Shown here one piece after another: positions 1 through 64,000 of a DNA stretch of 64,000 nucleotides (positions are counted from its first letter, which is position 1; the number at the start of each line of letters is the position of its first letter). This DNA is from Caulobacter sp. Root1455 (lineage in GTDB: Bacteria; Pseudomonadota; Alphaproteobacteria; Caulobacterales; Caulobacteraceae): contig NZ_LMFQ01000004.1 in the NCBI RefSeq assembly GCF_001426905.1, forward strand, positions 1-64,000, read 5' to 3'. Both the position numbers and the translations under genes were made by a program. A model generated the notes under the pieces. It saw only the letters and a program-made list of their open reading frames with translations. It searched no databases and was not told the origin of the DNA.

Positions 1-24
1 GGATCGCGGATTTTTAACCCGCTC

Positions 25-335
25 CGATGGAGGCCCCCGACGGGCGGAGAGTTGGCGCTCTCCGGACCGCCTGGGCGATTTCAGCCCAGGCCTGCCGCTC
101 TCGCCGATCCTTCGCCGCCAGGGCTTCGTCCCGTGTTGCAGGGAACCTGCCGTGGACGCCCGAAGCGTCACTGAAGACCACCGACGAGCGCTTCCCGCTC
201 GACCACCCCCGAAAGCCGCAGCGGTCGCCGTACGTGCGCCCTCCCCATGCCTTCAGGTGGGAGCATTATGCGGGTGGCCGAAAGGGGTGAGGACCAAATC
301 GGGTCGAGAAAGTTCAGGACGTTGAAATCGCTTAA
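25..335. repeat. diverged intergenic repeat, copy 1
   Basis: This stretch matches 12125-12450 in the same order. The shared blocks are CCCCGACGGGCGG (about 35-47), a GGAnCGCCTG...CAGGCCTG block (about 63-95), a GACGAGCG..CCCGCTCGACC block (about 183-203), GCGCCCTCCCCAT (237-249) followed by ATTATGCGG (about 265-273), and an AGGaCGTTGAAaTCGcT-like tail near 315-332. Neither strand carries the same reading frame in both copies, so I treat it as a non-coding or decayed element rather than a gene. Confidence 0.55.
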
Positions 336-368
336 CTTCGTCCGCTATCCGCCGGGCGTAGACGCCCG

Positions 369-444
369 CCGACGGGGACGCGCACTCACGGCAAGCCCTT
401 TGCAACCCGGTCGACGCAGCGGTGTGAGAGCACGTCCCCGTCGG
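369..444. ncRNA. candidate structured RNA, long inverted repeat
   Basis: CCGACGGGGACG at 369-380 is perfectly complementary to CGTCCCCGTCGG at 433-444. Inside this 12-bp stem a 4x4 internal loop is followed by a second helix (CTCAC with GTGAG), and a small GCAA/TTGC hairpin lies in the apical part. A GGGCG/CGCCC hairpin lies just upstream (about 354-369). The nested helices look like a folded RNA about 80-120 nt long, in the gap downstream of the helicase. I recognise no known class: the conserved elements of SRP RNA, RNase P, tmRNA and cobalamin riboswitches are absent. The strand is unknown. Confidence 0.35.
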
Positions 445-474
445 GGCCCTGCGATTGATCCGCCAGCCAGGCAC

Positions 475-510
475 GAAAACGCCCGCTCCTCCGATCCGGA
501 AGGGCGGGCG
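475..510 (-). terminator. intrinsic terminator of the DEAD-box helicase
   Basis: The stem CGCCCGC (480-486) pairs with GCGGGCG (504-510). Read on the minus strand, the hairpin is followed by a short U-run (GUUUUCG). It sits about 25 bases downstream of the helicase stop codon, as expected for its transcript end. Confidence 0.65.
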
Positions 511-534
511 CAATCTTGAGCGGTGGCTTGACGC

Positions 535-2415
535 CTAGTCTTCGCTGTCGCTGGCCGGGGCCAGGCGCGGCGGGGCGCGCATCAGGAAGGCCGGGGTTTC
601 GTTGCCGAAGCCCACGACGCGGCGGTCGTCGTCGTCCTCGCGGCCGCGGACCGGCTGGACGCCGCGCACGGGCAGCGGCGCGCCCCGGACGGGACGTTCT
701 TGTTCAGCGCGGGCAGGCTCGGCGCGAGACGCGGGGGCGCGCTCGGCCTCGACGCGGGGCTGTTCGCCGCGCTCGGGACGACGATCGCGATCGCGGCCAC
801 GCTCGCGGCGGGCCGGGCGGTCGCCTTCGGCGCGTTCCGGACGCGGGGCGCGCTCGGCGATCGGGGCGGCTTCGACGGCCGGTTGCTCGGCGACGGCGTC
901 CTGCTCGACGCGCGGCTGGCGCCCACGATCACGCGACGAGCCGCCACGGTCGCGACGACCGCGCTCGGCGGCGGGGGGCGCTTCGGCGACGACCGGCGCT
1001 TCGGCTTCGACCGTCGCGGTCACGGCCTGCTCGCCGCGCGGCTTGCGGACGCGGGCAGGGCGCTTGGAAGGCGCTTCGCCCGGAGCCGCCCCAGGGATCG
1101 AGGGGATCGGCTCGCCGGCGATGGCGGCTTCGAGATTGGCGGCGGCGACGGCCGAAGGCTCGGTCGGCGCGCGGTTGCGGTCGCGGTCACGGCCGCGTTC
1201 GCCGCCACGGGGGGAGCGGTCGCGGTCACGCCCGCCGCCGCGCTTGCTGTCGCCTTCGCGGCGCACGGTCACGGCGTTGGAATAGTCGAGGTCCAGCTTC
1301 TCTTCGGTCGGGGTCGAGCCGATCAGCTTGACGACCTTGTCGAAGCCCTTGTCGTCGCCCGGGGTCACCAGCATGTAGGTGATGCCCGAACGCCCGGCCC
1401 GGCCGGTGCGGCCGATGCGGTGAACGTAGTCGTCGGCGTGGTGCGGGACGTCGTAGTTGAACACGTGGCTGACGGCCGGGATGTCCAGGCCGCGCGCGGC
1501 GACGTCGGAGGCCACCAGGATCTTCAGCGAACCGTCGCGGAAGGCCGCCAGGGTCTTCATGCGCTGGCTCTGGTCCAGGTCGCCGTGGATGGCGGCGGCG
1601 TCGAAGCCATGGCTCTTCAGCGACTTGGCGACGACATCGACTTCGGTCTTGCGATTGCAGAACACGATGCCGGTCTCGATCTGGGCCTTCTCGATCAGGG
1701 CCCGCAGCGCCAGACGCTTGGCCTTCGGATCGGACGACGGCACCTTGATCATCAGCTGGGTGATGTTCTCGTTGGTGGTGGCCGGACGCGCCGCCTCGAT
1801 CCGCACCGGATCCTTGAGGAACTGTTTGGTCAGGCGGGTGATTTCCGGCGGCATGGTCGCCGAGAAGAACAGCGTCTGCTTCTTGGGCGGCGTCATCTTG
1901 AAGATGCGCTCGATGTCCGGAATGAAGCCCATATCCAGCATGCGGTCGGCTTCGTCGACGACCAGGAACTGCACGCCGGTCATCAGCAGCTTGCCGCGCT
2001 CGAAGTGGTCGAGCAGGCGGCCCGGGGTGGCGATCAGCACGTCGACGCCGCGATCCAGCTTCTTCTCCTGGTCGCCGAACGACACGCCGCCGATCAGCAG
2101 CGCCCAGGACAGCTTGGTGCCCTTGGCGTACTTCTCGAAGCTGGAGGCGACCTGGTCGGCCAACTCGCGGGTCGGGGCGATGACCAGGGCGCGCGGCATG
2201 CGCGCCTTGGCGCGGCCGTTCATCAGCTTGTCGATCAGGGGCAGGGTGAAGGCGGCGGTCTTGCCGGTGCCGGTCTGGGCGATGCCCAGCACGTCCTGGC
2301 CGGCCAGGGCCACGGGAATGGCGGCGGCCTGGATGGGGGTGGCTGTCGTATAGCCGGTGTCGGCGACCGCTTGGAGGGTCGTGGGCGAAAGCCCGAGTTC
2401 GGAAAATTCTGTCAT
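535..2415 (-). CDS. DEAD-box ATP-dependent RNA helicase
   Basis: This is a cytoplasmic RNA helicase of the RhlE/RhlB group (626 aa) that unwinds structured RNA using ATP. All core motifs are visible: Q-motif TPIQ (26-29), Walker A AQTGTGKT (46-53), PTRELA (81-86), DEAD (154-157), SAT (185-187) and HRIGRTGR (332-339). After about residue 385 the protein turns into a roughly 240-residue disordered tail. The tail is full of RDRDR, RGG-like and Ala/Pro/Glu-rich segments and probably makes RNA or degradosome contacts. The ATG at 2415 starts directly before the helicase core. A promoter at 2500-2527 and a terminator at 475-510 suggest a single-gene unit. RhlE is a little likelier than RhlB because of the Arg-rich tail, but I do not assign a symbol. 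Confidence 0.93.
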   Translation of the reverse strand: MTEFSELGLSPTTLQAVADTGYTTATPIQAAAIPVALAGQDVLGIAQTGTGKTAAFTLPLIDKLMNGRAKARMPRALVIAPTRELADQVASSFEKYAKGTKLSWALLIGGVSFGDQEKKLDRGVDVLIATPGRLLDHFERGKLLMTGVQFLVVDEADRMLDMGFIPDIERIFKMTPPKKQTLFFSATMPPEITRLTKQFLKDPVRIEAARPATTNENITQLMIKVPSSDPKAKRLALRALIEKAQIETGIVFCNRKTEVDVVAKSLKSHGFDAAAIHGDLDQSQRMKTLAAFRDGSLKILVASDVAARGLDIPAVSHVFNYDVPHHADDYVHRIGRTGRAGRSGITYMLVTPGDDKGFDKVVKLIGSTPTEEKLDLDYSNAVTVRREGDSKRGGGRDRDRSPRGGERGRDRDRNRAPTEPSAVAAANLEAAIAGEPIPSIPGAAPGEAPSKRPARVRKPRGEQAVTATVEAEAPVVAEAPPAAERGRRDRGGSSRDRGRQPRVEQDAVAEQPAVEAAPIAERAPRPERAEGDRPARRERGRDRDRRPERGEQPRVEAERAPASRAEPARAEQERPVRGAPLPVRGVQPVRGREDDDDRRVVGFGNETPAFLMRAPPRLAPASDSED

Positions 2416-2499
2416 ATCACGCTGGTCTGAAGTCCGGAGCCGCCCGTGTTTGGGCGAACGGGCGGCGCGGATTCGCCAAGCCTGCTCCGAAGGTGGCGA

Positions 2500-2527
2500 T
2501 AAATAGGCTTTGGCGGGCCAAAGTCAA
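2500..2527 (-). promoter_or_regulatory. sigma-70-like promoter of the helicase
   Basis: On the minus strand TTGACT (complement of 2522-2527) is followed after 16 bases by TATTTA (complement of 2500-2505), a good housekeeping promoter in this GC-rich context. The -35 hexamer overlaps the stop codon of the upstream glycosylase gene. The helicase can therefore be transcribed independently of it. Confidence 0.5.
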
Positions 2528-3729
2528 TGTCCGCCGATTTCCGCCGCCAGGGCGGAGCTCAAGTCGCCGCTGGCCGCGACCGCGACGCCGGCGAGGCCCA
2601 GCCACGCGGCCATGAGCCGAAGCTCGGCGGCCAGCGCCGAAGGCGTGGCGGCGTCGGCCGTCGGCTCGCGATGGGCCGAGAGGACCCGCAGCAGGCCCGC
2701 CTTGCGGTCCGCCTTGAGATCGACGCGCGCGGTGATCGCCTCGCCTTGCAGAAAGGGCAGCACGTAATAGCCGTGGGTGCGCTTGTGGGCGGGGGTGTAG
2801 ATTTCCAACCGTATGCGGACATCGAACAATTGCTCGGCCCGGTCGCGGAACCAGATCAGATTGTCGAACGGGGAGAGCAGGGCGTTGGCGGTGATCTTGC
2901 GCGGCCTGCGGGCGTCGGGCGCCAGATAGGCCGGCTGGCTCCAGCCCTCCACCTCGACCGGGACGAGATCACCGCTCTGGACCAGTTGCGCGACGCCGCG
3001 CCGGGCGTCGGCGACCCCCATGCGGAAATAGTCGCGCAGGTCGCGCTCGGTGGCGACGCCGAGGGCGCGGGCCGCGCGCCGCAGCAGGACCCGGTGCGCC
3101 TCCTCGCGAGAGGGCGTCGGCGCCGACCAGATCGCCTTGGGCAGCACGTTTTCAGGAAGATCGTAGACGCGCTCGAACGTCCCGCGCCGGGTGGCGGTGG
3201 TCAGCTCCCCGGCCCAGAACAGGCATTCGGTCGCGCGCTTGGCCTCGCTCCAGCCCCACCAGCCGCTTTGACCGCGCTCGCCCAGGCCCAGTTCGCCGGC
3301 CGACAGGGGGCCGCGCTCGTGGATCGCCGCCAGGGCCTTGTCGATGAACGGCCGGTGTCCGGCCAGGAACCCGGCGACGCCCTTCCAGACCCCGACCCCG
3401 TTGCGGGCGTCCTCCATCCGCCAGCGCAGCAGAGGCTGCAGGTCCAACGGCATCAGCGAGGCCTCGTGACCCCAATACTCGAACAGCGTCGGCTTCTTGC
3501 CCCAGGCCAGGTCTTCCAGCAGGGCGCGTGGATAGGCGCCCAGACGCGAGAACAGCGGCAGGTAGTGTGAACGCGAAACGACGTTGACGCTGTCGATCTG
3601 CAACAGGGCCAGCCGCTCGATGACGGCGGTCAGGTGGCGGCGGGTCGGCTGGGCGGGGCGGCCGTCGGCGAACCCCTGGGCGGCCAGGGCGATGCGGCGG
3701 GCTTGCTTGTGCGACAGGGTCTCGACCAT
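2524..3729 (-). CDS. AlkX/YcaQ-type winged-helix DNA glycosylase
   Basis: This 401-residue protein belongs to the HTH_42 family (YcaQ/AlkX and AlkZ), monofunctional DNA glycosylases that remove bulky alkylated bases and unhook interstrand crosslinks. The active-site region reads LALLQIDSV, giving a Q-x-D signature at residues 44-46. That fits the AlkX/YcaQ branch rather than the Q-x-Q of AlkZ. The length is close to the E. coli protein (about 410 aa). I place the start at the ATG at 3729, because the longer frame adds a low-complexity stretch overlapping the upstream halogenase gene. The gene follows the halogenase by 37 bases on the same strand, so it may be cotranscribed. A role in the maltose locus is not evident. 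Confidence 0.82.
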   Translation of the reverse strand: MVETLSHKQARRIALAAQGFADGRPAQPTRRHLTAVIERLALLQIDSVNVVSRSHYLPLFSRLGAYPRALLEDLAWGKKPTLFEYWGHEASLMPLDLQPLLRWRMEDARNGVGVWKGVAGFLAGHRPFIDKALAAIHERGPLSAGELGLGERGQSGWWGWSEAKRATECLFWAGELTTATRRGTFERVYDLPENVLPKAIWSAPTPSREEAHRVLLRRAARALGVATERDLRDYFRMGVADARRGVAQLVQSGDLVPVEVEGWSQPAYLAPDARRPRKITANALLSPFDNLIWFRDRAEQLFDVRIRLEIYTPAHKRTHGYYVLPFLQGEAITARVDLKADRKAGLLRVLSAHREPTADAATPSALAAELRLMAAWLGLAGVAVAASGDLSSALAAEIGGH

Positions 3730-3766
3730 GGCTCCGAGTGAGCATGGCCGGACGCCCGATGACAAG

Positions 3767-5266
3767 CTAGCGGGCCGCGCACTGCTGACGGATGAAGTCA
3801 CCATGGGCGGGCAGGGCGGCCGCGCCGTCGGCGGTGATCTTGCGCAGGTCGGCCAGGAAGCCCAGCAGTTGGTCGTCGGTGAGCTGGCCGGTCATCGGGT
3901 GACAGCCGTCCGGCATTATGCCTTGGCCCACCAGCACCTGCAGCCAGCTGGCCTCGAGGAAAAGGTCGTCGGGCTCCTTGAACAGCCGGCCATGGGCGCG
4001 GAAGAGCTCGACCTTGCGGATCAGATCCGCGGGGACCGCCGTCTCGCGACAGGCTTTCCAGAACGGCTCCTGGCGCTGGTTGGCCCAGTAGTGCAGCACC
4101 AGGAAGTCGCGGATGCGCTCGTACTCCAGTCCGGCCTGGCGGTTGTACTCGTCGATGTCGCGCTGGGCGAAACCCTTGTCCGGGAACAGGTTGAGCAGGC
4201 GTGACAGGCCCGACTGGATCAGGTGGATGCTGGTCGACTCCAGCGGCTCCATGAAACCGCTGGCCAGGCCCAGGGCCAGGACGTTCTTGTTCCAGAACTT
4301 GTTGCGGCGGCCGGTGACGAATTTCAGCGTCCGAGGCTCGGCCAGCATTTCGCCTTCGAGATTGGCCGTCAGTTGGGCGACGGCTTCGTCCTCGCTGATG
4401 AACCGGCTGCAGAACACGTGGCCGTTGCCCGTGCGGTGCTGCAGCGGAATGCGCCACTGCCAGCCGGCGGGGCGGGCGATGGCCTGGGTGTAGGGGCGCG
4501 GCGGCTCGACATTGGCCGTGGGGACGGCGATGGCGCGGTCGCAGGGCAGCAGGTCGGACCAGTCTTCGTAGCCGGTCTTCAGAGCCTGCTCGATCAGCAC
4601 GCCGCGAAAGCCCGAGCAGTCGATGAAGAAGTCGCCCTCGACGACCTCGCCGCTCTCCAGCGTCACCGAGCGCACGAAGCCGTCGGGCTCGCGCAGCGCC
4701 GTGCTCAGGATCTTGCCCTCGGTGCGGACCACGCCCAGGCGCTCGGCGTGGGCGCGCAGGAAGCGGGCATAGAGGGCGGCGTCGAATTGGAAGGCGTGGG
4801 TCAGCGGTTCGGCCGCGCCGCCGGCCTTGCGGACCGTCCGGTCGAAGCGCCCGGCGAAGGCGGCCCGCGCATTGAGCGAATAGTCCCAGAGCGAATGGTC
4901 GTCGCCCTTCGGTCGGCCCGCCAGCCAGTAGTGGTGGAACGGCACGGCGCCCAGCGGACGTCCGATGTCGCCGAAGGCGTGGAGGTAGCTTTGGCCGGGC
5001 GAGCGCCAGTCGACGAATTCGATGCCCAGCTTGATCGTGCCCTGGGTGGCCGCCAGGAAGGTGTTCTCGTCCAGGCCCAGGAAGGCGTTGAAGTGGCGGA
5101 TCTGCGGGATCGTGGCCTCGCCGACCCCGACGGCTCCGATCTCCTCGGACTCCACCAGGCGGATGCGGACCGTGTCGCCCAGGGCCCGGGCCAACAACGC
5201 CGCGCTCATCCAGCCCGCCGTACCGCCGCCGACCACGACCACCGACCCGATCCTGTTGTCGGTCAT
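3767..5266 (-). CDS. tryptophan-halogenase-family flavoprotein (copy 1)
   Basis: This 499-aa enzyme is of the flavin-dependent halogenase family (Trp_halogenase, PF04820). Known members use FADH2, halide and O2 to chlorinate or brominate indole-type substrates. It has the FAD-binding GGGTAGW (13-19), the GVGEATIP segment (47-54), the catalytic lysine K79 in TIKLGIEF, the WxWxIP signature (269-274) that marks halogenases, and the conserved glutamate E343 in EPLESTS. All key residues for halogenation are intact. The start is ATG 5266, since the 17 extra upstream codons are charged and unconserved. The gene lies 115 bases downstream of the MalA-like receptor on the same strand, with a terminator between them that may throttle its expression. 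The natural substrate of receptor-linked members is unknown. Confidence 0.85.
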   Translation of the reverse strand: MTDNRIGSVVVVGGGTAGWMSAALLARALGDTVRIRLVESEEIGAVGVGEATIPQIRHFNAFLGLDENTFLAATQGTIKLGIEFVDWRSPGQSYLHAFGDIGRPLGAVPFHHYWLAGRPKGDDHSLWDYSLNARAAFAGRFDRTVRKAGGAAEPLTHAFQFDAALYARFLRAHAERLGVVRTEGKILSTALREPDGFVRSVTLESGEVVEGDFFIDCSGFRGVLIEQALKTGYEDWSDLLPCDRAIAVPTANVEPPRPYTQAIARPAGWQWRIPLQHRTGNGHVFCSRFISEDEAVAQLTANLEGEMLAEPRTLKFVTGRRNKFWNKNVLALGLASGFMEPLESTSIHLIQSGLSRLLNLFPDKGFAQRDIDEYNRQAGLEYERIRDFLVLHYWANQRQEPFWKACRETAVPADLIRKVELFRAHGRLFKEPDDLFLEASWLQVLVGQGIMPDGCHPMTGQLTDDQLLGFLADLRKITADGAAALPAHGDFIRQQCAAR

Positions 5267-5322
5267 TCCCGCGCCTCTTCCCTTTGAGCTCTTCTCTTTG
5301 GAAGAGTCCTGACGCACCCACC

Positions 5323-5359
5323 CCTAAAAGAAAATCCCCGCCGGACGGAGCCGGCGGGG
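5323..5359 (-). terminator. terminator/attenuator between MalA-like receptor and halogenase
   Basis: CCCCGCCGG (5336-5344) pairs with CCGGCGGGG (5351-5359). On the minus strand the hairpin is followed by AUUUUCUUUU, so it is a good intrinsic terminator just downstream of the receptor stop codon. Read-through would be needed for cotranscription of the halogenase. Confidence 0.75.
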
Positions 5360-5381
5360 AGGTCGCAGGGGAGATGTCTGC

Positions 5382-8141
5382 TTAGAACCGGTACGAAACG
5401 CCGACCATGTAGGTGGTGCCGTACTTCTGGTAGTCGATGGTCCGGCGAGGATCGCCGTTCTCGTAGGTCTTGAACGGCTCGTCGGTGATGTTGTTGGCCT
5501 GCAGCAGCAGCGACAGACCATCCAGCGGGCCTTGGCGGAACTCGTAGCCGATCTGGGCGTCGAGCACGGACTCGCTGTCGACGGTCCGGTAGATCCGCGC
5601 GGCGCTGAGGCCGGCCACTTCGCCCAGGAACTTGCTGCGATAGCGGTTGCTGATCCGGGCGTTGAAGCCGTTATTCTCGTAATAGAAGGTGGTGTTGACC
5701 ACCTTTTCCGAGAGGCCGGGCATCGAGATCGGAGCCGAGTTCTCGTCCAGCTTGACCTCGCTGTCGGTGTACGAGCCGCTGACGATCAGGCCGAAGTTGC
5801 GCAGGGGTTCATAGAAGATGTCGCCCTGGATCGAGGCCGACAGTTCGATCCCGCGGATGAAGCCGCCCTTGCCGTTCTCGGGACCCTTGGCCAGGCCCTG
5901 GGTCGTGCCCAAAGCCGCTTGTTGCGCCGGGCTGAGCAGCGGCACGAAGGCCGAGAAGTCCTCGATGTGCGACGAGCTGGAATTCACGAAATTCGACAGG
6001 TGCTTATAGAAGCCGGCGGCCGAGATGTAGGCCGAGCGGCCGAAGTACTTCTCGAGCGCGATGTCGACGCCGTCGGCGATGTAGGGCCGCAGCTCGGGAT
6101 TGCCGCCGTCGGTGCTGAAGAACGAGTTGTTCGGGTCGGTCGACGTGAGGTTGCCGTTGTTCATGTTGAACGACTGGCTGGCGCGCATCTCGTCCATGCG
6201 GGCTCGGGCCAGGGTGCGGGCCGCGCCGAACCGCAGGAAGGTCTCGTTGCTCAGGTCGAACGTCAGGTTCAGGCTGGGCAGCACATAGGTGTACTTGTCG
6301 CCGCCATCGTTGCTGGTCGGGTGGGCGGTGTCGGCCGGATTGACCTTCGTGCCGGTCGAGAACTGGTCGGTATAGACCACCTGCAGGCCGGTGTTGCCGG
6401 TGACCGGGATCGAACCGACCGTGCTGTCGATGTTGAACTTGGCGTAGGCGACCTGGACGTCTTCCTTCACCGCCCAGTTGCGGGTCTGGACGGCCGGGTT
6501 CTGGTCGGCGATCAGCGTGTAGTAGCCGTGGTCGAGCAGATAGGTCGGATCATAGGCCAGCATGGCCTTGATGCCGATCAGCTCCAGGCTGACCGTGCCC
6601 AGCAGCGCTTCCTTGGGGATCGGACGGCTGAGCGGCGCGCCGTCGGCGATGCGGCCGCCGAAGGTCAGGAAGCTTTCGTGCACTTCCTTGGACTTCTCGC
6701 GGCGGCTGGCGTTGTAGCCGAACTCGACCTTGTTGATCGGGCCCCAGGTCAGGTCGCGCTTGGCGCTCAGGCGGATGGCGTTGAGCTCGTCGTTGATCGA
6801 GGGGGTGTTGTAGAAGCCCGCCTGGGTCAAGGCCCCGCCGGCCGCCCCGCCGCCCCAGCCTTGGGGGTCGGTCAGCACGAACAGGGTCGAGTCGGTGTAG
6901 TCCAGCGTCGAGCCGAAGGTGGTGCCCGCGCCCGGCGTGGTGTTGAAGGTCATGGTGTCGGTGGCGCCGACGCCGGCGGGACCCGTGCCCGAATAGGACT
7001 CGAAGATCACGTCGGTGCGCTTGGCTTCCGAGTGGCTGAGGTCCGCCATCAGCGTCCAGCCGTTGTCGGTGTCGTAGGCGGTGTTCCAGCCGACCGACTT
7101 CAGGGTGGTGTCGCGGGTGTTGAGGTCGTTGCGCATGACCCCCTTCACGCCGGTGTAGGTCCCTTGGGTGATCAGGCCGCCCTCGGCGGTGTAGCCGGGC
7201 TGGAGCATGGCGGAGCTCCAGAACAGCGGCAGCTCGATGCCGCGCAGGATCTGCTTCTCGCGGAACTCCGAATAGTAGAGGTCGAGCGAGGTGCGGAACT
7301 TGTCGGTCGGAGCGTATTCCAGCACGCCGATCACGCCGGTGCGCTTGAGATTGTTGGATTGCACGTACGGCTTGGCGCCGCCGATAACCAGATCGCCGGA
7401 GGCGGTGGTCGGATAGCCCCAGGCGTTGAAGCGGCGGCTCTGGGTCGGGGTCGAGATGTCCGAGACCGCGACGGCGACGCCCAGCGTGTCGTTCAGGAAC
7501 TGGTCGACGAAGGTGGCGCTGAGGCGGTGGCCGCTGTCCTTGGCGTCCGGGTTCAGCTTGTCTTCGCTGTTGAACTCGTAGCGGGCGTTGGCCGACAGGA
7601 CGCGCTTGCCGTACTTCAGCGGGCGGATGGTCTGCAGGTCGGCGGTGCCGGCCAGGCCTTGGCCGATCAGGGCCGCGTCAGGGGTCTTGTAGACCAGCAC
7701 GCCGCTGAGGATTTCCGACGGATACTGGTCGAACTCCACGCCGCGGTTGTCGCCGGTCGAGACCTGCTCGCGGCCGTTCAGCAGCACGGTGTTGTAGTCG
7801 GGGCCCAGGCCGCGGATCGAGATCGACTGGGCGCGTCCGTCCAGGCGTTGGGCGGTCAGGCCGGGCAGGCGGGCCAGGGATTCGGCGATCGAGATGTCGG
7901 GCAGCTTGCCGATGTCTTCGGCCGACACGGCCTCGACGATCGAGCTGGAGGACTTTTTCAGCGCGATGGCGTTTTCGATGCCGGCGCGGATCCCGGTGAC
8001 GGTGATCTCCTCGACGGTGTCGGTGCTCGGCGTGGATGCTTGTTGAGCGTGCGCGGCGCCGGTGGCCGTCAAAAGCAGCGCGAGGCCGGTGGCGGCTCCG
8101 CTCATCAGCCGCGTTCGGCGCGGCATGGAATTGGTCGTCAT
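5382..8141 (-). CDS. malA: TonB-dependent receptor, MalA-like (maltodextrin uptake)
   Basis: This outer-membrane beta-barrel receptor (919 aa with signal peptide) imports its substrate with TonB-ExbBD energy. It has a signal peptide ending near AHA (about 30-32), a TonB-box-like VEEITVTG (about 43-50), a plug with DIGKLPDISIAESLARLPG and SIRGLGPDYNTVLLNGRE, and a C-terminal aromatic residue (YRF). The plug belongs to the sugar-type receptors of Caulobacter and Xanthomonas. Size (about 99 kDa) and context (amylase, alpha-glucosidase, LacI regulator, MFS transporter, glucoamylase) match MalA of C. crescentus, which imports maltodextrins. The start is ATG 8141 with GGGAGGGAG just upstream; longer starts add an AT-rich non-signal segment. 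The substrate call rests on synteny. Confidence 0.8.
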   Translation of the reverse strand: MTTNSMPRRTRLMSGAATGLALLLTATGAAHAQQASTPSTDTVEEITVTGIRAGIENAIALKKSSSSIVEAVSAEDIGKLPDISIAESLARLPGLTAQRLDGRAQSISIRGLGPDYNTVLLNGREQVSTGDNRGVEFDQYPSEILSGVLVYKTPDAALIGQGLAGTADLQTIRPLKYGKRVLSANARYEFNSEDKLNPDAKDSGHRLSATFVDQFLNDTLGVAVAVSDISTPTQSRRFNAWGYPTTASGDLVIGGAKPYVQSNNLKRTGVIGVLEYAPTDKFRTSLDLYYSEFREKQILRGIELPLFWSSAMLQPGYTAEGGLITQGTYTGVKGVMRNDLNTRDTTLKSVGWNTAYDTDNGWTLMADLSHSEAKRTDVIFESYSGTGPAGVGATDTMTFNTTPGAGTTFGSTLDYTDSTLFVLTDPQGWGGGAAGGALTQAGFYNTPSINDELNAIRLSAKRDLTWGPINKVEFGYNASRREKSKEVHESFLTFGGRIADGAPLSRPIPKEALLGTVSLELIGIKAMLAYDPTYLLDHGYYTLIADQNPAVQTRNWAVKEDVQVAYAKFNIDSTVGSIPVTGNTGLQVVYTDQFSTGTKVNPADTAHPTSNDGGDKYTYVLPSLNLTFDLSNETFLRFGAARTLARARMDEMRASQSFNMNNGNLTSTDPNNSFFSTDGGNPELRPYIADGVDIALEKYFGRSAYISAAGFYKHLSNFVNSSSSHIEDFSAFVPLLSPAQQAALGTTQGLAKGPENGKGGFIRGIELSASIQGDIFYEPLRNFGLIVSGSYTDSEVKLDENSAPISMPGLSEKVVNTTFYYENNGFNARISNRYRSKFLGEVAGLSAARIYRTVDSESVLDAQIGYEFRQGPLDGLSLLLQANNITDEPFKTYENGDPRRTIDYQKYGTTYMVGVSYRF

Positions 8142-8434
8142 CTGATGCTCCCTCCCAATCGGTTCTCGCGGTTCCGCCGCGATGATCCAAGCTTCGTTGT
8201 GAAAATTACTGCAAATAAACACATTCGATTGCAACTGGAAAAATGGACAAAATGTCATGTGTGGCTTTTTGGTCGAGGTCGTCGCGCCGCATTTGCCGAA
8301 ATACGGGAGAAATTCTCGCTTTTGGAGTGATGAGAGGTCGATTGACAGGGTTGCGTGGTTTCTGCAAAAGATTGCAAACAATGGATCGGCGCTTTACCGA
8401 CCGATCCGCGTGAAGAGGGAAGGGGGCTAGAGGC
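8142..8434. promoter_or_regulatory. divergent promoter region malA / alpha-amylase
   Basis: This AT-rich 293-base gap lies between the divergently transcribed receptor and amylase. It holds several TTGCA/TGCAA half-sites, including TGCAA-N14-TTGCA near 8209-8232 and the compact TGCAA-N4-TTGCA at 8363-8376. These are probably operators for the LacI-type regulator encoded at 14666-15679. No reading frame here is convincing. Confidence 0.5.
8362..8380. promoter_or_regulatory. candidate MalI operator at malA/amylase
   Basis: CTGCAAAAGATTGCAAAC-type site containing a perfect TGCAA-N4-TTGCA palindrome (8363-8376). A related element (CTGCAAA...TTG...CAAAT) lies beside the regulator gene at 15709-15727. 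Sharing between the two control regions of one locus is the main support. Confidence 0.4.
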
Positions 8435-10294
8435 GTGGGAATCCCGGGGGCATGGGTGAGTCGATCGGCGCTCTTCGCGTTCGCCGCCGCCGCGATCACG
8501 ACCGTCAGTTTCGCGCAGGCCGCGACGCCCGTTCGCCAGGCCTATCTGGATCGCGCGCCGCAGGACGAGGTGATCTATTTCGTCTTGCCCGACCGCTTCG
8601 CCAACGGCGACGCGACCAATGATCGCGGCGGCCCCGCTGGAGATCTGGTCGGCGATCGGCTGAAGACGGGCTTCGATCCCGCCGACAAGGGCTTCTATCA
8701 CGGCGGCGACATCGCCGGCCTGACCGCCAGGCTCGACTATATCCAGGGCCTTGGCGCGACGACGATCTGGCTGGGGCCGATCTTCAGGAACAAGGTGGTG
8801 CAGGGGCCGCCCGGCCAGGAGTCCGCCGGCTATCATGGCTACTGGATCACCGACTTCACGGACGTGGATCCTCACCTCGGCACGCGGGCCGAGCTGAAGA
8901 CCTTCGTCGACGCCGCCCATGCGCGCGGCCTCAAGGTCTATCTGGACATCGTCGCCAACCACACCGCCGACGTGATCCAGTACCGCGACTGCCCGGCCAC
9001 CGGTTGCGACTACCGGTCCAAGGCCGACTATCCGTTCGTGCGGAAGGGCGGGCCGCGAGGCCCCGCGATCAACGACGGCTTCCTGGGCGACGCCTTCTTG
9101 GGCGATGGGCGGCGGACGGCCGAGAACTTCGCGCGGCTGACCCGGCCCGATTTCGCCTACCAGCCCTACGTCCCGAAGGGCGAGGCGACGGTCAAGGCGC
9201 CGGCCTGGCTGAACGACCCGATCTGGTACCACAACCGCGGCAACAGCCGGTTCGTGGGCGAGAGCTCGACCTATGGCGACTTCTCGGGCCTGGACGACCT
9301 GGCCACCGAGAACCCGCGCGTCGTGCAGGGCTTCATCGACATCTACGGCCAGTGGATCGACGATTTCGGGATCGACGGCTACCGGATCGACACCGCCCGC
9401 CACGTGAACCCGGAATTCTGGCAGGCCTTCGTGCCGGCCATGCTGGCTCGGGCCAGGGCGCGAGGCATCCCGAACTTCCACATCTTCGGCGAGGTCGCTG
9501 AAACCGAGCCGGGAATGCTGGCCAGGTTCACGCGGGTGGACGGCTATCCCGCCGTGCTCGACTTCGCCTTCCAGGGCGCGGTGGCCGACGTCGTCAACGG
9601 CAAGACCGGGACCGACGTCCTGGCGCACCTGTTCGCGCAGGACGCGCTCTACGAGGGCGGCGCCCAGGCGGCGCTGCAGCTGCCGACCTTCCTGGGCAAT
9701 CACGACATGGGCCGGATCGGCCACTTCGTGCGCGCCGCCCATCCCGAGGCCTCGGACGCGGAGATCGCCCGGCGGGTGGTCCTGGCCCACGCCTTCCTGA
9801 TGTTCACCCGCGGCGCGCCGGTCCTCTATTATGGCGACGAGCAGGGGCTGGTCGGGACGGGCGGCGACAAGGACGCCCGCCAGGACATGTTCGCGACCCG
9901 GGTCGACGAATACGCCTCCGCCCGGCTGGTCGACGGCGCTTCGGCGGCGGGCGATCACTTCAAGACCGACGGGGCGCTCTACAAGACGATCTCGGCCATG
10001 GCGCGGCTGCGCGCCGCCGAGCCGGCCCTGCGCGGCGGCCGCCAGGTCGTGCGGGCCGCCGGCGACAAGCCGGGCCTGTTCGCGGTGTCGCGGATGACGC
10101 CGGCCGGCGAGACCCTGGTGGCGTTCAATACCGGGCTGACGCCGATCACCGTCCAGGTCGAGGTCGACGCGACCTCGCGGACCTGGCGTTCGGCCCACGG
10201 TTCCTGCGCGGCCGCCGTCACGGCGCCGGGCAGCTATCGGGTCGAGATCGGCCCGCTCGATTACATGATTTGCGTTTCGGAGGTTGGCCAGTGA
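8435..10294 (+). CDS. exported alpha-amylase family enzyme (GH13)
   Basis: This GH13 alpha-amylase-type enzyme (619 aa) probably cleaves maltodextrins in the periplasm after uptake by the receptor. The N-terminus has a hydrophobic signal sequence (about 11-30, ending SFAQAA). The catalytic barrel shows all GH13 regions: LDIVANHTAD, DGYRIDTARH (nucleophile Asp about 318), FGEVAE (acid/base Glu about 353) and LGNHDMGR (third Asp about 425). A C-terminal beta domain follows. I choose GTG 8435, preceded by GAGGGAAGGGGG; a second GTG eight codons in is possible. The stop overlaps the next start by four bases (GTGA), so amylase and glucosidase are translationally coupled. Neopullulanase or cyclomaltodextrinase activity cannot be excluded. 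Confidence 0.88.
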   Translation: MGIPGAWVSRSALFAFAAAAITTVSFAQAATPVRQAYLDRAPQDEVIYFVLPDRFANGDATNDRGGPAGDLVGDRLKTGFDPADKGFYHGGDIAGLTARLDYIQGLGATTIWLGPIFRNKVVQGPPGQESAGYHGYWITDFTDVDPHLGTRAELKTFVDAAHARGLKVYLDIVANHTADVIQYRDCPATGCDYRSKADYPFVRKGGPRGPAINDGFLGDAFLGDGRRTAENFARLTRPDFAYQPYVPKGEATVKAPAWLNDPIWYHNRGNSRFVGESSTYGDFSGLDDLATENPRVVQGFIDIYGQWIDDFGIDGYRIDTARHVNPEFWQAFVPAMLARARARGIPNFHIFGEVAETEPGMLARFTRVDGYPAVLDFAFQGAVADVVNGKTGTDVLAHLFAQDALYEGGAQAALQLPTFLGNHDMGRIGHFVRAAHPEASDAEIARRVVLAHAFLMFTRGAPVLYYGDEQGLVGTGGDKDARQDMFATRVDEYASARLVDGASAAGDHFKTDGALYKTISAMARLRAAEPALRGGRQVVRAAGDKPGLFAVSRMTPAGETLVAFNTGLTPITVQVEVDATSRTWRSAHGSCAAAVTAPGSYRVEIGPLDYMICVSEVGQ

Positions 10295-11916
10295 CGGTCG
10301 AGACCCTTTCAAAGCCGTCTACCGATCTGGCCCACGACCGCGACTGGTGGCGCGGCGCGGTGATCTACCAAGTCTATCCGCGCAGCTTCGCCGACACCAA
10401 CGGCGACGGCGTGGGCGACCTGCCGGGCGTCACCGCGCACCTGGAGCACGTCGCCTCGCTGGGCGTGGACGCCATCTGGCTGTCGCCGTTCTTCACCTCG
10501 CCGATGAAGGACTTCGGCTACGACGTTTCGAACTACGAGGACGTGGATCCCATCTTCGGGACCCTGGCCGACTTCGACCGGCTGATCGAGAAGGCCCACG
10601 CCCTGGGCCTGAAGGTGATCATCGACCAGGTGTTCTCGCACACCTCCGACGAGCACCCCTGGTTCAAGGCCAGCCGCCAGGACCGCACCAACCCCAAGGC
10701 CGACTGGTACGTCTGGGCCGACGCCAAGCCGGACGGCTCGCCGCCCAGCAACTGGCAGTCGGTGTTCGGCGGTCCGTCCTGGACCTGGGACGCGCGCCGT
10801 CGTCAGTACTATCTGCACAACTTCCTGTCGGCCCAGCCCGACCTCAACGTCCACAGCCCGCAGGTGCAGGACGCCCTGGTCGCCACGGCGCGATTCTGGC
10901 TGGACCGCGGGGTCGACGGCTTCCGCTTCGACGCGATCAATTTCGCGATGCACGACAAGGCCCTGACCGACAATCCGCCGATCCTGAACGGCGAGGGCAA
11001 GCGCACCCGGCCGTTCGACTTCCAGCACCACCTGTACAACCAGTCGCACGACGACATCCCGGCCTTCCTGACGCGGCTGCGCCAGCTGGGCGAGTCGTAC
11101 GGCGGCCGGTTCATGGTCGCCGAGGTCGGGGGCGAGCGGGCCGACAGCGAGATGAAGCTGTACACCCAGGGCCCCGACCGCCTGCACAGCGCCTACGGCT
11201 TCCTCTACCTCTATGCCGACACCCTGGCTGCGGACCTGATCCGGCAGGGCGCGGCCATGTGGCCGGGCGGGGAAGGGCAGGGCTGGCCGTCCTGGACGTT
11301 CTCGAACCATGACGCGCCGAGGGCGGTGTCGCGCTGGGCCCGGGGACGCGATCCCAAGGCCTTCGCCGAAATGTCGCTGCTGCTGCTGGTGTCCTTGCGC
11401 GGCAATGTCTTCATCTACCAGGGCGAGGAACTGGGCCTGCCCCAGGCCGAGGTGCCCTACGACCGGCTGCGCGATCCCGAGGCGATCGCCAACTGGCCCG
11501 AGACCCTGGGCCGCGACGGCGCCCGCACGCCGATGCCCTGGGTGGCCGTGGCCGCCCACACCGGCTTCTCCAAGGTCGAGCCCTGGCTGCCGATCGACCC
11601 TTCGCACATCGACCTGGCCGTCGACCGCCAGGAGCGCGACGGCGATTCGACCCTGAACGTGACCCGCCGCGTCGTCGCCCTGCGCCGCCAGCTGCCGGGC
11701 CTGCGGACGGGCGGCATGACCCTGGTCGACGCCCCCGAGCCGCTGCTGGTCTTCCTGCGCGGCGAGGGCGCGGATCAGGTGCTGTGCGCCTTCAACCTGG
11801 GTTTCGAAACGACCGCCTGGGACCTGCCGGCCGGCTGGCGGATCGTCGACAGCGTCAACCTGGCCGGCGAGGGCGCTCTGCCGCCGATGGCCGGGCTGGT
11901 GGCGCGGAAGGCCTGA
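10291..11916 (+). CDS. alpha-glucosidase (GH13, oligo-1,6/maltase type)
   Basis: This 541-residue cytoplasmic-looking GH13 alpha-glucosidase hydrolyses terminal alpha-glucosidic bonds of maltose and short maltodextrins to glucose. The N-terminal WWRGAVIYQVYPRSFADTNGDGVGDLPG is diagnostic of the oligo-1,6-glucosidase/alpha-glucosidase group. DGFRFDA (about 209-215), VAEVGGE (about 275-281) and SNHDAPR (about 339-345) supply the catalytic triad. There is no signal peptide. GTG 10291 is the start, with GGAGG eight bases upstream, and it overlaps the amylase stop codon by four bases. It probably acts after MalY-type transport across the inner membrane. A 26-base perfect palindrome follows ten bases after the stop. 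Confidence 0.9.
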   Translation: MTVETLSKPSTDLAHDRDWWRGAVIYQVYPRSFADTNGDGVGDLPGVTAHLEHVASLGVDAIWLSPFFTSPMKDFGYDVSNYEDVDPIFGTLADFDRLIEKAHALGLKVIIDQVFSHTSDEHPWFKASRQDRTNPKADWYVWADAKPDGSPPSNWQSVFGGPSWTWDARRRQYYLHNFLSAQPDLNVHSPQVQDALVATARFWLDRGVDGFRFDAINFAMHDKALTDNPPILNGEGKRTRPFDFQHHLYNQSHDDIPAFLTRLRQLGESYGGRFMVAEVGGERADSEMKLYTQGPDRLHSAYGFLYLYADTLAADLIRQGAAMWPGGEGQGWPSWTFSNHDAPRAVSRWARGRDPKAFAEMSLLLLVSLRGNVFIYQGEELGLPQAEVPYDRLRDPEAIANWPETLGRDGARTPMPWVAVAAHTGFSKVEPWLPIDPSHIDLAVDRQERDGDSTLNVTRRVVALRRQLPGLRTGGMTLVDAPEPLLVFLRGEGADQVLCAFNLGFETTAWDLPAGWRIVDSVNLAGEGALPPMAGLVARKA

Positions 11917-11925
11917 AGCGCGGAC

Positions 11926-11951
11926 GGGGACAGGCCCATGGGCCTGTCCCC
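11926..11951. repeat. 26-base perfect palindrome
   Basis: The arm GGGGACAGGCCCA (11926-11938) is followed without spacer by its exact reverse complement (11939-11951). It lies just after the alpha-glucosidase stop codon but has no U-run on either strand. It may stabilise or process the mRNA 3' end, or belong to a REP-like family. Confidence 0.7.
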
Positions 11952-12124
11952 AGCCTCTGGACACGACTTGGCCGCCTCACGCGGAAAGCCGCTGAAGTTC
12001 GGGGAGGGACGCGGAGCGCCGGGCCGAGCCCGGAAGCTGTTTGAAGAAATACCGTTTTTCGACCAGGACCGACGCTCCGCGCGATCGTTATCCGGGAGCG
12101 TCCGGCGATCGGCCCTGTTCAGGC

Positions 12125-12450
12125 CTCGCCGGTCTTGGCCCCCGACGGGCGGGCCGGGCTCGCGTCGCCCGGTCCCGGAACGCCTGCGTCACCGCAGGCC
12201 TGTCGCGCCGCCAGCCCTCAATCCAACGCCGTTTTAGTGTTCCATGCCCGGCCGGCCCCAGATGGATGAAGTTGGCGACCGCCGCCCCCGAAGAGACGCC
12301 GACCGCCGCCGACGAGCGCGCCCGCTCGACCGCACCCCAAGGCCGCGAAGGTCGCAGGCCTTAGCGCCCTCCCCATCGCCTTGAGATGAGCTGATTATGC
12401 GGCGGCGGGAGAGCGGGAGGATAAGTGGATTTTAGGCGTTGAATTCGTTG
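12125..12450. repeat. diverged intergenic repeat, copy 2
   Basis: This is the counterpart of 25-335, with the same block order: CCCCGACGGGCGG (about 12140-12152), AACGCCTGCG..GCAGGCCTG (about 12180-12201), GACGAGCGCGCCCGCTCGACC (about 12311-12331), GCGCCCTCCCCATCGCC (about 12365-12381), GATTATGCGG (about 12393-12402) and AGGCGTTGAATTCGTT (about 12435-12450). Indels between the blocks shift all reading frames between copies. Confidence 0.55.
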
Positions 12451-12621
12451 GAGAAACACGCCGGGAGCGATGGGGATAAGTTTCTTCAAGCCCGCGGCCA
12501 GGCGGCGGACGCGGCCGATCACTCCAAGCCGCCTCTTCGAAGGTCCGAGAAGGGTGGTGGGCTCAACCGGTGAACGCAACACGCTAACTTTTCTTCGGAC
12601 AGGGAGCGTGCGCGTCTCATC

Positions 12622-13146
12622 TCAGGCCGGCGTGAAGCCGCGCCGCTCAATCCCATAGAAGAGATGTTTCTCGGATCCGGGCTCCACGGGAGCGGGGCGT
12701 TCCGCCAGCAGCGTCGCGCCGATTTTTTCCGCGGCGCGGCGAGACCTCAGGTTTGATTCCGCGATGCGAAACAGCACCCGGTCCACGACGCCGAATGCGT
12801 GTTGGAGCATCAGCTGCTTCATCTCCGCGTTGAACACCCCGCCCCACCATTCCCGCCCCAGGAAGGTCCAGCCGATCTCGACTTCGTTCGGCTCGACGAA
12901 TTGGGGGGAATAGCGCGACCAGCCCATGATCCTTCCCGACGCCGCCTCGACCGCGACCAAGGCGCCGCCGGAGCTCAGGCCATCTTCGAAATAGGCCCGA
13001 AACTTGTCGAGCAAGTACCGGTCGCGATCCGGATGGCCCGCCCACACCTGCGGATCGGAGCCCACTGAAAACAGGCCTTCCCAGTCGCTTGCCACCACCG
13101 GACGCAAGTTGAGGAGCCTGCCGCTCAGTTTTGGCTGCCAATCCAT
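12622..13146 (-). CDS. GNAT-family acetyltransferase
   Basis: This 174-residue GCN5-related N-acetyltransferase of the RimJ/RimL-like type transfers acetyl from acetyl-CoA to an unknown amine. The order of elements is typical: LNLRPVVASDWEGLFSV at the N-terminus, EVEIGWTFLGREWWGGVFNAEMKQLML (strand 4 and the acetyl-CoA region), and RIAESNLRSRRAAEKIGATLL near the end. It sits alone in an accessory patch between the alpha-glucosidase and the PhyH-like gene, facing away from both. Nothing links it to maltose use. The substrate cannot be read from the sequence. Confidence 0.82.
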   Translation of the reverse strand: MDWQPKLSGRLLNLRPVVASDWEGLFSVGSDPQVWAGHPDRDRYLLDKFRAYFEDGLSSGGALVAVEAASGRIMGWSRYSPQFVEPNEVEIGWTFLGREWWGGVFNAEMKQLMLQHAFGVVDRVLFRIAESNLRSRRAAEKIGATLLAERPAPVEPGSEKHLFYGIERRGFTPA

Positions 13147-13227
13147 TCCAGTTCACTCACCTAGCGAGATCAAAGCGGGTCCGACGCGCAGCGCGCAAAC
13201 CGTTGGCGGCAACCCGAGCTGCTTAGT

Positions 13228-13267
13228 AGCGGACCTCTTAGGCGTCGCCTATGGGTGGGAAGCGGAC
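13228..13267. repeat. AGCGGAC direct repeat with internal palindrome
   Basis: Two AGCGGAC heptamers (13228-13234, 13261-13267) flank a perfect TAGGCG-T-CGCCTA palindrome (13239-13251) and a TGGGTGGGA run. From memory it resembles a short intergenic motif common in alphaproteobacterial genomes; I could not verify this. Confidence 0.3.
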
Positions 13268-13302
13268 GTTCGCTAAGGTAGCGTTTTCGGGTCGAGTCGG
13301 GA

Positions 13303-13743
13303 GTGTTGCGCGCTATGAGGTTGTGGCCAGCTTTAGCTGGGAAGCTCTCCGACGCCGAACAGGCTGAGTTGGCATTGAGGTGGATTGGCGGGACGCTGAT
13401 GGGTCTCGCTGTGGCCATACTCGCAATTGGCTATCTTCTGTTCCACCAGCTGTGGCTATCCGTACCAACCTTGCTTTTAGGCCTCGCCGGCTTCGAGCTT
13501 TACCGAGGTGAAATCCGCCGTTCTGGTATCCGAGCGATTATTCTTGTGTCTTGCCTCGGCTTTCTCGTAGCGGCTTTCGTATTCGTCTCGACATGGTCAC
13601 CAGAGAGCAAATCCTCGGCCGTTCGTTTCCCGGCATTGCTAGCAATGGTCCTAGTATCGGCCGTGCTAGTCGTCGGCCTCCGAGCACGTCACGCGGCGAG
13701 GATCATCGATCCCCCTCCATCTGCTCCTTGGTGGCTTCCCTAA
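13303..13743 (+). CDS. hypothetical membrane protein
   Basis: I do not recognise this 146-residue protein. After an amphipathic N-terminus it has about four hydrophobic segments: near 30-48 (GTLMGLAVAILAIGYLLF), 52-66, 76-96 and 110-125. It is therefore probably an inner-membrane protein. The start is GTG 13303 or ATG 13315; neither has a clear Shine-Dalgarno site. Its base and codon use is visibly less GC-rich than its neighbours, with codons such as TTG, GCT and CTA. The adjacent repeat motifs add to the impression of a transferred gene. Confidence 0.55.
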   Translation: MLRAMRLWPALAGKLSDAEQAELALRWIGGTLMGLAVAILAIGYLLFHQLWLSVPTLLLGLAGFELYRGEIRRSGIRAIILVSCLGFLVAAFVFVSTWSPESKSSAVRFPALLAMVLVSAVLVVGLRARHAARIIDPPPSAPWWLP

Positions 13744-13954
13744 GCGGCCTCACGACTAGGGCGCGAAGGCTGACCTCCCCGGGGTCCGCTCAGGGTCGGT
13801 TGCGGGCATCGACACCAGACCGGAAACCGGACCTTCGCCGCGTGCTATCGTCGGGTCTGGGGCGTCCGGTCCGGGCCGCGCCAACGGAGCGTCGATCCTT
13901 GGACAGCGGTCCATCCCCACTTCAAAAGGGACCCAGGGTTGCTAAGCTCAAGCC

Positions 13955-14650
13955 ATGAGCGATCTCCTGACGCCCACCAAGGTCGATCCGCTGGAGGCCG
14001 AGCAAGCCGCCGCCCTGGACCGCGACGGCTATCTGCTGCTGCGGGGCGCCGTGCCCGAGGCCTGGCGTGACGCCCTGCGCGCCGCGTTCGACATCGGCGT
14101 GGGGACCCATGACCAACTGGCCGTCGCGCCGCGAGGCCCCGGCTGGCGTCACGCCCTGGTCGATCTGGACCCCACGGTGCAGCGGACCTGCCGACAGCCC
14201 TCCCTGCTGGCGGCGGCGGGGCGGATGCTGGGCGGTCCGTTCTTCCTCTCCCAGGTCGAAGGCCGCGAGCCGCTGCCGGACGGCGGCCATCAGCGCCTGC
14301 ATCGCGACGGCGCGGGGCTGCACGCCGTCGGCGCCCTGGTCTTCCTGGACCCCTACGGGCCGGACAACGGCGCCACCCGCGTGGTGCCGCGCCATCTCGA
14401 TCCCGGCGACTTGGGCGGCGATGGGGGCGGCGAGCCGGACGAGGCCCTGTCCCTGACCCTGGCGGGCGAGGCGGGGGACATCCTGGTGTTCGACGCCGAC
14501 CTTCTGCATGGCGCGACCCGCAACCGCTCCGGCGCGCGGCGACGTTCGCTGCTGCTGAGCTTCAAGCCGGAGCGCGATCGGGCGGCCGAGGACGCCTGCC
14601 GCGCCGTCCGCAACGTGCGCATGGACACCCGCGAGGTGTTCGTCCCGTAA
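13955..14650 (+). CDS. PhyH-family Fe(II)/2-oxoglutarate-type dioxygenase
   Basis: This 231-aa protein has the phytanoyl-CoA dioxygenase (PhyH) fold; such enzymes hydroxylate varied small molecules with Fe(II) and 2-oxoglutarate. The iron triad is visible as HRD (H116, D118) and the distal histidine in ADLLHGATRN (H185), followed by basic residues (RRRS) expected to bind 2-oxoglutarate. The N-terminus LDRDGYLLLRGAVP is typical of the family. It is convergent with the LacI-type regulator, 15 bases apart, and lies inside the maltodextrin locus. No substrate can be named, and a direct role in maltose metabolism is doubtful. Confidence 0.8.
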   Translation: MSDLLTPTKVDPLEAEQAAALDRDGYLLLRGAVPEAWRDALRAAFDIGVGTHDQLAVAPRGPGWRHALVDLDPTVQRTCRQPSLLAAAGRMLGGPFFLSQVEGREPLPDGGHQRLHRDGAGLHAVGALVFLDPYGPDNGATRVVPRHLDPGDLGGDGGGEPDEALSLTLAGEAGDILVFDADLLHGATRNRSGARRRSLLLSFKPERDRAAEDACRAVRNVRMDTREVFVP

Positions 14651-14665
14651 AGGGCAGGGAGCTCG

Positions 14666-15679
14666 CTAGCCCCCGCAGGACTCGCGGATGATCAGGTCGG
14701 TCGGCACGCGTTCCGAGCGGCTGGCGCCCTGGCCGCTGGCGTCCAGCAGCTTGGACACCATCAGCCGCCCGGCCTTGGCGGTGTCCTGCGAGATGGTGCT
14801 GAGCGCCGGGCGCGAATAGCGGGCGAACGGCACGTCGTCATAGCCGATCACCGAGACGTCGCGCGGTGTCGACAGGCCCGCGTGCTGCAGGGCGCGGATG
14901 GCCCCCAGGGCGATCAGGTCGGAGGCGGCGACCACGCCGTCGAACTTCACCCCGCGCTGGATCAGCGAGTCGACGCTGGCCTCGGCCGACTCGACCTCGA
15001 AATGGGCCGGCACGATCAGTTCCGGATCGACGCCCAGGCCGAACTGCTCGACGGCGTCCAGATAGCCGCGGTGGCGCTGCATGGCCTCGGGGGCCTCGGT
15101 GTCGCCCAGGAAGACGATGCGCTTGCGGCCCAGGCGGGCCAGATGCAGCGTCGCGCGCTTGGCGCCCAGCGGATTGTCCGAGCCCACCGAGCAATAGGCC
15201 TGGTCGGGCAGCTGCGCCCCCCAGACCACGAAGCGGCCCTCCGTCTCGGCCAGGCGGTTGAAGGCGGTGTGCAGCCAGCTCTGGCCCAGGAAGATCACCC
15301 CGTCCGCGCGGCTGGTGGTCATGGCCACCGACAGGTCCTCGAAGCTGGTCGGGGCCACGTGGCTGATCACCAGGTCGCATCCCCGTTCACGCGCCGCCTC
15401 GCCGACCCCGGCCAGGAGCTCGAGGAAGAACGGGTCCGACAGCCGGCCCTCGCGGCCCTGGGGCCGAGGCACGACGATGGCGATCGTGCCCTCGGCGCCG
15501 ATCGGGCCGGCGGGCATGTAGCGGCGGAACGGATAGTCCATCTCGCGCGCCAGCTTCCAGATCAGCTGCTTGGTGCGCGTGTTGACCGCCGGACTGTCGT
15601 TCAGCGCCCGCGAGGCCGTGGAGATCGACACCCCGGCCAGCTTGGCTAGGTCTTCAAGCCGCGTCGCGCCCTTGGTCAC
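14666..15679 (-). CDS. malI: LacI-family transcriptional regulator, MalI-like
   Basis: This is a LacI/GalR-type repressor (337 aa). The N-terminal helix-turn-helix reads TRLEDLAKLAGVSISTASRALND (about 6-28). A hinge and a periplasmic-binding-protein-like effector domain follow, with LLAGVGEAARERGCDLVIS, AIRALQHAGLSTPRDVSVIGYDDVPFARY and a C-terminal RESCGG. The start is GTG 15679 with GGACAGG upstream. It is divergent from the MalY-like transporter and sits where C. crescentus has malI. It probably represses malA/amylase and malY/glucoamylase, releasing them in the presence of maltodextrin. Confidence 0.85.
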   Translation of the reverse strand: MTKGATRLEDLAKLAGVSISTASRALNDSPAVNTRTKQLIWKLAREMDYPFRRYMPAGPIGAEGTIAIVVPRPQGREGRLSDPFFLELLAGVGEAARERGCDLVISHVAPTSFEDLSVAMTTSRADGVIFLGQSWLHTAFNRLAETEGRFVVWGAQLPDQAYCSVGSDNPLGAKRATLHLARLGRKRIVFLGDTEAPEAMQRHRGYLDAVEQFGLGVDPELIVPAHFEVESAEASVDSLIQRGVKFDGVVAASDLIALGAIRALQHAGLSTPRDVSVIGYDDVPFARYSRPALSTISQDTAKAGRLMVSKLLDASGQGASRSERVPTDLIIRESCGG

Positions 15680-15708
15680 TGTCCTGTCCGCCCCGTCCGT
15701 CGTCGTTG

Positions 15709-15727
15709 CTGCAAATTTTGCCGCAAA
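15709..15727. promoter_or_regulatory. candidate MalI operator at malI
   Basis: It contains GCAAA-T-TTTGC (15711-15721), a perfect palindrome around one base, followed by CGCAAAT. It resembles the 8362-8380 site and lies 30 bases upstream of the regulator start, allowing autoregulation. Confidence 0.4.
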
Positions 15728-15996
15728 TCTTTTCAGACCTTTGTTAAGGCGCCGTGGCCATGGTTTTCAAGCGCCGTCGACGCGGCGCCGCGGCGGTTGT
15801 GCGTTCGGTCTTGAAAATTTATGCAATTTCCTGACGTTTCAGCGATGACGCGCCCGCCGTAACTCGCATCGAGGCAAGGGCGTGGTTGGGAAATCCTCGC
15901 CATTTCGTCCTGATAATGCGCGGGAATATTGGAAAATCCCGTTGCCAGCGTGATCGCCGCGTGCACAAATGCCCCAACACAAAGCGCTGAAAAAAT

Positions 15997-16004
15997 TTGC
16001 GCAA
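15997..16004. promoter_or_regulatory. candidate operator TTGCGCAA at malY
   Basis: A perfect 8-base palindrome within AAATTTGCGCAAGC, about 36 bases upstream of the transporter start codon. It shares the TTGC/GCAA half-site seen in the other two candidate operators. Confidence 0.3.
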
Positions 16005-16039
16005 GCGCCTTGGTCAACGGGGCGTCACAGGGGGAGCGG

Positions 16040-17602
16040 ATGGCGACCAAGGCCCGGCTGAATTTCTTCCAGATCTGGAACATGTGCTTCGGGTTCTTCG
16101 GGATCCAGATCGGCTTCGGCCTGCAGAACGCCAACACCTCGCGAATCTTCCAGAGCCTCGGCGTCGAGGTCAACCAGCTGGCCATCCTGTGGATCGCCGC
16201 GCCGGCCACCGGCCTGCTGGTGCAGCCGATCATCGGCTATCTCAGCGACAAGACCTGGGGGCGTCTGGGCCGGCGGCGTCCGTACTTCTTCTGGGGCGCG
16301 ATCCTGACCAGCGCCGCCCTGCTGGTCATGCCCAACGCCCCCGTGCTGTGGATCGCAGCGGCCGCCCTGTGGGTGATGGACGCCTCGATCAACATCACCA
16401 TGGAGCCGTTCCGCGCCTTCGTCGGCGACAACCTGCCCGATGAGCAACGCGCCTCGGGCTACGCCATGCAGAGCTTCTTCATCGGCACGGGCGCGGTCCT
16501 GGCCTCGGCCCTGCCGTGGATGCTGACCCGCTGGTTCGGCATCAGCAACGCGGTGGAGGGCGGCGGCGTGCCGCTGTCCGTGCACATCGCTTTCTACGTC
16601 GGCGCGGCGGGCGTGCTGTTGGCGGTGCTGTGGACGGTGTTCACCACCCGTGAATACAGCCCCGACCAGATGGCCGCTTTCGAGGCCGCCGAGCGGGCGC
16701 GGAAGGGCGAGGCGCCGTCCATGGCGGCCGACACGCCCACCCGCGCCGTGCGGGCCTACATGGTCGGCGGTGTCGTCTGGACCCTGGCGGGCGTCGTTCT
16801 GGCCGTCGCGATCTTCGCCACGCGGCTGGAGAAGGAGGTCTATGTCCTGGCCGCCATGCTCGGGGCGTTCGGCCTGGCCCAGATCGCCGCCGGCCTGCTG
16901 CGGCGGGGCGGGAAGACCGCCAATGGCTTCTCCGAGGTGGTCGAGGATCTGTTCCGCATGCCCGACACCATGAAACAGCTGGCGGTGGTGCAGTTCTTCT
17001 CGTGGTTCGGCCTGTTCGCCCTGTGGATCTACACCACCCCGGCCGTCACCGCCTTCCACTACCATGCCACGGACACCGCCTCGCGGGCCTATAACGACGG
17101 CGCCGACTGGGTGGGGGTGCTGTTCGCCCTCTATAACGGCGTGGCGGCGTTGGCGGCCCTGGTGATCCCGCTGATCGCCCGCGCCGTCGGCCGCAAGGCC
17201 AGCCACGCTCTGTGTCTGGGCCTGGGCGGTCTGGGCCTGGCGGCGTTCCCCCTGATCCGCGACCCGGTGCTGCTGTGGATCCCGATGATCGGCGTGGGCT
17301 TTGCCTGGTCGTCGATCCTGTCGGCCCCGTACTCGATCCTGTCGGGCGCGGTGCCGGGCCCGAAGATGGGCGTCTATATGGGCATCTTCAATTTCTTCAT
17401 CGTCATCCCGCAGCTGCTGGCCGCGACCATCCTGGGCGTGCTGCTCAAGACGTTCTTCGACGGTCAGGCGATCTGGGCCTTGATCCTGGGCGGCGGTTCG
17501 ATGCTGGCCGCGGCCGCCTGCGTGTTCCTGGTCCGCGACGTGGGCGAGCCCAGGGCGCTGGCCGCCGCGGCTCCGTCTCCCGAAGCACTCTCAAAAGCTT
17601 GA
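16040..17602 (+). CDS. malY: MFS sugar transporter, MalY-like
   Basis: This 520-residue inner-membrane transporter is of the GPH/SUT-like branch of the major facilitator superfamily, probably a proton symporter for maltose and short maltodextrins. About twelve hydrophobic segments are visible. The loop motif LSDKTWGRLGRRRPYFFWGA (about 73-92) after the second helix is characteristic of the sugar-symporter group, and a soluble linker near 225-245 separates the halves. The start is ATG 16040, preceded by AGGGGGAGC. Divergent from malI and 41 bases upstream of the exported glucoamylase, it matches malY of C. crescentus, which has no maltose ABC transporter in this locus. Confidence 0.85.
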   Translation: MATKARLNFFQIWNMCFGFFGIQIGFGLQNANTSRIFQSLGVEVNQLAILWIAAPATGLLVQPIIGYLSDKTWGRLGRRRPYFFWGAILTSAALLVMPNAPVLWIAAAALWVMDASINITMEPFRAFVGDNLPDEQRASGYAMQSFFIGTGAVLASALPWMLTRWFGISNAVEGGGVPLSVHIAFYVGAAGVLLAVLWTVFTTREYSPDQMAAFEAAERARKGEAPSMAADTPTRAVRAYMVGGVVWTLAGVVLAVAIFATRLEKEVYVLAAMLGAFGLAQIAAGLLRRGGKTANGFSEVVEDLFRMPDTMKQLAVVQFFSWFGLFALWIYTTPAVTAFHYHATDTASRAYNDGADWVGVLFALYNGVAALAALVIPLIARAVGRKASHALCLGLGGLGLAAFPLIRDPVLLWIPMIGVGFAWSSILSAPYSILSGAVPGPKMGVYMGIFNFFIVIPQLLAATILGVLLKTFFDGQAIWALILGGGSMLAAAACVFLVRDVGEPRALAAAAPSPEALSKA

Positions 17603-17643
17603 TCCGCGTCCTTGTCGACGTCGCCATTTCACGAGGTAGTTCC

Positions 17644-19974
17644 ATGCGTTGCCTGAAGATACTCGCCTTGGCCTCGACGGCCGCGACCGCTCTGGGAAGC
17701 GCCGCCTGCGCCGAGACCCCGACCACCTGGGCCTATGCCGCCAAGACCGGAGTCGGCGCGTCCTACGAGGCCTATGTCGACGGCGCCTACAAGGACGGCG
17801 GCCCGACCGGCGCGGTGTCGAAGGTGTGGTTCTCGATCGCCGACGGGACCCTGACCGAGACCATGTACGGCCTGATCCACGAGGCCCAGATCAAGCAGCT
17901 TCGGGTGGCGGTGAAGACCTCGACCGGCCTGGCCGTCGAGGGCGCCGACACCACCTCCAAGACCGAATACCTGCACGTCGACGCCGCCGGCCGGCCGCTG
18001 TCGCCGGCCTACAAGGTGACGACCACCGACAAGCAGGGCCGGTTCGAGATCGAGAAGCGGATCTTCACCGACCCGGACCGCAACGCCCTGGTCGTGCGGG
18101 TCACGGTCCGCGCGCTGAAGGGGCCGGTGACGCCGTTCCTGGTGCTGGAGCCGCACATGGCCAACACCGGCGGCGGCGACACGGGCGCGGCGACCGCCGC
18201 CGCCCTGACCGCTTCGGAGGGCAAGGCGTTCCTGAGCCTGAAGGGCGGCAAGCCGTTCGTGAAGGCCGTCGCCGCGCCGCTCGGCGCCGACGCCCTCGCG
18301 GCCGTGAAGCCGGCGGCCCTGACCGGCGGCGCCTCGGCCACGGGCGCGATCGTGCTGACCGCCCAGCTGCCGGAGCAGGCCTCGGGCGAGGCGACCTACG
18401 ACTTCGCCATCGGCTTCGGCGGCGACGCCCAGGCCGCCGACCAGGCCGCGTCCGCCACACTGAAGACCGGTTATGACGAGGTGCTGGCCCGCTACAACGG
18501 CGAGGGCGACCGCGTCGGCTGGGAGGACTATCTGGCCTCGCTGACCGAGCTGCCGCGCCTGCGCGAGGTCTCGGAGGACGGCGGCAAGCTGGTCCAGGCC
18601 AGCGCCCTGATGCTGAAGGTCCAGGAGGACCGCACCTATGCCGGCGCCCTGATCGCCTCGCTGTCCAATCCGTGGGGCGACACCGTCGACGCCTCCAAGC
18701 CCTCGACCGGCTACAAGGCCGTCTGGCCGCGCGACTTCTACCAGTGCGCCATGGCCCTGGCCGCCCTGGGCGACAAGCAGACGCCGCTGGCGGCGTTCCA
18801 CTACCTGCCCCAGGTGCAGGTCAAGGCCGGCATGGCGGGCAACACCGGCGTCGGCGGCTGGTTCCTGCAGAAGACCTGGGTGGACGGCACCACCGAATGG
18901 GTCGGCGTCCAGCTGGACCAGACCGCCATGCCGATCATGCTGGGCTGGAAGCTGTGGAAGCTGGGCTGGCTGCCCGAGGCGGACCTGAAGGCCTATTACG
19001 GCAAGATGATCAAGCCGGCGGCCGACTTCCTGGTCGACGGCGGCAAGGTCGGGGTCGGCTGGAACCACGAGACCATCAAGCCGCCGTTCACCCAGCAGGA
19101 GCGCTGGGAAGAGCAGGGCGGCTATTCGCCCTCGACCACCGCGGCGACCATCACCGGCCTGGTGGTGGCGGGCGACATCGCCGAACTGGCCGGCGACACG
19201 GCCGGCGCGGCCCGCTATCGCGCCACGGCCGACGCCTATTCGGCCAAGGTCGAGGCGCGGATGGTCACCACCAAGGGGCCGTTCGGCGACGGGACCTATT
19301 ATGTGCGCCTGAACCAGAACGAAGACCCCAACGACCACGCCCCGATCGGCGCCGCCAACGGCCAGATCGCCCCGCCCAAGGACCAGGTGGTCGACGGCGG
19401 CTTCCTGGAGCTGGTCCGCTACGGCGTGCGGCGGGCCGACGATCCGGCCATCGTCGGCAGCCTGCCCGAGCTGGACGACACCAGCCGGGCCGACCTCTAC
19501 CGCGTGCGCTACGACTTCACCTTCCCGGGCGTGACGGGCGAGTTTCCGGGCTGGCGGCGCTATGACGTCGACGGCTATGGCGAGGACGCCAAGACCGGCG
19601 CCAACTACGGCGTGGGCGGCCAGATGAGCCCGGGCCAGCGCGGCCGGGTCTGGCCGATCTTCACCGGCGAGCGCGGCCACTACGCGCTGGCGGCGGCCAG
19701 CCAGCACGGCAAGCCCGACGCCGCCGCGATCCAGGAGATCCGCGACCGCTACGTCAAGGCCATGGAGCTGTTCGCCAATGAGGGCCTGCTGATCTCCGAG
19801 CAGGTCTGGGACGGCGTCGGGGCGAACCCGCGCGGCTATCCGCGCGGCGAGGGCACGGATTCGGCCACGCCCCTGGCCTGGTCGCACGCCGAATACGTCA
19901 AGCTGCTGCGCTCGGTCAGCGACGGCCAGGTGTGGGATCGCTACGCGCCGGTGGCGGCGCGCTACGCGAAGTAG
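17644..19974 (+). CDS. exported glucan 1,4-alpha-glucosidase (glucoamylase, GH15)
   Basis: This 776-aa glucoamylase releases glucose from the non-reducing ends of maltodextrins. A signal peptide (MRCLKILALASTAATALGSAACA, cleavage near 23) points to the periplasm or cell surface. An N-terminal beta domain (glucodextranase-N-like, about 25-290) is followed by the (alpha/alpha)6 catalytic domain. That domain carries GYKAVWPRDFYQCAMAL, ERWEEQGGYSPST (acid Glu about 490) and a C-terminal LAWSHAEYVKLLRS (base Glu about 750). The start is ATG 17644, 41 bases after malY with GAGG upstream, so the two are probably cotranscribed under MalI. With the amylase and glucosidase it completes maltodextrin breakdown. 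Confidence 0.9.
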   Translation: MRCLKILALASTAATALGSAACAETPTTWAYAAKTGVGASYEAYVDGAYKDGGPTGAVSKVWFSIADGTLTETMYGLIHEAQIKQLRVAVKTSTGLAVEGADTTSKTEYLHVDAAGRPLSPAYKVTTTDKQGRFEIEKRIFTDPDRNALVVRVTVRALKGPVTPFLVLEPHMANTGGGDTGAATAAALTASEGKAFLSLKGGKPFVKAVAAPLGADALAAVKPAALTGGASATGAIVLTAQLPEQASGEATYDFAIGFGGDAQAADQAASATLKTGYDEVLARYNGEGDRVGWEDYLASLTELPRLREVSEDGGKLVQASALMLKVQEDRTYAGALIASLSNPWGDTVDASKPSTGYKAVWPRDFYQCAMALAALGDKQTPLAAFHYLPQVQVKAGMAGNTGVGGWFLQKTWVDGTTEWVGVQLDQTAMPIMLGWKLWKLGWLPEADLKAYYGKMIKPAADFLVDGGKVGVGWNHETIKPPFTQQERWEEQGGYSPSTTAATITGLVVAGDIAELAGDTAGAARYRATADAYSAKVEARMVTTKGPFGDGTYYVRLNQNEDPNDHAPIGAANGQIAPPKDQVVDGGFLELVRYGVRRADDPAIVGSLPELDDTSRADLYRVRYDFTFPGVTGEFPGWRRYDVDGYGEDAKTGANYGVGGQMSPGQRGRVWPIFTGERGHYALAAASQHGKPDAAAIQEIRDRYVKAMELFANEGLLISEQVWDGVGANPRGYPRGEGTDSATPLAWSHAEYVKLLRSVSDGQVWDRYAPVAARYAK

Positions 19975-19981
19975 AACAGCC

Positions 19982-20024
19982 AAGCTCCGCCCGCGCCGGT
20001 GAAAATCGGCGCGGGCGAAAGCTT
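19982..20024. terminator. hairpin between convergent glucoamylase and btuB
   Basis: GCCCGCGCC (19989-19997) pairs with GGCGCGGGC (20008-20016), extended by AAGCT/AGCTT outer arms. It lies in the 66-base gap between two convergent genes and could end both transcripts, although the U-runs are weak. Confidence 0.5.
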
Positions 20025-20040
20025 CACCTTAGGGGCAGGT

Positions 20041-21957
20041 CTAGAACCTGGCCCGTACGCCGGCGAAGGCGCCGCGACCCGGGGTCCCATAGCGGTAGAG
20101 GGTCTCGTACCGCTGGTCGAACAGGTTCTCGACCCGACCGTACAGCTCGAACGTGTCGTTGATCGGATAGGCGATCCGCGCGTCGGTCAGCACATAGCTC
20201 TTCAGCCGCCGGGTGTTGGCGGGGTTGTCGAAGCTGTGACCGACATACTGCATCGTCAGTCCGCCGGTCAGGCCGTTGGCCAGACTCAGCTGCGCGTCGG
20301 CCGCGGCGGTCTCGCCGGCCCGGCGCGCCAGGTCCTTGCCGTGGTTGGCGTCGGGCGACTTATTGACCGCGTCCATGTTGGTGTAGTTGCCCGACAGGGT
20401 CAGCAGCGCATTGACCTCGAAGCTGCCCTCCACCTCCACGCCGTGGGCCTGGCTCTTGGCCGTGTTGGCGTAGCCGCCGAAGTTGGGCGGGGTGTTGTTG
20501 GACAGGAAGTCGATCTGGTTCCTGGTGTCGCGGCTGAAATAGGTGATCGACCCGCGCAGGCGATCCTCCATGACGCCGTGCTCGACGCCGATGTCCCAGC
20601 TCTTGGCCTCTTCCGGCTTCAGGTCGGTGTTCCCGTAGTCGCTGTACAGCTGGTACAGCGACGGCGCCTTGAAGCCCTCGCCGTAGTTGGCGCGGAAGAT
20701 CGTGGCCCCGCCGTTGGGGGACCAGGCCGCGCCGGCCTGGACGGTGGTGGCCCCGCCGAAGGTGTCGTGGTCGTCGTGGCGGACGCCGCCGGTCAGGGTC
20801 AGACCCGCGGCCGGCTTGGCCTGAAGCTGGCCGTAGACGCTGTCCATGCCGGCGGCGTGGCGATCGACGTCTGGGCTGAACGACGGCGAGGCGGACCGGA
20901 ACCAGGTGCGCTCGGTCTCGGCCCCGAACACCGCGCGCCAGACCGGGTTGATTGTCCAGGCGCCTTGGTATTCCAGGCTGTTGTCGGTCCCGCGCGAGTC
21001 GAAGGTCTTGGGCGCGCTCAGGGCGGGATCGTAGTTGTCGCGATCGGTCTGGGTGTAGCCGTAGCCGACGCGGCTTTGCAGGGCGCCGTCGAAATTGGAC
21101 AGCCGCGCGCCCAGATAGCCGACCAGTTCCTTGGTCGTGCCGTACTCGGCGGTGTCGGCGAAGGCGAAGGCCGGGGCGGGGAAGCCGTCGAACTCGCCGC
21201 GTCCGGCGGCGTAGGAGACGCGCGCGTCGAGGCTGGCCCCGTCGGTGACGTTCACGTCCAGGCGGCCGCTGACCGCGTTGTTGTGGTAGCCGTCCTTCTC
21301 CTTGCCGCCCAGGGCCTCGTCGAAGGTGGAGACGCCGGCGGTGGTGTAAGACCCGGCCGAAAGCCGCCATCCGCCCCACGCGCCGCCGGCCCCGACGCCG
21401 ACGCGGGCATAGGCCGTGGCGCGCGAGCCGCCCTCGACCAAGGCGTCGCCCGACAGCGGACCGTCCGGGGTCTTGGTGAGCATGCTGACCACGCCGCCGA
21501 TGGCCTGGCTGCCCCACAGGGTCGATTGCGGGCCGCGCAGCACCTCGATGCGGTCGACGTCGCCGGCCAGCAGGGTGGCGAAATTGTAGCCGCCGCCGGT
21601 CGACGACGGGTCGTTCAGCTTGACGCCGTCGATCAACACGGCGGTCTGGTCGGTCTCGGCGCCGCGGATGCGCACCTGGGTCGCGCCGCCCACGCCGCCG
21701 TTGCGGGTGACGGAGACGCCGGGGGTGCGCGACAGCAGATCGGAGACCACGACGGCCTGACGCTGGCGCAGGGTTTCGGCGGTGATCACCGTCATGCTGA
21801 CCGGGGTTTCGGACAGCTTGTCGGCGGCGCGGCCGGCGGTGACGACCACCTGATCGACCGCGTTGGCGTCGTCGAGGAGCTCGGCGGCCAGCCCTTGGCC
21901 GGGCAGGGCGAGAACGGGAAGGGCGGCCACCAGGGCCAGGACGGAAATCGAGCGCAT
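20041..21957 (-). CDS. btuB: TonB-dependent vitamin B12 receptor BtuB
   Basis: This outer-membrane cobalamin receptor (638 aa) has a signal peptide (MRSISVLALVAALPVLALPGQGLA), a TonB box and plug start VDQVVVTAGRAADKLSETPVSMTVI, TPGVSVTRNGGVGGATQVRIRGAETDQTAVLIDGVKLND, and a barrel ending in FAGVRARF. Short plug loops and overall length match BtuB rather than the long sugar-type receptors elsewhere in the window. The start is ATG 21957, with GGAGG eight bases upstream. A cobalamin riboswitch lies in its leader (22083-22262), which makes the substrate call strong. It is expected to be off when B12 is abundant. Confidence 0.93.
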   Translation of the reverse strand: MRSISVLALVAALPVLALPGQGLAAELLDDANAVDQVVVTAGRAADKLSETPVSMTVITAETLRQRQAVVVSDLLSRTPGVSVTRNGGVGGATQVRIRGAETDQTAVLIDGVKLNDPSSTGGGYNFATLLAGDVDRIEVLRGPQSTLWGSQAIGGVVSMLTKTPDGPLSGDALVEGGSRATAYARVGVGAGGAWGGWRLSAGSYTTAGVSTFDEALGGKEKDGYHNNAVSGRLDVNVTDGASLDARVSYAAGRGEFDGFPAPAFAFADTAEYGTTKELVGYLGARLSNFDGALQSRVGYGYTQTDRDNYDPALSAPKTFDSRGTDNSLEYQGAWTINPVWRAVFGAETERTWFRSASPSFSPDVDRHAAGMDSVYGQLQAKPAAGLTLTGGVRHDDHDTFGGATTVQAGAAWSPNGGATIFRANYGEGFKAPSLYQLYSDYGNTDLKPEEAKSWDIGVEHGVMEDRLRGSITYFSRDTRNQIDFLSNNTPPNFGGYANTAKSQAHGVEVEGSFEVNALLTLSGNYTNMDAVNKSPDANHGKDLARRAGETAAADAQLSLANGLTGGLTMQYVGHSFDNPANTRRLKSYVLTDARIAYPINDTFELYGRVENLFDQRYETLYRYGTPGRGAFAGVRARF

Positions 21958-22082
21958 TTTCAAATCCTCCGTGCGCAGCAACGAAGGCTGGCCCGAGGAT
22001 TCGGACCGGCCTGACGATGTCGCCTCGGGGGAAAGAACCCCATCGTACGGCGCACCCCGGCCGGACGAAGGACGACCGCGAC

Positions 22083-22262
22083 GGGCAGGTCTCCTGGCTC
22101 GCGGGTCAAGGCCGGTGCGTGTCGCCTTCCCAGCCGCTCTCCGAAGAGAAAGGCCAGTGGCTTAGTGACACGCGGGCTCGCCGCTTACAGTTGCGGGGGC
22201 AGCCCGGGTTTCGCACCCGAGTTCCCTTTTCATCCTCTTTCGAGGAACCTGTCGCGAGAGCT
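22083..22262 (-). promoter_or_regulatory. cobalamin (AdoCbl) riboswitch
   Basis: Read on the minus strand this leader has the riboswitch hallmarks in order: an opening helix with CGACAGGTTCC (about 22257), GATGAAAAGGGAA (about 22230), GGGTGCGAAACCCGGGCTGCCCCC, GGCGACACGCACCGGCC, and the B12 box AGCCAGGAGACCTGCCC (22083-22099). It precedes btuB by about 125 bases. Such RNAs bind adenosylcobalamin and shut off translation or transcription of the receptor gene. Confidence 0.93.
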
Positions 22263-22440
22263 GCACTATAGGCTGCGCCGCACCCGGTCAATCTGGAGCG
22301 CGTCTTGCCGGGTCGCGCCAGGCCTTGGCCCGCCTTGAGCCTGAAGCGAGAAAAACTCCATTGAGCGCTGATATCCCGAGTCTAAGGTGTGGATAGACAG
22401 CGCCTGCTCGCGGAGATGGGCGGCGCTCCGGGAGGACGCC

Positions 22441-23328
22441 ATGAACGCCTTTACCCCCATCACCGCTTCGGAAACGCCTGACTATGCCGGCCTGACGGTG
22501 ACCCCGGCCGGAACGGTCCTCGGCGCCGAGATCTCGGGTCTGGACCTGACCCGGCCCCTGTCGCCGGAGATCGTGGCGGCGATCCGCACGGCGTTGCTGC
22601 GTCACAAGGTGGTGTTCTTCCGCGACCAGGACATCAGCCATGAGGATCATGTCCGTTTCGGCCGTTATTTCGGGGACTTGGAGGGGCATCCTGTCACGGC
22701 CCACGTGCCGGGATTTCCCGAAATCCTGCACATCGAGGCCGCCGACGGCATGAAGCTGCGCGAGGAGATCGTGCCGATGGTCCGCGCCGCCAACAAGTGG
22801 CACACCGACGTCACCTTCCGACCCGCGCCGTCGATGGGCGGGGTGCTGCGCATGCGCCACATGCCGCCTCTGGGCGGCGACACCCTGTTCGCCGACACCG
22901 CCGCCATCTATCGCGACCTGCCCGACAAGCTGAAGGAACAGCTGGCCCCCCTGAAGGCCGAGCACGACATCCTGCAGAGCTACGGCTACCGAGTCGACGA
23001 GGCCAAGCGCCAGGAGCTTCGCGCGGCCCATCCGGTCCAGGCCCACCCGGTGGTCCGCACCCATCCCGAGACCGGCGAGAAGCACCTGTTCGTCAACAAG
23101 GTCTTCACGACCCGGATCCTGGGCCTGCCCGAGGACGAGGCCGCCAGGCTGTTGGCCGACCTGCTGGACCGGGTGAAGACGCCCGAATACCAAGTCCGCT
23201 TCCGCTGGACGCCCAACGCCATCGTCTTCTGGGACAACCGCGCCACCCAGCACTACGCCATCCTCGACTACTGGCCGCAGGAGCGCATCGTCGAGCGGGT
23301 GACGATCCAGGGCGACGTCCCGTTCTGA
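22441..23328 (+). CDS. TauD/TfdA-family 2-oxoglutarate dioxygenase
   Basis: This 295-aa Fe(II)/2-oxoglutarate dioxygenase of the TauD/TfdA family oxidises taurine, alkyl sulfates/sulfonates or aryloxyacids in its relatives. The iron triad is HTD (H121, D123) and H271 in TQHYAILDYWP. ERIVERVTI (281-289) supplies the arginine for 2-oxoglutarate. LRHKVVFFRDQDISHEDHVRFGRYFG is the usual family start. ATG 22441 has GGGAGG upstream. It is divergent from the btuB leader and stands alone, with no sulfonate ABC genes nearby, so I do not use the name tauD. Confidence 0.87.
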   Translation: MNAFTPITASETPDYAGLTVTPAGTVLGAEISGLDLTRPLSPEIVAAIRTALLRHKVVFFRDQDISHEDHVRFGRYFGDLEGHPVTAHVPGFPEILHIEAADGMKLREEIVPMVRAANKWHTDVTFRPAPSMGGVLRMRHMPPLGGDTLFADTAAIYRDLPDKLKEQLAPLKAEHDILQSYGYRVDEAKRQELRAAHPVQAHPVVRTHPETGEKHLFVNKVFTTRILGLPEDEAARLLADLLDRVKTPEYQVRFRWTPNAIVFWDNRATQHYAILDYWPQERIVERVTIQGDVPF

Positions 23329-23394
23329 CGCGACCTTAGCTTGACCATGAAATGACCAGCGAGGTCATCGGGTTATCGCGACCTCTGGTCGTGA

Positions 23395-24066
23395 TCAGGA
23401 GCGCGAGGCGCGGGCGTCGATGCGACGTTCCATCAGCAGCAGGCTGAGCATCACCAGGAAGGCGAAGACCAGCAGGGCGCCGGCCAACTGGTGGGCCTTG
23501 TCCCACTCCAGGGCCTCGACCAGCCGATAGATCTCGATCGACAGCACCTCGGTCTGGCCGGGAATGCCGCCGCCCAGCATCATCACCACCCCGAACTCGC
23601 CGACGGTGTGGGCGAAGACCAGAAGCGCGGCGACGGCGTAGCCCGGCAGGGCCAGCGGCAGGGCCACCTTGCGAAAAGCGCTCCAGGGCGAGGCGCCCAG
23701 GCTGGCGGCGGCCTCCAGCGGCTCGTCGCCCACGGCGATGAAGGCGTTGCGCAGCGGCTGGACCGCGAACGGCAGCGAGTAGATCAGCGAGCCGATCACC
23801 AGGCCCTGGAAGGTGAAGGCCAGGGTGCGCACCCCGAACGGATGCAGCAGGGCGATCAGCGGGCTCTGCGGGCCCAGGGCGATCAGCAGGTAGAAGCCCA
23901 GGGCGGTCGGCGGCAGGACGATTGGCAGGGCCACCAGCGCCCCGATCGGCGTCTTCCAGCGCGAACGCCCCCGCGCCAGCCACCAGGCCAGGGGCGTGGC
24001 CAGGATCAGCAGCAGGATCGTGGTGATCCCCGCCAGCTTGATCGTCAGCCAAATGATCCCGAGCAT
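23395..24066 (-). CDS. modB: molybdate ABC transporter permease ModB
   Basis: This 223-residue inner-membrane permease of the molybdate importer has about five or six membrane spans. Its permease signature [26 protein letters not shown] lies near 138-163, and [19 protein letters not shown] and [22 protein letters not shown] are very typical of ModB. ATG 24066 follows GAGG, and a Mo-box lies about 70 bases upstream. The substrate-binding (ModA) and ATPase (ModC) genes are absent on both sides: the next genes are a convergent dioxygenase and an unrelated unknown. ModB must therefore work with partners encoded elsewhere. Confidence 0.9.
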
Positions 24067-24133
24067 GGTCAGCGGACCTCGAGCTTGGTCGACGACGGGC
24101 GGGGCGGCATGGCTTTGGTCCGGGCGGGGTTCA

Positions 24134-24156
24134 GTTATGTAGCTTGCCTACATAAC
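24134..24156. promoter_or_regulatory. Mo-box, candidate ModE operator for modB
   Basis: GTTATGTAG (24134-24142) and CTACATAAC (24148-24156) form a perfect 9-bp inverted repeat with a 5-base spacer. It closely resembles the ModE-binding Mo-box core (TTATaTa...TAcATAAC). It lies 68 bases upstream of modB and predicts repression by molybdate-bound ModE. Confidence 0.65.
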
Positions 24157-24204
24157 GAGCTTTCGCGTCCAGGTCACGCGCGGCCGGCCGCGCTCTGGAG
24201 CCGC

Positions 24205-24684
24205 CTAGTGGACGGTCGCCCACCGGGGCGCCGGCTCGTCCGGTCCGGCGCCTTGCGGCTCCCGCAGGCGGACGGGCAGGGGATAGCCGTCGACCCGCAG
24301 GGCCGCGTTCAGGGCGCGCGCCAGCGCCATGGTCGGCCGGGAGTCGATCAGCAGCGGCTCCAGCAGCGCCGCGCCGGCCGCCGTCGCGGTTCCCGCCAGT
24401 CCGCAGGACGCCATCAGCCGCTGCTCGTCGGTCGAAACGCCGCCGCAGGTCGGGCGCTCCACCTGGATCGGCCGACGCAGGCTGGCCTCCACCGACTGCA
24501 TCCAGGCGACGAACAGCCCACCGGACCGGTGCGACGCTCGAAAGGCCAGGGCCTGGGCGACCAGCCGGGGCCGGGGCTCGCCCGCGGCCTTCAGCGCCGC
24601 CCACTGGCGCATGGCGCCCAGGAGCAGCCGTTCGCCGACCGTGGGGTCGGCGGTCCAGCGGAAGGTCGTGGAGTCGGGAGTCAT
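24205..24684 (-). CDS. unknown protein, divergent from fecI, Fur-box controlled
   Basis: I do not recognise this 159-aa protein. It has no signal peptide or membrane span. The features I see are RWTADPTVGERLLLGAMRQWAALKAAGEPRPRLV at the N-terminus, two cysteines (CGG near 83 and CGL near 98), an Ala/Gly-rich segment around 99-110, and an acidic/Pro-rich C-terminus. The start is ATG 24684 with GGAGG upstream. Two TTGCGA-N5-TCGCAA palindromes lie between it and fecI, so it is probably iron-regulated with the FecI-FecR-receptor unit. A role in iron or heme handling is inferred from context only. Confidence 0.6.
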   Translation of the reverse strand: MTPDSTTFRWTADPTVGERLLLGAMRQWAALKAAGEPRPRLVAQALAFRASHRSGGLFVAWMQSVEASLRRPIQVERPTCGGVSTDEQRLMASCGLAGTATAAGAALLEPLLIDSRPTMALARALNAALRVDGYPLPVRLREPQGAGPDEPAPRWATVH

Positions 24685-24718
24685 GGCGGCCTCCGCCGAG
24701 AGGGTGTCGCGTTCTTTG

Positions 24719-24735
24719 TTGCGACTGGTTCGCAA
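24719..24735. promoter_or_regulatory. candidate Fur box 1
   Basis: TTGCGA-CTGGT-TCGCAA is a perfect inverted repeat 34 bases upstream of the unknown gene at 24205-24684. The arms resemble alphaproteobacterial Fur sites of the TGCGA-N5-TCGCA kind. Confidence 0.5.
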
Positions 24736-24754
24736 TATCTAGACCGCGAGCTTA

Positions 24755-24771
24755 TTGCGAGTCAATCGCAA
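24755..24771. promoter_or_regulatory. candidate Fur box 2
   Basis: TTGCGA-GTCAA-TCGCAA has the same arms and spacing as box 1, exactly 36 bases further on and 85 bases upstream of fecI. The duplicated arrangement in a divergent promoter suggests coordinated iron control of both units. Confidence 0.5.
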
Positions 24772-24856
24772 CAAGCTCGCGCCCGGTGCGCTGGACCGCC
24801 GACCGCCGGCGGCCTAGGTTAAGCCGCCGTCGCAACCCGTTCGCCGTTCTGAGTCT

Positions 24857-25396
24857 TTGGAGCCCGCGCTGTCCGCCCCACCTTCGACCCTCACGCCGAT
24901 GGCCCGGCTGTACGGCGAGAAGCGGGCCAATCTGGTGCGCGTCTTCGCCGCGAAGCTGCGCTCGGTCAGCGAGGCCGAGGACCTGATCCAGGATCTGTTC
25001 CTCAAGGTGCAGGCCCTGGGCGATCTGGAGGTCGAGGGCGACGGCTCGGCCCTGCTGTTCCGGATGGCCAACAACCTGATGCTCGATCGGCTGCGCGGCC
25101 AGACCCGCGCCAGCGCGCGCGACGGCGGATGGCGCAACCTGCAGGGCGAGGTGCTGGGCGATCAGCAGGTGGCCGACATTCCATCGGCCGAGGCGGTGGT
25201 GGCCGGTCGGCAACGCCTGCGGGCGATGATGGCGGCGCTCGACAGTCTGCCGCCCCAGGTCGCGCGCGCCTTCAAGCTTCACAAGCTGGAAGGTCTAAGT
25301 CACGCCGAGACCGCCGCGGTCATGGGGGTCAGCCGCAGCTCGGTCGAAAAGCACATAAGCGCCGCCTTGAAGGCGTTGACGGCCAGACTGCCATGA
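24857..25396 (+). CDS. fecI: FecI-like ECF sigma factor
   Basis: This extracytoplasmic-function sigma factor (179 aa as annotated) is of the iron-starvation FecI group. Region 2 is LYGEKRANLVRVFAAKLRSVSEAEDLIQDLFLKV (about 18-51). Region 4 has LDSLPPQVARAFKLHKLEGLSHAETAAVMGVSRSSVEKHISAALKAL (about 128-174). The start is uncertain: TTG 24857 gives a short extra N-terminus, and ATG 24899 gives 165 aa; neither has a good Shine-Dalgarno site. It is followed by FecR and an STN-type receptor, the classic cell-surface signalling trio. Two Fur-like palindromes lie upstream. Confidence 0.88.
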   Translation: MEPALSAPPSTLTPMARLYGEKRANLVRVFAAKLRSVSEAEDLIQDLFLKVQALGDLEVEGDGSALLFRMANNLMLDRLRGQTRASARDGGWRNLQGEVLGDQQVADIPSAEAVVAGRQRLRAMMAALDSLPPQVARAFKLHKLEGLSHAETAAVMGVSRSSVEKHISAALKALTARLP

Positions 25397-25493
25397 GGGT
25401 GTTTATGGTTTCCGGAACGAGCTTTGGAGGTTCCGCCGTCTTGGTGACGTCTTATCCTTGCGAGGACGCCGCGTGGCGTCAGGACGGAGCGAA

Positions 25494-26507
25494 ATGACGC
25501 GCCCCCAAACAGACTCCGACGCCGAGAAGGCCGACGCCGCGATCGCCGGCGCGGCGATCGACTGGCTGGTCCGGCTGCAGGGCGAGACGGTCACCGAGCG
25601 CGACTGGCTGGATTTCGACGCCTGGCTGACGGCCTCGCCCGCCCATGCCCGGGCCTATGACGCCGCGCTCGCCTTCGATCACGGCCTGGATCTCGACGCG
25701 CGGTTCGCGGAAGGCCAGCCGGTCGAGGCGCCGTCCTTGACGGCCAAGGTGGTTCCGTTGCGGCCGGCGCGGCGCGTCTGGCTCTGGTCGGCGGGCGCGG
25801 CGATCGCCGCGGCCTTCGTCGCCGGCGCGGTCCTGCTGCCCGACGGCGGCCTGATGGGCGCGCGCGAAACGACCTATGTGACGGGCGTCGGCCAGCGCAG
25901 GACCATCGCCCTGGAAGACGGCTCCCGGATCGAGATGAACGCCGCCTCGCGCATGACGGTGCGCTTCGAGCGCCATGCCCGCCGCGTCCGGCTGGATGAC
26001 GCCCAGGCGTTTTTCGACGTGGCCAAGGACACCTCGCGGCCGTTCCTGATCTCGGCGGGCGACACCGAGGTGCGCGTGGTCGGCACCCGGTTCGATGTTC
26101 GACGCCGTGACGGACAGGTGGCGGTCAACGTCCAGCGCGGACTGGTCGAGGTGCGTCCCGGCCTGTCGGGCGACGCCACGTCGTTCCGGCTGCGGCCGGG
26201 GCAGGGCCTTGCCCACCGCGAGGGGCTGGCGGCCGACGCGAAACTCCAGGCGGTCGCCGTCGAGGAGGTCGCGGGCTGGCGTCAGGGCCGGCTGATCTAT
26301 CGCGACCAGCCGCTTTCCCAGATCGCCGGCGACATGAACCGGCTTTTCCCGCGCCCGGTGAAGCTGGGCGACGCGGCGACCGCCGATATGCGACTTTCCG
26401 GCGTGTTGATCGTCGATGAGCAGGATGCGATGGTCGATCGACTGTCACACCTGCTTCCCGTCCGAACGACGACGACCGAAGACGCTATCGTGATCCGGAC
26501 GCGCTAG
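25494..26507 (+). CDS. fecR: FecR-like anti-sigma/sigma regulator
   Basis: This 337-aa inner-membrane regulator relays the receptor signal to FecI. The N-terminal cytoplasmic DUF4880-type domain reads AAIDWLVRLQGETVTERDWLDFDAWLTASPAHARAYD (about 19-55). A single membrane span follows near 95-112 (VWLWSAGAAIAAAFVAGAVLL). The periplasmic FecR domain contains YVTGVGQRRTIALEDGSRIEMNAASR and FDVAKDTSRPFLISAGDTEVRVVGTRFDV, and an STN-like C-terminal domain starts near 260. ATG 25494 is preceded by GGAG. It lies between fecI and the receptor with gaps of 97 and 71 bases. Confidence 0.9.
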   Translation: MTRPQTDSDAEKADAAIAGAAIDWLVRLQGETVTERDWLDFDAWLTASPAHARAYDAALAFDHGLDLDARFAEGQPVEAPSLTAKVVPLRPARRVWLWSAGAAIAAAFVAGAVLLPDGGLMGARETTYVTGVGQRRTIALEDGSRIEMNAASRMTVRFERHARRVRLDDAQAFFDVAKDTSRPFLISAGDTEVRVVGTRFDVRRRDGQVAVNVQRGLVEVRPGLSGDATSFRLRPGQGLAHREGLAADAKLQAVAVEEVAGWRQGRLIYRDQPLSQIAGDMNRLFPRPVKLGDAATADMRLSGVLIVDEQDAMVDRLSHLLPVRTTTTEDAIVIRTR

Positions 26508-26578
26508 AGCCTTGCTGACGGGCCTGGAATCGTTCGAAGCGCGAAGCTTGAGCTCTAGGGGGATAGAGCTGGAGCCCG

Positions 26579-29074
26579 ATGATTTCGGACACGGAATCCC
26601 AGCTTCGACTTCGACCTGACGCGCCGGATCGCTCCGGAACGATCGCCGTCGTCTGCCCGCGCCATCGCGGTCCCGTCTTCGCCCTGACCATGGCGTCGAG
26701 CCTGGCCCTGGCCGGAGCCGCCGAGGCGGCCCCCGCGCGCTTCGGCTTCAACATTCCCGCCAAGCTCCGATCGGAGGCGCTGATCGATGTCGGCGTCCAG
26801 GCGCGCGTCACCCTCGGGGGGGTCTCGTCCTGTCCTGGACGCAGCGCGGCCGTCGTCGGCCTCCTGACGCTGCGCCAGGCCCTCGACGCGGTGACGGCCG
26901 GCGCGCCTTGCCGGTTCGAGATCCTCGACAACGCCACGGTCAGCATCCGGCCCGTCCCGATCCCATCGGCCCGGTTCTCGGTCCGCGCCAGGCCGCCGGT
27001 CGTCGTCCAGACGTCGCCGATGATCGCCCCGGCGCTCGACAGCGTGATCGTCACCGCCACCAAGCGCCCGACCCGGCTGGGCGCCGCGGCCGGCGGCGTC
27101 AGCGTGATCAGCGCGGCGCGGCTGCGCGACACCGGCGCGATCGACACGACCAGCATCTCCCAGCAGACCGCCGGCTTCATCACCACCAACCTCGGCGCGG
27201 CGCGCAACAAGATCATGCTGCGCGGCCTTTCGGACGGAACCTTCACCGGCCGCACCCAGCAGACCGTCGGCACCTATCTCGACAACATCCCCCTGACCTA
27301 CAACGCGCCCGATCCGGACCTGCGCCTGATCGACGTCGACCGCGTGGAGGTCCTGCGCGGACCCCAGGGCGCGCTCTATGGCGGCGGGTCGCTCAGCGGG
27401 GTGTATCGGATCGTCTCCAGCAAGCCGGTGCTGAACCAATGGTCGGGATCGGTCCTGGCCGGCGCGGCCGCCACCGAGTCCGGATCGCCCAGCAGCCGCC
27501 TGGAGGGCGTGTTCAACCTGCCGCTGGCCGCCGACCGGGCGGCGGTTCGAGTGGCGGCCTACAACGACGTCGACGGCGGCTATGTCGACGACGTCAATCT
27601 GCGCCTTTCGAACGTCGATCGCACCACGCGCGTCGGCGGCCGCGCGGCCCTGTCGGTGGCGATCGATCCGGACTGGTCGATCCTGGTGTCCGGCGCGCGC
27701 CAGGACCTGCACGCCACCGACAGCCAGTACACCACCCCCAGTCTCGGCGGTCAGAAGCGCGCCAACCAGGTGCGCGAGACCCATGACAACGTCCTGCAGC
27801 AAGGCGCGGTGACCCTAACCGGGGCAGGGGGCTGGGGGCGGTTCGTGTCGTCGACCGGCTATGTCCGTCACCGGTTCGCCAGCCGGTTCGACGCCACCGC
27901 CGCGCTGAACGGCGCCGGCTCGGCCTCGGTCGATGTCGGCCTGTTCGACGAGGCCAGCAAGGTGCGGCTGCTGGTGGAGGACGCGGTGCTGTCGTCCCCC
28001 GACACCGATCGCTTCCGCTGGCTGTTCGGCCTGTATGGCCTGGCCAGCCTTGAGGACAGCGAGGGCGAACTGCGGGCGCGCACCTATCGCGACCCTTCAC
28101 GTCTGATCTATCTCGAGGCGCGTCGTGATCGACGGCGCGAATTGGCCCTCTATGGCGAGACCGCCTACGACCTCGGCGACGGCTGGACCGCCAGCCTGGG
28201 CGGGCGGGCCTTCCGCAGCGAGGTGCAGACGACCTCGATGGTCGAGGCGCCGGCGCCGGGCCAGTCGCGCGAGCTGGACCGGCAGGCGCGCTTCACGGGC
28301 CTTTCGCCGAAATTCTCGCTGCAGCGGACATGGAGCGGGGGCGGGCTCTTCTATCTGTTGACGTCGGAAGGCTATCGCTCGGGCGGGTTCAACTCGGGCG
28401 GTCTGGTCGCGCCCTCGACCCTGCGCGCCTCGTTCAAGCCCGATCATCTTCGCAACTACGAGATCGGCGCCGGCATTCGGCCGTGGGGCGGACGCATGAT
28501 CCTGCGCACGGCCCTGTTCCACGATGTCTGGACCGACATCCAGACCGACCAGTATCTGACCCCCTCGGGCCTGTCCTACACCGCCAATGTCGGCGACGGC
28601 CGCAACACCGGGCTGGAGATCGAGGCGGCCGTGACGGCGGCCCGGGGTCTGACCCTGGAGGCCAATGCGCTGTTCAACCGTCCTCGCCTGAGCAAGGTGG
28701 ATCCCAATTTCGCCTCGGCGGCCCAGAGCGAGCTGCCCGGGGTTCCGGACGTCTCCGCCGGGGCCATGATGCGGTATCAAACGGATCTGGCCGCGGACCG
28801 GCGCTTGGTGCTGACGACCGAGATCGAGTATGTGGGCCAGTCGCGCCTGACCTTCGATCGCCGGCTTTCCCCGTCGATGGGCGGCTATGTCACGGGCCGC
28901 CTGTCGGCCGAGATGACGATCCGGGACTGGAGCTGGACCTTCGCGGTCACCAACCCCGCCAACGCCTCGAGCGACACGTTCGCCTATGGAAATCCTTTCA
29001 GCTTCGGCCAGGTGCGGCAGGTCACGCCGCTGCGCCCCCGCACCTGGAGCCTTCTGGTTTCGCGCGCCTTCTAG
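26579..29074 (+). CDS. TonB-dependent receptor with N-terminal STN signalling domain
   Basis: This 831-aa outer-membrane receptor probably imports a ferric siderophore or heme-like ligand and signals to FecR. After an unusually long hydrophilic N-terminus comes a signal sequence (about 31-51, ending AEAAPA). The STN domain follows (FNIPAKLRSEALIDVGVQARVTL to about 125), then a TonB box/plug (DSVIVTATKRPTRLGAAAGGVSVI) with RVEVLRGPQGALYGGGSLSGVYRIV, and a barrel ending SLLVSRAF. The STN domain and the fecI-fecR genes directly upstream identify a FecA-type transducer. The start is ATG 26579 with GGAG upstream. The ligand cannot be read from the sequence. Confidence 0.88.
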   Translation: MISDTESQLRLRPDAPDRSGTIAVVCPRHRGPVFALTMASSLALAGAAEAAPARFGFNIPAKLRSEALIDVGVQARVTLGGVSSCPGRSAAVVGLLTLRQALDAVTAGAPCRFEILDNATVSIRPVPIPSARFSVRARPPVVVQTSPMIAPALDSVIVTATKRPTRLGAAAGGVSVISAARLRDTGAIDTTSISQQTAGFITTNLGAARNKIMLRGLSDGTFTGRTQQTVGTYLDNIPLTYNAPDPDLRLIDVDRVEVLRGPQGALYGGGSLSGVYRIVSSKPVLNQWSGSVLAGAAATESGSPSSRLEGVFNLPLAADRAAVRVAAYNDVDGGYVDDVNLRLSNVDRTTRVGGRAALSVAIDPDWSILVSGARQDLHATDSQYTTPSLGGQKRANQVRETHDNVLQQGAVTLTGAGGWGRFVSSTGYVRHRFASRFDATAALNGAGSASVDVGLFDEASKVRLLVEDAVLSSPDTDRFRWLFGLYGLASLEDSEGELRARTYRDPSRLIYLEARRDRRRELALYGETAYDLGDGWTASLGGRAFRSEVQTTSMVEAPAPGQSRELDRQARFTGLSPKFSLQRTWSGGGLFYLLTSEGYRSGGFNSGGLVAPSTLRASFKPDHLRNYEIGAGIRPWGGRMILRTALFHDVWTDIQTDQYLTPSGLSYTANVGDGRNTGLEIEAAVTAARGLTLEANALFNRPRLSKVDPNFASAAQSELPGVPDVSAGAMMRYQTDLAADRRLVLTTEIEYVGQSRLTFDRRLSPSMGGYVTGRLSAEMTIRDWSWTFAVTNPANASSDTFAYGNPFSFGQVRQVTPLRPRTWSLLVSRAF

Positions 29075-29197
29075 GCGGAGGCCAGGACCGGCCGACCCGC
29101 GCGAACGCGAAAATAGTTCTGAGGTTCCCTGACCTTCGCGACGTCTTCCTTTCGACGGGGCGGCGCTCGCATGGCCGCCCCAAGTCGGGGAAACTAG

Positions 29198-30037
29198 ATG
29201 TCCGTCCTGTCGGGACTTGTCTGCGTCCACAACGAAGAGGCGCGCCTGGCCGAATGCCTCAAGCGCCTGGCGTTCTGCGACGAGATCGTCGTGGTCGCGG
29301 ACCGCTGCACGGATCGCAGTGAAGCCATCGCTCGCAAGATGGGCGCGCGGGTCGTTTCGGGCATCTTTCCCGTCGAAGGCCTGCGCAAGGCGGCCGGCGT
29401 CGCGGCCTGCCGCGGCGACTGGATCCTCGAGCTGGACGCCGACGAGACGGTGACGCCGGCCCTGGCCCGTGAAATCCGCGAGACGGTCCGCCGGGCCGAC
29501 GCCGGCGACTGGTATCAGGTGCCTGTGGATAACTTCGTGGGCGCGCAGCTGGTGCGCCATGGCTGGGGCGGCTCGTTCGGCGCCTCCTCGGTGGCCCGGC
29601 TGTTCCGCAAGGGCGCGAAGCGCTGGAAGAGCGAGCGGGTCCATCCCGGCACCACCTTCACCGGCGTCTATGGCGGCCGGCTGAACAACGCCATCCTGCA
29701 CAAGGTCGACGACGACATCGCCGACATGATCCAGCGGCTGAACCGCTACACCGCCCTGCGCGGCCAGGACCTGGCCGACAGCGGCGAGATCAAGAGCCTG
29801 TGGGACGACCTGTTCCGGGGCGTGCGCCGGTTCTACAAGTGCTACGTCTCGCGCAAGGGCTACAAGGAAGGCGACATGGGCTTCCTGATCGCCGTCATGG
29901 CGGGCCTTTATCCGCTGCTCTCGAACCTCAAGGCGCGCGAAATCCAGTCGCTGAACGGCGTACGGACGGCGCGTCCGGCGGGCACGGCGGTGATCGACCT
30001 GGACATTGAGGAAGCCAGGCTGGGCCATTCAGCCTAG
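29198..30037 (+). CDS. family 2 glycosyltransferase, WaaE-like (LPS core)
   Basis: This 279-aa GT2 enzyme resembles WaaE/KdtX-type lipopolysaccharide core glucosyltransferases. The start is SGLVCVHNEEARLAECLKRLAFCDEIVVVADRCTDRS, and the metal/sugar-nucleotide DxD motif is in LELDADET (D80-A-D82). ERVHPG and a basic C-terminal helix region follow. It has no signal peptide and is expected at the cytoplasmic face of the inner membrane. It begins a two-gene unit with the deacetylase-like gene, only nine bases away. The LPS role is inferred from family resemblance. Confidence 0.8.
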   Translation: MSVLSGLVCVHNEEARLAECLKRLAFCDEIVVVADRCTDRSEAIARKMGARVVSGIFPVEGLRKAAGVAACRGDWILELDADETVTPALAREIRETVRRADAGDWYQVPVDNFVGAQLVRHGWGGSFGASSVARLFRKGAKRWKSERVHPGTTFTGVYGGRLNNAILHKVDDDIADMIQRLNRYTALRGQDLADSGEIKSLWDDLFRGVRRFYKCYVSRKGYKEGDMGFLIAVMAGLYPLLSNLKAREIQSLNGVRTARPAGTAVIDLDIEEARLGHSA

Positions 30038-30046
30038 GCTGTGGTC

Positions 30047-30832
30047 ATGTCGCTCCATCGTCTTCTGATCGCGGTCATGATCGGGCCGGAACTGGCCCGC
30101 TGGAAGGCTGGCGGCCATGCGCCGGTGTTCTGGTGGCGTGACGACGACGCGCGCCGGCCCACGCCGGCCCTGGACCGCCTGCTGGCCCTGTCGCTCCGCT
30201 TCGAGGCGCCGATCACCCTGGCGGCCGTACCGGACGGCGACATCGCGGCCTTGGCCAAGGCTTGCCGCGCGGTCCCCGGCGCGGAGCTGGCCGTCCATGG
30301 CTTCCGGCATGAGAACCGCGCGCCGCCGGGCTGGCCGTCCGGCGAGGTCAACGACCTGGACCGCCTGGCCGACGTGATGTCGGAGCTGAGCACGGCGATC
30401 GAGGTGTTCCGCCGCGCCCGCGTGACGCCGCGCCTGTTCGTGCCGCCCTGGAACAACGCCCACCCGACCTTGAAACAGGCGCTCGGCCTGCGAGGCTTGA
30501 GCCTGTCCTGCTACGGCGACATGCGCGACCAGGCCGAGCCCGATCGCCTGGACGCCCATCTGGACGTCATGCGCTGGAAGCCCGAGCCGCGCTTCCGGGG
30601 CGCGGTCCGGTTCCTGCTGCGAACCCGTCGGTTGCTGGCGGAGCGTCGGTCTAAGCGCGCGTGGGACGAGCCGCTAGGCCTGCTGACCCACCACCTCGAC
30701 CACGACGAGGAGGCCTGGCGCTTCCTCGAGGCGTTCCTGCCCGTCGCCAGGCCCGTCGCGCGCACGGCCATCGGCAAGCCCGCGGTCAAGACGGCCGCCA
30801 CGAGTCGCCCCGTCGCGGCGCGGGCGGGCTAG
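30047..30832 (+). CDS. polysaccharide-deacetylase-like protein
   Basis: This protein (261 aa from ATG 30047; a GTG two codons earlier is equally possible) resembles polysaccharide deacetylases. Near the N-terminus it has FWWRDDDARRPTPALDRLL, with the Asp pair expected for metal binding, and further on LAVHGFRHENRAPPGWPSGEV, with the H-x3-H site, then FVPPWNN. There is no signal peptide, so it would act in the cytoplasm, unusual for the family. The last 30 residues are Ala/Arg/Thr-rich. Coupled to the WaaE-like glycosyltransferase, it probably modifies a glycan precursor. Confidence 0.7.
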   Translation: MSLHRLLIAVMIGPELARWKAGGHAPVFWWRDDDARRPTPALDRLLALSLRFEAPITLAAVPDGDIAALAKACRAVPGAELAVHGFRHENRAPPGWPSGEVNDLDRLADVMSELSTAIEVFRRARVTPRLFVPPWNNAHPTLKQALGLRGLSLSCYGDMRDQAEPDRLDAHLDVMRWKPEPRFRGAVRFLLRTRRLLAERRSKRAWDEPLGLLTHHLDHDEEAWRFLEAFLPVARPVARTAIGKPAVKTAATSRPVAARAG

Positions 30833-30940
30833 GGCGAACAGGGCGTTCGCCGGGCGAGGGGCGACCCGCGTCGTCGTTTCAAAACAACCTCTTCGGACCC
30901 CGTGGGGCGTTGGGCGACCGCTGATTTCCTAACTTCACCA

Positions 30941-30970
30941 CAACATTCACGCACGTGATAGTGAGTGTTG
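30941..30970. promoter_or_regulatory. candidate TetR-type operator upstream of receptor
   Basis: CAACATTCAC (30941-30950) and GTGAGTGTTG (30961-30970) form an inverted repeat with one mismatch and a 10-base spacer. It overlaps a TTGACA -35-like hexamer (30968-30973), about 75 bases upstream of the receptor start. The TetR gene is in the same cluster. Confidence 0.35.
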
Positions 30971-31044
30971 ACAGGGGGCGGTCTCAGGTGCAGCTTTGCT
31001 GGGCAGCGTCGGCGCCCACGATCGACGCACGGGGAGATAAGCGC

Positions 31045-33315
31045 ATGAAGGTAGTTCTTCTCGCGTCGGCTTGCGCCGCCGCGTTGGTGTCGACGTCCAT
31101 GACCGCCCAGGCGCAGACCGCGTCCCCGGACGCCAAGGACAAGGGTCAATCCGAAGGCACCCTGCTCAACGAGGTCGTGGTCACGGCCACCCGCCGCAAC
31201 GAGCGGCTGCAGGACGTGCCGCTCAGCATCACCGCCTTTTCGCAAAAGGATCTGACGGCCAAGGGCATCGTCGGCTACGAGGGCCTGGCGCGCGAGACGC
31301 CCGGCGTGGTCCTCAACAAGCCCACCGCCAACTTCAACAACTTCACCGCCCGGGGCATCGCCACCAACGGCTACGGCGCCAATCTGCAAAGCACCGTCGC
31401 GATCTATATCGACGAACTGCCGATCTCGACGATCGGCAATACCACGGTGCTGGATCCCAATCTGTATGACCTGGAGCGGGTCGAATTCCTCCGCGGTCCT
31501 CAGGGCACGCTGTTCGGATCGGGCTCGCTGTCGGGCGCGCTGCGCATCCTGACCAAGAGCCCCGATCTCGACGAGGTCGACGCCTCGGCCCTGGTCGATT
31601 TCGGTCTGACCGGCTCGGATTCCCTGCGCCAGCGCTACAACGGCATGGTCAACCTGCCGATCATCAAGGACCAGTTGGCCCTGCGCGTCGTCGGCTTCTA
31701 TCGCCACGAGGAAGGCTATGTCGACAACCTGGGGACCGGAGTCCACAACTCCAACACCCTGGTCGACGGGGGCGGGCGCGCGACCCTGCTGTGGAAGCCG
31801 ACCGACCGCCTGTCGGTCAAGCTGCTGGGCTCCTACGAGAAGAGCAACCCCAAGGATTCGTCCCTGATCATCCCCTCGCTGGGCCGCAACAAGCGGGTCT
31901 CCGATCGGCCGGACCTGTTCGTGGGCAAGCTGGCCAGCGTCAACGCCACGGTCGACTATCAGTTCGACGGCGCGCACTTCACCAGCTCGTCGACCTATTC
32001 CAAGTTCGACCAGAAGTTTTTCGTGGATCTGGCCGGCACCTTCGGCGCCGCTGGCATCGCCTTCGGGCTCGACGCCTACGGCTATCAGAAGACCTTCGTC
32101 GAGGAAGCGCGCCTGGCGTCGGATCCCGGCGGCAAGTTCGACTGGGTGGTCGGCGGCTTCTATCTCGATCGCCGGCTGGACGTGGACTACTTCTACCGCT
32201 CCTCGCCCGAATACCTGGCGGCCCACCACATCACCGGCCTGCCGGATGAGTACTATCAACGCCAGTACACCCACATCAATTCGCACGAACTGGCCGGTTT
32301 CGGCGAGCTGACCTACCACATCAACGACAAGCTCTGGCTGACCACCGGCATGCGCTATGGCGGCACCGACGCCCAGGGCTTCACCGAGGGCGGCTACAAC
32401 AGCGCCTACCTGACCTACGCGATCTTCGGCATCCAGGGCCCGCTGACCATGGTTCCGATCCCGGCGGCCACCGGCGTCAAGGCCGAGGCCAAGAAGCCGT
32501 CCTACAAGGTCAGCCTGTCGTACAAGCCGTCGTCGAGCCTGACCTCCTACGCCACCGTGTCGACCGGCTTCCGCACTCCGGTGGTCAACGCCTTCGCCGG
32601 CCGGGCCAGCGTGGTCGATCCCACCGACCTGATCATTCCCTACGGCGCCTCGTCGGACGATCTGGTCAACTACGAGCTGGGCGTGAAGGGCCGCTGGTTC
32701 GACGGCACGCTCAGCGCCAACCTGGCGACCTATCTGATCGACTGGAGCAACATCCAGGTCCAGGCCAACCGCGTCTCGGACTCGGTCCAGTTCGCCACCA
32801 ATATCGGCGGCGCGATCAGCAAGGGCGTGGAGTTCGAGGTGGTGGTCGCCCCGGCGACCGGCCTGAGCGTGGGCCTGAACGGATCGTTCAACGACGCCAA
32901 GGTCAACAAGCTGACACCGGCCGAGGCGGCGATCTCCGGCGCGGTGGAGAACGCCCGCCTGGCGGCCCCGCACTTCCAGGGCTCGATGTACATCAACTAC
33001 GGCTTCGACCTGTCGCCCCAGGCCAGGGCCAACGCCTCGGTGGTGTTCCAGCACGTCGGATCCTATCCGGGATCGTTCCCCAACGTGCCTGGCAAGCCCA
33101 CCCAGGTCAGCCCGACCTACGGCTTCACCGACGCCTATGAGAACGTCAACGCGACGTTCGCGGTGGCGATGGACCGGCTGACGGTCGGCGCCTATGTCGA
33201 AAACCTGTTCGACAACCACTCGATCACCTACGTCCACCCCGAGGCGTTCCTGGCCGCCCGTTACGCGACCCTGCGGCCGCGCACGGTCGGCGTGCGCCTG
33301 GGTTACGACTTCTAG
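31045..33315 (+). CDS. TonB-dependent receptor of an ester/acyl catabolic cluster
   Basis: This 756-aa outer-membrane receptor has a signal peptide ending AQAQ (about 22-25), a TonB box/plug start LLNEVVVTATRRNERLQDVPLSITAF, ARETPGVVLNKP, RVEFLRGPQGTLFGSGSLSGALRILTKSP, and a C-terminal TVGVRLGYDF. It belongs to the receptor group used for hydrophobic small molecules in Caulobacterales and Sphingomonadales, rather than the polysaccharide type. ATG 31045 follows GGGGAG. Its stop codon directly abuts the esterase start, so the two are translationally coupled. The ligand is probably an ester or lactone-like compound, inferred from the genes downstream. Confidence 0.85.
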   Translation: MKVVLLASACAAALVSTSMTAQAQTASPDAKDKGQSEGTLLNEVVVTATRRNERLQDVPLSITAFSQKDLTAKGIVGYEGLARETPGVVLNKPTANFNNFTARGIATNGYGANLQSTVAIYIDELPISTIGNTTVLDPNLYDLERVEFLRGPQGTLFGSGSLSGALRILTKSPDLDEVDASALVDFGLTGSDSLRQRYNGMVNLPIIKDQLALRVVGFYRHEEGYVDNLGTGVHNSNTLVDGGGRATLLWKPTDRLSVKLLGSYEKSNPKDSSLIIPSLGRNKRVSDRPDLFVGKLASVNATVDYQFDGAHFTSSSTYSKFDQKFFVDLAGTFGAAGIAFGLDAYGYQKTFVEEARLASDPGGKFDWVVGGFYLDRRLDVDYFYRSSPEYLAAHHITGLPDEYYQRQYTHINSHELAGFGELTYHINDKLWLTTGMRYGGTDAQGFTEGGYNSAYLTYAIFGIQGPLTMVPIPAATGVKAEAKKPSYKVSLSYKPSSSLTSYATVSTGFRTPVVNAFAGRASVVDPTDLIIPYGASSDDLVNYELGVKGRWFDGTLSANLATYLIDWSNIQVQANRVSDSVQFATNIGGAISKGVEFEVVVAPATGLSVGLNGSFNDAKVNKLTPAEAAISGAVENARLAAPHFQGSMYINYGFDLSPQARANASVVFQHVGSYPGSFPNVPGKPTQVSPTYGFTDAYENVNATFAVAMDRLTVGAYVENLFDNHSITYVHPEAFLAARYATLRPRTVGVRLGYDF

Positions 33316-35022
33316 ATGACGAGCGCGGACGCCATGGCTTCGCCCCCGGCCGCGCGCCACGCGCGGTCGGGGAGGGGCGTCTGGGCCGGCTTGGCCCTGG
33401 TGGTCGCCCTTTTCGCGGCGGCCCCCGCGCTCGCCCAAGCCGGACCTGGGGCCGCCGGGCCCGTGGTTCACGCGCCGGCCGGCGCCGCCCAGGGCGAGGC
33501 GGTCGGCGCGCTGGACGTCTACAAGGGGCTGCCCTACGCCCTGCCGCCCACCGGCTGGCGTCGGTGGCGCCCGCCGGCCGAAGCGCCCGCCTGGAAGGGC
33601 GTGCGCGACGCGACCAAGTTCGGCCCGGCCTGCTACCAGCCCAGGTCGAAACCGGGCAGCAGCATCTATGCCGGCGAACTGGGGGCGATGAGCGAGGACT
33701 GCCTGACGCTGAACGTCTGGGCCCCGGCCAAGGCCCAGAAGGCCCCGGTCCTGGTCTGGATTCACGGCGGCGCGCTGGCGACCGGCGCGAGCAGCGAGGC
33801 GGTCTATGACGGCGCCAAGCTGGCCGGGCAGGGCGTGGTCGTGGTGTCGATCAACTACCGGCTCGGCGTGCTGGGCTATCTGGCCCATCCGGGCCTCAGC
33901 GCGGAATCGCGCGAGGGCGTCTCGGGCAATTACGGCCTGCTCGACCAGATCGCCGCCCTGCGCTGGGTGAAGACCAATATCGCCGCGTTCGGCGGCGATC
34001 CGTCGAACGTCACCATCGCCGGCGAGTCCGCGGGCGGGCTCAGCGTCATGTACCTGATGGCCGCGCCCCAGGCGCGCGGGCTGTTCGCCAAGGCGATCGC
34101 CCAGAGCGCCTACATGATCTCCACGCCGCAGCTGCGGGCCAGCGCCTTCGGCGACATCCCCGCCGAGACGGTCGGGACCTATGTCGCCTTCAAGCTGGGC
34201 GCCAAGGACGTCGCCGCCTTGCGGGCGATGAACCCCGGCGAGCTCACCGACGCGGCCGCCAAGGCCGGCTACGCCCCGTTCGGAACGGTCGACGGCCGCG
34301 TGCTGCCCCGTCAGTTGGTCGACGTGCTCGACCTGGGCGAACAGGCCCGCGTGCCGATCCTGGCCGGCTTCAACAGCGGCGAGATCCGCTCGCTGCGCTT
34401 CCTGGCCCCGCCGCCGCCCGCCGACGCGCCGACCTATACGGCCCTGATCCGCGAGAAGTACGGCGACCTGGCCGACGCCTATCTCAAGCTCCATCCCGCC
34501 GCCGACCTGGCCGAGAGCATGCTGACGGCGCCGCGCGACGCGCTCTACGGCTGGACCGCCGAGCGTCTGGTCGCCAAGCAGACGGCCGTGGGCGCGCCGG
34601 GCTTCCTCTATCTGTTCGACCACGGCTATCCGGCGGCCGACGCGGCGGGGCTGCACGGCTTCCACGCCAGCGAGATTCCCTACGTCTTCGGCACGGCCGA
34701 CCGCACGCCGCCGTCCTGGCCCAAGATTCCCGCGACTCCGGGAGAGACCGAGCTGTCGGACGCCATGGTCGGCTACTGGACCGCCTTCGCCCGCGACGGG
34801 GTTCCCAGCGCGGCCGGCCAGCCGGCGTGGCGTTCCTATGGCGAGGGCCGCGCCTACATGGCCTTCGCCGACGCACCCAGGCCCGGCGCGCACCTGATGC
34901 CCGGCATGTACGAACTGAACGAGCAGGTCGTCTGCCGACGCCGCGCCAAGGGCGGCATGCCCTGGAACTGGAACTTCGGGGTCATTTCGCCGCCGCTTCC
35001 GGCCGGAGATCCTCGATGCTGA
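33316..35022 (+). CDS. exported type-B carboxylesterase
   Basis: This alpha/beta-hydrolase of the carboxylesterase type B family (568 aa) has a signal sequence (about 21-41, LALVVALFAAAPALAQAG), so it should hydrolyse esters in the periplasm. The oxyanion hole is VLVWIHGGAL (146-155), the nucleophile S238 lies in TIAGESAGGLS, and the His is probably in LHGFHASEIPYVFG near 455. ATG 33316 starts at the very next base after the receptor stop. An internal ATG six codons later is possible. Its end overlaps the CoA ligase start by seven bases. Together they suggest import, ester cleavage and CoA activation of the released acid. Confidence 0.88.
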   Translation: MTSADAMASPPAARHARSGRGVWAGLALVVALFAAAPALAQAGPGAAGPVVHAPAGAAQGEAVGALDVYKGLPYALPPTGWRRWRPPAEAPAWKGVRDATKFGPACYQPRSKPGSSIYAGELGAMSEDCLTLNVWAPAKAQKAPVLVWIHGGALATGASSEAVYDGAKLAGQGVVVVSINYRLGVLGYLAHPGLSAESREGVSGNYGLLDQIAALRWVKTNIAAFGGDPSNVTIAGESAGGLSVMYLMAAPQARGLFAKAIAQSAYMISTPQLRASAFGDIPAETVGTYVAFKLGAKDVAALRAMNPGELTDAAAKAGYAPFGTVDGRVLPRQLVDVLDLGEQARVPILAGFNSGEIRSLRFLAPPPPADAPTYTALIREKYGDLADAYLKLHPAADLAESMLTAPRDALYGWTAERLVAKQTAVGAPGFLYLFDHGYPAADAAGLHGFHASEIPYVFGTADRTPPSWPKIPATPGETELSDAMVGYWTAFARDGVPSAAGQPAWRSYGEGRAYMAFADAPRPGAHLMPGMYELNEQVVCRRRAKGGMPWNWNFGVISPPLPAGDPRC

Positions 35023-36608
35023 TGGCGGACGGAGACGTGCAATCCTTCGCCCTGACGCTCGACAAGTTCCTGGATCACGCGGCCAAATGGAGCCCTCGGG
35101 CCCAGGTCGTGACGGCGGGCGAGGGCGGGCGCATCGATCGGATCGGCTATGCCGAGCTTCGCGCGCGGGCCCTGCGGGTCTCGGCCGTGCTGGCCGGTTT
35201 CGGCGTCGAGCGGGGCCAGCGGGTCGCCACCCTGGCCTGGAACACCCAGGCCCATGTCGAGGTCTGGTACGCGGTCATGGGCATGGGGGCGGTTTGCCAC
35301 ACGCTCAATCCGCGCCTGACCGCCGCCCAGCTGGGCCTGATGGTCGCGCAGTCGCAGGCCCGCATCCTGGTGGTCAGCGCCGATCTGGCGCCCCTGGCCC
35401 GGCGGATCGCCGAGCACGCGCCCTGCGTCGAGCGGCTGGTGGTCATCGATGGTCCCGCCGACGCGCCGAGCCCGCAGGCGCTGGAGCCGATGATCGGCCA
35501 GGCGCGGGGCGAGGTGACGGGAGGCGAGATCGTCTGGGGCGGCTTCGACGAGACCACGCCGTGCGGGCTGTGCTTCACCTCCGGCACCACCGGCGCCCCC
35601 AAGGGCGTCACCTATACGCACCGCTCCAGCTACCTGCACACGCTGCGTCTCCTGCAGGTCGACGGGATGGCGATCTCGGGGGCCGACAGCGTGCTGGTGG
35701 TCGTGCCGATGTTCCATGCCAACGCCTGGGGCCTGCCGTTCGCGGTTCCCGCGGCCGGGGCCAAGTTGGTCCTGCCCGGCCGACACGCGGACGGCGCCAG
35801 CTTGGCCCGCCTGATCGCCGCCGAAGCGGTGACCGTCGCCGTGGGGGTGCCCACCGTCTGGCTCGGGCTGGTCGAACACCTGGAAGCCACGGGCGTCCGG
35901 CTGCCGTCGCTCAAGCGCATCATCGTCGGCGGCGCGCCGATGGCTCCGGCCCTGATGGAACGGATCGAGAGCCTGCTGGGCGTGACGGTGCAGACCAGCT
36001 GGGGCATGACCGAACTGTCGCCGTCCGGCACGGTGTCGCCGCCCCATGATCCTTCACGCTCGGCCGGGGCCTCGGGCCGTCCGGCGATCGGAGTCGACCT
36101 GCTGCTGACCGACGCCGACGGCCGGGCCTTGTCCGAGCAGCGGGAGGTCGAGGGCCATCTGCGGGTGCGCGGCGCGGCGGTGATCGAGCGCTATTTCGGT
36201 CACCCGCATCCGGCCACCGACGCCGATGGCTGGTTCGCGACCGGCGACCTGGCGCGGATCGACCCGGACGGCAACCTGTTCATCACCGGTCGGGCCAAGG
36301 ACCTGATCAAGTCCGGCGGCGAATGGATCAATCCCGCCGAGATCGAGGCGGTGGTCGGGGCGCTGCCCGAGGTCTCCCAGGCCGCCGTCATCGGGCGCGC
36401 CGACGCCAAATGGGGCGAGCGTCCGATCCTGCTGGTCGAGATGCGCGAGGGCGAGCCGGTCAGCGACGAAGCGCTGCTGGCGGGTCTGCACGGACGCGTG
36501 GCGCCCTGGTGGATCCCCGACGCCGTCTACCGGCTGCCGCACATGCCTCTGGCGTCCACCGGCAAGATCGACAAGATGAGACTGAGATCCGAATTCGGGG
36601 GCGGGTGA
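35016..36608 (+). CDS. fatty-acyl/aryl-CoA ligase (AMP-forming)
   Basis: This 530-aa member of the ANL superfamily activates a carboxylic acid to its CoA thioester with ATP. Motifs are in order: [20 protein letters not shown] (P-loop, about 186-205), [25 protein letters not shown] (about 328-339), [34 protein letters not shown] (about 427-446) and the C-terminal lysine region STGKIDK. It resembles the medium/long-chain acyl-CoA synthetases of beta-oxidation. ATG 35016 with GGAG upstream overlaps the esterase stop. The gene ends exactly where a possible GTG start of the TetR gene begins. Confidence 0.9.
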
Positions 36609-36626
36609 GTGTCTCGTCCCCATTCG

Positions 36627-37355
36627 ATGTCGCCCAAGCTCGAGACGGAAAGAAGCCTAGTGTCCGAAGACGTGAAACCCCGGCAGCGCTCCACCAAGGC
36701 GGAGCAGCGCGCCGAGACGATGGAGCAGATCCTCGACGCGGCCGAATACCTGTTCTCCAAGCACGGGCTCTACGGCGTGACGCTGAAGGACGTGGCCAAG
36801 CGGGTCGGCGTCCATCACACGCTGCTGAACTACTATTTCGAGGACAAGCGGAAGCTGTTCGACGCGGTCTTCGCCCGCCGCGCGGTGATCACCAGCGAAC
36901 GGCGGATGAAGGCGCTGGCCGAGTACGAGGCCGCGACGGGCGACAACCCCACCGTCGAAGGGGCCTTGCGCGCGTTCCTCGACACCGACCTGGACCTCTA
37001 TACCGACGGCGGTGAAGGCTGGAAGAACTACGCCGCCCTGGGCGCCCAGGTCGCCAACGCCCCCGAATGGGGCGCGGAGTTGATGGACGAGCACTTCGAC
37101 CCCGTCGTGCTGCGCCTGATCGCCATCCTCCGGAAGGCGCTGCCCGGCTGCAGCGAAGCCGACATCTTCTGGGGCTATCACTTCGTGACCGGGGCGCTGA
37201 TGCTGACCCTGGCGCGCACGGGCCGCATCGACAAGCTGTCCGGCGGCGTGTGCCGGTCCGACGACTTCATGGCCGTGAAGGAGCGCATGGCGTCGTTCAT
37301 GGCGGCGGGCTTCCTGCAGGTGTGCGGACGGGGCGCGACCCAAGCCAAGAGGTGA
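36627..37355 (+). CDS. TetR-family transcriptional regulator
   Basis: This 242-aa repressor has the TetR helix-turn-helix QRAETMEQILDAAEYLFSKHGLYGVTLKDVAKRVGVHHTLLNYYFEDKRKLFDAVF (about 23-78). A ligand-binding helical domain with a conserved FVTGALMLTLARTGR segment follows. The start is uncertain: ATG 36627, an upstream GTG at 36609 abutting the ligase stop, or GTG 36660. It ends an apparent receptor-esterase-ligase-regulator transcript and precedes the SDR-thiolase pair. It probably controls both, perhaps through the palindromes at 30941-30970 and 37414-37429, with the CoA ester or the acid as effector. Confidence 0.87.
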   Translation: MSPKLETERSLVSEDVKPRQRSTKAEQRAETMEQILDAAEYLFSKHGLYGVTLKDVAKRVGVHHTLLNYYFEDKRKLFDAVFARRAVITSERRMKALAEYEAATGDNPTVEGALRAFLDTDLDLYTDGGEGWKNYAALGAQVANAPEWGAELMDEHFDPVVLRLIAILRKALPGCSEADIFWGYHFVTGALMLTLARTGRIDKLSGGVCRSDDFMAVKERMASFMAAGFLQVCGRGATQAKR

Positions 37356-37413
37356 TTTCCACATCGCGGACCGTGGCGGAAGATGTGGGTCTAAGATATT
37401 AACTCGCTACATA

Positions 37414-37429
37414 GTGAAGATTGATTCAC
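37414..37429. promoter_or_regulatory. candidate operator upstream of SDR-thiolase
   Basis: GTGAA-N6-TTCAC, a perfect 5-bp inverted repeat 35 bases upstream of the SDR start. It shares the TTCAC half-site with the palindrome at 30941-30970. A site for the neighbouring TetR protein is plausible. Confidence 0.3.
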
Positions 37430-37463
37430 GTTGGCGTCGGCCGAGAGGAAGAGGGGAAACCAG

Positions 37464-38353
<890 letters not shown>

Positions 38354-38357
<4 letters not shown>

Positions 38358-39529
38358 CGCGCGAGGCGGTTATCGTCTCGACGGCGCGCACGCCGATCGG
38401 ACGCGCCTATCGCGGCGCCTTCAACGACACGCCGTCGCCGACCCTGGCGGCCCACGCGCTGAACGCCGCCGTCGAGCGGGCGGGGGTGGCCGGCGAGGAG
38501 ATCGAGGACTGCCTGCTGGGCTGCTCCCTGCCGCAAGGCGTGCAGCACACCATCGGCCGCATGGCGGCGCTTCGGGCCGGCTTTCCGGTCACCGTTCCCG
38601 GCATGACCCTGGACCGGCAATGCTCGTCGGGCCTGATGACCATCGCGACCGCGGCCAAGCAGGTGATCGTCGACCGCATGGACATCGTCGTGGCCGGCGG
38701 CGTCGAGTCGATCTCGATGGTCCAGACGGGCGACCTGCGCGTCGACCGCGATCCGGCGCTCGCCGCCCGTTATCCCGACGCCTACATGCCGATGCTGGAG
38801 ACCGCCGAGGTGGTCGCCGCGCGGTACGGCGTTTCGCGCGAGGACTGCGACGCCTACGGGTTGCGGTCCCAGCAACTGACGGCCGCCGCCCAGGCCGCCG
38901 GACGGTTCGACGCCGAGATCGTGCCGATGGCGGCGACCATGCGGGTCGTCGACAAGGCCACTCAGCAGGTCTGCTTCCAGGACGTCACCCTGACCCACGA
39001 CGAGGGCATGCGCCCCGAGACGACCCTGGCGGGGCTGGCCTCGCTGAAGCCCGCCCTGCCGAACGGCACGGTCACGGCCGGCAACGCCAGCCAGCTGTCC
39101 GACGGAGCTTCGGCCTGCGTGGTGATGGAGGCGGGGGTGGCGGCGCGACGCGGCCTGGCGCCGCTGGGCCGCTATGTCGGCATGGCCGTGGCCGGGACTC
39201 GGCCCGACGAGATGGGCATCGGCCCGGTCTTCGCCGTGCCCCGCCTGCTGGAGCGCTTCGGCCTGGGCATGGACGACATCGGGCTGTGGGAGCTGAACGA
39301 GGCCTTCGCCGTCCAGGTGCTCTACTGCCGCGACCGGCTGGGCATTCCCGACGAACGCCTGAACGTCAACGGCGGCGCGATCTCGATCGGACACCCCTAC
39401 GGCATGTCCGGGGCCAGGATGGTCGGGCACGCCCTGATCGAGGGCAAGCGTCGCGGCGCGCGCCACGTGGTCGTCACCATGTGCGTCGGCGGCGGCATGG
39501 GGGCGGCGGGCCTGTTCGAGGTGCTCTAG
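38354..39529 (+). CDS. acetyl-CoA C-acyltransferase (thiolase)
   Basis: This 391-aa thiolase catalyses thiolytic cleavage of 3-ketoacyl-CoA. It has the nucleophilic Cys90 in [34 protein letters not shown] with the catalytic His, and the second Cys in [16 protein letters not shown] at the C-terminus. The length is normal. It is translationally coupled to the SDR gene (ATGA overlap), so the pair performs the last two steps of a beta-oxidation-like cycle. No acyl-CoA dehydrogenase or hydratase is in the window, so these must be elsewhere. Its stop codon directly abuts the stop of the convergent alpha-galactosidase. Confidence 0.92.
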
Positions 39530-40744
39530 TTAGGGCGTGATCCTGACCATGACCACGCCGTGCGACGGCGTCGTCGCGGCGAACCGACCCTTCATCCTGC
39601 CCAGCCCCTTCTTGGCCCACAGGTCGCGGACCTCGGCCTTGAGGCCGGCGGGATAGCCGAGCTCGGTCCAGTCGACGGACACCGTCCGCGCCTCGGCGCC
39701 GCGGTTGAACAGGATCACCGCGCGACCGCCGTCCGCGAGTTGTTTGGACCAGACCTCCAGGTCGCCGTCGTCGCGGATGCGGCGGCCTTGGACGCCGAGC
39801 GCGTCCTGGTTCACCGCGATGACCTCGGTGTTCAGGAGGATGGCGCGCGTCGCTTCATCCATGTCGGCGATGTCGTTGCCGGCGATCAGCGGGGCGGCCA
39901 TCAGCGCCCACAGGCTGAAGTGCGACTGGTACTCGGTGTTGGTCAGGCCGCCGTTGCCGACCTCCAGCATGTCCGGATCGTTCCAGTGGCCCGGGCCGGC
40001 GAAGGGGTAGAGCGGCTCGTTGAGGTCGACGATGCGCAGGACGCCCAGGGCGTAGTCGTACTTGCCGTCCCACTTGTCGGTGATGTCGCCGGTCGTGCGC
40101 CACAGGTTGCCGACGGCGCCGGCCCACAGCCACGGCTTGGCCGTGCCCCACTCGCACATCGAAAAGACGATGTCGCGGCCGGCTTCCCGCAGGGCGTCGG
40201 CCATCAGGGTGTAGGCCTCCTCGGCGTTGCGCGTGCCGGTCGAGCACCAGTCGTACTTGAGATAGTCCACGCCCCAGTCAGCATAGGTCTTGGCGTCCTG
40301 GAACTCGTGCCCCTGGCTGCCCGGCCGGCCGCCGCAGGTCAGCCGGCCAGCGTCCGAATAGATGCCGAACTTCAGGCCCTTGGCATGGACGTAGTCCGAC
40401 AGCGCCTTGATGCCGCTGGGAAAGCGCTTGGCGTCATAGGTGATGAAGCCGCCGGCGTCGCGCGGGCCGTGCCAGCAGTCGTCGATCACGATGTACTCGT
40501 AGCCGGCCGCCTTCATGCCGTTCGAAGCCATGGCGTCGGCCATGCGGCGCACGGTCTGTTCGTCGATGTTGCAGGCGAATTTGTTCCAGCTGTTCCAGCC
40601 CATCGGCGGCTTCTGCGCCAGGCCGTTGGCGACCCGCGGCGGCGGGTCCTTGTCGGCGGCGACGGCGACCTGGGCGCCGGTCAGGGCCAGAGCCAGCGCG
40701 CCGACGATCAGGCAGGCGGCGGGACGCTTGAACAGGGTGGGCAT
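39530..40744 (-). CDS. exported alpha-galactosidase (GH27)
   Basis: This 404-residue GH27 alpha-galactosidase removes terminal alpha-galactose from oligosaccharides such as raffinose-type sugars or galactomannan. A signal peptide (MPTLFKRPAACLIVGALALALTGAQVAVAA) places it in the periplasm. PPMGWNSWNKFACNIDE and YEYIVIDDCW are the family start. The nucleophile is D165 in YLKYDWC and the acid/base is D220 in WRTTGDITDKW. GPGHWNDPDML and a C-terminal beta domain follow. The start is ATG 40744, 38 bases downstream of the halogenase on the same strand, so it is the third gene of a receptor-halogenase-hydrolase operon. Confidence 0.93.
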   Translation of the reverse strand: MPTLFKRPAACLIVGALALALTGAQVAVAADKDPPPRVANGLAQKPPMGWNSWNKFACNIDEQTVRRMADAMASNGMKAAGYEYIVIDDCWHGPRDAGGFITYDAKRFPSGIKALSDYVHAKGLKFGIYSDAGRLTCGGRPGSQGHEFQDAKTYADWGVDYLKYDWCSTGTRNAEEAYTLMADALREAGRDIVFSMCEWGTAKPWLWAGAVGNLWRTTGDITDKWDGKYDYALGVLRIVDLNEPLYPFAGPGHWNDPDMLEVGNGGLTNTEYQSHFSLWALMAAPLIAGNDIADMDEATRAILLNTEVIAVNQDALGVQGRRIRDDGDLEVWSKQLADGGRAVILFNRGAEARTVSVDWTELGYPAGLKAEVRDLWAKKGLGRMKGRFAATTPSHGVVMVRITP

Positions 40745-40782
40745 GGAGGTTTCCTCTCGGGGGCGTGGCGGCGGCGGGTGGG

Positions 40783-42315
40783 TCACGCCGTGACGGGCTT
40801 GTCGGCGTAGCGCTCGAGCACGCGCCCGTGGCGCGGCATCTGGTCGACGACCCGGCGGCAGACCGCGCGCATATGTTCCAGGGTCGCGTACAGGGCGCGC
40901 TCGTCCATCAGGTCGGCCAGCGGGTCGTAGCCTTCCGGCTCCTGGCCCTGACCCATCATGATCGCCAGCCAGTTCGGCTCCTGGAAGATGGTCTGGTCCG
41001 GGAAGATGGTCAGGCCCCGGGTGCGGAACAGTTCGATCTTTTCCCGCAGCGAGTCCGGGATGGGCATGTGGCGCAGGCGGTCCCAGAACGGCTCTCCGAC
41101 GCGTCCGTTGGCGTGGTAGTGATAGACGAGGAAATCGCGGATCTGCTCCATCTCCTGGCCCATGATCCGGTTGTAGAGATCCGCGGCCGCCGGATCGTTC
41201 CTGGCCTGGGGGAAGCTGGCCGCCAGCTTGATCAGGCCGTGCTGGATCAGGTGGATGGAGGTGGATTCCAGGGGCTCCAGGAAGCCGCTCGCCAGGCCGA
41301 TGGCCGCGCAGTTCTTCACGCGCGACTGCTTGCGCCGTCCGGTCTTGAACCTCAGGAAGCGCGGCTCGGCCTCGGGCCTGTTGTCGGGATGCTCCCGCGC
41401 CAGGTTGGCCAGCAGGACGTCGGCGGCCTCGTCGTCGCCGATGTGGTCGCTGCAATAGACGTAGCCGTTGCCCGTGCGGTGTCGCAGCGGGATGCGCCAC
41501 TGCCAGCCGGCGGTCAGGGCGGTGGCGCGGGTGTAGGGGACGGGGTCCTCGTACCGGGTCGAGGGCGCGGCCACCGCGCGGTCGGCCGGCAGCAGCGCCG
41601 ACCAGTCGTCATGCCCGACCCCCAGCGCGCCCTCGATCAGCAGCGCCCTGAAGCCCGAGCAGTCGATGAAGAAATCGCCCTCCAGCGCCTGGCCGTCGTC
41701 GAGCAGCAGCGAGGCGATCGTGCCGTCCAGAGGGTCGAGATTGACCGCGCGAATGGTCCGCTCCAGCCGCCTGACCCCGCGCCCCTCGGCGATGCGCCGC
41801 AAGAGCTTGGCGTAGAGCGAGGCGTCGAAATGGTAGGCGTGGGCCATGGTCGTGCGCGGATCGCGCGGATCGTCCACGCGCCAATCGAAGCGCCCGCCCT
41901 TGGCGGCCAGGGCGCTCAGCGAGAACTCGGACAGATCGGGCCGGTAGCCGAGCTTGCGCGCGCGAAGCCAATAGGCGTGGAACGACACGCCGTTGATCGG
42001 TCCGCCATAGGACCCGAACGGGTGGAGGTAGCGGTGGTCGGGGTCGCGCCAGCCGACGAACTCGATGCCCAGCTTGAAGCTGCCTTGGGTGGCCGACAGC
42101 ATCTCGGCCTCGTCGACGCCCGCCAGTTCGTTGAAGAAGGTGATCGGCGGGATCGTCGCTTCGCCGACGCCGATCGTGCCGATCTCGGCGGACTCCACCA
42201 GGGTGATCCGCATCTGATGCGGCGCGAACAGCTTGGAGAAGAAGGCCGCGGCCATCCATCCGGCGGTGCCGCCGCCGGCGATCACCAGATGCGAGATTTT
42301 CCCAGGGTTTCCCAT
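40783..42315 (-). CDS. tryptophan-halogenase-family flavoprotein (copy 2)
   Basis: This second flavin-dependent halogenase homologue (510 aa) is clearly related to but distinct from copy 1. It has GGGTAGW (14-20), GVGEATIP (49-56), catalytic K81 in SFKLGIEF, WxWxIP (271-276), and E350 in EPLESTS. All residues needed for halogenation are present. ATG 42315 is the start. It lies 80 bases downstream of a sugar-type receptor and 38 bases upstream of the GH27 gene. The receptor-then-halogenase order matches the maltodextrin locus. The substrate is unknown; free tryptophan is not implied by the context. Confidence 0.85.
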   Translation of the reverse strand: MGNPGKISHLVIAGGGTAGWMAAAFFSKLFAPHQMRITLVESAEIGTIGVGEATIPPITFFNELAGVDEAEMLSATQGSFKLGIEFVGWRDPDHRYLHPFGSYGGPINGVSFHAYWLRARKLGYRPDLSEFSLSALAAKGGRFDWRVDDPRDPRTTMAHAYHFDASLYAKLLRRIAEGRGVRRLERTIRAVNLDPLDGTIASLLLDDGQALEGDFFIDCSGFRALLIEGALGVGHDDWSALLPADRAVAAPSTRYEDPVPYTRATALTAGWQWRIPLRHRTGNGYVYCSDHIGDDEAADVLLANLAREHPDNRPEAEPRFLRFKTGRRKQSRVKNCAAIGLASGFLEPLESTSIHLIQHGLIKLAASFPQARNDPAAADLYNRIMGQEMEQIRDFLVYHYHANGRVGEPFWDRLRHMPIPDSLREKIELFRTRGLTIFPDQTIFQEPNWLAIMMGQGQEPEGYDPLADLMDERALYATLEHMRAVCRRVVDQMPRHGRVLERYADKPVTA

Positions 42316-42343
42316 GCCGCCTTCGCGTGTCGTTTGCGTCGAA

Positions 42344-42368
42344 CCCCGCCGGCGGCGCGCCGGCGGGG
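42344..42368. repeat. hairpin between receptor and halogenase 2
   Basis: CCCCGCCGGCG (42344-42354) pairs with CGCCGGCGGGG (42358-42368), an 11-bp stem with a 3-base loop. There is no clear U-run, so it is more likely an attenuator or mRNA-stability element than a strong terminator. Its outer nine bases equal the stem at 5336-5359 in the other receptor-halogenase gap. Confidence 0.55.
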
Positions 42369-42395
42369 TCTTCGGTCAAGAAGATCAGCTTGGAC

Positions 42396-45300
42396 CTAGA
42401 ATGTCCCGCGGACGATGAACGAGAAGCGGCGGTCGCTCACCGTCCAGCTGTGCTTGCGGACCAGGGCTTCGGAGAAGTTCCCCTGCGTGCCGAGGAACCA
42501 GGAGTCCCGCTGATCCATCTCCAGCACGGTCTTGGAGTTGAGCAGGTTGACCGCCTGGAAGCCCACCTTCACCTGGGGGGTGAGCGAATACAGAACCGAG
42601 CCGTCCAACTGGCCGTAGTCCTCGGCATAGACCGGCACCATCAGGTTCGAGGCCGAGGCGCTCATCAGGTAACGCGACCGCCAATTGTAGGCCAGGCGGG
42701 CGTCGACGCCGTATTTGCTGTACAGAAGCATCGCGTTGTAAGTGTAGCGAGACAACAGCTCCAGCGGCAGGTCCAGCTTCGAAGCATTGATCTGGGCGGC
42801 GTCGGTGGTGCTGCTGGTGGCGTTCTGGGTTCCCTTGCTGTCCAGTATGGTCGCATTGAATTCCGTGCCCAGACCGCTGAAGGCACCCGGCAGGAAGTCG
42901 TAGAATTGCTGGTACTGGAATTCCAAGCCGTAGATTTCGCCGTGACCCATGTTCTGGGGCACGGTTCCGACCGCCTGGACGGACTCGCCGTTGTCCTTGG
43001 TGATGGTCATCAAGGTCTGGCTGGACTGGATGTAGTCGTAGACATCCTTCTTGAAGACGCCCGTCGCCAGCATGCCGCCATGGAAGTACCACTCGCCCGA
43101 CAGGTCGAACGAATTGGCGCGCATCGGCTTGAGGTTCGGATTGCCTGAGTAGAAACCAAAGGCGACGTCGGTGTGGTACTGCACGGCCTGGCCGCCGGCC
43201 GCCGCCGTGTCCAGTTGGGCCTGGGTATAGGGCTGGTTCGTTGTCGGGTTGATGATGTTGTCGGCCGTGGTGGCGTTGCGCGACTGCAAGGTGGCCGACA
43301 TCGAAACCGATGGGTCCAGCTGGAAGAAGTCGGGCCGGACGATGTTCTTCGACGCGGCGAACCGGAAGAAGAGGTTGGGCCGGGCCTTCAGGCGCAGGTT
43401 CAGGCTGGGCAGGACGTCGGTGTAGTCGCTGCCGCCGACCGAGGCGAAGGGTTGGCCGTCGGCGAAGTCGATCTTGGCCTGGGCGGCGGGCGAGGCGAAG
43501 CGCTTCTGGCCCGGGTCGATGAAGCCGACCGTTCCGTAGCCCTGGCCGTCCACCTTGGACTTGACGACCCGCAGGCCGAAATTACCGTCCCAGCTCATCG
43601 CCTCGCCGCCCCAGGTCATGGGCAGGTTGTCGCCGCCGAAACGGACCTTGGCGTAGATCGCGCCGGTCTTTTCCCATTGGCGATTGACGCCGCGGCCGCC
43701 GGAATTGGCGAAGCTGGTGTTCACGTCGCCCAGGGGCCGCCAGTAGTTGATGCTGCCGGTCGGCGCGGCCCAGATTGGCATGTAGCTCATCATGGTGCCT
43801 TGCTTGAACGGGCTGTAGGTCCCGCCGGCGGGTGACCAGGACGGGATCGCGCCGTTCGGGCCGCCCGGCGGATAATAGCCGTACTCGCCGTCGTTATAGG
43901 CCGGCCCGCCGCCGGGGACCGGGCCGTTCCACACCACCTGGTCCAGATAGGTCGCCAGCGCCGCGGGGCTGCGCGCCAGGTCGAACGCCGGCATGATCAG
44001 CCCGGGGACGGAGGCGTCGCCCTTGAAGAAGTCGTCGAAGGCCACCGTGTCCTGGTGCTGGGTGTATTTGTCGGCCGTGGCGGTGACCCGCGTGGCCCAC
44101 GGCGCCGAGATGAGCGCCCAGTTGTACCCGGCGTCGCGCGAGGTGGCGTCGCGCGAGGTGGCGCGGACGCCCAGCTTGATGTCCTTGATCAGCGAGTCGT
44201 CGTCGAAGTCGTAAGTCACGTCGAACTTGCCCGCATATTCCCGGGCGTCGTTGTCGTCGATGTGGTCCATCGCGGCGTAGAGGTTGAAGATCGACGGGTT
44301 GCCGGTGGCGTTCGTCATGGTGATCTTCGGCAGGTCGCCGGTCAGGTCCAGGCCGAACCCGCCGGGCTGGGTGACGGTGTTGTAGACCGTCACGTCGGTG
44401 CCCTCGCGATGCGAATAGACGTACTGCAGGTCGCCGGTCACGACGAACCGGTCGTTCCTCCAGTTGAAGCCCGCCGAAATGTCGTTGGTGTTGTCCTCGA
44501 CCGTTCCGTAGCGGGTGCCCAGGTTCAGCAGGAACGAGTTGGCCACGCCGTTGCCGCCGCCGCCGCCGTCGACGAGCTGGCCGCTCAGGAAGTTGCCGTC
44601 CGCGTCGTACTTGAACGTCGTGCCGGCCGCCGGCCCCACCACGAACGACTGGTTGTTGGTCGACGAGCAGCAGGCCGAGGTCTGGGCGAAGCGGTCCTGG
44701 AAGGTCTGCTTGGCTTCGGTGCGGAAGAAGGTGGTGTAGAATTCGAGGTTGTCGTTGGGCCGGTACTGGAAGGCGGCGTAATAGCCCTCGCGCTTCCGGT
44801 CCTGGAGGTTGTTGCGGTACTGGATGCCGACCGGCACGAAGACGCGGCTCAGGGGCTGGCCCGCGATCGAATTGTCGCCGTTGAAGTTGAACGTGGCCCC
44901 GCCGTCATAGGACGATTGGACCCCGACCCCGTGGGCGTCGTACGGGTCGACGGCGATGGTGTTCACCGCGGTGTTCAGCTTCGAGCTCGACAGGCTGAGC
45001 AGCACCCCGAATTCGCCGCCGTCGGGGGTGTCGAAGCGGTCGCTGTAGAGAACGCTGCCTGACGGCGTGCCGTCCTTGCGCAGGTCGCCCCACGTGTAGT
45101 CGGCCGAGAAGGCCAGTTGGCGGTTCTTCTGGTCGAACGGCATGCGCGTGCGCAGGTTCACCGTGCCGCCCAGCCCGCCTTCGATGATGTCCGCCGACGG
45201 GTTCTTGTAGACGTCCACGCCGGCGAACAGCTCGGGCGTCACGTCTTCCCACGAGATGGCCCGGCCGCCGCGCGCCGAGAAGATGTCCCGGCCGTTGAGT

Positions 45301-45686
45301 TCGGAGCGAACCCAGGTCAGGCCGCGCACCTGGATGCCGGAACCCTCGGCGTTGAGGCGATCGACGTCCCGGGGCTGGGTGGTCCGACCGATGGTCACGC
45401 CGGGGACGCGCTGCAGCGCCTCGGTGATCGAGCGATCGGGCAGGCCGCCGATGTCCACGGCGGTGATCGAATCGACGATCTGTTCGGAATTCTTCTTCAG
45501 CTCCTGCGCCGTCTGGATGGCCTTGCGCTGGCCCACGACGACGACTTCGGAGACTTCCCCGCCGGAGGAGCCGCTCTTCCCCACCTCGCTCGACTGGGCG
45601 TGCGCCGTCGTGACAAGGATGCCCGAGGCCCAGGCCGCCGCGGCCGTGGACGCCAGCAACATATTCTTTTTATTGAGTAATTTCAT
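42396..45686 (-). CDS. TonB-dependent receptor, sugar type, halogenase-linked
   Basis: This large outer-membrane receptor (1096 aa) has a signal peptide (about 8-31, ending TTAHAQ), a TonB box SEVVVVGQRKAIQTAQELKKNSEQIVDSITAVDIGGLPDRSITEALQRVPGV, GIQVRGLTWVRSELNGRDIF, and a C-terminal FSFIVRGTF. The plug is of the long polysaccharide/oligosaccharide type. ATG 45686 with GGGAGAGGAAAC upstream is better than the start 12 codons earlier. It heads an operon with the halogenase and the GH27 alpha-galactosidase, so an alpha-galactosylated oligosaccharide is the likely ligand (inference). Confidence 0.87.
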   Translation of the reverse strand: MKLLNKKNMLLASTAAAAWASGILVTTAHAQSSEVGKSGSSGGEVSEVVVVGQRKAIQTAQELKKNSEQIVDSITAVDIGGLPDRSITEALQRVPGVTIGRTTQPRDVDRLNAEGSGIQVRGLTWVRSELNGRDIFSARGGRAISWEDVTPELFAGVDVYKNPSADIIEGGLGGTVNLRTRMPFDQKNRQLAFSADYTWGDLRKDGTPSGSVLYSDRFDTPDGGEFGVLLSLSSSKLNTAVNTIAVDPYDAHGVGVQSSYDGGATFNFNGDNSIAGQPLSRVFVPVGIQYRNNLQDRKREGYYAAFQYRPNDNLEFYTTFFRTEAKQTFQDRFAQTSACCSSTNNQSFVVGPAAGTTFKYDADGNFLSGQLVDGGGGGNGVANSFLLNLGTRYGTVEDNTNDISAGFNWRNDRFVVTGDLQYVYSHREGTDVTVYNTVTQPGGFGLDLTGDLPKITMTNATGNPSIFNLYAAMDHIDDNDAREYAGKFDVTYDFDDDSLIKDIKLGVRATSRDATSRDAGYNWALISAPWATRVTATADKYTQHQDTVAFDDFFKGDASVPGLIMPAFDLARSPAALATYLDQVVWNGPVPGGGPAYNDGEYGYYPPGGPNGAIPSWSPAGGTYSPFKQGTMMSYMPIWAAPTGSINYWRPLGDVNTSFANSGGRGVNRQWEKTGAIYAKVRFGGDNLPMTWGGEAMSWDGNFGLRVVKSKVDGQGYGTVGFIDPGQKRFASPAAQAKIDFADGQPFASVGGSDYTDVLPSLNLRLKARPNLFFRFAASKNIVRPDFFQLDPSVSMSATLQSRNATTADNIINPTTNQPYTQAQLDTAAAGGQAVQYHTDVAFGFYSGNPNLKPMRANSFDLSGEWYFHGGMLATGVFKKDVYDYIQSSQTLMTITKDNGESVQAVGTVPQNMGHGEIYGLEFQYQQFYDFLPGAFSGLGTEFNATILDSKGTQNATSSTTDAAQINASKLDLPLELLSRYTYNAMLLYSKYGVDARLAYNWRSRYLMSASASNLMVPVYAEDYGQLDGSVLYSLTPQVKVGFQAVNLLNSKTVLEMDQRDSWFLGTQGNFSEALVRKHSWTVSDRRFSFIVRGTF

Positions 45687-46019
45687 GTTTCCTCTCCCAA
45701 AGTTCAGCACGCCTTGGCCCATTCGGGCTCTCTGCGTTCACCTAGCGCGCTGAAGTCGACCTTCAGGTCGTGGCCCCGACGTCACCGGCATTTTTTAATT
45801 AAGTTGTTTTTATTTAACTGGGTCACATTTATCGTACAAGAGGCAATCCGTACCGATGGTTTGCGAATTTGGCCCTGGTCCCGGGCTCGAACGGATTCTG
45901 GCCGCCGCGGCGTCGCGAGGGGGCGGAAGCGCGCCCAGCCAGCCAGCCGGATCGGCCGAGCCGATCTTCAACCCGCTTCTCCGGGTTGCGCCGGATATCC
46001 CCCGCGAACGCCCCCATGA
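45687..46019. promoter_or_regulatory. divergent promoter region, AT-rich
   Basis: This 333-base gap lies between the divergent receptor and the unknown 363-aa gene. A run of TTTTTTAATTAAGTTG and TTATTTAACT (about 45793-45821) is strikingly AT-rich for this genome and marks the receptor promoter. No gene is supported here, and I see no clear operator palindrome. Confidence 0.45.
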
Positions 46020-47111
46020 ATGATGACCGTCGACGAGGCGTCCTTGGGCGTCGCGAGGAGATCCGCCGTGACCATCGCTCCCGCGCGAACCTATAATCAG
46101 AACCACGTGGCGCGTGCGCCTACGCCGGGGAAGCGGCGGCTGAGCATCTATTGGACGTGGAGCTATCCCTGGGAGGCCCAGCGCGACCCGGCGGCCATGG
46201 AGAACCGCTTCTCCACCCTGACCGAGGTCCGCAACGTGCTATGGCCGCACTACGAGACCCCCGAGTGGAGCGCCGCGCGGTTCCTGCAGGGCATCGCCGG
46301 GACCCTGGAGCTGTTCCACAGATCCACCCTCAGCTTCCAGCGCATCGCCGAGGCGGCGACCGGCCACCCGGTGGCGGTGTTCCAGCGCGTGGACCAGGCG
46401 GGATTTCCCCAGCCGATCGACGAGCGGATCCTGGACGACACCGACACGCTGATGGTGTTCGGCCTGGACCACCTGCTGGCCGACCAGGAGGCCGACGTCG
46501 CCGAGGTGGAGGCGATCCGCCAATGGCTGAGGCGTGAAGGCACGTGCCTGCTGCTGGCGCCGCACCACGATGTCGGCTTCACCGACGACCTGGCCCAGCG
46601 GCAGATGGAGTATCTGCATCACGGCGACGCCCTGGTGCCCCGGCAGCAGCGGTTCGGGCGCTACACGCGCTCGCTAATCAAGGCGCTCGGCGTTCCGGTG
46701 CACAATATCTGGGGCCTGAGGCCGGCCCTGGTGAAGGGGACCAAGGACATCGCCCCGCTGACGGCCGCGCGCGACCTGGACCGGCTGGGGTTGCTCGCCA
46801 ACGTCCCGACGCTGAATTTCCACCCGCATCTGCCGCACTACGAGGTGACCGGCGCCGACGCCGCGTCGATCCACGTGCTGGCCCGCCAGCCCGTCGACCT
46901 GGACCGGCCGCACCCGTTCACCGCCGCCGGCGCCACCGAGTTCAATTCGCTGCTGTGGATGCCGCCCCAGGGCGATCGGGCCGGCGACATCCTGGTCGTG
47001 GATTCCACCCACTTCACCACGCTGTTCGGCGGCACCGACAGCCTGGAGAGCTTCTGGCGAAACCTGGCCCTGATGGACAGCCGGAAGGCGACGGTCAGGC
47101 CGCACGTCTAG
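46020..47111 (+). CDS. unknown 363-aa protein, possible class I glutamine-amidotransferase-like fold
   Basis: I cannot assign a family with confidence. The protein looks soluble, with no signal peptide. It has RRLSIYWTWSYPWEAQRD near the N-terminus, DTLMVFGLDHLLADQEADVAEVEAIRQWLRREGTCLLLAPHHDVG in the middle, and NVPTLNFHPHLPHYEV and DILVVDSTHFTTLFGGTDSLESFWRN toward the end. The hydrophobic strand followed by a helix and GTCLLLAPHHD resembles the DUF4350/ThuA-type Rossmann folds of the glutamine amidotransferase class. This is a weak structural hint. The start is uncertain (ATG 46020, 46023 or a later GTG at 46107). It is divergent from the halogenase-linked receptor. Confidence 0.65.
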   Translation: MMTVDEASLGVARRSAVTIAPARTYNQNHVARAPTPGKRRLSIYWTWSYPWEAQRDPAAMENRFSTLTEVRNVLWPHYETPEWSAARFLQGIAGTLELFHRSTLSFQRIAEAATGHPVAVFQRVDQAGFPQPIDERILDDTDTLMVFGLDHLLADQEADVAEVEAIRQWLRREGTCLLLAPHHDVGFTDDLAQRQMEYLHHGDALVPRQQRFGRYTRSLIKALGVPVHNIWGLRPALVKGTKDIAPLTAARDLDRLGLLANVPTLNFHPHLPHYEVTGADAASIHVLARQPVDLDRPHPFTAAGATEFNSLLWMPPQGDRAGDILVVDSTHFTTLFGGTDSLESFWRNLALMDSRKATVRPHV

Positions 47112-47115
47112 CGCG

Positions 47116-47257
47116 TATCGACATTCACGCTCGGTGCGTGGTCCTCGTCCTTCGACAGGCTCGGGATGAGGACCATTTACAGGCCTGAGCTGTAGAAAAA
47201 CCTCATCCTGAGCTTGTCGAAGGACGAGGTTTTCGTCCCAGACGCTGAATGTCGATA
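47116..47257. repeat. nested inverted repeat
   Basis: The outer arms TATCGACATTCA (47116-47127) and TGAATGTCGATA (47246-47257) are perfect inverted copies. Inside them a 29-base arm (47143-47171, CCTCGTCCTTCGACAGGCTC...) is inversely repeated at 47201-47229 with few mismatches. The inner sequence resembles a REP-like element I associate with alphaproteobacterial genomes. It fills the gap between two convergent transcripts and could end both. Confidence 0.75.
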
Positions 47258-47267
47258 GGCCTTAATG

Positions 47268-48206
47268 TCAGAACGGCAGGACCAGGGCCGCGCGGAAGAA
47301 CCCGCCGTCCGGGCCGTCGTCGTCGCGCTCGATCACCTGCTGATAGGTCAGGATCAGGGTCGCGCGCGGGTCCAGCACCCAGCCGACCGAGCCGCCGGCC
47401 GACCAGCCGTGCGTGGCGTCGCCGGCCGCGACGCCGTCCGTCGTGGTCTCGCCGCCCCGGCGATAGAGCAGGTCGGCCGACAGCCATGTGGTTGGGTCGA
47501 GGTTGTGCGTCAGGTGCCCCTCGACGCTGAACAGCGTGTCCTTCGAACTGCGGTCCGCGCCGTAGGGGTCGTCGTTGTCCGCGTAGACGGTGAGGGTGGG
47601 GAAGACCTCCAGGGTCGTCAGCCTCGGGTCGCGATAGGACGTCCCCCAGGCGAAACCGGTCGGCAGCCCGATCTGGAAGGCGTGGCGGTTCGAGCCCAGG
47701 TTCACCGGCTTGGCGGCGCTGTAGGCGCCGGTCGGGAAGTAGACCTTAGCGAACAGGCCGGCGCTGAAGCCGGGCTTGAACCGGGCGTAGTCGGCGGGCG
47801 ACAGGGCCGGGGAGCCGATCAGCCCCAGGACGCCGCCGACCTGCAGGTCGCCGAAGCCGGAACTGGAGGCCGGCGGGGTGACGCCGTCATTGATCGAGAA
47901 CTTCGTCCGGCCGGCGGGCAGGATGACGAACGGGGCGAACTGCCGCCCGCCCAGGCTCAGGGTCGTCACGTAGCGCAGGATCACCAGGTCGGTGTCGATG
48001 TCGGAGCCGGGAATGACCGTCCCGACCTCCGGCTCCTCGTTGCCGCGCTTGACCACCGCGAAGCCGGTCCAGGCCTGGGCGCCTTTCGGCGCCAGCTGGT
48101 AGACGCGGGGGCCGTCGTCCTGGGCCCGCGCGGTCGGCGCCGCCAGGATCGCCGCGGCCAGCAGAGCCGCGCCGCCGCGCGCTCGAACGGAAAGCGGCGC
48201 GCCCAT
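47268..48206 (-). CDS. outer-membrane channel-like protein (phenol MetA-pathway family)
   Basis: This 312-aa protein has a signal peptide (about 10-28, ending PTARAQ) and a beta-rich body. Sequences such as YVTTLSLGGRQFAPFVILPAGRTKFSINDG, GFGDLQVGGVLGLIG, AKVYFPTGAY and ATLILTYQQVIERDDDGPDGGFFRAALVLPF, with a C-terminal Phe, fit the Phenol_MetA_deg-type outer-membrane family, thought to form channels for aromatic or hydrophobic compounds. Its start codon directly follows the stop of the flavoprotein, so it is the last gene of the peroxidase operon. It may let the peroxidase substrate or product cross the outer membrane. Confidence 0.75.
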   Translation of the reverse strand: MGAPLSVRARGGAALLAAAILAAPTARAQDDGPRVYQLAPKGAQAWTGFAVVKRGNEEPEVGTVIPGSDIDTDLVILRYVTTLSLGGRQFAPFVILPAGRTKFSINDGVTPPASSSGFGDLQVGGVLGLIGSPALSPADYARFKPGFSAGLFAKVYFPTGAYSAAKPVNLGSNRHAFQIGLPTGFAWGTSYRDPRLTTLEVFPTLTVYADNDDPYGADRSSKDTLFSVEGHLTHNLDPTTWLSADLLYRRGGETTTDGVAAGDATHGWSAGGSVGWVLDPRATLILTYQQVIERDDDGPDGGFFRAALVLPF

Positions 48207-49658
48207 TCACGTGAAGGCGGCGGCCGGAGGAAGCTCGGCGTCCCCGGTGGCGGTTCGGTTCAACTGATAGGTCGCGCTGGCGGCGACCCGGCCCAGGACG
48301 CCGGCATAGGTGGGGAACGAGAACGGCACCTGGGCCAGCCCGTCGACGCCCAGGCCCGCGGCCATCGCCACCGCCGCCAGCTGCACGATGTCGACGGCCC
48401 GCTCCCCGACCACGTGGCAGCCGAGAATGCGGCGGGTCGGCCGGTCGATGACCAGCTTGCAGAACCCCTCGGTCCGGCCGTCGATGATCGGCCGGGTGGC
48501 GGCGGCGAAGTCCACGCTGACCGCCAGGACCTCGTGTCTGGCGCGGGCGGCGGCCTCGGTCAGCCCGACCTGGGCGTATTCGGGCTGGGTGAAGCTGCCG
48601 ACGGGCGCGACCTGGTCCGCCGCCGGGGAGGCGGCGCCGGTGACGGCGTTGGCGGCGGCCAGCAGGCCGGCTCGCATCGCCTGCGGGACCAGCATCAGGC
48701 GGCCGGTCACGTCACCGGCCGCGAAGACATGGGGCGCGGTCGTGCGCAGGGCTTCGTCCACCTGGATGAAGCCGCGGGCGGTGGTCTCGACGCCGGCGGC
48801 CGCCAGGTTCATCGCCCCGGTGTCGGCCGACCAGCCGACGGCGGCGACCACCAGTTCGGCCTCGGCGGCGCGGCTCTGGCCATCCTTCGAATAGTTCATC
48901 CGCACGCCCGACGCCGTGCGCTCGAACGAGTCGATCGCGCCGAAGCCCTCGTGCACCACGACGCCCGAGGCGCGAAAGCCGGCGGCGACGGCGGCCGACA
49001 CGGCCTCGTCCTCGGTGGGCAGGATGCGCTCGCCCGCCTGGAACAGCTGGACCTTCGTGCCGAGGGCGTTGAACACCGAGGCCACCTGGGCGCCGGTGGC
49101 CCCCGCGCCCACCACCAGCATGGACCCGGGCGCGGCCGACAGGCTCCAGGCGTCGCTGTGGGTGCAGGTCAGGTCGAAGCCGGGCAGGTCGAGGCGTCGG
49201 CTGACGCCGCCCGTGCAGATGACGACCCGGTCGGCGCGGAGCCGCAGGCCGTCGGCGGTTTCGAGGGTGTGGGCGTCGATGAAGCGCACGTCGCCGACGT
49301 GCTCGCGGACGGTCACGCCCAGGGCGTCGATCTGGGGGCGCAGGGCCGAATGACGGTTCACGTCCTCGACCACCTCGGCGACCCGGGCCAGCAGGCGCGG
49401 ATAGTCCAGCGACGCCGCGCCGGCCAGGACGCCGTAGCGTTCCAGCTGCCGGGCCTCGCGCACCAGGCGCGCGGCGTGGGCCAGGGTCCGGACCGGCACG
49501 GGCCCGTCGTTGGCCGCCATGCCGCCGAACGCGCCGCGGGTGACCAGGGTCGTCCGCGCCCCCAGGTCCGCCGCGCGCAGCGCCGCCAGCACGCCGGCCG
49601 GACCGGCGCCGATGACGACGACGTCCATCTCCTTGAGAGGCATGGATTCGGCGCTCAT
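48207..49658 (-). CDS. atypical pyridine-nucleotide-disulfide-reductase-like flavoprotein
   Basis: This 483-residue flavoprotein has the lipoamide dehydrogenase/mercuric reductase architecture. It has FAD-binding VVVIGAGPAGVLAALRAADLG (13-33), NAD-binding MLVVGAGATGAQVASVFNALG (about 175-195), the second FAD motif VFAAGDVTG, and a dimerisation domain. The redox-active CxxxxC is missing: where GGxCxNxGCxPSK is expected the sequence reads GGMAANDGPVPVR (45-57). The C-terminal His-Glu pair (HPTxxE) is replaced by FSFPTYAGV. It cannot work by the usual dithiol route and may pass electrons directly from NAD(P)H to another acceptor. ATG 49658 overlaps the peroxidase stop (ATGA). Confidence 0.85.
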   Translation of the reverse strand: MSAESMPLKEMDVVVIGAGPAGVLAALRAADLGARTTLVTRGAFGGMAANDGPVPVRTLAHAARLVREARQLERYGVLAGAASLDYPRLLARVAEVVEDVNRHSALRPQIDALGVTVREHVGDVRFIDAHTLETADGLRLRADRVVICTGGVSRRLDLPGFDLTCTHSDAWSLSAAPGSMLVVGAGATGAQVASVFNALGTKVQLFQAGERILPTEDEAVSAAVAAGFRASGVVVHEGFGAIDSFERTASGVRMNYSKDGQSRAAEAELVVAAVGWSADTGAMNLAAAGVETTARGFIQVDEALRTTAPHVFAAGDVTGRLMLVPQAMRAGLLAAANAVTGAASPAADQVAPVGSFTQPEYAQVGLTEAAARARHEVLAVSVDFAAATRPIIDGRTEGFCKLVIDRPTRRILGCHVVGERAVDIVQLAAVAMAAGLGVDGLAQVPFSFPTYAGVLGRVAASATYQLNRTATGDAELPPAAAFT

Positions 49659-51004
49659 GGGGTCGGCGCCGGGGTTTGCAGATCGGCCAGCCAGCGCAAC
49701 GCGCTGAGGCTGGGCATGAAGCAATACTCGCCCCCCCGCGTGACGACGAACTGGGGCAGGCCTTTCAGGCGCCGGGGGATCGGGCGCCTGGGAATGGAGA
49801 AGACCTCGTCGCCGTCGACCGTCGCCGCCACCGGGTCCCGCGCCCCGGCCAGGCCCGCGAAGACGCCGTCATTGATCCATTCGGACTGGACGAACTCGAA
49901 CTGCCGCTTGGGGTGCGCGCCGACGAAGGTGAACATCAGCCCGCGATCGGCGCCGTCGTCCTCGGTGACGCCCTTGGGCAGCAGGGGGCCGTAGGCGGCG
50001 CCGCGCCGGATCATCCGGTGCAGCCGGACCTCGCCGGCGATATTCGCGTCGCGCGGATTGGCGCGCCGGACGTGCGAGCCCAACGGCGTCAAGTATCCCG
50101 CGGGGTCGTCGGCGTAGAGGAAGTCGTTGTTGCGCTTGGGGTCGGCGCCGATCGCCGGGTCGTCGTGGAGCGGGCACAGGGCCAGGGGCGCGCCGCTGCG
50201 CCAGCGCCCCATCATCTTGGCGGCGACCAACTCCTCGTCCTGCGGCCCCGAGGCCTGGTCCTGGATGTATCGGCGAAACCGCGCGACCCGCTGGTGCAGC
50301 TTGCGGAACACGACATAGGTCCCGTTTCGGCCGAGGACCTCGGGTTGCGGAACCGAGGCGAAGCCGCCCATCTCGTCCCGGTAGCCGAGGACGAACTCGC
50401 CCGCCTTGAGGGGCGTCTCGTGGGGATCGGTCCCAGGGATGCCGCTGCCCTCGATCGCCGGATGGTTGATGCCGTCCCGGAAGCCGAACGGTTCGGTCTC
50501 GTCGGGCAGGGCGTGGCAGTCCTGCCGCCAGATGGCGGTGACCCCGCCCAGCGCCTCGTACGCCGCGCGGGCCCGATCCAGCGCCGCCGCCAGGGTCTGG
50601 CTGTTCGGAGCCACGGCCACCATGACGACATGGACCTCCGGCCCGCCCAGGGGCGCTTCCCAGTGTTCGGGGCTGCTTTCGCCGGTGTCTCTCAGGGCGC
50701 CCGCCCGCGCCTTCATCCCCTGCTGGAACTCCCAGGCGAAACCCTCGAGCGACGCCTGGGGCACGCCCAGCGCCTTCAGGCCCTGGAAGGTGAGGGCGAC
50801 GCTGACCCAGGCGGCGCCCGCCGGGCTCTGGGGATCGGCGGCCGAGCCGACGACCCGGCTGAACCGCTCCATCAGCTCTCGGCCGGCCGCGGCCTGGTCG
50901 ATCCGGAACAGGATATAGGTCGCCGCATAGGGGCTGGGGCGCGGGCGAAGCACGCCGCTCTGGATGTCTGCCAGCTCCAGCGGGCTGTCCATGGGCGGGC
51001 TCAT
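49655..51004 (-). CDS. DyP-type heme peroxidase
   Basis: This 449-aa dye-decolorising peroxidase is a heme enzyme that uses H2O2 to oxidise dyes, aromatics or other bulky substrates. The hallmark GFRDG is at 174-178 in EPFGFRDGINHP, and the proximal His ligand is probably H311 in SHVRRANPRD. FTFVGAHPKRQFEFVQSEWIND is typical of the C-terminal half. I see no Sec or Tat signal, so it is probably cytoplasmic. Its length is that of the larger DyP classes, with inserted segments. It is the second gene of a four-gene operon with an unknown protein before it and the flavoprotein after it (4-base overlap). Confidence 0.92.
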   Translation of the reverse strand: MSPPMDSPLELADIQSGVLRPRPSPYAATYILFRIDQAAAGRELMERFSRVVGSAADPQSPAGAAWVSVALTFQGLKALGVPQASLEGFAWEFQQGMKARAGALRDTGESSPEHWEAPLGGPEVHVVMVAVAPNSQTLAAALDRARAAYEALGGVTAIWRQDCHALPDETEPFGFRDGINHPAIEGSGIPGTDPHETPLKAGEFVLGYRDEMGGFASVPQPEVLGRNGTYVVFRKLHQRVARFRRYIQDQASGPQDEELVAAKMMGRWRSGAPLALCPLHDDPAIGADPKRNNDFLYADDPAGYLTPLGSHVRRANPRDANIAGEVRLHRMIRRGAAYGPLLPKGVTEDDGADRGLMFTFVGAHPKRQFEFVQSEWINDGVFAGLAGARDPVAATVDGDEVFSIPRRPIPRRLKGLPQFVVTRGGEYCFMPSLSALRWLADLQTPAPTP

Positions 51005-51027
51005 GGCGATCTCCCGAGGCCGTCAGG

Positions 51028-51555
51028 CTACTGCATCTGGTCGAGCATCTCGGTGAAGGCCGCCTTCAGGGCCAGCGCCTTCTTGATCTCGTCGGCGCTG
51101 ACGTACGGGTACTCGCCATACTCCATGAAGCTGGGGCACTGATGCGCCCGGACGAACTTGATGAACGCCTCCGGGTTGGTCTTCCAGTCCTCGGGAAAGC
51201 CTTCGAGGTTCTCGAAAATGGTGTTGAGCCCGGACTTCTTGAACAGCTCGATCGCGTCCTCGGTGTACTTGTCGAAATCGGTGTCGAAGATGCCCTGGTA
51301 CATGAACCGGGTGTCGTCATCGAACAGCACCCAGCGCAGATAGTGCAGCTTGAGCGGGGCCAGGAAGTTGGGGTCGCCCTCCAGGGCCGCGACGATCTTG
51401 TTTCCATAGCCGCGGATCGCCTCGGCCGTGCCGGGCTTGACCCTGGCGATGATGGTGAAGCCGTAGCAGGCCGGCGTCCTGGGCCAGACGGGTCCGTGCT
51501 TGCCCATCTCCCAGCTTGGATCGTGCTTGGGGATCACCGCGGCGGCTGGATGCAT
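51028..51555 (-). CDS. unknown protein preceding DyP peroxidase
   Basis: This 175-residue soluble protein is of a family I cannot name. It has ACYGFTIIARVKPGTAEAIRGYGNKIVAALEGDPNFLAPLKLHYLRWVLFDDDTRFMYQGIFDTDFDKYTEDAIELF. The alternation of strand, helix and RWVLFDD..TRFMYQGIFDTDF looks like a ferredoxin-like alpha/beta fold of the dimeric alpha/beta-barrel type, the same fold class DyP peroxidases are built from. A similar domain may be fused to peroxidases elsewhere. It starts at ATG 51555 and ends 23 bases before the peroxidase, so it is cotranscribed and could be a partner subunit. Confidence 0.7.
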   Translation of the reverse strand: MHPAAAVIPKHDPSWEMGKHGPVWPRTPACYGFTIIARVKPGTAEAIRGYGNKIVAALEGDPNFLAPLKLHYLRWVLFDDDTRFMYQGIFDTDFDKYTEDAIELFKKSGLNTIFENLEGFPEDWKTNPEAFIKFVRAHQCPSFMEYGEYPYVSADEIKKALALKAAFTEMLDQMQ

Positions 51556-52006
51556 TGGGACACCTGAGCGCTAGACGCCGATCCAGGAGGGCCTCGGCGT
51601 TCGGCTAATGGCGCGACGCTAGGGCTCTGGCCCCAAGGGCGTCGATTAGGTGTAACCCTGAGCGGACGCCGTCGGCGGCTTTAGACGCGCGCTCGCCAGC
51701 GCAGACGCCTGGCCGACCGAGATGCCGATCCCGGCGCGCTGATCTGGGGCCGGACGGCGCCCGAGGGGCCGATCGACACCGGCGGGCGCACTGGCGCGTC
51801 CCCCAACGTTTCAGATCGTTGGAGGGCGCCGCGATAGTCGATACGGCGTAGTGCCCAGCCGACTGGGAACAAGGCGGTGGGCAAGCAATCGACTGACAGG
51901 CGGCCGATCATCCATTCCGATTTATGGCCTTGTGTTTCAAATCTGCATTTGTAATACCAATACCATGGGGCGGGTCGGCGATTTGCGCGCGGGTCGGGAG
52001 GGGTTT
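51556..52006. other. divergent intergenic region
   Basis: A 451-base gap between the peroxidase operon and kduI. No supported gene. It contains the GCATTTGTAATAC motif at 51945-51957 that recurs upstream of the pectin-locus receptor, and promoter-like AT-rich sequence around 51915-51965. Confidence 0.5.
51945..51957 (+). promoter_or_regulatory. shared motif upstream of kduI (candidate operator)
   Basis: GCATTTGTAATAC here matches GCATTTGTAGTAT on the opposite strand at 56498-56510 in 11 of 13 positions. The two flank the same locus and lie in its two main promoter regions, so they are candidate sites for the IclR regulator encoded between them. Confidence 0.35.
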
Positions 52007-52963
52007 GTGGCCAGCGGCAAGAGCGTACGGACCTTCGGCGTGGACCGGGGGAGTCGTTGGGCGACCCTGACGGATTCGCCCGTGTCGGGCGGTAGGAACG
52101 CCAAGGCGTCGGGACCGTTCGCCCAGGTCTTCCACGCCACCCATCCGGACATGATGGCCAGCGCAAGCTCGCAGGACCTGCGAGATCGCTACCTTGTCGA
52201 ACGCCTTTTCGCGCCCGAAGCGGTGACCCTGAACTATCTGCACCAGGAACGCCTGGTGATCGGCGGCGCGGCCCCGCTGCTTCAGGAGATCGCCCTGCCG
52301 GTCCAGACCGAGCCGCCCTCCCACAGCGGAGCGCCCTTCCTGGCGTCGCGCGAAATGGGGCTCGTCAATGTCGGCGAGGGGACAGGGCGGGTCACGGTGG
52401 ACGGCGCTGTCCATGTGCTCGAACCCCTGGACGCCCTCTATATCGGTCGCGGAGCGGCCGACGTGCGGTTCGCGAGCCGGGATCCCGCCGCGCCCGCGCG
52501 GTTCTACCTCGCCTCGACGCCGGCCCATGCCGCCTTCGAGACCCGCGCCGTCTCGACCCGCGCGGCGATCCCGCTGGAACGCGGCGCGTCTGAGACCTCG
52601 AACCACCGCATCATCTACCAACTGGTCGTGCCGGGGGTGTGCGCCTCGGCACAGCTTCTTCTGGGCCTGACGATCCTCAAGCCCGGCAGTGTCTGGAACA
52701 CCATGCCGCCCCACCTGCATGATCGCCGGTCCGAGGCCTATTTCTACTTCCGGCTCGGGCCCGAGGATCGCGTCTTCCACTTCATGGGCGCGCCCGACGA
52801 GACACGCCACCTGGTCGTGGAAAACGAACAGGCGGTGATTTGTCCGCCCTGGTCGGTGCACTGCGGCGCGGCGACCTCGAACTATGCCTTCATCTGGGCG
52901 ATGGGCGGCGAGAACCTCGACTATCACGACATGGACCAGCTCGACATCTGTCAGCTGCGCTAG
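52007..52963 (+). CDS. kduI: 5-dehydro-4-deoxy-D-glucuronate isomerase KduI
   Basis: This isomerase converts 5-keto-4-deoxyuronate, the product of unsaturated galacturonate from pectin cleavage, to 3-deoxy-D-glycero-2,5-hexodiulosonate. It follows E. coli KduI along its length: [77 protein letters not shown] with the metal-binding His, His and Glu (about 236-244), [14 protein letters not shown], and WSVHCG with the fourth ligand. GTG 52007 has the strong site GGGAGGGG; this gives 318 aa, about 40 more than usual at the N-terminus. An internal GTG at 52082 would give a normal-length protein. Confidence 0.92.
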
Positions 52964-53012
52964 GCCCGATCCCGGCGCGAACCGCCGTCACTCCGCGAAA
53001 GAGATTTCCAGC

Positions 53013-54209
53013 ATGAAGCCCGTGGTCCTTCCCGCTCTTGCCCTGGCGATGCTGATCGCGCCCATGGCGTCGTCGCCCGCGCTGGCCGCGCCGGCCAAGG
53101 CCCCCGCCGCCGCGAGCGCCGCCGTTCCCTATGCGCGCGCCGATGTGATGCGTCTGGCCGAGAAGGTCGCCGACTATCAGCTGGCGACCATGGCGGCCGG
53201 CTACATTCCGCCCAACACCTCGCGCGACACGGCCGACCCGAAGGGGTGGGTGCAGGGCGCCTTGTTCGTGGGCCTGCGCGACCTGGCCGACCGGTCGGAC
53301 AACCCGGCCTATCGCCAGGCGATCCTGGCGCGGGGCCTGGCCAACCAGTGGGAGCTGGGCAAGCGCTTCTATCACGCCGACGACCATGTGATCGGCCAGG
53401 CCTACCTCTGGGCCTCGCGCCACGGCGGCGGGCCCGAGGCGATCGCGCCGCTGCGCCAGCGGTTCGACGCCATCCTGACCTACCCGCCCAAGGTGGGGCT
53501 GGAGCACGCCGAATACACCGATCCGCGCGGCGTCGACTGCGACCAGCGCTGGTGCTGGAGCGACGCGCTGTTCATGGCGCCGGCCACCTGGTTCGAGCTG
53601 AGCGCGGTCACGGGCGATCCGCGCTACGGGGCCTATGCGCGCAAGGAATTCGCCGCGGTCACCGACTTTCTCTACGACAAGGACGAGGGGCTCTATTACC
53701 GCGACTCGCGGTTCTTCACGCGGCGCGGACCCAACGGCGAGAAGGTGTTCTGGAGCCGCGGCGACGGCTGGGTGTTCGCGGGCCTGGCCCGCGTCATCCC
53801 GCTGCTGCCGCCGGGCGATCCGGACCGCGTCCGGATGGAGGCGGTCTTCAAGCAGATGGCCGCTAAGTTGAAGGCGATCCAGAAGCCGGACGGCTACTGG
53901 TCGCCCTCCCTGCTGTCCGACCCCGCCAAGTCGCCGCCGGAATCGAGCGGCACGGCCTTCTTCACCTACGGACTGGCCTGGGGCGTGAAGGCGGGCCTGC
54001 TCGATCGCGACGCCTACGAGCCCGCCGTCCGCAAGGGCTGGAGCGCCCTGACGCGCGCGGTGCATCCGGACGGCAAGTTCGGCTACGTCCAGCCGGTGTC
54101 CGATCGTCCGGAGAGCGTCAGCTACGACGACACCCAGTTCTACGGCGTCGGCGCGTTCCTGCTGGCGGCGACGGCGATGGCGGATCTCGATCTCAAGCCG
54201 GTTCGATAG
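53013..54209 (+). CDS. exported unsaturated rhamnogalacturonyl hydrolase (GH105)
   Basis: This 398-aa GH105 enzyme hydrolyses the unsaturated galacturonyl-rhamnose disaccharide made by rhamnogalacturonan lyases. Its signal peptide (about 1-25, ending SPALAAPA) sends it to the periplasm. The (alpha/alpha)6 barrel carries GWVQGALFVGLRDLAD, ADDHVIGQAYLWA, DCDQRWCWSDALFMAPATW (catalytic Asp in WSDALF, about 183), VFWSRGDGWVFAGLARVI and SSGTAFFTYGLAWGV. It follows kduI by 49 bases and precedes the DUF2264 gene by eight, so all three form an operon for pectin side-chain breakdown. Confidence 0.9.
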   Translation: MKPVVLPALALAMLIAPMASSPALAAPAKAPAAASAAVPYARADVMRLAEKVADYQLATMAAGYIPPNTSRDTADPKGWVQGALFVGLRDLADRSDNPAYRQAILARGLANQWELGKRFYHADDHVIGQAYLWASRHGGGPEAIAPLRQRFDAILTYPPKVGLEHAEYTDPRGVDCDQRWCWSDALFMAPATWFELSAVTGDPRYGAYARKEFAAVTDFLYDKDEGLYYRDSRFFTRRGPNGEKVFWSRGDGWVFAGLARVIPLLPPGDPDRVRMEAVFKQMAAKLKAIQKPDGYWSPSLLSDPAKSPPESSGTAFFTYGLAWGVKAGLLDRDAYEPAVRKGWSALTRAVHPDGKFGYVQPVSDRPESVSYDDTQFYGVGAFLLAATAMADLDLKPVR

Positions 54210-54217
54210 GGGCGACC

Positions 54218-55474
54218 ATGCACAAGCGCGATTTCATGAAGGCCGCCCTCGTCGGCGCCGCGTCCCTCGGAGCCGGAGCCTCGGCCAATGCCGCCAAGCG
54301 GGCTGGCGCCCCGCTCGACGACCGCGCCTATATGGCCGGCCTGCTGGAGAAGATGGCCAGTCCGGTGCTGTCGGCGATGTCGCAGGGGCGGCTCAAGGCG
54401 ACCTTTCCCCTGGAGCTCAGCCCGACCTGGGACGGTCGCGACAAGAACGTGGCCTATCTGGAGTGTTTCGGCCGCCTGATTTCGGGGCTGTCGCCGTGGC
54501 TGGGCCTGCCCGAGGACGCCACGCCCGAGGGCCGGACGCGCAAGCGCCTCACCGACCAGGCGCTGCAAAGCTATGTCCACGCCGTGGATCCTTCCAGTCC
54601 CGACTACCTGGCCTGGCGCGATCACGGCCAGGCCCTGGTCGATTCCGCCTACTTCACCCAGGCCCTGCTGCGCGCGCCCAAGGCGCTGTGGGATCCCCTC
54701 GACGCGACCACCAAGAAGCGCATCGTCGAGGAGATCAAGGGCCTGCGCCGGGTCAATCCGCCCTTCATTAACTGGCTGCTGTTCGCGGCGATGAACGAGG
54801 CCTTCCTGCTGTCGATCGGCGAGGAGTCGGATCCGATGCGGCTCAACACGGCGGTCCGCAAGATCGACGAGTGGTACATCGGCGACGGCTGGATCAAGGA
54901 TGGGGCGACCTTCCACTTCGACTACTACGGCTCGTTCGTGATGCACCCGATGATGATCCAGGTGCTGGAGGTCATGGAGGCCCACAAGGCGCCGTTCTGG
55001 AAGGACGACCTGACCAAATGGCGCGAACTGGCCGTCAAGCGCGCCCAGCGCTACAGCGAGCACCTGGAGCGCTTCGTTTCGCCCGAGGGGACCTTCCCGC
55101 CGTTCGGCCGGTCGCTGACCTATCGCACGGCGGTGTTCCAGCCCCTGGCGCTGCTGGCCTGGCGCAAGCAGCTGCCGGCCAAGCTGTCGGAGGGGCAGGT
55201 GCGTTCGGCGCTGGTCGCCGCCCACAAGGCCGTCTTCACCGAGCCGAGCAACTTCACGCCGGACGGCTTCCTGACGATCGGCTTCGTCGGGCATCACCCG
55301 ACCCTGGGCGACTGGTATTCGAACAACGGCAGCATGTATGTCACGACCGAGGGCCTCCTGGCGCTGGGCCTGCCGGCCGCCGACAGCTTCTGGACAGCGC
55401 CGGCCCAGCCCTGGACGCAGAAACTGGCGTTCGCCGGCAAGCCCTTTCCCAAGGACTACGCCGTCGATTTCTGA
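54218..55474 (+). CDS. DUF2264-family protein, exported
   Basis: This 418-residue protein is of the DUF2264 family, probably an alpha/alpha-barrel hydrolase or lyase linked to plant cell-wall sugars. The N-terminus MHKRDFMKAALVGAASLGAGASANA looks like a Tat-type signal with Lys-Arg in place of twin arginine. FPLELSPTWDGRDKNVAYLECFGRLISGLSPWLGLP, DEWYIGDGWIKDGATFHFDYYGSFVMHPM and GRSLTYRTAVFQPLALLAW are the conserved blocks. The family's reaction is not established. In this operon, after GH105 and KduI, a role on rhamnogalacturonan oligosaccharides is likely but inferred. Confidence 0.82.
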   Translation: MHKRDFMKAALVGAASLGAGASANAAKRAGAPLDDRAYMAGLLEKMASPVLSAMSQGRLKATFPLELSPTWDGRDKNVAYLECFGRLISGLSPWLGLPEDATPEGRTRKRLTDQALQSYVHAVDPSSPDYLAWRDHGQALVDSAYFTQALLRAPKALWDPLDATTKKRIVEEIKGLRRVNPPFINWLLFAAMNEAFLLSIGEESDPMRLNTAVRKIDEWYIGDGWIKDGATFHFDYYGSFVMHPMMIQVLEVMEAHKAPFWKDDLTKWRELAVKRAQRYSEHLERFVSPEGTFPPFGRSLTYRTAVFQPLALLAWRKQLPAKLSEGQVRSALVAAHKAVFTEPSNFTPDGFLTIGFVGHHPTLGDWYSNNGSMYVTTEGLLALGLPAADSFWTAPAQPWTQKLAFAGKPFPKDYAVDF

Positions 55475-55564
55475 CCGTCGAAGGCGGGCCGGGGTTTTCA
55501 AAATTGACGCTGGGGCGTATCAACTACCGGAACGCTCTCGCACCAAAACGCAGAATCCTGATCC

Positions 55565-56371
55565 ATGGCCCAGCCCGCCGATACCGTTGTCCACGACGGT
55601 GAGGACGATCAAACCGCCTCTCCGCGGGCCAGCGCCGGCGCGCTGACGCTGTTCAAGGGGTTGGAAGTGCTCAGCCGCGTGGCGAAGGGCGACGCGACCC
55701 TGGGGCAGATGTCCAAGGCGCTGCAGCTGAACAAGACCACCGTCCACCGCCTGGCCTCGACCCTGGTGGAGGCCGGCTTCCTGTCGTTCAATTCCCGCGA
55801 CGGATACGCGCTGGGCACCAAGCTGCTCGAGCTCGGCTACGCCGCCTCCCAGCAGATCACCCTGACGCGGGTCAGCCGCGAGCACTTACGCCAGTTGTCG
55901 ATCGACACCGGCGACACGGTGAACCTGGGCGTCCTCGAACGCGATCAGGTGCACTACATCGACAAGATTCCCGGCTCGCGCCGCATCGAGGTGCGCTGCG
56001 TGGTCGGCGAGCGCCAACCCCTGCGCCACACCGGGCTTGGCAAGGCCCTGCTGCTCGATGAGAGCGAGGAGGTCTGGCGCGAGGTCTTCCTGCGCGAGGC
56101 CGCCGTCTATCCCCGCTATCGTTACGACCTTCGGCAATGGCTGGAGGTCATGCGGGCCTATCGCGCGAAGGGCTCGGCCCTGGATCTGGACGAAAACGAA
56201 GACCACATCCGATGCGTGGCCGCCCCGATCCGGGACATGAGCGGCAAGATCGTCGCGGCCGTCTCCGTTTCCTCCATCGCCCAGTACATGGACGACGCGC
56301 GCATCGAGACGGTGACCGCCTACGTCAAGGAAGCCACCGCCAAGATCAGCGCCGAGTTCGGCTACCGCTAG
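55565..56371 (+). CDS. IclR-family regulator of the pectin locus
   Basis: This 268-aa IclR/KdgR-type regulator has its winged helix at about 25-90 (ALTLFKGLEVLSRVAKGDATLGQMSKALQLNKTTVHRLASTLVEAGFL). The effector domain starts near 100, with LRQLSIDTGDTVNLGVLERDQVHYIDKIPG, GLGKALLLD and IRCVAAPIRDMSGKIVAAVSVSS. KdgR relatives respond to 2-keto-3-deoxygluconate, the product of the pathway that KduI feeds. It lies between the degradation operon and the receptor. ATG 55565 is the likely start, with no strong Shine-Dalgarno site. Confidence 0.88.
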   Translation: MAQPADTVVHDGEDDQTASPRASAGALTLFKGLEVLSRVAKGDATLGQMSKALQLNKTTVHRLASTLVEAGFLSFNSRDGYALGTKLLELGYAASQQITLTRVSREHLRQLSIDTGDTVNLGVLERDQVHYIDKIPGSRRIEVRCVVGERQPLRHTGLGKALLLDESEEVWREVFLREAAVYPRYRYDLRQWLEVMRAYRAKGSALDLDENEDHIRCVAAPIRDMSGKIVAAVSVSSIAQYMDDARIETVTAYVKEATAKISAEFGYR

Positions 56372-56717
56372 AGGTCGTCGTCCGGCCGCCTGGTTCCCGG
56401 CGGCGCCTCGGCCTGTTCCGCATTTCACGGTTGGAGCGAAGCAAAGGTGTTGCATGTCCGCAACGCTCAGGCGCCCCTGCGACCGTTTAAATGAAAAATA
56501 CTACAAATGCCGTTCCCATAGCTGCGCGCTTGTGTCGATATGCGTGACAGAAGTTCAGAGGCGCCCAGCGCCCGGGGTGAGGAAATACGTCCGCGCACGT
56601 CGTGCGCCGCCTGACGCCGGCCGACCGCTTTTGGATCGTTGACCGCCGCCTTGCTCCGTTCGAGGGCAGGCGCCCGAGTTGCCATGCGGCAAGGCCGCGA
56701 AGGGGAGGGGAAAGCCC
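56372..56717. promoter_or_regulatory. promoter region of the pectin-locus receptor
   Basis: This 346-base gap has no supported gene. It has an AT-rich promoter-like stretch near 56487-56512 containing the motif shared with the kduI promoter, and a strong purine-rich ribosome site (AGGGGAGGGG, 56701-56710) for the receptor. Confidence 0.5.
56498..56510 (-). promoter_or_regulatory. shared motif upstream of pectin-locus receptor
   Basis: On the minus strand this reads GCATTTGTAGTAT, 11 of 13 bases identical to the motif at 51945-51957. It lies in the AT-rich core of the promoter region about 210 bases upstream of the receptor start. Confidence 0.35.
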
Positions 56718-59588
56718 ATGAAGAAGAAGCTTCTGCTATCGACGGTGCTGGCCGTGGGGGTCGGCGGCGCCGGTTCGGTTTGGGCTCAGGCGACCCAGGC
56801 GCCGCCGTCCCAAGCGGGCGACACCGAGCAAGTGAGCGAGGTGGTCGTCACCGGGTTTCGCTCATCGCTGGAGAAGGCCCTGAACCTCAAGAAGGACGCC
56901 ATCGCCGTCCGAGACTCGATCGTCGCCGAAGACATCGGCAAGTTCCCCGAGGCCAACGTCGCCGAGGCCCTGCAGCGCATCCCCGGGATCTACATGACCC
57001 GCGATGGCGCTTCCAACGAAGGGCAACGCATCGCCATCCGGGGCTTGGGTCCCGAATATACGGTGACCACCCTCAACGGCGCTCCGGTCCATACGACCTC
57101 GTCGACCAACGTCGGCGGATCTTCGCGCGACTTCAACTATGATGTCTTTGCTTCCGAGCTGTTCGGCCGCGTGGACTTTTACAAGACGCCCCTGGCTGAA
57201 CTTGAAGAGGGCGGCGTCGGCGGCGTGGTCGATCTTCAAACGCCAAGGCCGTTCGACGGCGCCGGCGGCCAGATTTTGCGGTTCAACGCGGTGGCCTCCT
57301 ACAACACGGCGTCCAAGAAGATGGACCCGAATGTGTTTGGGCTGTTCTCGAAGACCTGGAACAATTGGGGCTTCCTGATCGGTGTCGCGCACTCGACCAG
57401 CGTCAACATGAAGTCGGGTTTCGAGGCGACGGGCGGCTACAACAGCAATTATCTGGCTGGCCACCCTGTTCCCGTCGACACCAAGACGCCGCCGACCATG
57501 CGCAATGGCCCCTTCAACATGGCGTTCGACTGGGCCGATCCGCGAGCGGCGGGCATGCTCGGCAATCGGACGGCGATCGACAACGCCTATCTTTCGCGTT
57601 TCTACCGGTACTACGGCGCTGAAAATACGCGCGATCGCGACGGACTGGTGTCCTCACTCCAGTACAAGAACGACAAGCTGGATGTGAGCTTCGATACGCT
57701 GCTGTCGCATCTCCAGGACTCGCGCGACGAATTCACCTTCGGCCTGCCGATCCGTAACTCGGCCACCACCAATGTGGCCGCCCGTCCGGGCACCGCGGGT
57801 CACAACGGCCTCGTGCCGATCAACGTCAGCATCGTCGACGGCAACGTGCTTCAGGGAACGTTCGGCAACACGTCCTATCTGGGCGAGAGCTACTACTACA
57901 ACGCCGAGACCAAGTTTGGGTACGGCGGCCTCAACGCCAAGTACCAGGTCAACGACTCGCTGACGCTGACGGGTCAGCTCGCGGCTTCGGACAGCCGGGC
58001 CTTCTATGACAACAAGCGCATCGTCTCGAACATCTACGGCGTGACCTCCACCCTCGACTGGGGTGACGACCGGGTCTATCCGGGGCTTTCGGCGCCGGGG
58101 GTCGACTTCACGAACCCGGCCAATTTCGAAGATTTCAGCACGGCCGTGGACTGGAATCGCGAAGTGGACCAAGAGCGTGTCGCCAAGCTGGTGGCCGACT
58201 GGGACTACGGGCTCGGCGACTGGAAGGGTCACCTGAAGGCTGGCCTGTCATACGTCGATACGACCAAGCAAAAGACCAAGCGTAACGGAACCGCGATCGT
58301 TCAGGCTCGCCTGGCCGCGATCGGCGCCGCGGGGCTACGCGCGTCGATGCTGCATTCGGTGCCGCTTGATAATCTCGTCATCGGCGACAACTACCCGCAG
58401 CAATGGGCCACCTTCTCGCGCGGCTACGTGATCAACGCGCTTGACCCGCTCGGCGCCGCCATGGCCTCGCCGGTCGATCTCTCCAGCAGCTTCACCGCCG
58501 ACGAACAGGTCAGCACCTTCTTTGTCCAGTCGGACTTCAGCGGCCAGGTTCTTGATCGCGAACTGCGTATCAATGCCGGCGTGCGTTATTCGCAAACCGA
58601 CATGACCATCGACAACTTCAAGAAGACGGGGACCGGCGGCGCCTATCAGCCCAATACCGAAGAAAGCAGCTACGACAACACCCTGCCTTCGGTCAGCTTC
58701 GCGTACGACGTCATCCCCGATGTGGTCTGGCGCGGTTCCTGGGGCAAGACCATCACGCGAGCCTCGTTGTCGCGGATCGCTGCCCAGACGGTCATTCCCA
58801 ATATCTACAACACCTATGCGACCTCGGGTAACCCGGAGCTGAAGCCGGAGATCTCGACGAACTGGGACACCACGATTGAGTGGTACTTCGGGCGCGGCGG
58901 CATTCTGAGCGCCGGTTACTTCAAGAAGAAGCTGGAGGACACGACGATCGCTCAGCGCTCGGTCGTGCCATTCTCCAGTCTCGGTCTTCCCGACGAGTCG
59001 CTGGCGATCATTTGGCACACCCAGAACGGGCATGTTGATCCCAACCTCCCCATCGACGTCGACACCTTCATCAATGGCGGCACGGTGAGTCTCGACGGTC
59101 TCGAGTTCGCCTATCAGCAGTCCTTTGATTTCCTGCCCGCGCCGTGGGACGGTTTTGGCGCGCTCGCCAGCTATACGAAGGTCAACTCGGAGAGCGCCGA
59201 CCTGAGGTATCGCAAGCAGGACGGGTCGATCGACATGGTCAATCGCATCCCGCGATATTCGTACAGCTTGACCGGCTACTACGAAAAGGGCCCGCTGGGC
59301 GCGCGACTGACCTACAACTACAAGGCTCGGAACATCATCGACACCAACCCGGATGGTTCTGATTTGGAGCGCTGGCATGCTGGAGCCGGCTATCTCGACG
59401 GCAACGTCAGCTACAAAATCAACGACGAGCTTGAACTACGTCTCGATGTCCTGAACATCACCAATACGTTGGGCTTCGATTACTTCGAAGACGTCGCCGG
59501 TCGCTACGGCGACGGCAGGAAGACCCGCCTCGATTACGCCAAGTATGACGGCCGGACGATCAAGTTCGGCGTGCGCGGCAAGTTCTAG
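56718..59588 (+). CDS. TonB-dependent receptor, polysaccharide type (pectin locus)
   Basis: This 956-aa outer-membrane receptor has a signal peptide (MKKKLLLSTVLAVGVGGAGSVWAQ), a TonB box VSEVVVTGFRSSLEKALNLKK, DSIVAEDIGKFPEANVAEALQRIPG, RIAIRGLGPEYTVTTLNGAPVHT and a C-terminal KFGVRGKF. The plug is of the long oligosaccharide type. The preceding GH105/KduI genes and following beta-galactosidase suggest import of rhamnogalacturonan or galactan oligosaccharides. Its wobble positions are noticeably less GC-rich than those of its neighbours, hinting at a different history. A strong terminator follows. Confidence 0.88.
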   Translation: MKKKLLLSTVLAVGVGGAGSVWAQATQAPPSQAGDTEQVSEVVVTGFRSSLEKALNLKKDAIAVRDSIVAEDIGKFPEANVAEALQRIPGIYMTRDGASNEGQRIAIRGLGPEYTVTTLNGAPVHTTSSTNVGGSSRDFNYDVFASELFGRVDFYKTPLAELEEGGVGGVVDLQTPRPFDGAGGQILRFNAVASYNTASKKMDPNVFGLFSKTWNNWGFLIGVAHSTSVNMKSGFEATGGYNSNYLAGHPVPVDTKTPPTMRNGPFNMAFDWADPRAAGMLGNRTAIDNAYLSRFYRYYGAENTRDRDGLVSSLQYKNDKLDVSFDTLLSHLQDSRDEFTFGLPIRNSATTNVAARPGTAGHNGLVPINVSIVDGNVLQGTFGNTSYLGESYYYNAETKFGYGGLNAKYQVNDSLTLTGQLAASDSRAFYDNKRIVSNIYGVTSTLDWGDDRVYPGLSAPGVDFTNPANFEDFSTAVDWNREVDQERVAKLVADWDYGLGDWKGHLKAGLSYVDTTKQKTKRNGTAIVQARLAAIGAAGLRASMLHSVPLDNLVIGDNYPQQWATFSRGYVINALDPLGAAMASPVDLSSSFTADEQVSTFFVQSDFSGQVLDRELRINAGVRYSQTDMTIDNFKKTGTGGAYQPNTEESSYDNTLPSVSFAYDVIPDVVWRGSWGKTITRASLSRIAAQTVIPNIYNTYATSGNPELKPEISTNWDTTIEWYFGRGGILSAGYFKKKLEDTTIAQRSVVPFSSLGLPDESLAIIWHTQNGHVDPNLPIDVDTFINGGTVSLDGLEFAYQQSFDFLPAPWDGFGALASYTKVNSESADLRYRKQDGSIDMVNRIPRYSYSLTGYYEKGPLGARLTYNYKARNIIDTNPDGSDLERWHAGAGYLDGNVSYKINDELELRLDVLNITNTLGFDYFEDVAGRYGDGRKTRLDYAKYDGRTIKFGVRGKF

Positions 59589-59605
59589 CCCGTCGGCGAC
59601 CCTAT

Positions 59606-59681
59606 CGGTCCGTCAGCGTCCCCCGCTGGCGGACCGCACTGGCCGGTGCGGGACGTGGTGTCCCTCACCGGCCTTTTCTTT
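59606..59681 (+). terminator. tandem hairpins and intrinsic terminator after receptor
   Basis: A first hairpin (12-bp arms at 59607-59618 and 59624-59635, one G-U pair) is followed by GGCCGGTG-(C)GGGAC paired with GTCCC-CACCGGCC (59641-59673) and the U-run TTTTCTTT (59674-59681). The second is a textbook intrinsic terminator 50 bases after the receptor stop. Confidence 0.85.
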
Positions 59682-59739
59682 GTCCATGACGTCGGCGCGG
59701 GTGGGCGTTGACGTCGGTTCGATGCAAATTGTCTGATGA

Positions 59740-62991
<3,252 letters not shown>

Positions 62992-63032
62992 CCTCAAACG
63001 CTGGGTGTCAGGCGGCCCTCCGAGGGGGCGAG

Positions 63033-63063
63033 CGCGGCGTCGGCCGGACAAGCCGACGCCGCG
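63033..63063. terminator. hairpin downstream of beta-galactosidase
   Basis: CGCGGCGTCGGC (63033-63044) pairs perfectly with GCCGACGCCGCG (63052-63063) around a 7-base loop. There is no U-run. It sits between the convergent beta-galactosidase and flavin-protein genes. Confidence 0.5.
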
Positions 63064-63152
63064 ACGAGGGCGCGGGGGAGGGAAGGCGCCGCGCCCGGGT
63101 TGCTGTCACGGACTCTCTGAGCCGCGACCGAGCCCAACTGGACGGCCGTTCG

Positions 63153-63626
63153 TCATGCGACAGGCGCGGTCTCGAGTTCGGCCGCCTCGACATGATCGAC
63201 GTGACCAAAGCCCTTCCGATAGTCGAGCACCGAGATGACCAGGGGGGTGATGCAGAACAGCGCCATCTCCTGGTCGCCGAGCGAAAAGCCGTTGCCCAGC
63301 TCGGGGAACTTCGCGACGAACAGCCGGCCCACCGCCAGGGCCTGGTCGGGGGCGGTCAGGCGCGTGGCCGTTCCGCCGATCGACAGGCCGCGGATCTGAC
63401 TCCAGGCCTCATAGGGCAGATCGACGGTCAGGGAGACGCGGGGATCGCGCGCCAGGTTTCTGGCCTTCTGCGACTGGGCCGAGCAACCGAAATAGATCGA
63501 GAGCCCATCGCTCGCGTAGGACACCGTGGTCGCCTGAGGGAAGCCATCCTCGCGCAGGGTGGCCAGGGTCAGGTCTTGGCCGGCCTCCAGAATGGAGAGG
63601 ATTTCGTGTCGAAGCGTCTGGTCCAT
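63153..63626 (-). CDS. pyridoxamine 5'-phosphate oxidase-like flavin protein
   Basis: This 157-residue protein is of the PNPOx-like split-barrel family, which bind FMN or F420/heme and carry out varied redox steps. It has LATLREDGFPQATTVSYASDGLSIYFGCSAQSQKARNLARDPRVSLTVDL (about 22-70), typical of the family, and a C-terminal ALFCITPLVISVLDYRKGFGH. ATG 63626 is preceded by GGGAGG. It is too short to be PdxH itself. Its partner and substrate are unknown. The neighbouring ABC ATPase gene is on the same strand upstream and may or may not be cotranscribed. Confidence 0.82.
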   Translation of the reverse strand: MDQTLRHEILSILEAGQDLTLATLREDGFPQATTVSYASDGLSIYFGCSAQSQKARNLARDPRVSLTVDLPYEAWSQIRGLSIGGTATRLTAPDQALAVGRLFVAKFPELGNGFSLGDQEMALFCITPLVISVLDYRKGFGHVDHVEAAELETAPVA

Positions 63627-63720
63627 GGCGACCTCCCTGGCGTGCGGCGTCCGAACAGGAGGACATCGTGCGCGCGTCGCGGGGGCCGGCCTTGACGCCG
63701 GTCAAATCGCCGCCTTGCTC

Positions 63721-64000
63721 TCAAGTCTGGGCAACGATGCGGCCGTCGAGCATGTGAATGCGGCGGTCGGCGGCTTGGGCGAAACCCTCGTCATGGGTCA
63801 CGCAGACCACGGCGCGGCCCTCTTCATGGGCCAGGCGGCCGAATTCCTCGATCACGCGGCGGGTGTTGGCGCTGTCGAGATTGCCCGTCGGCTCGTCGCA
63901 GAGCAGCAGCGCCGGGTCGTTGGCCAGGGCGCGGGCGACGGCCACTCTCTGGCGTTGGCCGCCCGACAGCCGGTCGGGTCGCCGGCCTTTCAGGTCGGGC
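63721..64000 (-). CDS. ABC transporter ATP-binding protein, C-terminal part (cut by window edge)
   Basis: Only the last 92 codons are visible, and the gene continues beyond 64000. The signature [15 protein letters not shown], Walker [14 protein letters not shown] and H-loop VCVTHDEGF are intact. The sequence DEPTGNLDS is typical of the LolD/MacB/FtsE-type ATPases that work with lipoprotein-release or macrolide-type permeases. It ends [12 protein letters not shown]. The permease gene is not downstream in this window, so it is probably upstream, outside it. Confidence 0.85.

Follow-up and report, generated by a model that had tools for sequence, protein, structure and literature searches.

The closest described relatives of the halogenases considered here are BrvH and Xcc4156. 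In the available portions of the corresponding papers, the tested members of this clade are inactive on free tryptophan, and their native substrates are given as not known (PMC5945002, PMC7336383); BrvH brominates free indole weakly, and a second halogenase gene is shown beside that of BrvH (PMC5945002). The same portions contain no occurrence of ‘TonB’ and mention no receptor gene. The CUT locus, as described in 2007, comprises a receptor and carbohydrate enzymes together with an inner-membrane transporter and a regulator (PMC1790865); in the text available from that paper, ‘halogenase’ does not occur, nor does ‘tryptophan’ in its main text. Macroalgal Caulobacterales are reported to be dense in halogenases, in a paper whose available part lacks both ‘TonB’ and ‘receptor’ (PMC10919026). 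In the accessible part of a study of a Sphingomonas isolate, the mutants listed with altered colony morphology include one whose transposon lies in a ‘tryptophan halogenase’ gene (PMC11340318). Among the matches listed from openly licensed papers, a set that leaves most subscription journals outside, we found no description of receptor-halogenase pairing. What appears to be undescribed in the searchable literature is the receptor-bound module and its likely role, not the protein families themselves, which are known.

Here, we analysed a stretch of 64 kb from Caulobacter sp. Root1455 (hereafter, the window), which holds two pairs of a TonB-dependent receptor and a flavin-dependent halogenase (Table 1). 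Pair 2 is one copy of a widespread module in which a receptor of predicted sugar type is followed by a BrvH-type halogenase; a GH27 gene comes next, all on the minus strand, with gaps of 80 bp between receptor and halogenase and 38 bp between halogenase and GH27. The ORF of receptor 2 encodes 1108 aa, with an alternative start possible at 45662. Read from the sequence, no signal peptide is apparent in halogenase 2 and one is apparent in the GH27 protein. Whole-length matches of 591 bits (receptor 2) and 569 bits exceed the cut-off of 310 for TIGR01782 (‘TonB-Xanth-Caul’). Pair 1 lies in a starch locus, the start of receptor 1 being probably internal, at ~8105-8150. All CUT components, including the LacI-type regulator and the MFS transporter, are present at pair 1; only the receptor and GH27 were seen for pair 2, which thus represents at most a partial CUT locus.

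The initial annotation, which had recognized pair 2, ascribed the same order of receptor, halogenase and exported hydrolase to both pairs. Of the two pairs, only pair 2 shows this order: halogenase 1 is followed by an AlkZ-like glycosylase gene, and the amylase genes of pair 1 lie upstream of receptor 1 on the opposite strand. The view of the two halogenases as divergent stands: their identity is 48.8% across 500 aligned columns, and that of the receptors 30.0% across 874, so that the pairs are not products of a recent duplication. Elsewhere in the window, a PhyH-type gene (PF05721; another 2-oxoglutarate oxygenase family) lies within the starch locus (13955-14650, +), and an ORF of 363 aa divergent from receptor 2 (46020-47111, +) has no Pfam or NCBIfam match at 0.001. 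A divergent DyP-type peroxidase is encoded at 49655-50992 (-), with a DyP_N match just above the cut-off and with genes for a pyridine nucleotide-disulphide oxidoreductase and a Phenol_MetA_deg protein as neighbours.

Table 1. Features of the two receptor-halogenase pairs and their surroundings in the window, and degenerate halogenases in tandem arrays of other loci
Feature	Position	Strand	Basis
TonB-dependent receptor 2 (TIGR01782 type)	42396..45722	-	PF00593, PF07715, TIGR01782 591 bits; gene call
GC-rich hairpin, receptor 2-halogenase 2 gap	42342..42368	-	sequence; fold z -2.1; no clear T-run
Flavin-dependent halogenase 2, class A (BrvH/Xcc4156 clade), 510 aa	40783..42315	-	
GH27 alpha-galactosidase (Melibiase_2)	39530..40744	-	PF16499, PF17801; 6f4c, 1uas by sequence
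TonB-dependent receptor 1 (TIGR01782 type), starch locus	5382..8381	-	profile matches, gene call
Flavin-dependent halogenase 1, class A	3767..5269	-	K80, W270xWxIP, E344; PDB 9luq, 6frl, 6y1w
AlkZ-like DNA glycosylase, next gene after halogenase 1	2524..3729	-	PF06224
Two alpha-amylase family genes, starch locus, divergent from receptor 1	8435..11916	+	PF00128 twice
LacI-type regulator, starch locus	14666..15679	-	PF00356, PF13377
MFS transporter, starch locus	16040..17602	+	PF07690
GH15 glucodextranase/glucoamylase ORF	17212..19974	+	PF00723, PF09137; true start inside ORF
Third TIGR01782 receptor in window, without halogenase	56679..59588	+	profile matches
Degenerate second halogenase	L018:9347-10804	+	
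Degenerate second halogenase	L020:12175-13653	-	
Degenerate second halogenases	arrays L075, L087, L089, L095, L099, others		

Halogenase 2 matches PF04820 as a whole protein (579 bits, residues 10-471) and, as originally claimed, has its catalytic residues intact, with GxGxxG, K81, W271-Q-W-R-I-P276 and E350 all present. Across 20 aligned members of the BrvH/Xcc4156 clade, G14, G16, G19, K81, W271, W273, E350 and S351 are invariant, and R274, I275 and P276 nearly so. The closest solved relatives and the fold place halogenase 2 in this clade, to which halogenase 1 belongs as well. The long lid with which PrnA, RebH and PyrH grip the amino and carboxyl groups of tryptophan is absent: the halogenase lid aligns without gaps to that of BrvH (residues 432-444, vs 440-467 in RebH, in the available text of PMC5945002) and consists of 22 residues in 222 of the 236 class A enzymes. 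In BrvH, a short lid of this kind leaves the pocket open. The class labels are our own and refer to motifs, class A having K, E and WxW.[IV]P and class B K, E and WxW only, with ‘degenerate’ covering the remainder, including four lone halogenases (L181, L182, L220 and L221) that keep K and E.

The two occurrences from which a module had been surmised proved too few: the Caulobacter genome (G000) contains 17 PF04820 genes (by motif, 11 class A, 4 class B and 2 degenerate), alongside 21 TIGR01782 receptors above the cut-off, two of which are pieces of one. For 8 of its 11 halogenase clusters, a TIGR01782 receptor is no further than 700 bp away, measured between the ends of the profile matches; the binomial chance of this is ~7e-15 assuming one gene per 1,080 bp. 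Among its class A clusters, 7 of 8 are that close, and the eighth is 2.0 kb away, with Cupin_8 and SapC genes in between (SapC by Pfam, Cupin_8 by family clustering). One of three class B clusters adjoins a receptor; this is a third pair of the contig, just outside the window (C4:97795-101994).

The pattern extends to other genomes. Among the strong matches listed for the relatives, with weak PF04820 matches below ~45 bits left out, 81 clusters (61 class A) are distributed over 16 of the 20 relatives searched; truncated copies in three of these (G001, G003 and G008), fetched with their arrays, were scored as degenerate or fragments. In 50 of the 61 class A clusters, the distance to a receptor is at most 700 bp, and 41 of these follow the receptor in the same orientation; the same proximity is seen for 5 of 14 class B clusters and 2 of 6 mixed, degenerate or fragmentary ones. 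We also considered 80 named loci, picked solely by similarity to halogenase 2, which come from Caulobacter, Asticcacaulis, Nitrospirillum, Sphingomonas, Alteromonas and beta-proteobacterial bins. Here, 64 of 88 class A clusters are within 700 bp of a receptor and 4 within 3.5 kb; of the remainder, 17 lack a receptor over the whole 3.5 kb and 3 are truncated upstream. For class B and the others, the counts within 700 bp are 3 of 3 and 6 of 7. In a phylum sample of 398 genomes, 52 contain a class A-like halogenase, and 51 of these also hold a TIGR01782 receptor, vs 27 of the 346 genomes without such a halogenase, in a cross-table read by eye at limits of 1e-120 and 1e-90 with no control for kinship. 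The BrvH gene itself, found in genome G243 with 100% identity across all 492 residues of the query, is located directly behind a TIGR01782-type receptor and ahead of a second halogenase; the closest match to Xcc4156 in a sampled genome is at 69% (68% in another sample). Adjacency of receptor and halogenase is general. Class B halogenases, however, often lack a nearby receptor; in examples at L026:4039-7208 and L024:10087-11562, GWTWDIGL stands in place of WxWxIP, one pair preceding a DUF6445 gene.

Receptor and halogenase are also inherited together. The trees compared comprise 99 clusters in which a full receptor adjoins, on the same strand, a first halogenase of class A or B. Of the 92 pairs from outside the Caulobacter genome, 82 have their closest own-genome receptor and their closest own-genome halogenase in one and the same pair, vs a mean of 16.0 and a maximum of 31 after shuffling; for the named loci, agreement is 41 of 48 (shuffled, 11.4). 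The Mantel rho is 0.62 (p 0.001) among the 40 named class A pairs and 0.505 (p 0.001) among 46 pairs from the genome and its relatives; restricting the comparisons to those within genomes gives 0.435 (p 0.002). The congruence that the initial annotation had proposed as a check is thus found across genomes but is not significant in the six class A pairs of this genome alone (rho 0.42, p 0.12). In a tree of 201 receptors, linkage to a halogenase switches 12 times, vs a shuffled mean of 56. The suggested module, with a separate halogenase for every receptor, is thereby well supported, by general adjacency and by co-inheritance with the receptor.

Comparison of pair-2 relatives separates the receptor from the sugar enzyme. 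The receptor is retained in 8 of 9, and GH27 lies beside the retained receptor in 3 of 7 testable relatives (in the eighth, the contig ends too soon), which points to the receptor rather than the sugar enzyme as what the halogenase is partnered with. Apparent loss of GH27 in L209 was discarded, the gene call having split a gene that gives one whole match in tblastn. In L070, compared with L065, the halogenase is kept (10001-11533) and both receptor and GH27 are absent, possibly through a deletion or an assembly fault (MAG).

What lies downstream of the halogenase varies. Among 128 clusters with a receptor within 700 bp upstream and a gene-called downstream neighbour, a same-strand gene follows within 400 bp in only 71, and 34 of these 71 have a signal-like start; an exported hydrolase as constant third member was accordingly rejected. 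The 69 downstream genes scanned, of these 71, fall into 64 Pfam families and include glycoside hydrolases, SapC and oxygenases; none of the 25 families listed is a secondary-metabolite biosynthesis family. SapC (15 genes in 15 loci) and two Fe/2-oxoglutarate oxygenase families, Cupin_8 and DUF6445, are over-represented at the loci of halogenase-linked receptors, as judged with partner profiles that derive from halogenase-centred loci and might be biased towards the linked set. DUF6445 (PF20043) conserves HxD...H...R (L020:10410-11132, -; L026:7205-7921, +), and its structural model resembles protein prolyl and lysyl hydroxylases, the best Foldseek matches by E-value being the small-molecule oxygenases PolD and HygX; it is probably an Fe/2-oxoglutarate oxygenase tied to receptor loci. 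In tandem arrays, the second place is taken by a degenerate halogenase, mostly of full length, that has lost the catalytic residues; in Sphingomonas, these proteins are under purifying selection (dN/dS 0.20).

The gap between receptor 1 and halogenase 1 (~5270-5381) contains a strong hairpin, as does that of pair 2, and 77 of 98 gaps behind receptors have a hairpin with z < -2. Such hairpins are not peculiar to linked receptors, reaching z < -2 in 88% of 137 linked and 70% of 66 unlinked ones, the latter being those of the genome itself and a choice from six relatives among the matches listed. Given terminator-like hairpins between receptor and halogenase, co-transcription is not proved, and the halogenase may be expressed separately or at a lower level.

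Maturation of the receptor by the halogenase is plausible, though not proved. We propose, at a probability of roughly 35%, that the halogenase is dedicated to its own receptor and modifies an aromatic residue of it in the cytoplasm before export. A general flavin reductase would supply FADH2, and the hypohalite made by the enzyme would reach the catalytic lysine; a tryptophan or tyrosine of the unfolded receptor precursor would then be halogenated (or hydroxylated) before export, by analogy with the action of QhpG on QhpC and of MibH on its lanthipeptide. Binding or passage of the glycan might be improved in the modified receptor, or the receptor might be protected against phages and bacteriocins, and in tandem arrays the degenerate second halogenase could serve as a non-catalytic docking partner. 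A related and more tentative proposal, itself rather doubtful, is that a cognate halogenase, often with a pseudo-halogenase and, at some loci, with Cupin_8/DUF6445 and SapC, serves in oxidative maturation, marking receptor residues before export, and that this is the native job of the large BrvH clade; if so, the marks would be halogen or hydroxyl groups, carried by aromatic or other side chains.

A universal tryptophan was sought in 201 receptors and was not found among the linked ones. The receptor-2 clade (87 receptors) has no tryptophan column at or above 90%, the receptor-1 clade (35) has one and the class B/SapC clade (16) four; unlinked clades of 3 and 6 receptors have 5 and 6. The best columns are clade-bound (W 0.54 in linked vs 0.11 in unlinked receptors). 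Because the receptor loops align poorly, this survey leaves room for a site within single receptors and does not resolve tyrosine sites. The missing conserved tryptophan in the receptor-2 clade speaks against receptor modification, as do L070, the lone class B halogenases, the own-genome p of 0.12, the hairpins, the PolD and HygX matches, the weak bromination of free indole and the fact that gene linkage by itself yields congruent trees.

The main rival, possible yet doubtful, is that the halogenase tailors a small aromatic compound, for detoxification or signalling, which enters via the receptor or accompanies plant or algal polymers (phenolics, indoles). In vitro bromination of indole-type screening substrates has been recorded for BrvH and for the Xanthomonas halogenases (available text of PMC5945002, PMC7336383), and L070 retains the halogenase without a receptor. 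However, turnover of indole is low, and the authors, in the part of the paper available, doubt that it is the native substrate (PMC5945002); the listed downstream families point to no biosynthetic pathway of this kind, and the pairing occurs beside starch and alpha-galactoside enzymes, where aromatic cargo would hardly be expected. The persistence of pairing beside these and other sugar enzymes likewise speaks against tailoring of the sugar itself. It is unlikely that the enzyme is, in vivo, a flavin monooxygenase that hydroxylates a protein or metabolite instead of halogenating it: its sole NCBIfam match is the model of QhpG, a peptidyl-tryptophan dihydroxylase (NF049967), at 30.5 bits, far under the cut-off of 240, and two Fe/2-oxoglutarate oxygenase families share some of the loci, but the halogenase Lys, WxWxIP and Glu-Ser are retained, and halogenation is recorded for the clade relatives BrvH and Xcc4156 (PMC5945002, PMC7336383, in their available portions).

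It is improbable, too, that the enzyme acts not on the receptor but on a different exported or envelope protein encoded at the locus, for example SapC or a glycoside hydrolase. Both recur at halogenase loci, but SapC is present at few of them, the hydrolase family differs from locus to locus, and the receptor alone is common to most class A loci. Finally, the halogenase could be a general enzyme merely carried in sugar islands as a passive neighbour of the receptor. Congruent trees do follow from gene linkage whatever its cause; against this stand the direct juxtaposition of the two genes in Caulobacter, Nitrospirillum, Sphingomonas, Alteromonas and beta-proteobacteria and the near-constant presence of a receptor in halogenase-bearing genomes of the phylum sample (kinship ignored), and we consider mere carriage very improbable.

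With 17 ‘tryptophan halogenase’ genes in this genome and a class A-like one in 52 of the 398 genomes of the phylum sample, these enzymes are widespread; linking them to individual outer-membrane receptors provides a concrete suspect substrate. If receptor modification is confirmed, outer-membrane transporters would undergo chemical maturation, and a large enzyme clade would gain a function; the proposed modification before export would be a new kind of receptor maturation. BrvH (6frl) and Xcc4156 (6y1w) have been studied, in the available accounts, as catalysts acting on free indoles, unlike the receptor-directed role proposed here. MibH (5uao), the lanthipeptide tryptophan halogenase, is 30% identical; its substrate is a small RiPP, and no receptor is involved. 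QhpG (PMC7876137) is also an FAD enzyme, with weak sequence similarity, and acts on a protein that is still in the cytoplasm, ahead of its export; it differs in that it hydroxylates and works with a radical SAM enzyme, none of which was seen in the halogenase neighbourhoods, and the window enzyme falls far below the cut-off of its family. With the CUT loci of Xanthomonas and Caulobacter, as presented in the available text (PMC1790865), the loci described here share the placement of the receptor beside sugar enzymes.
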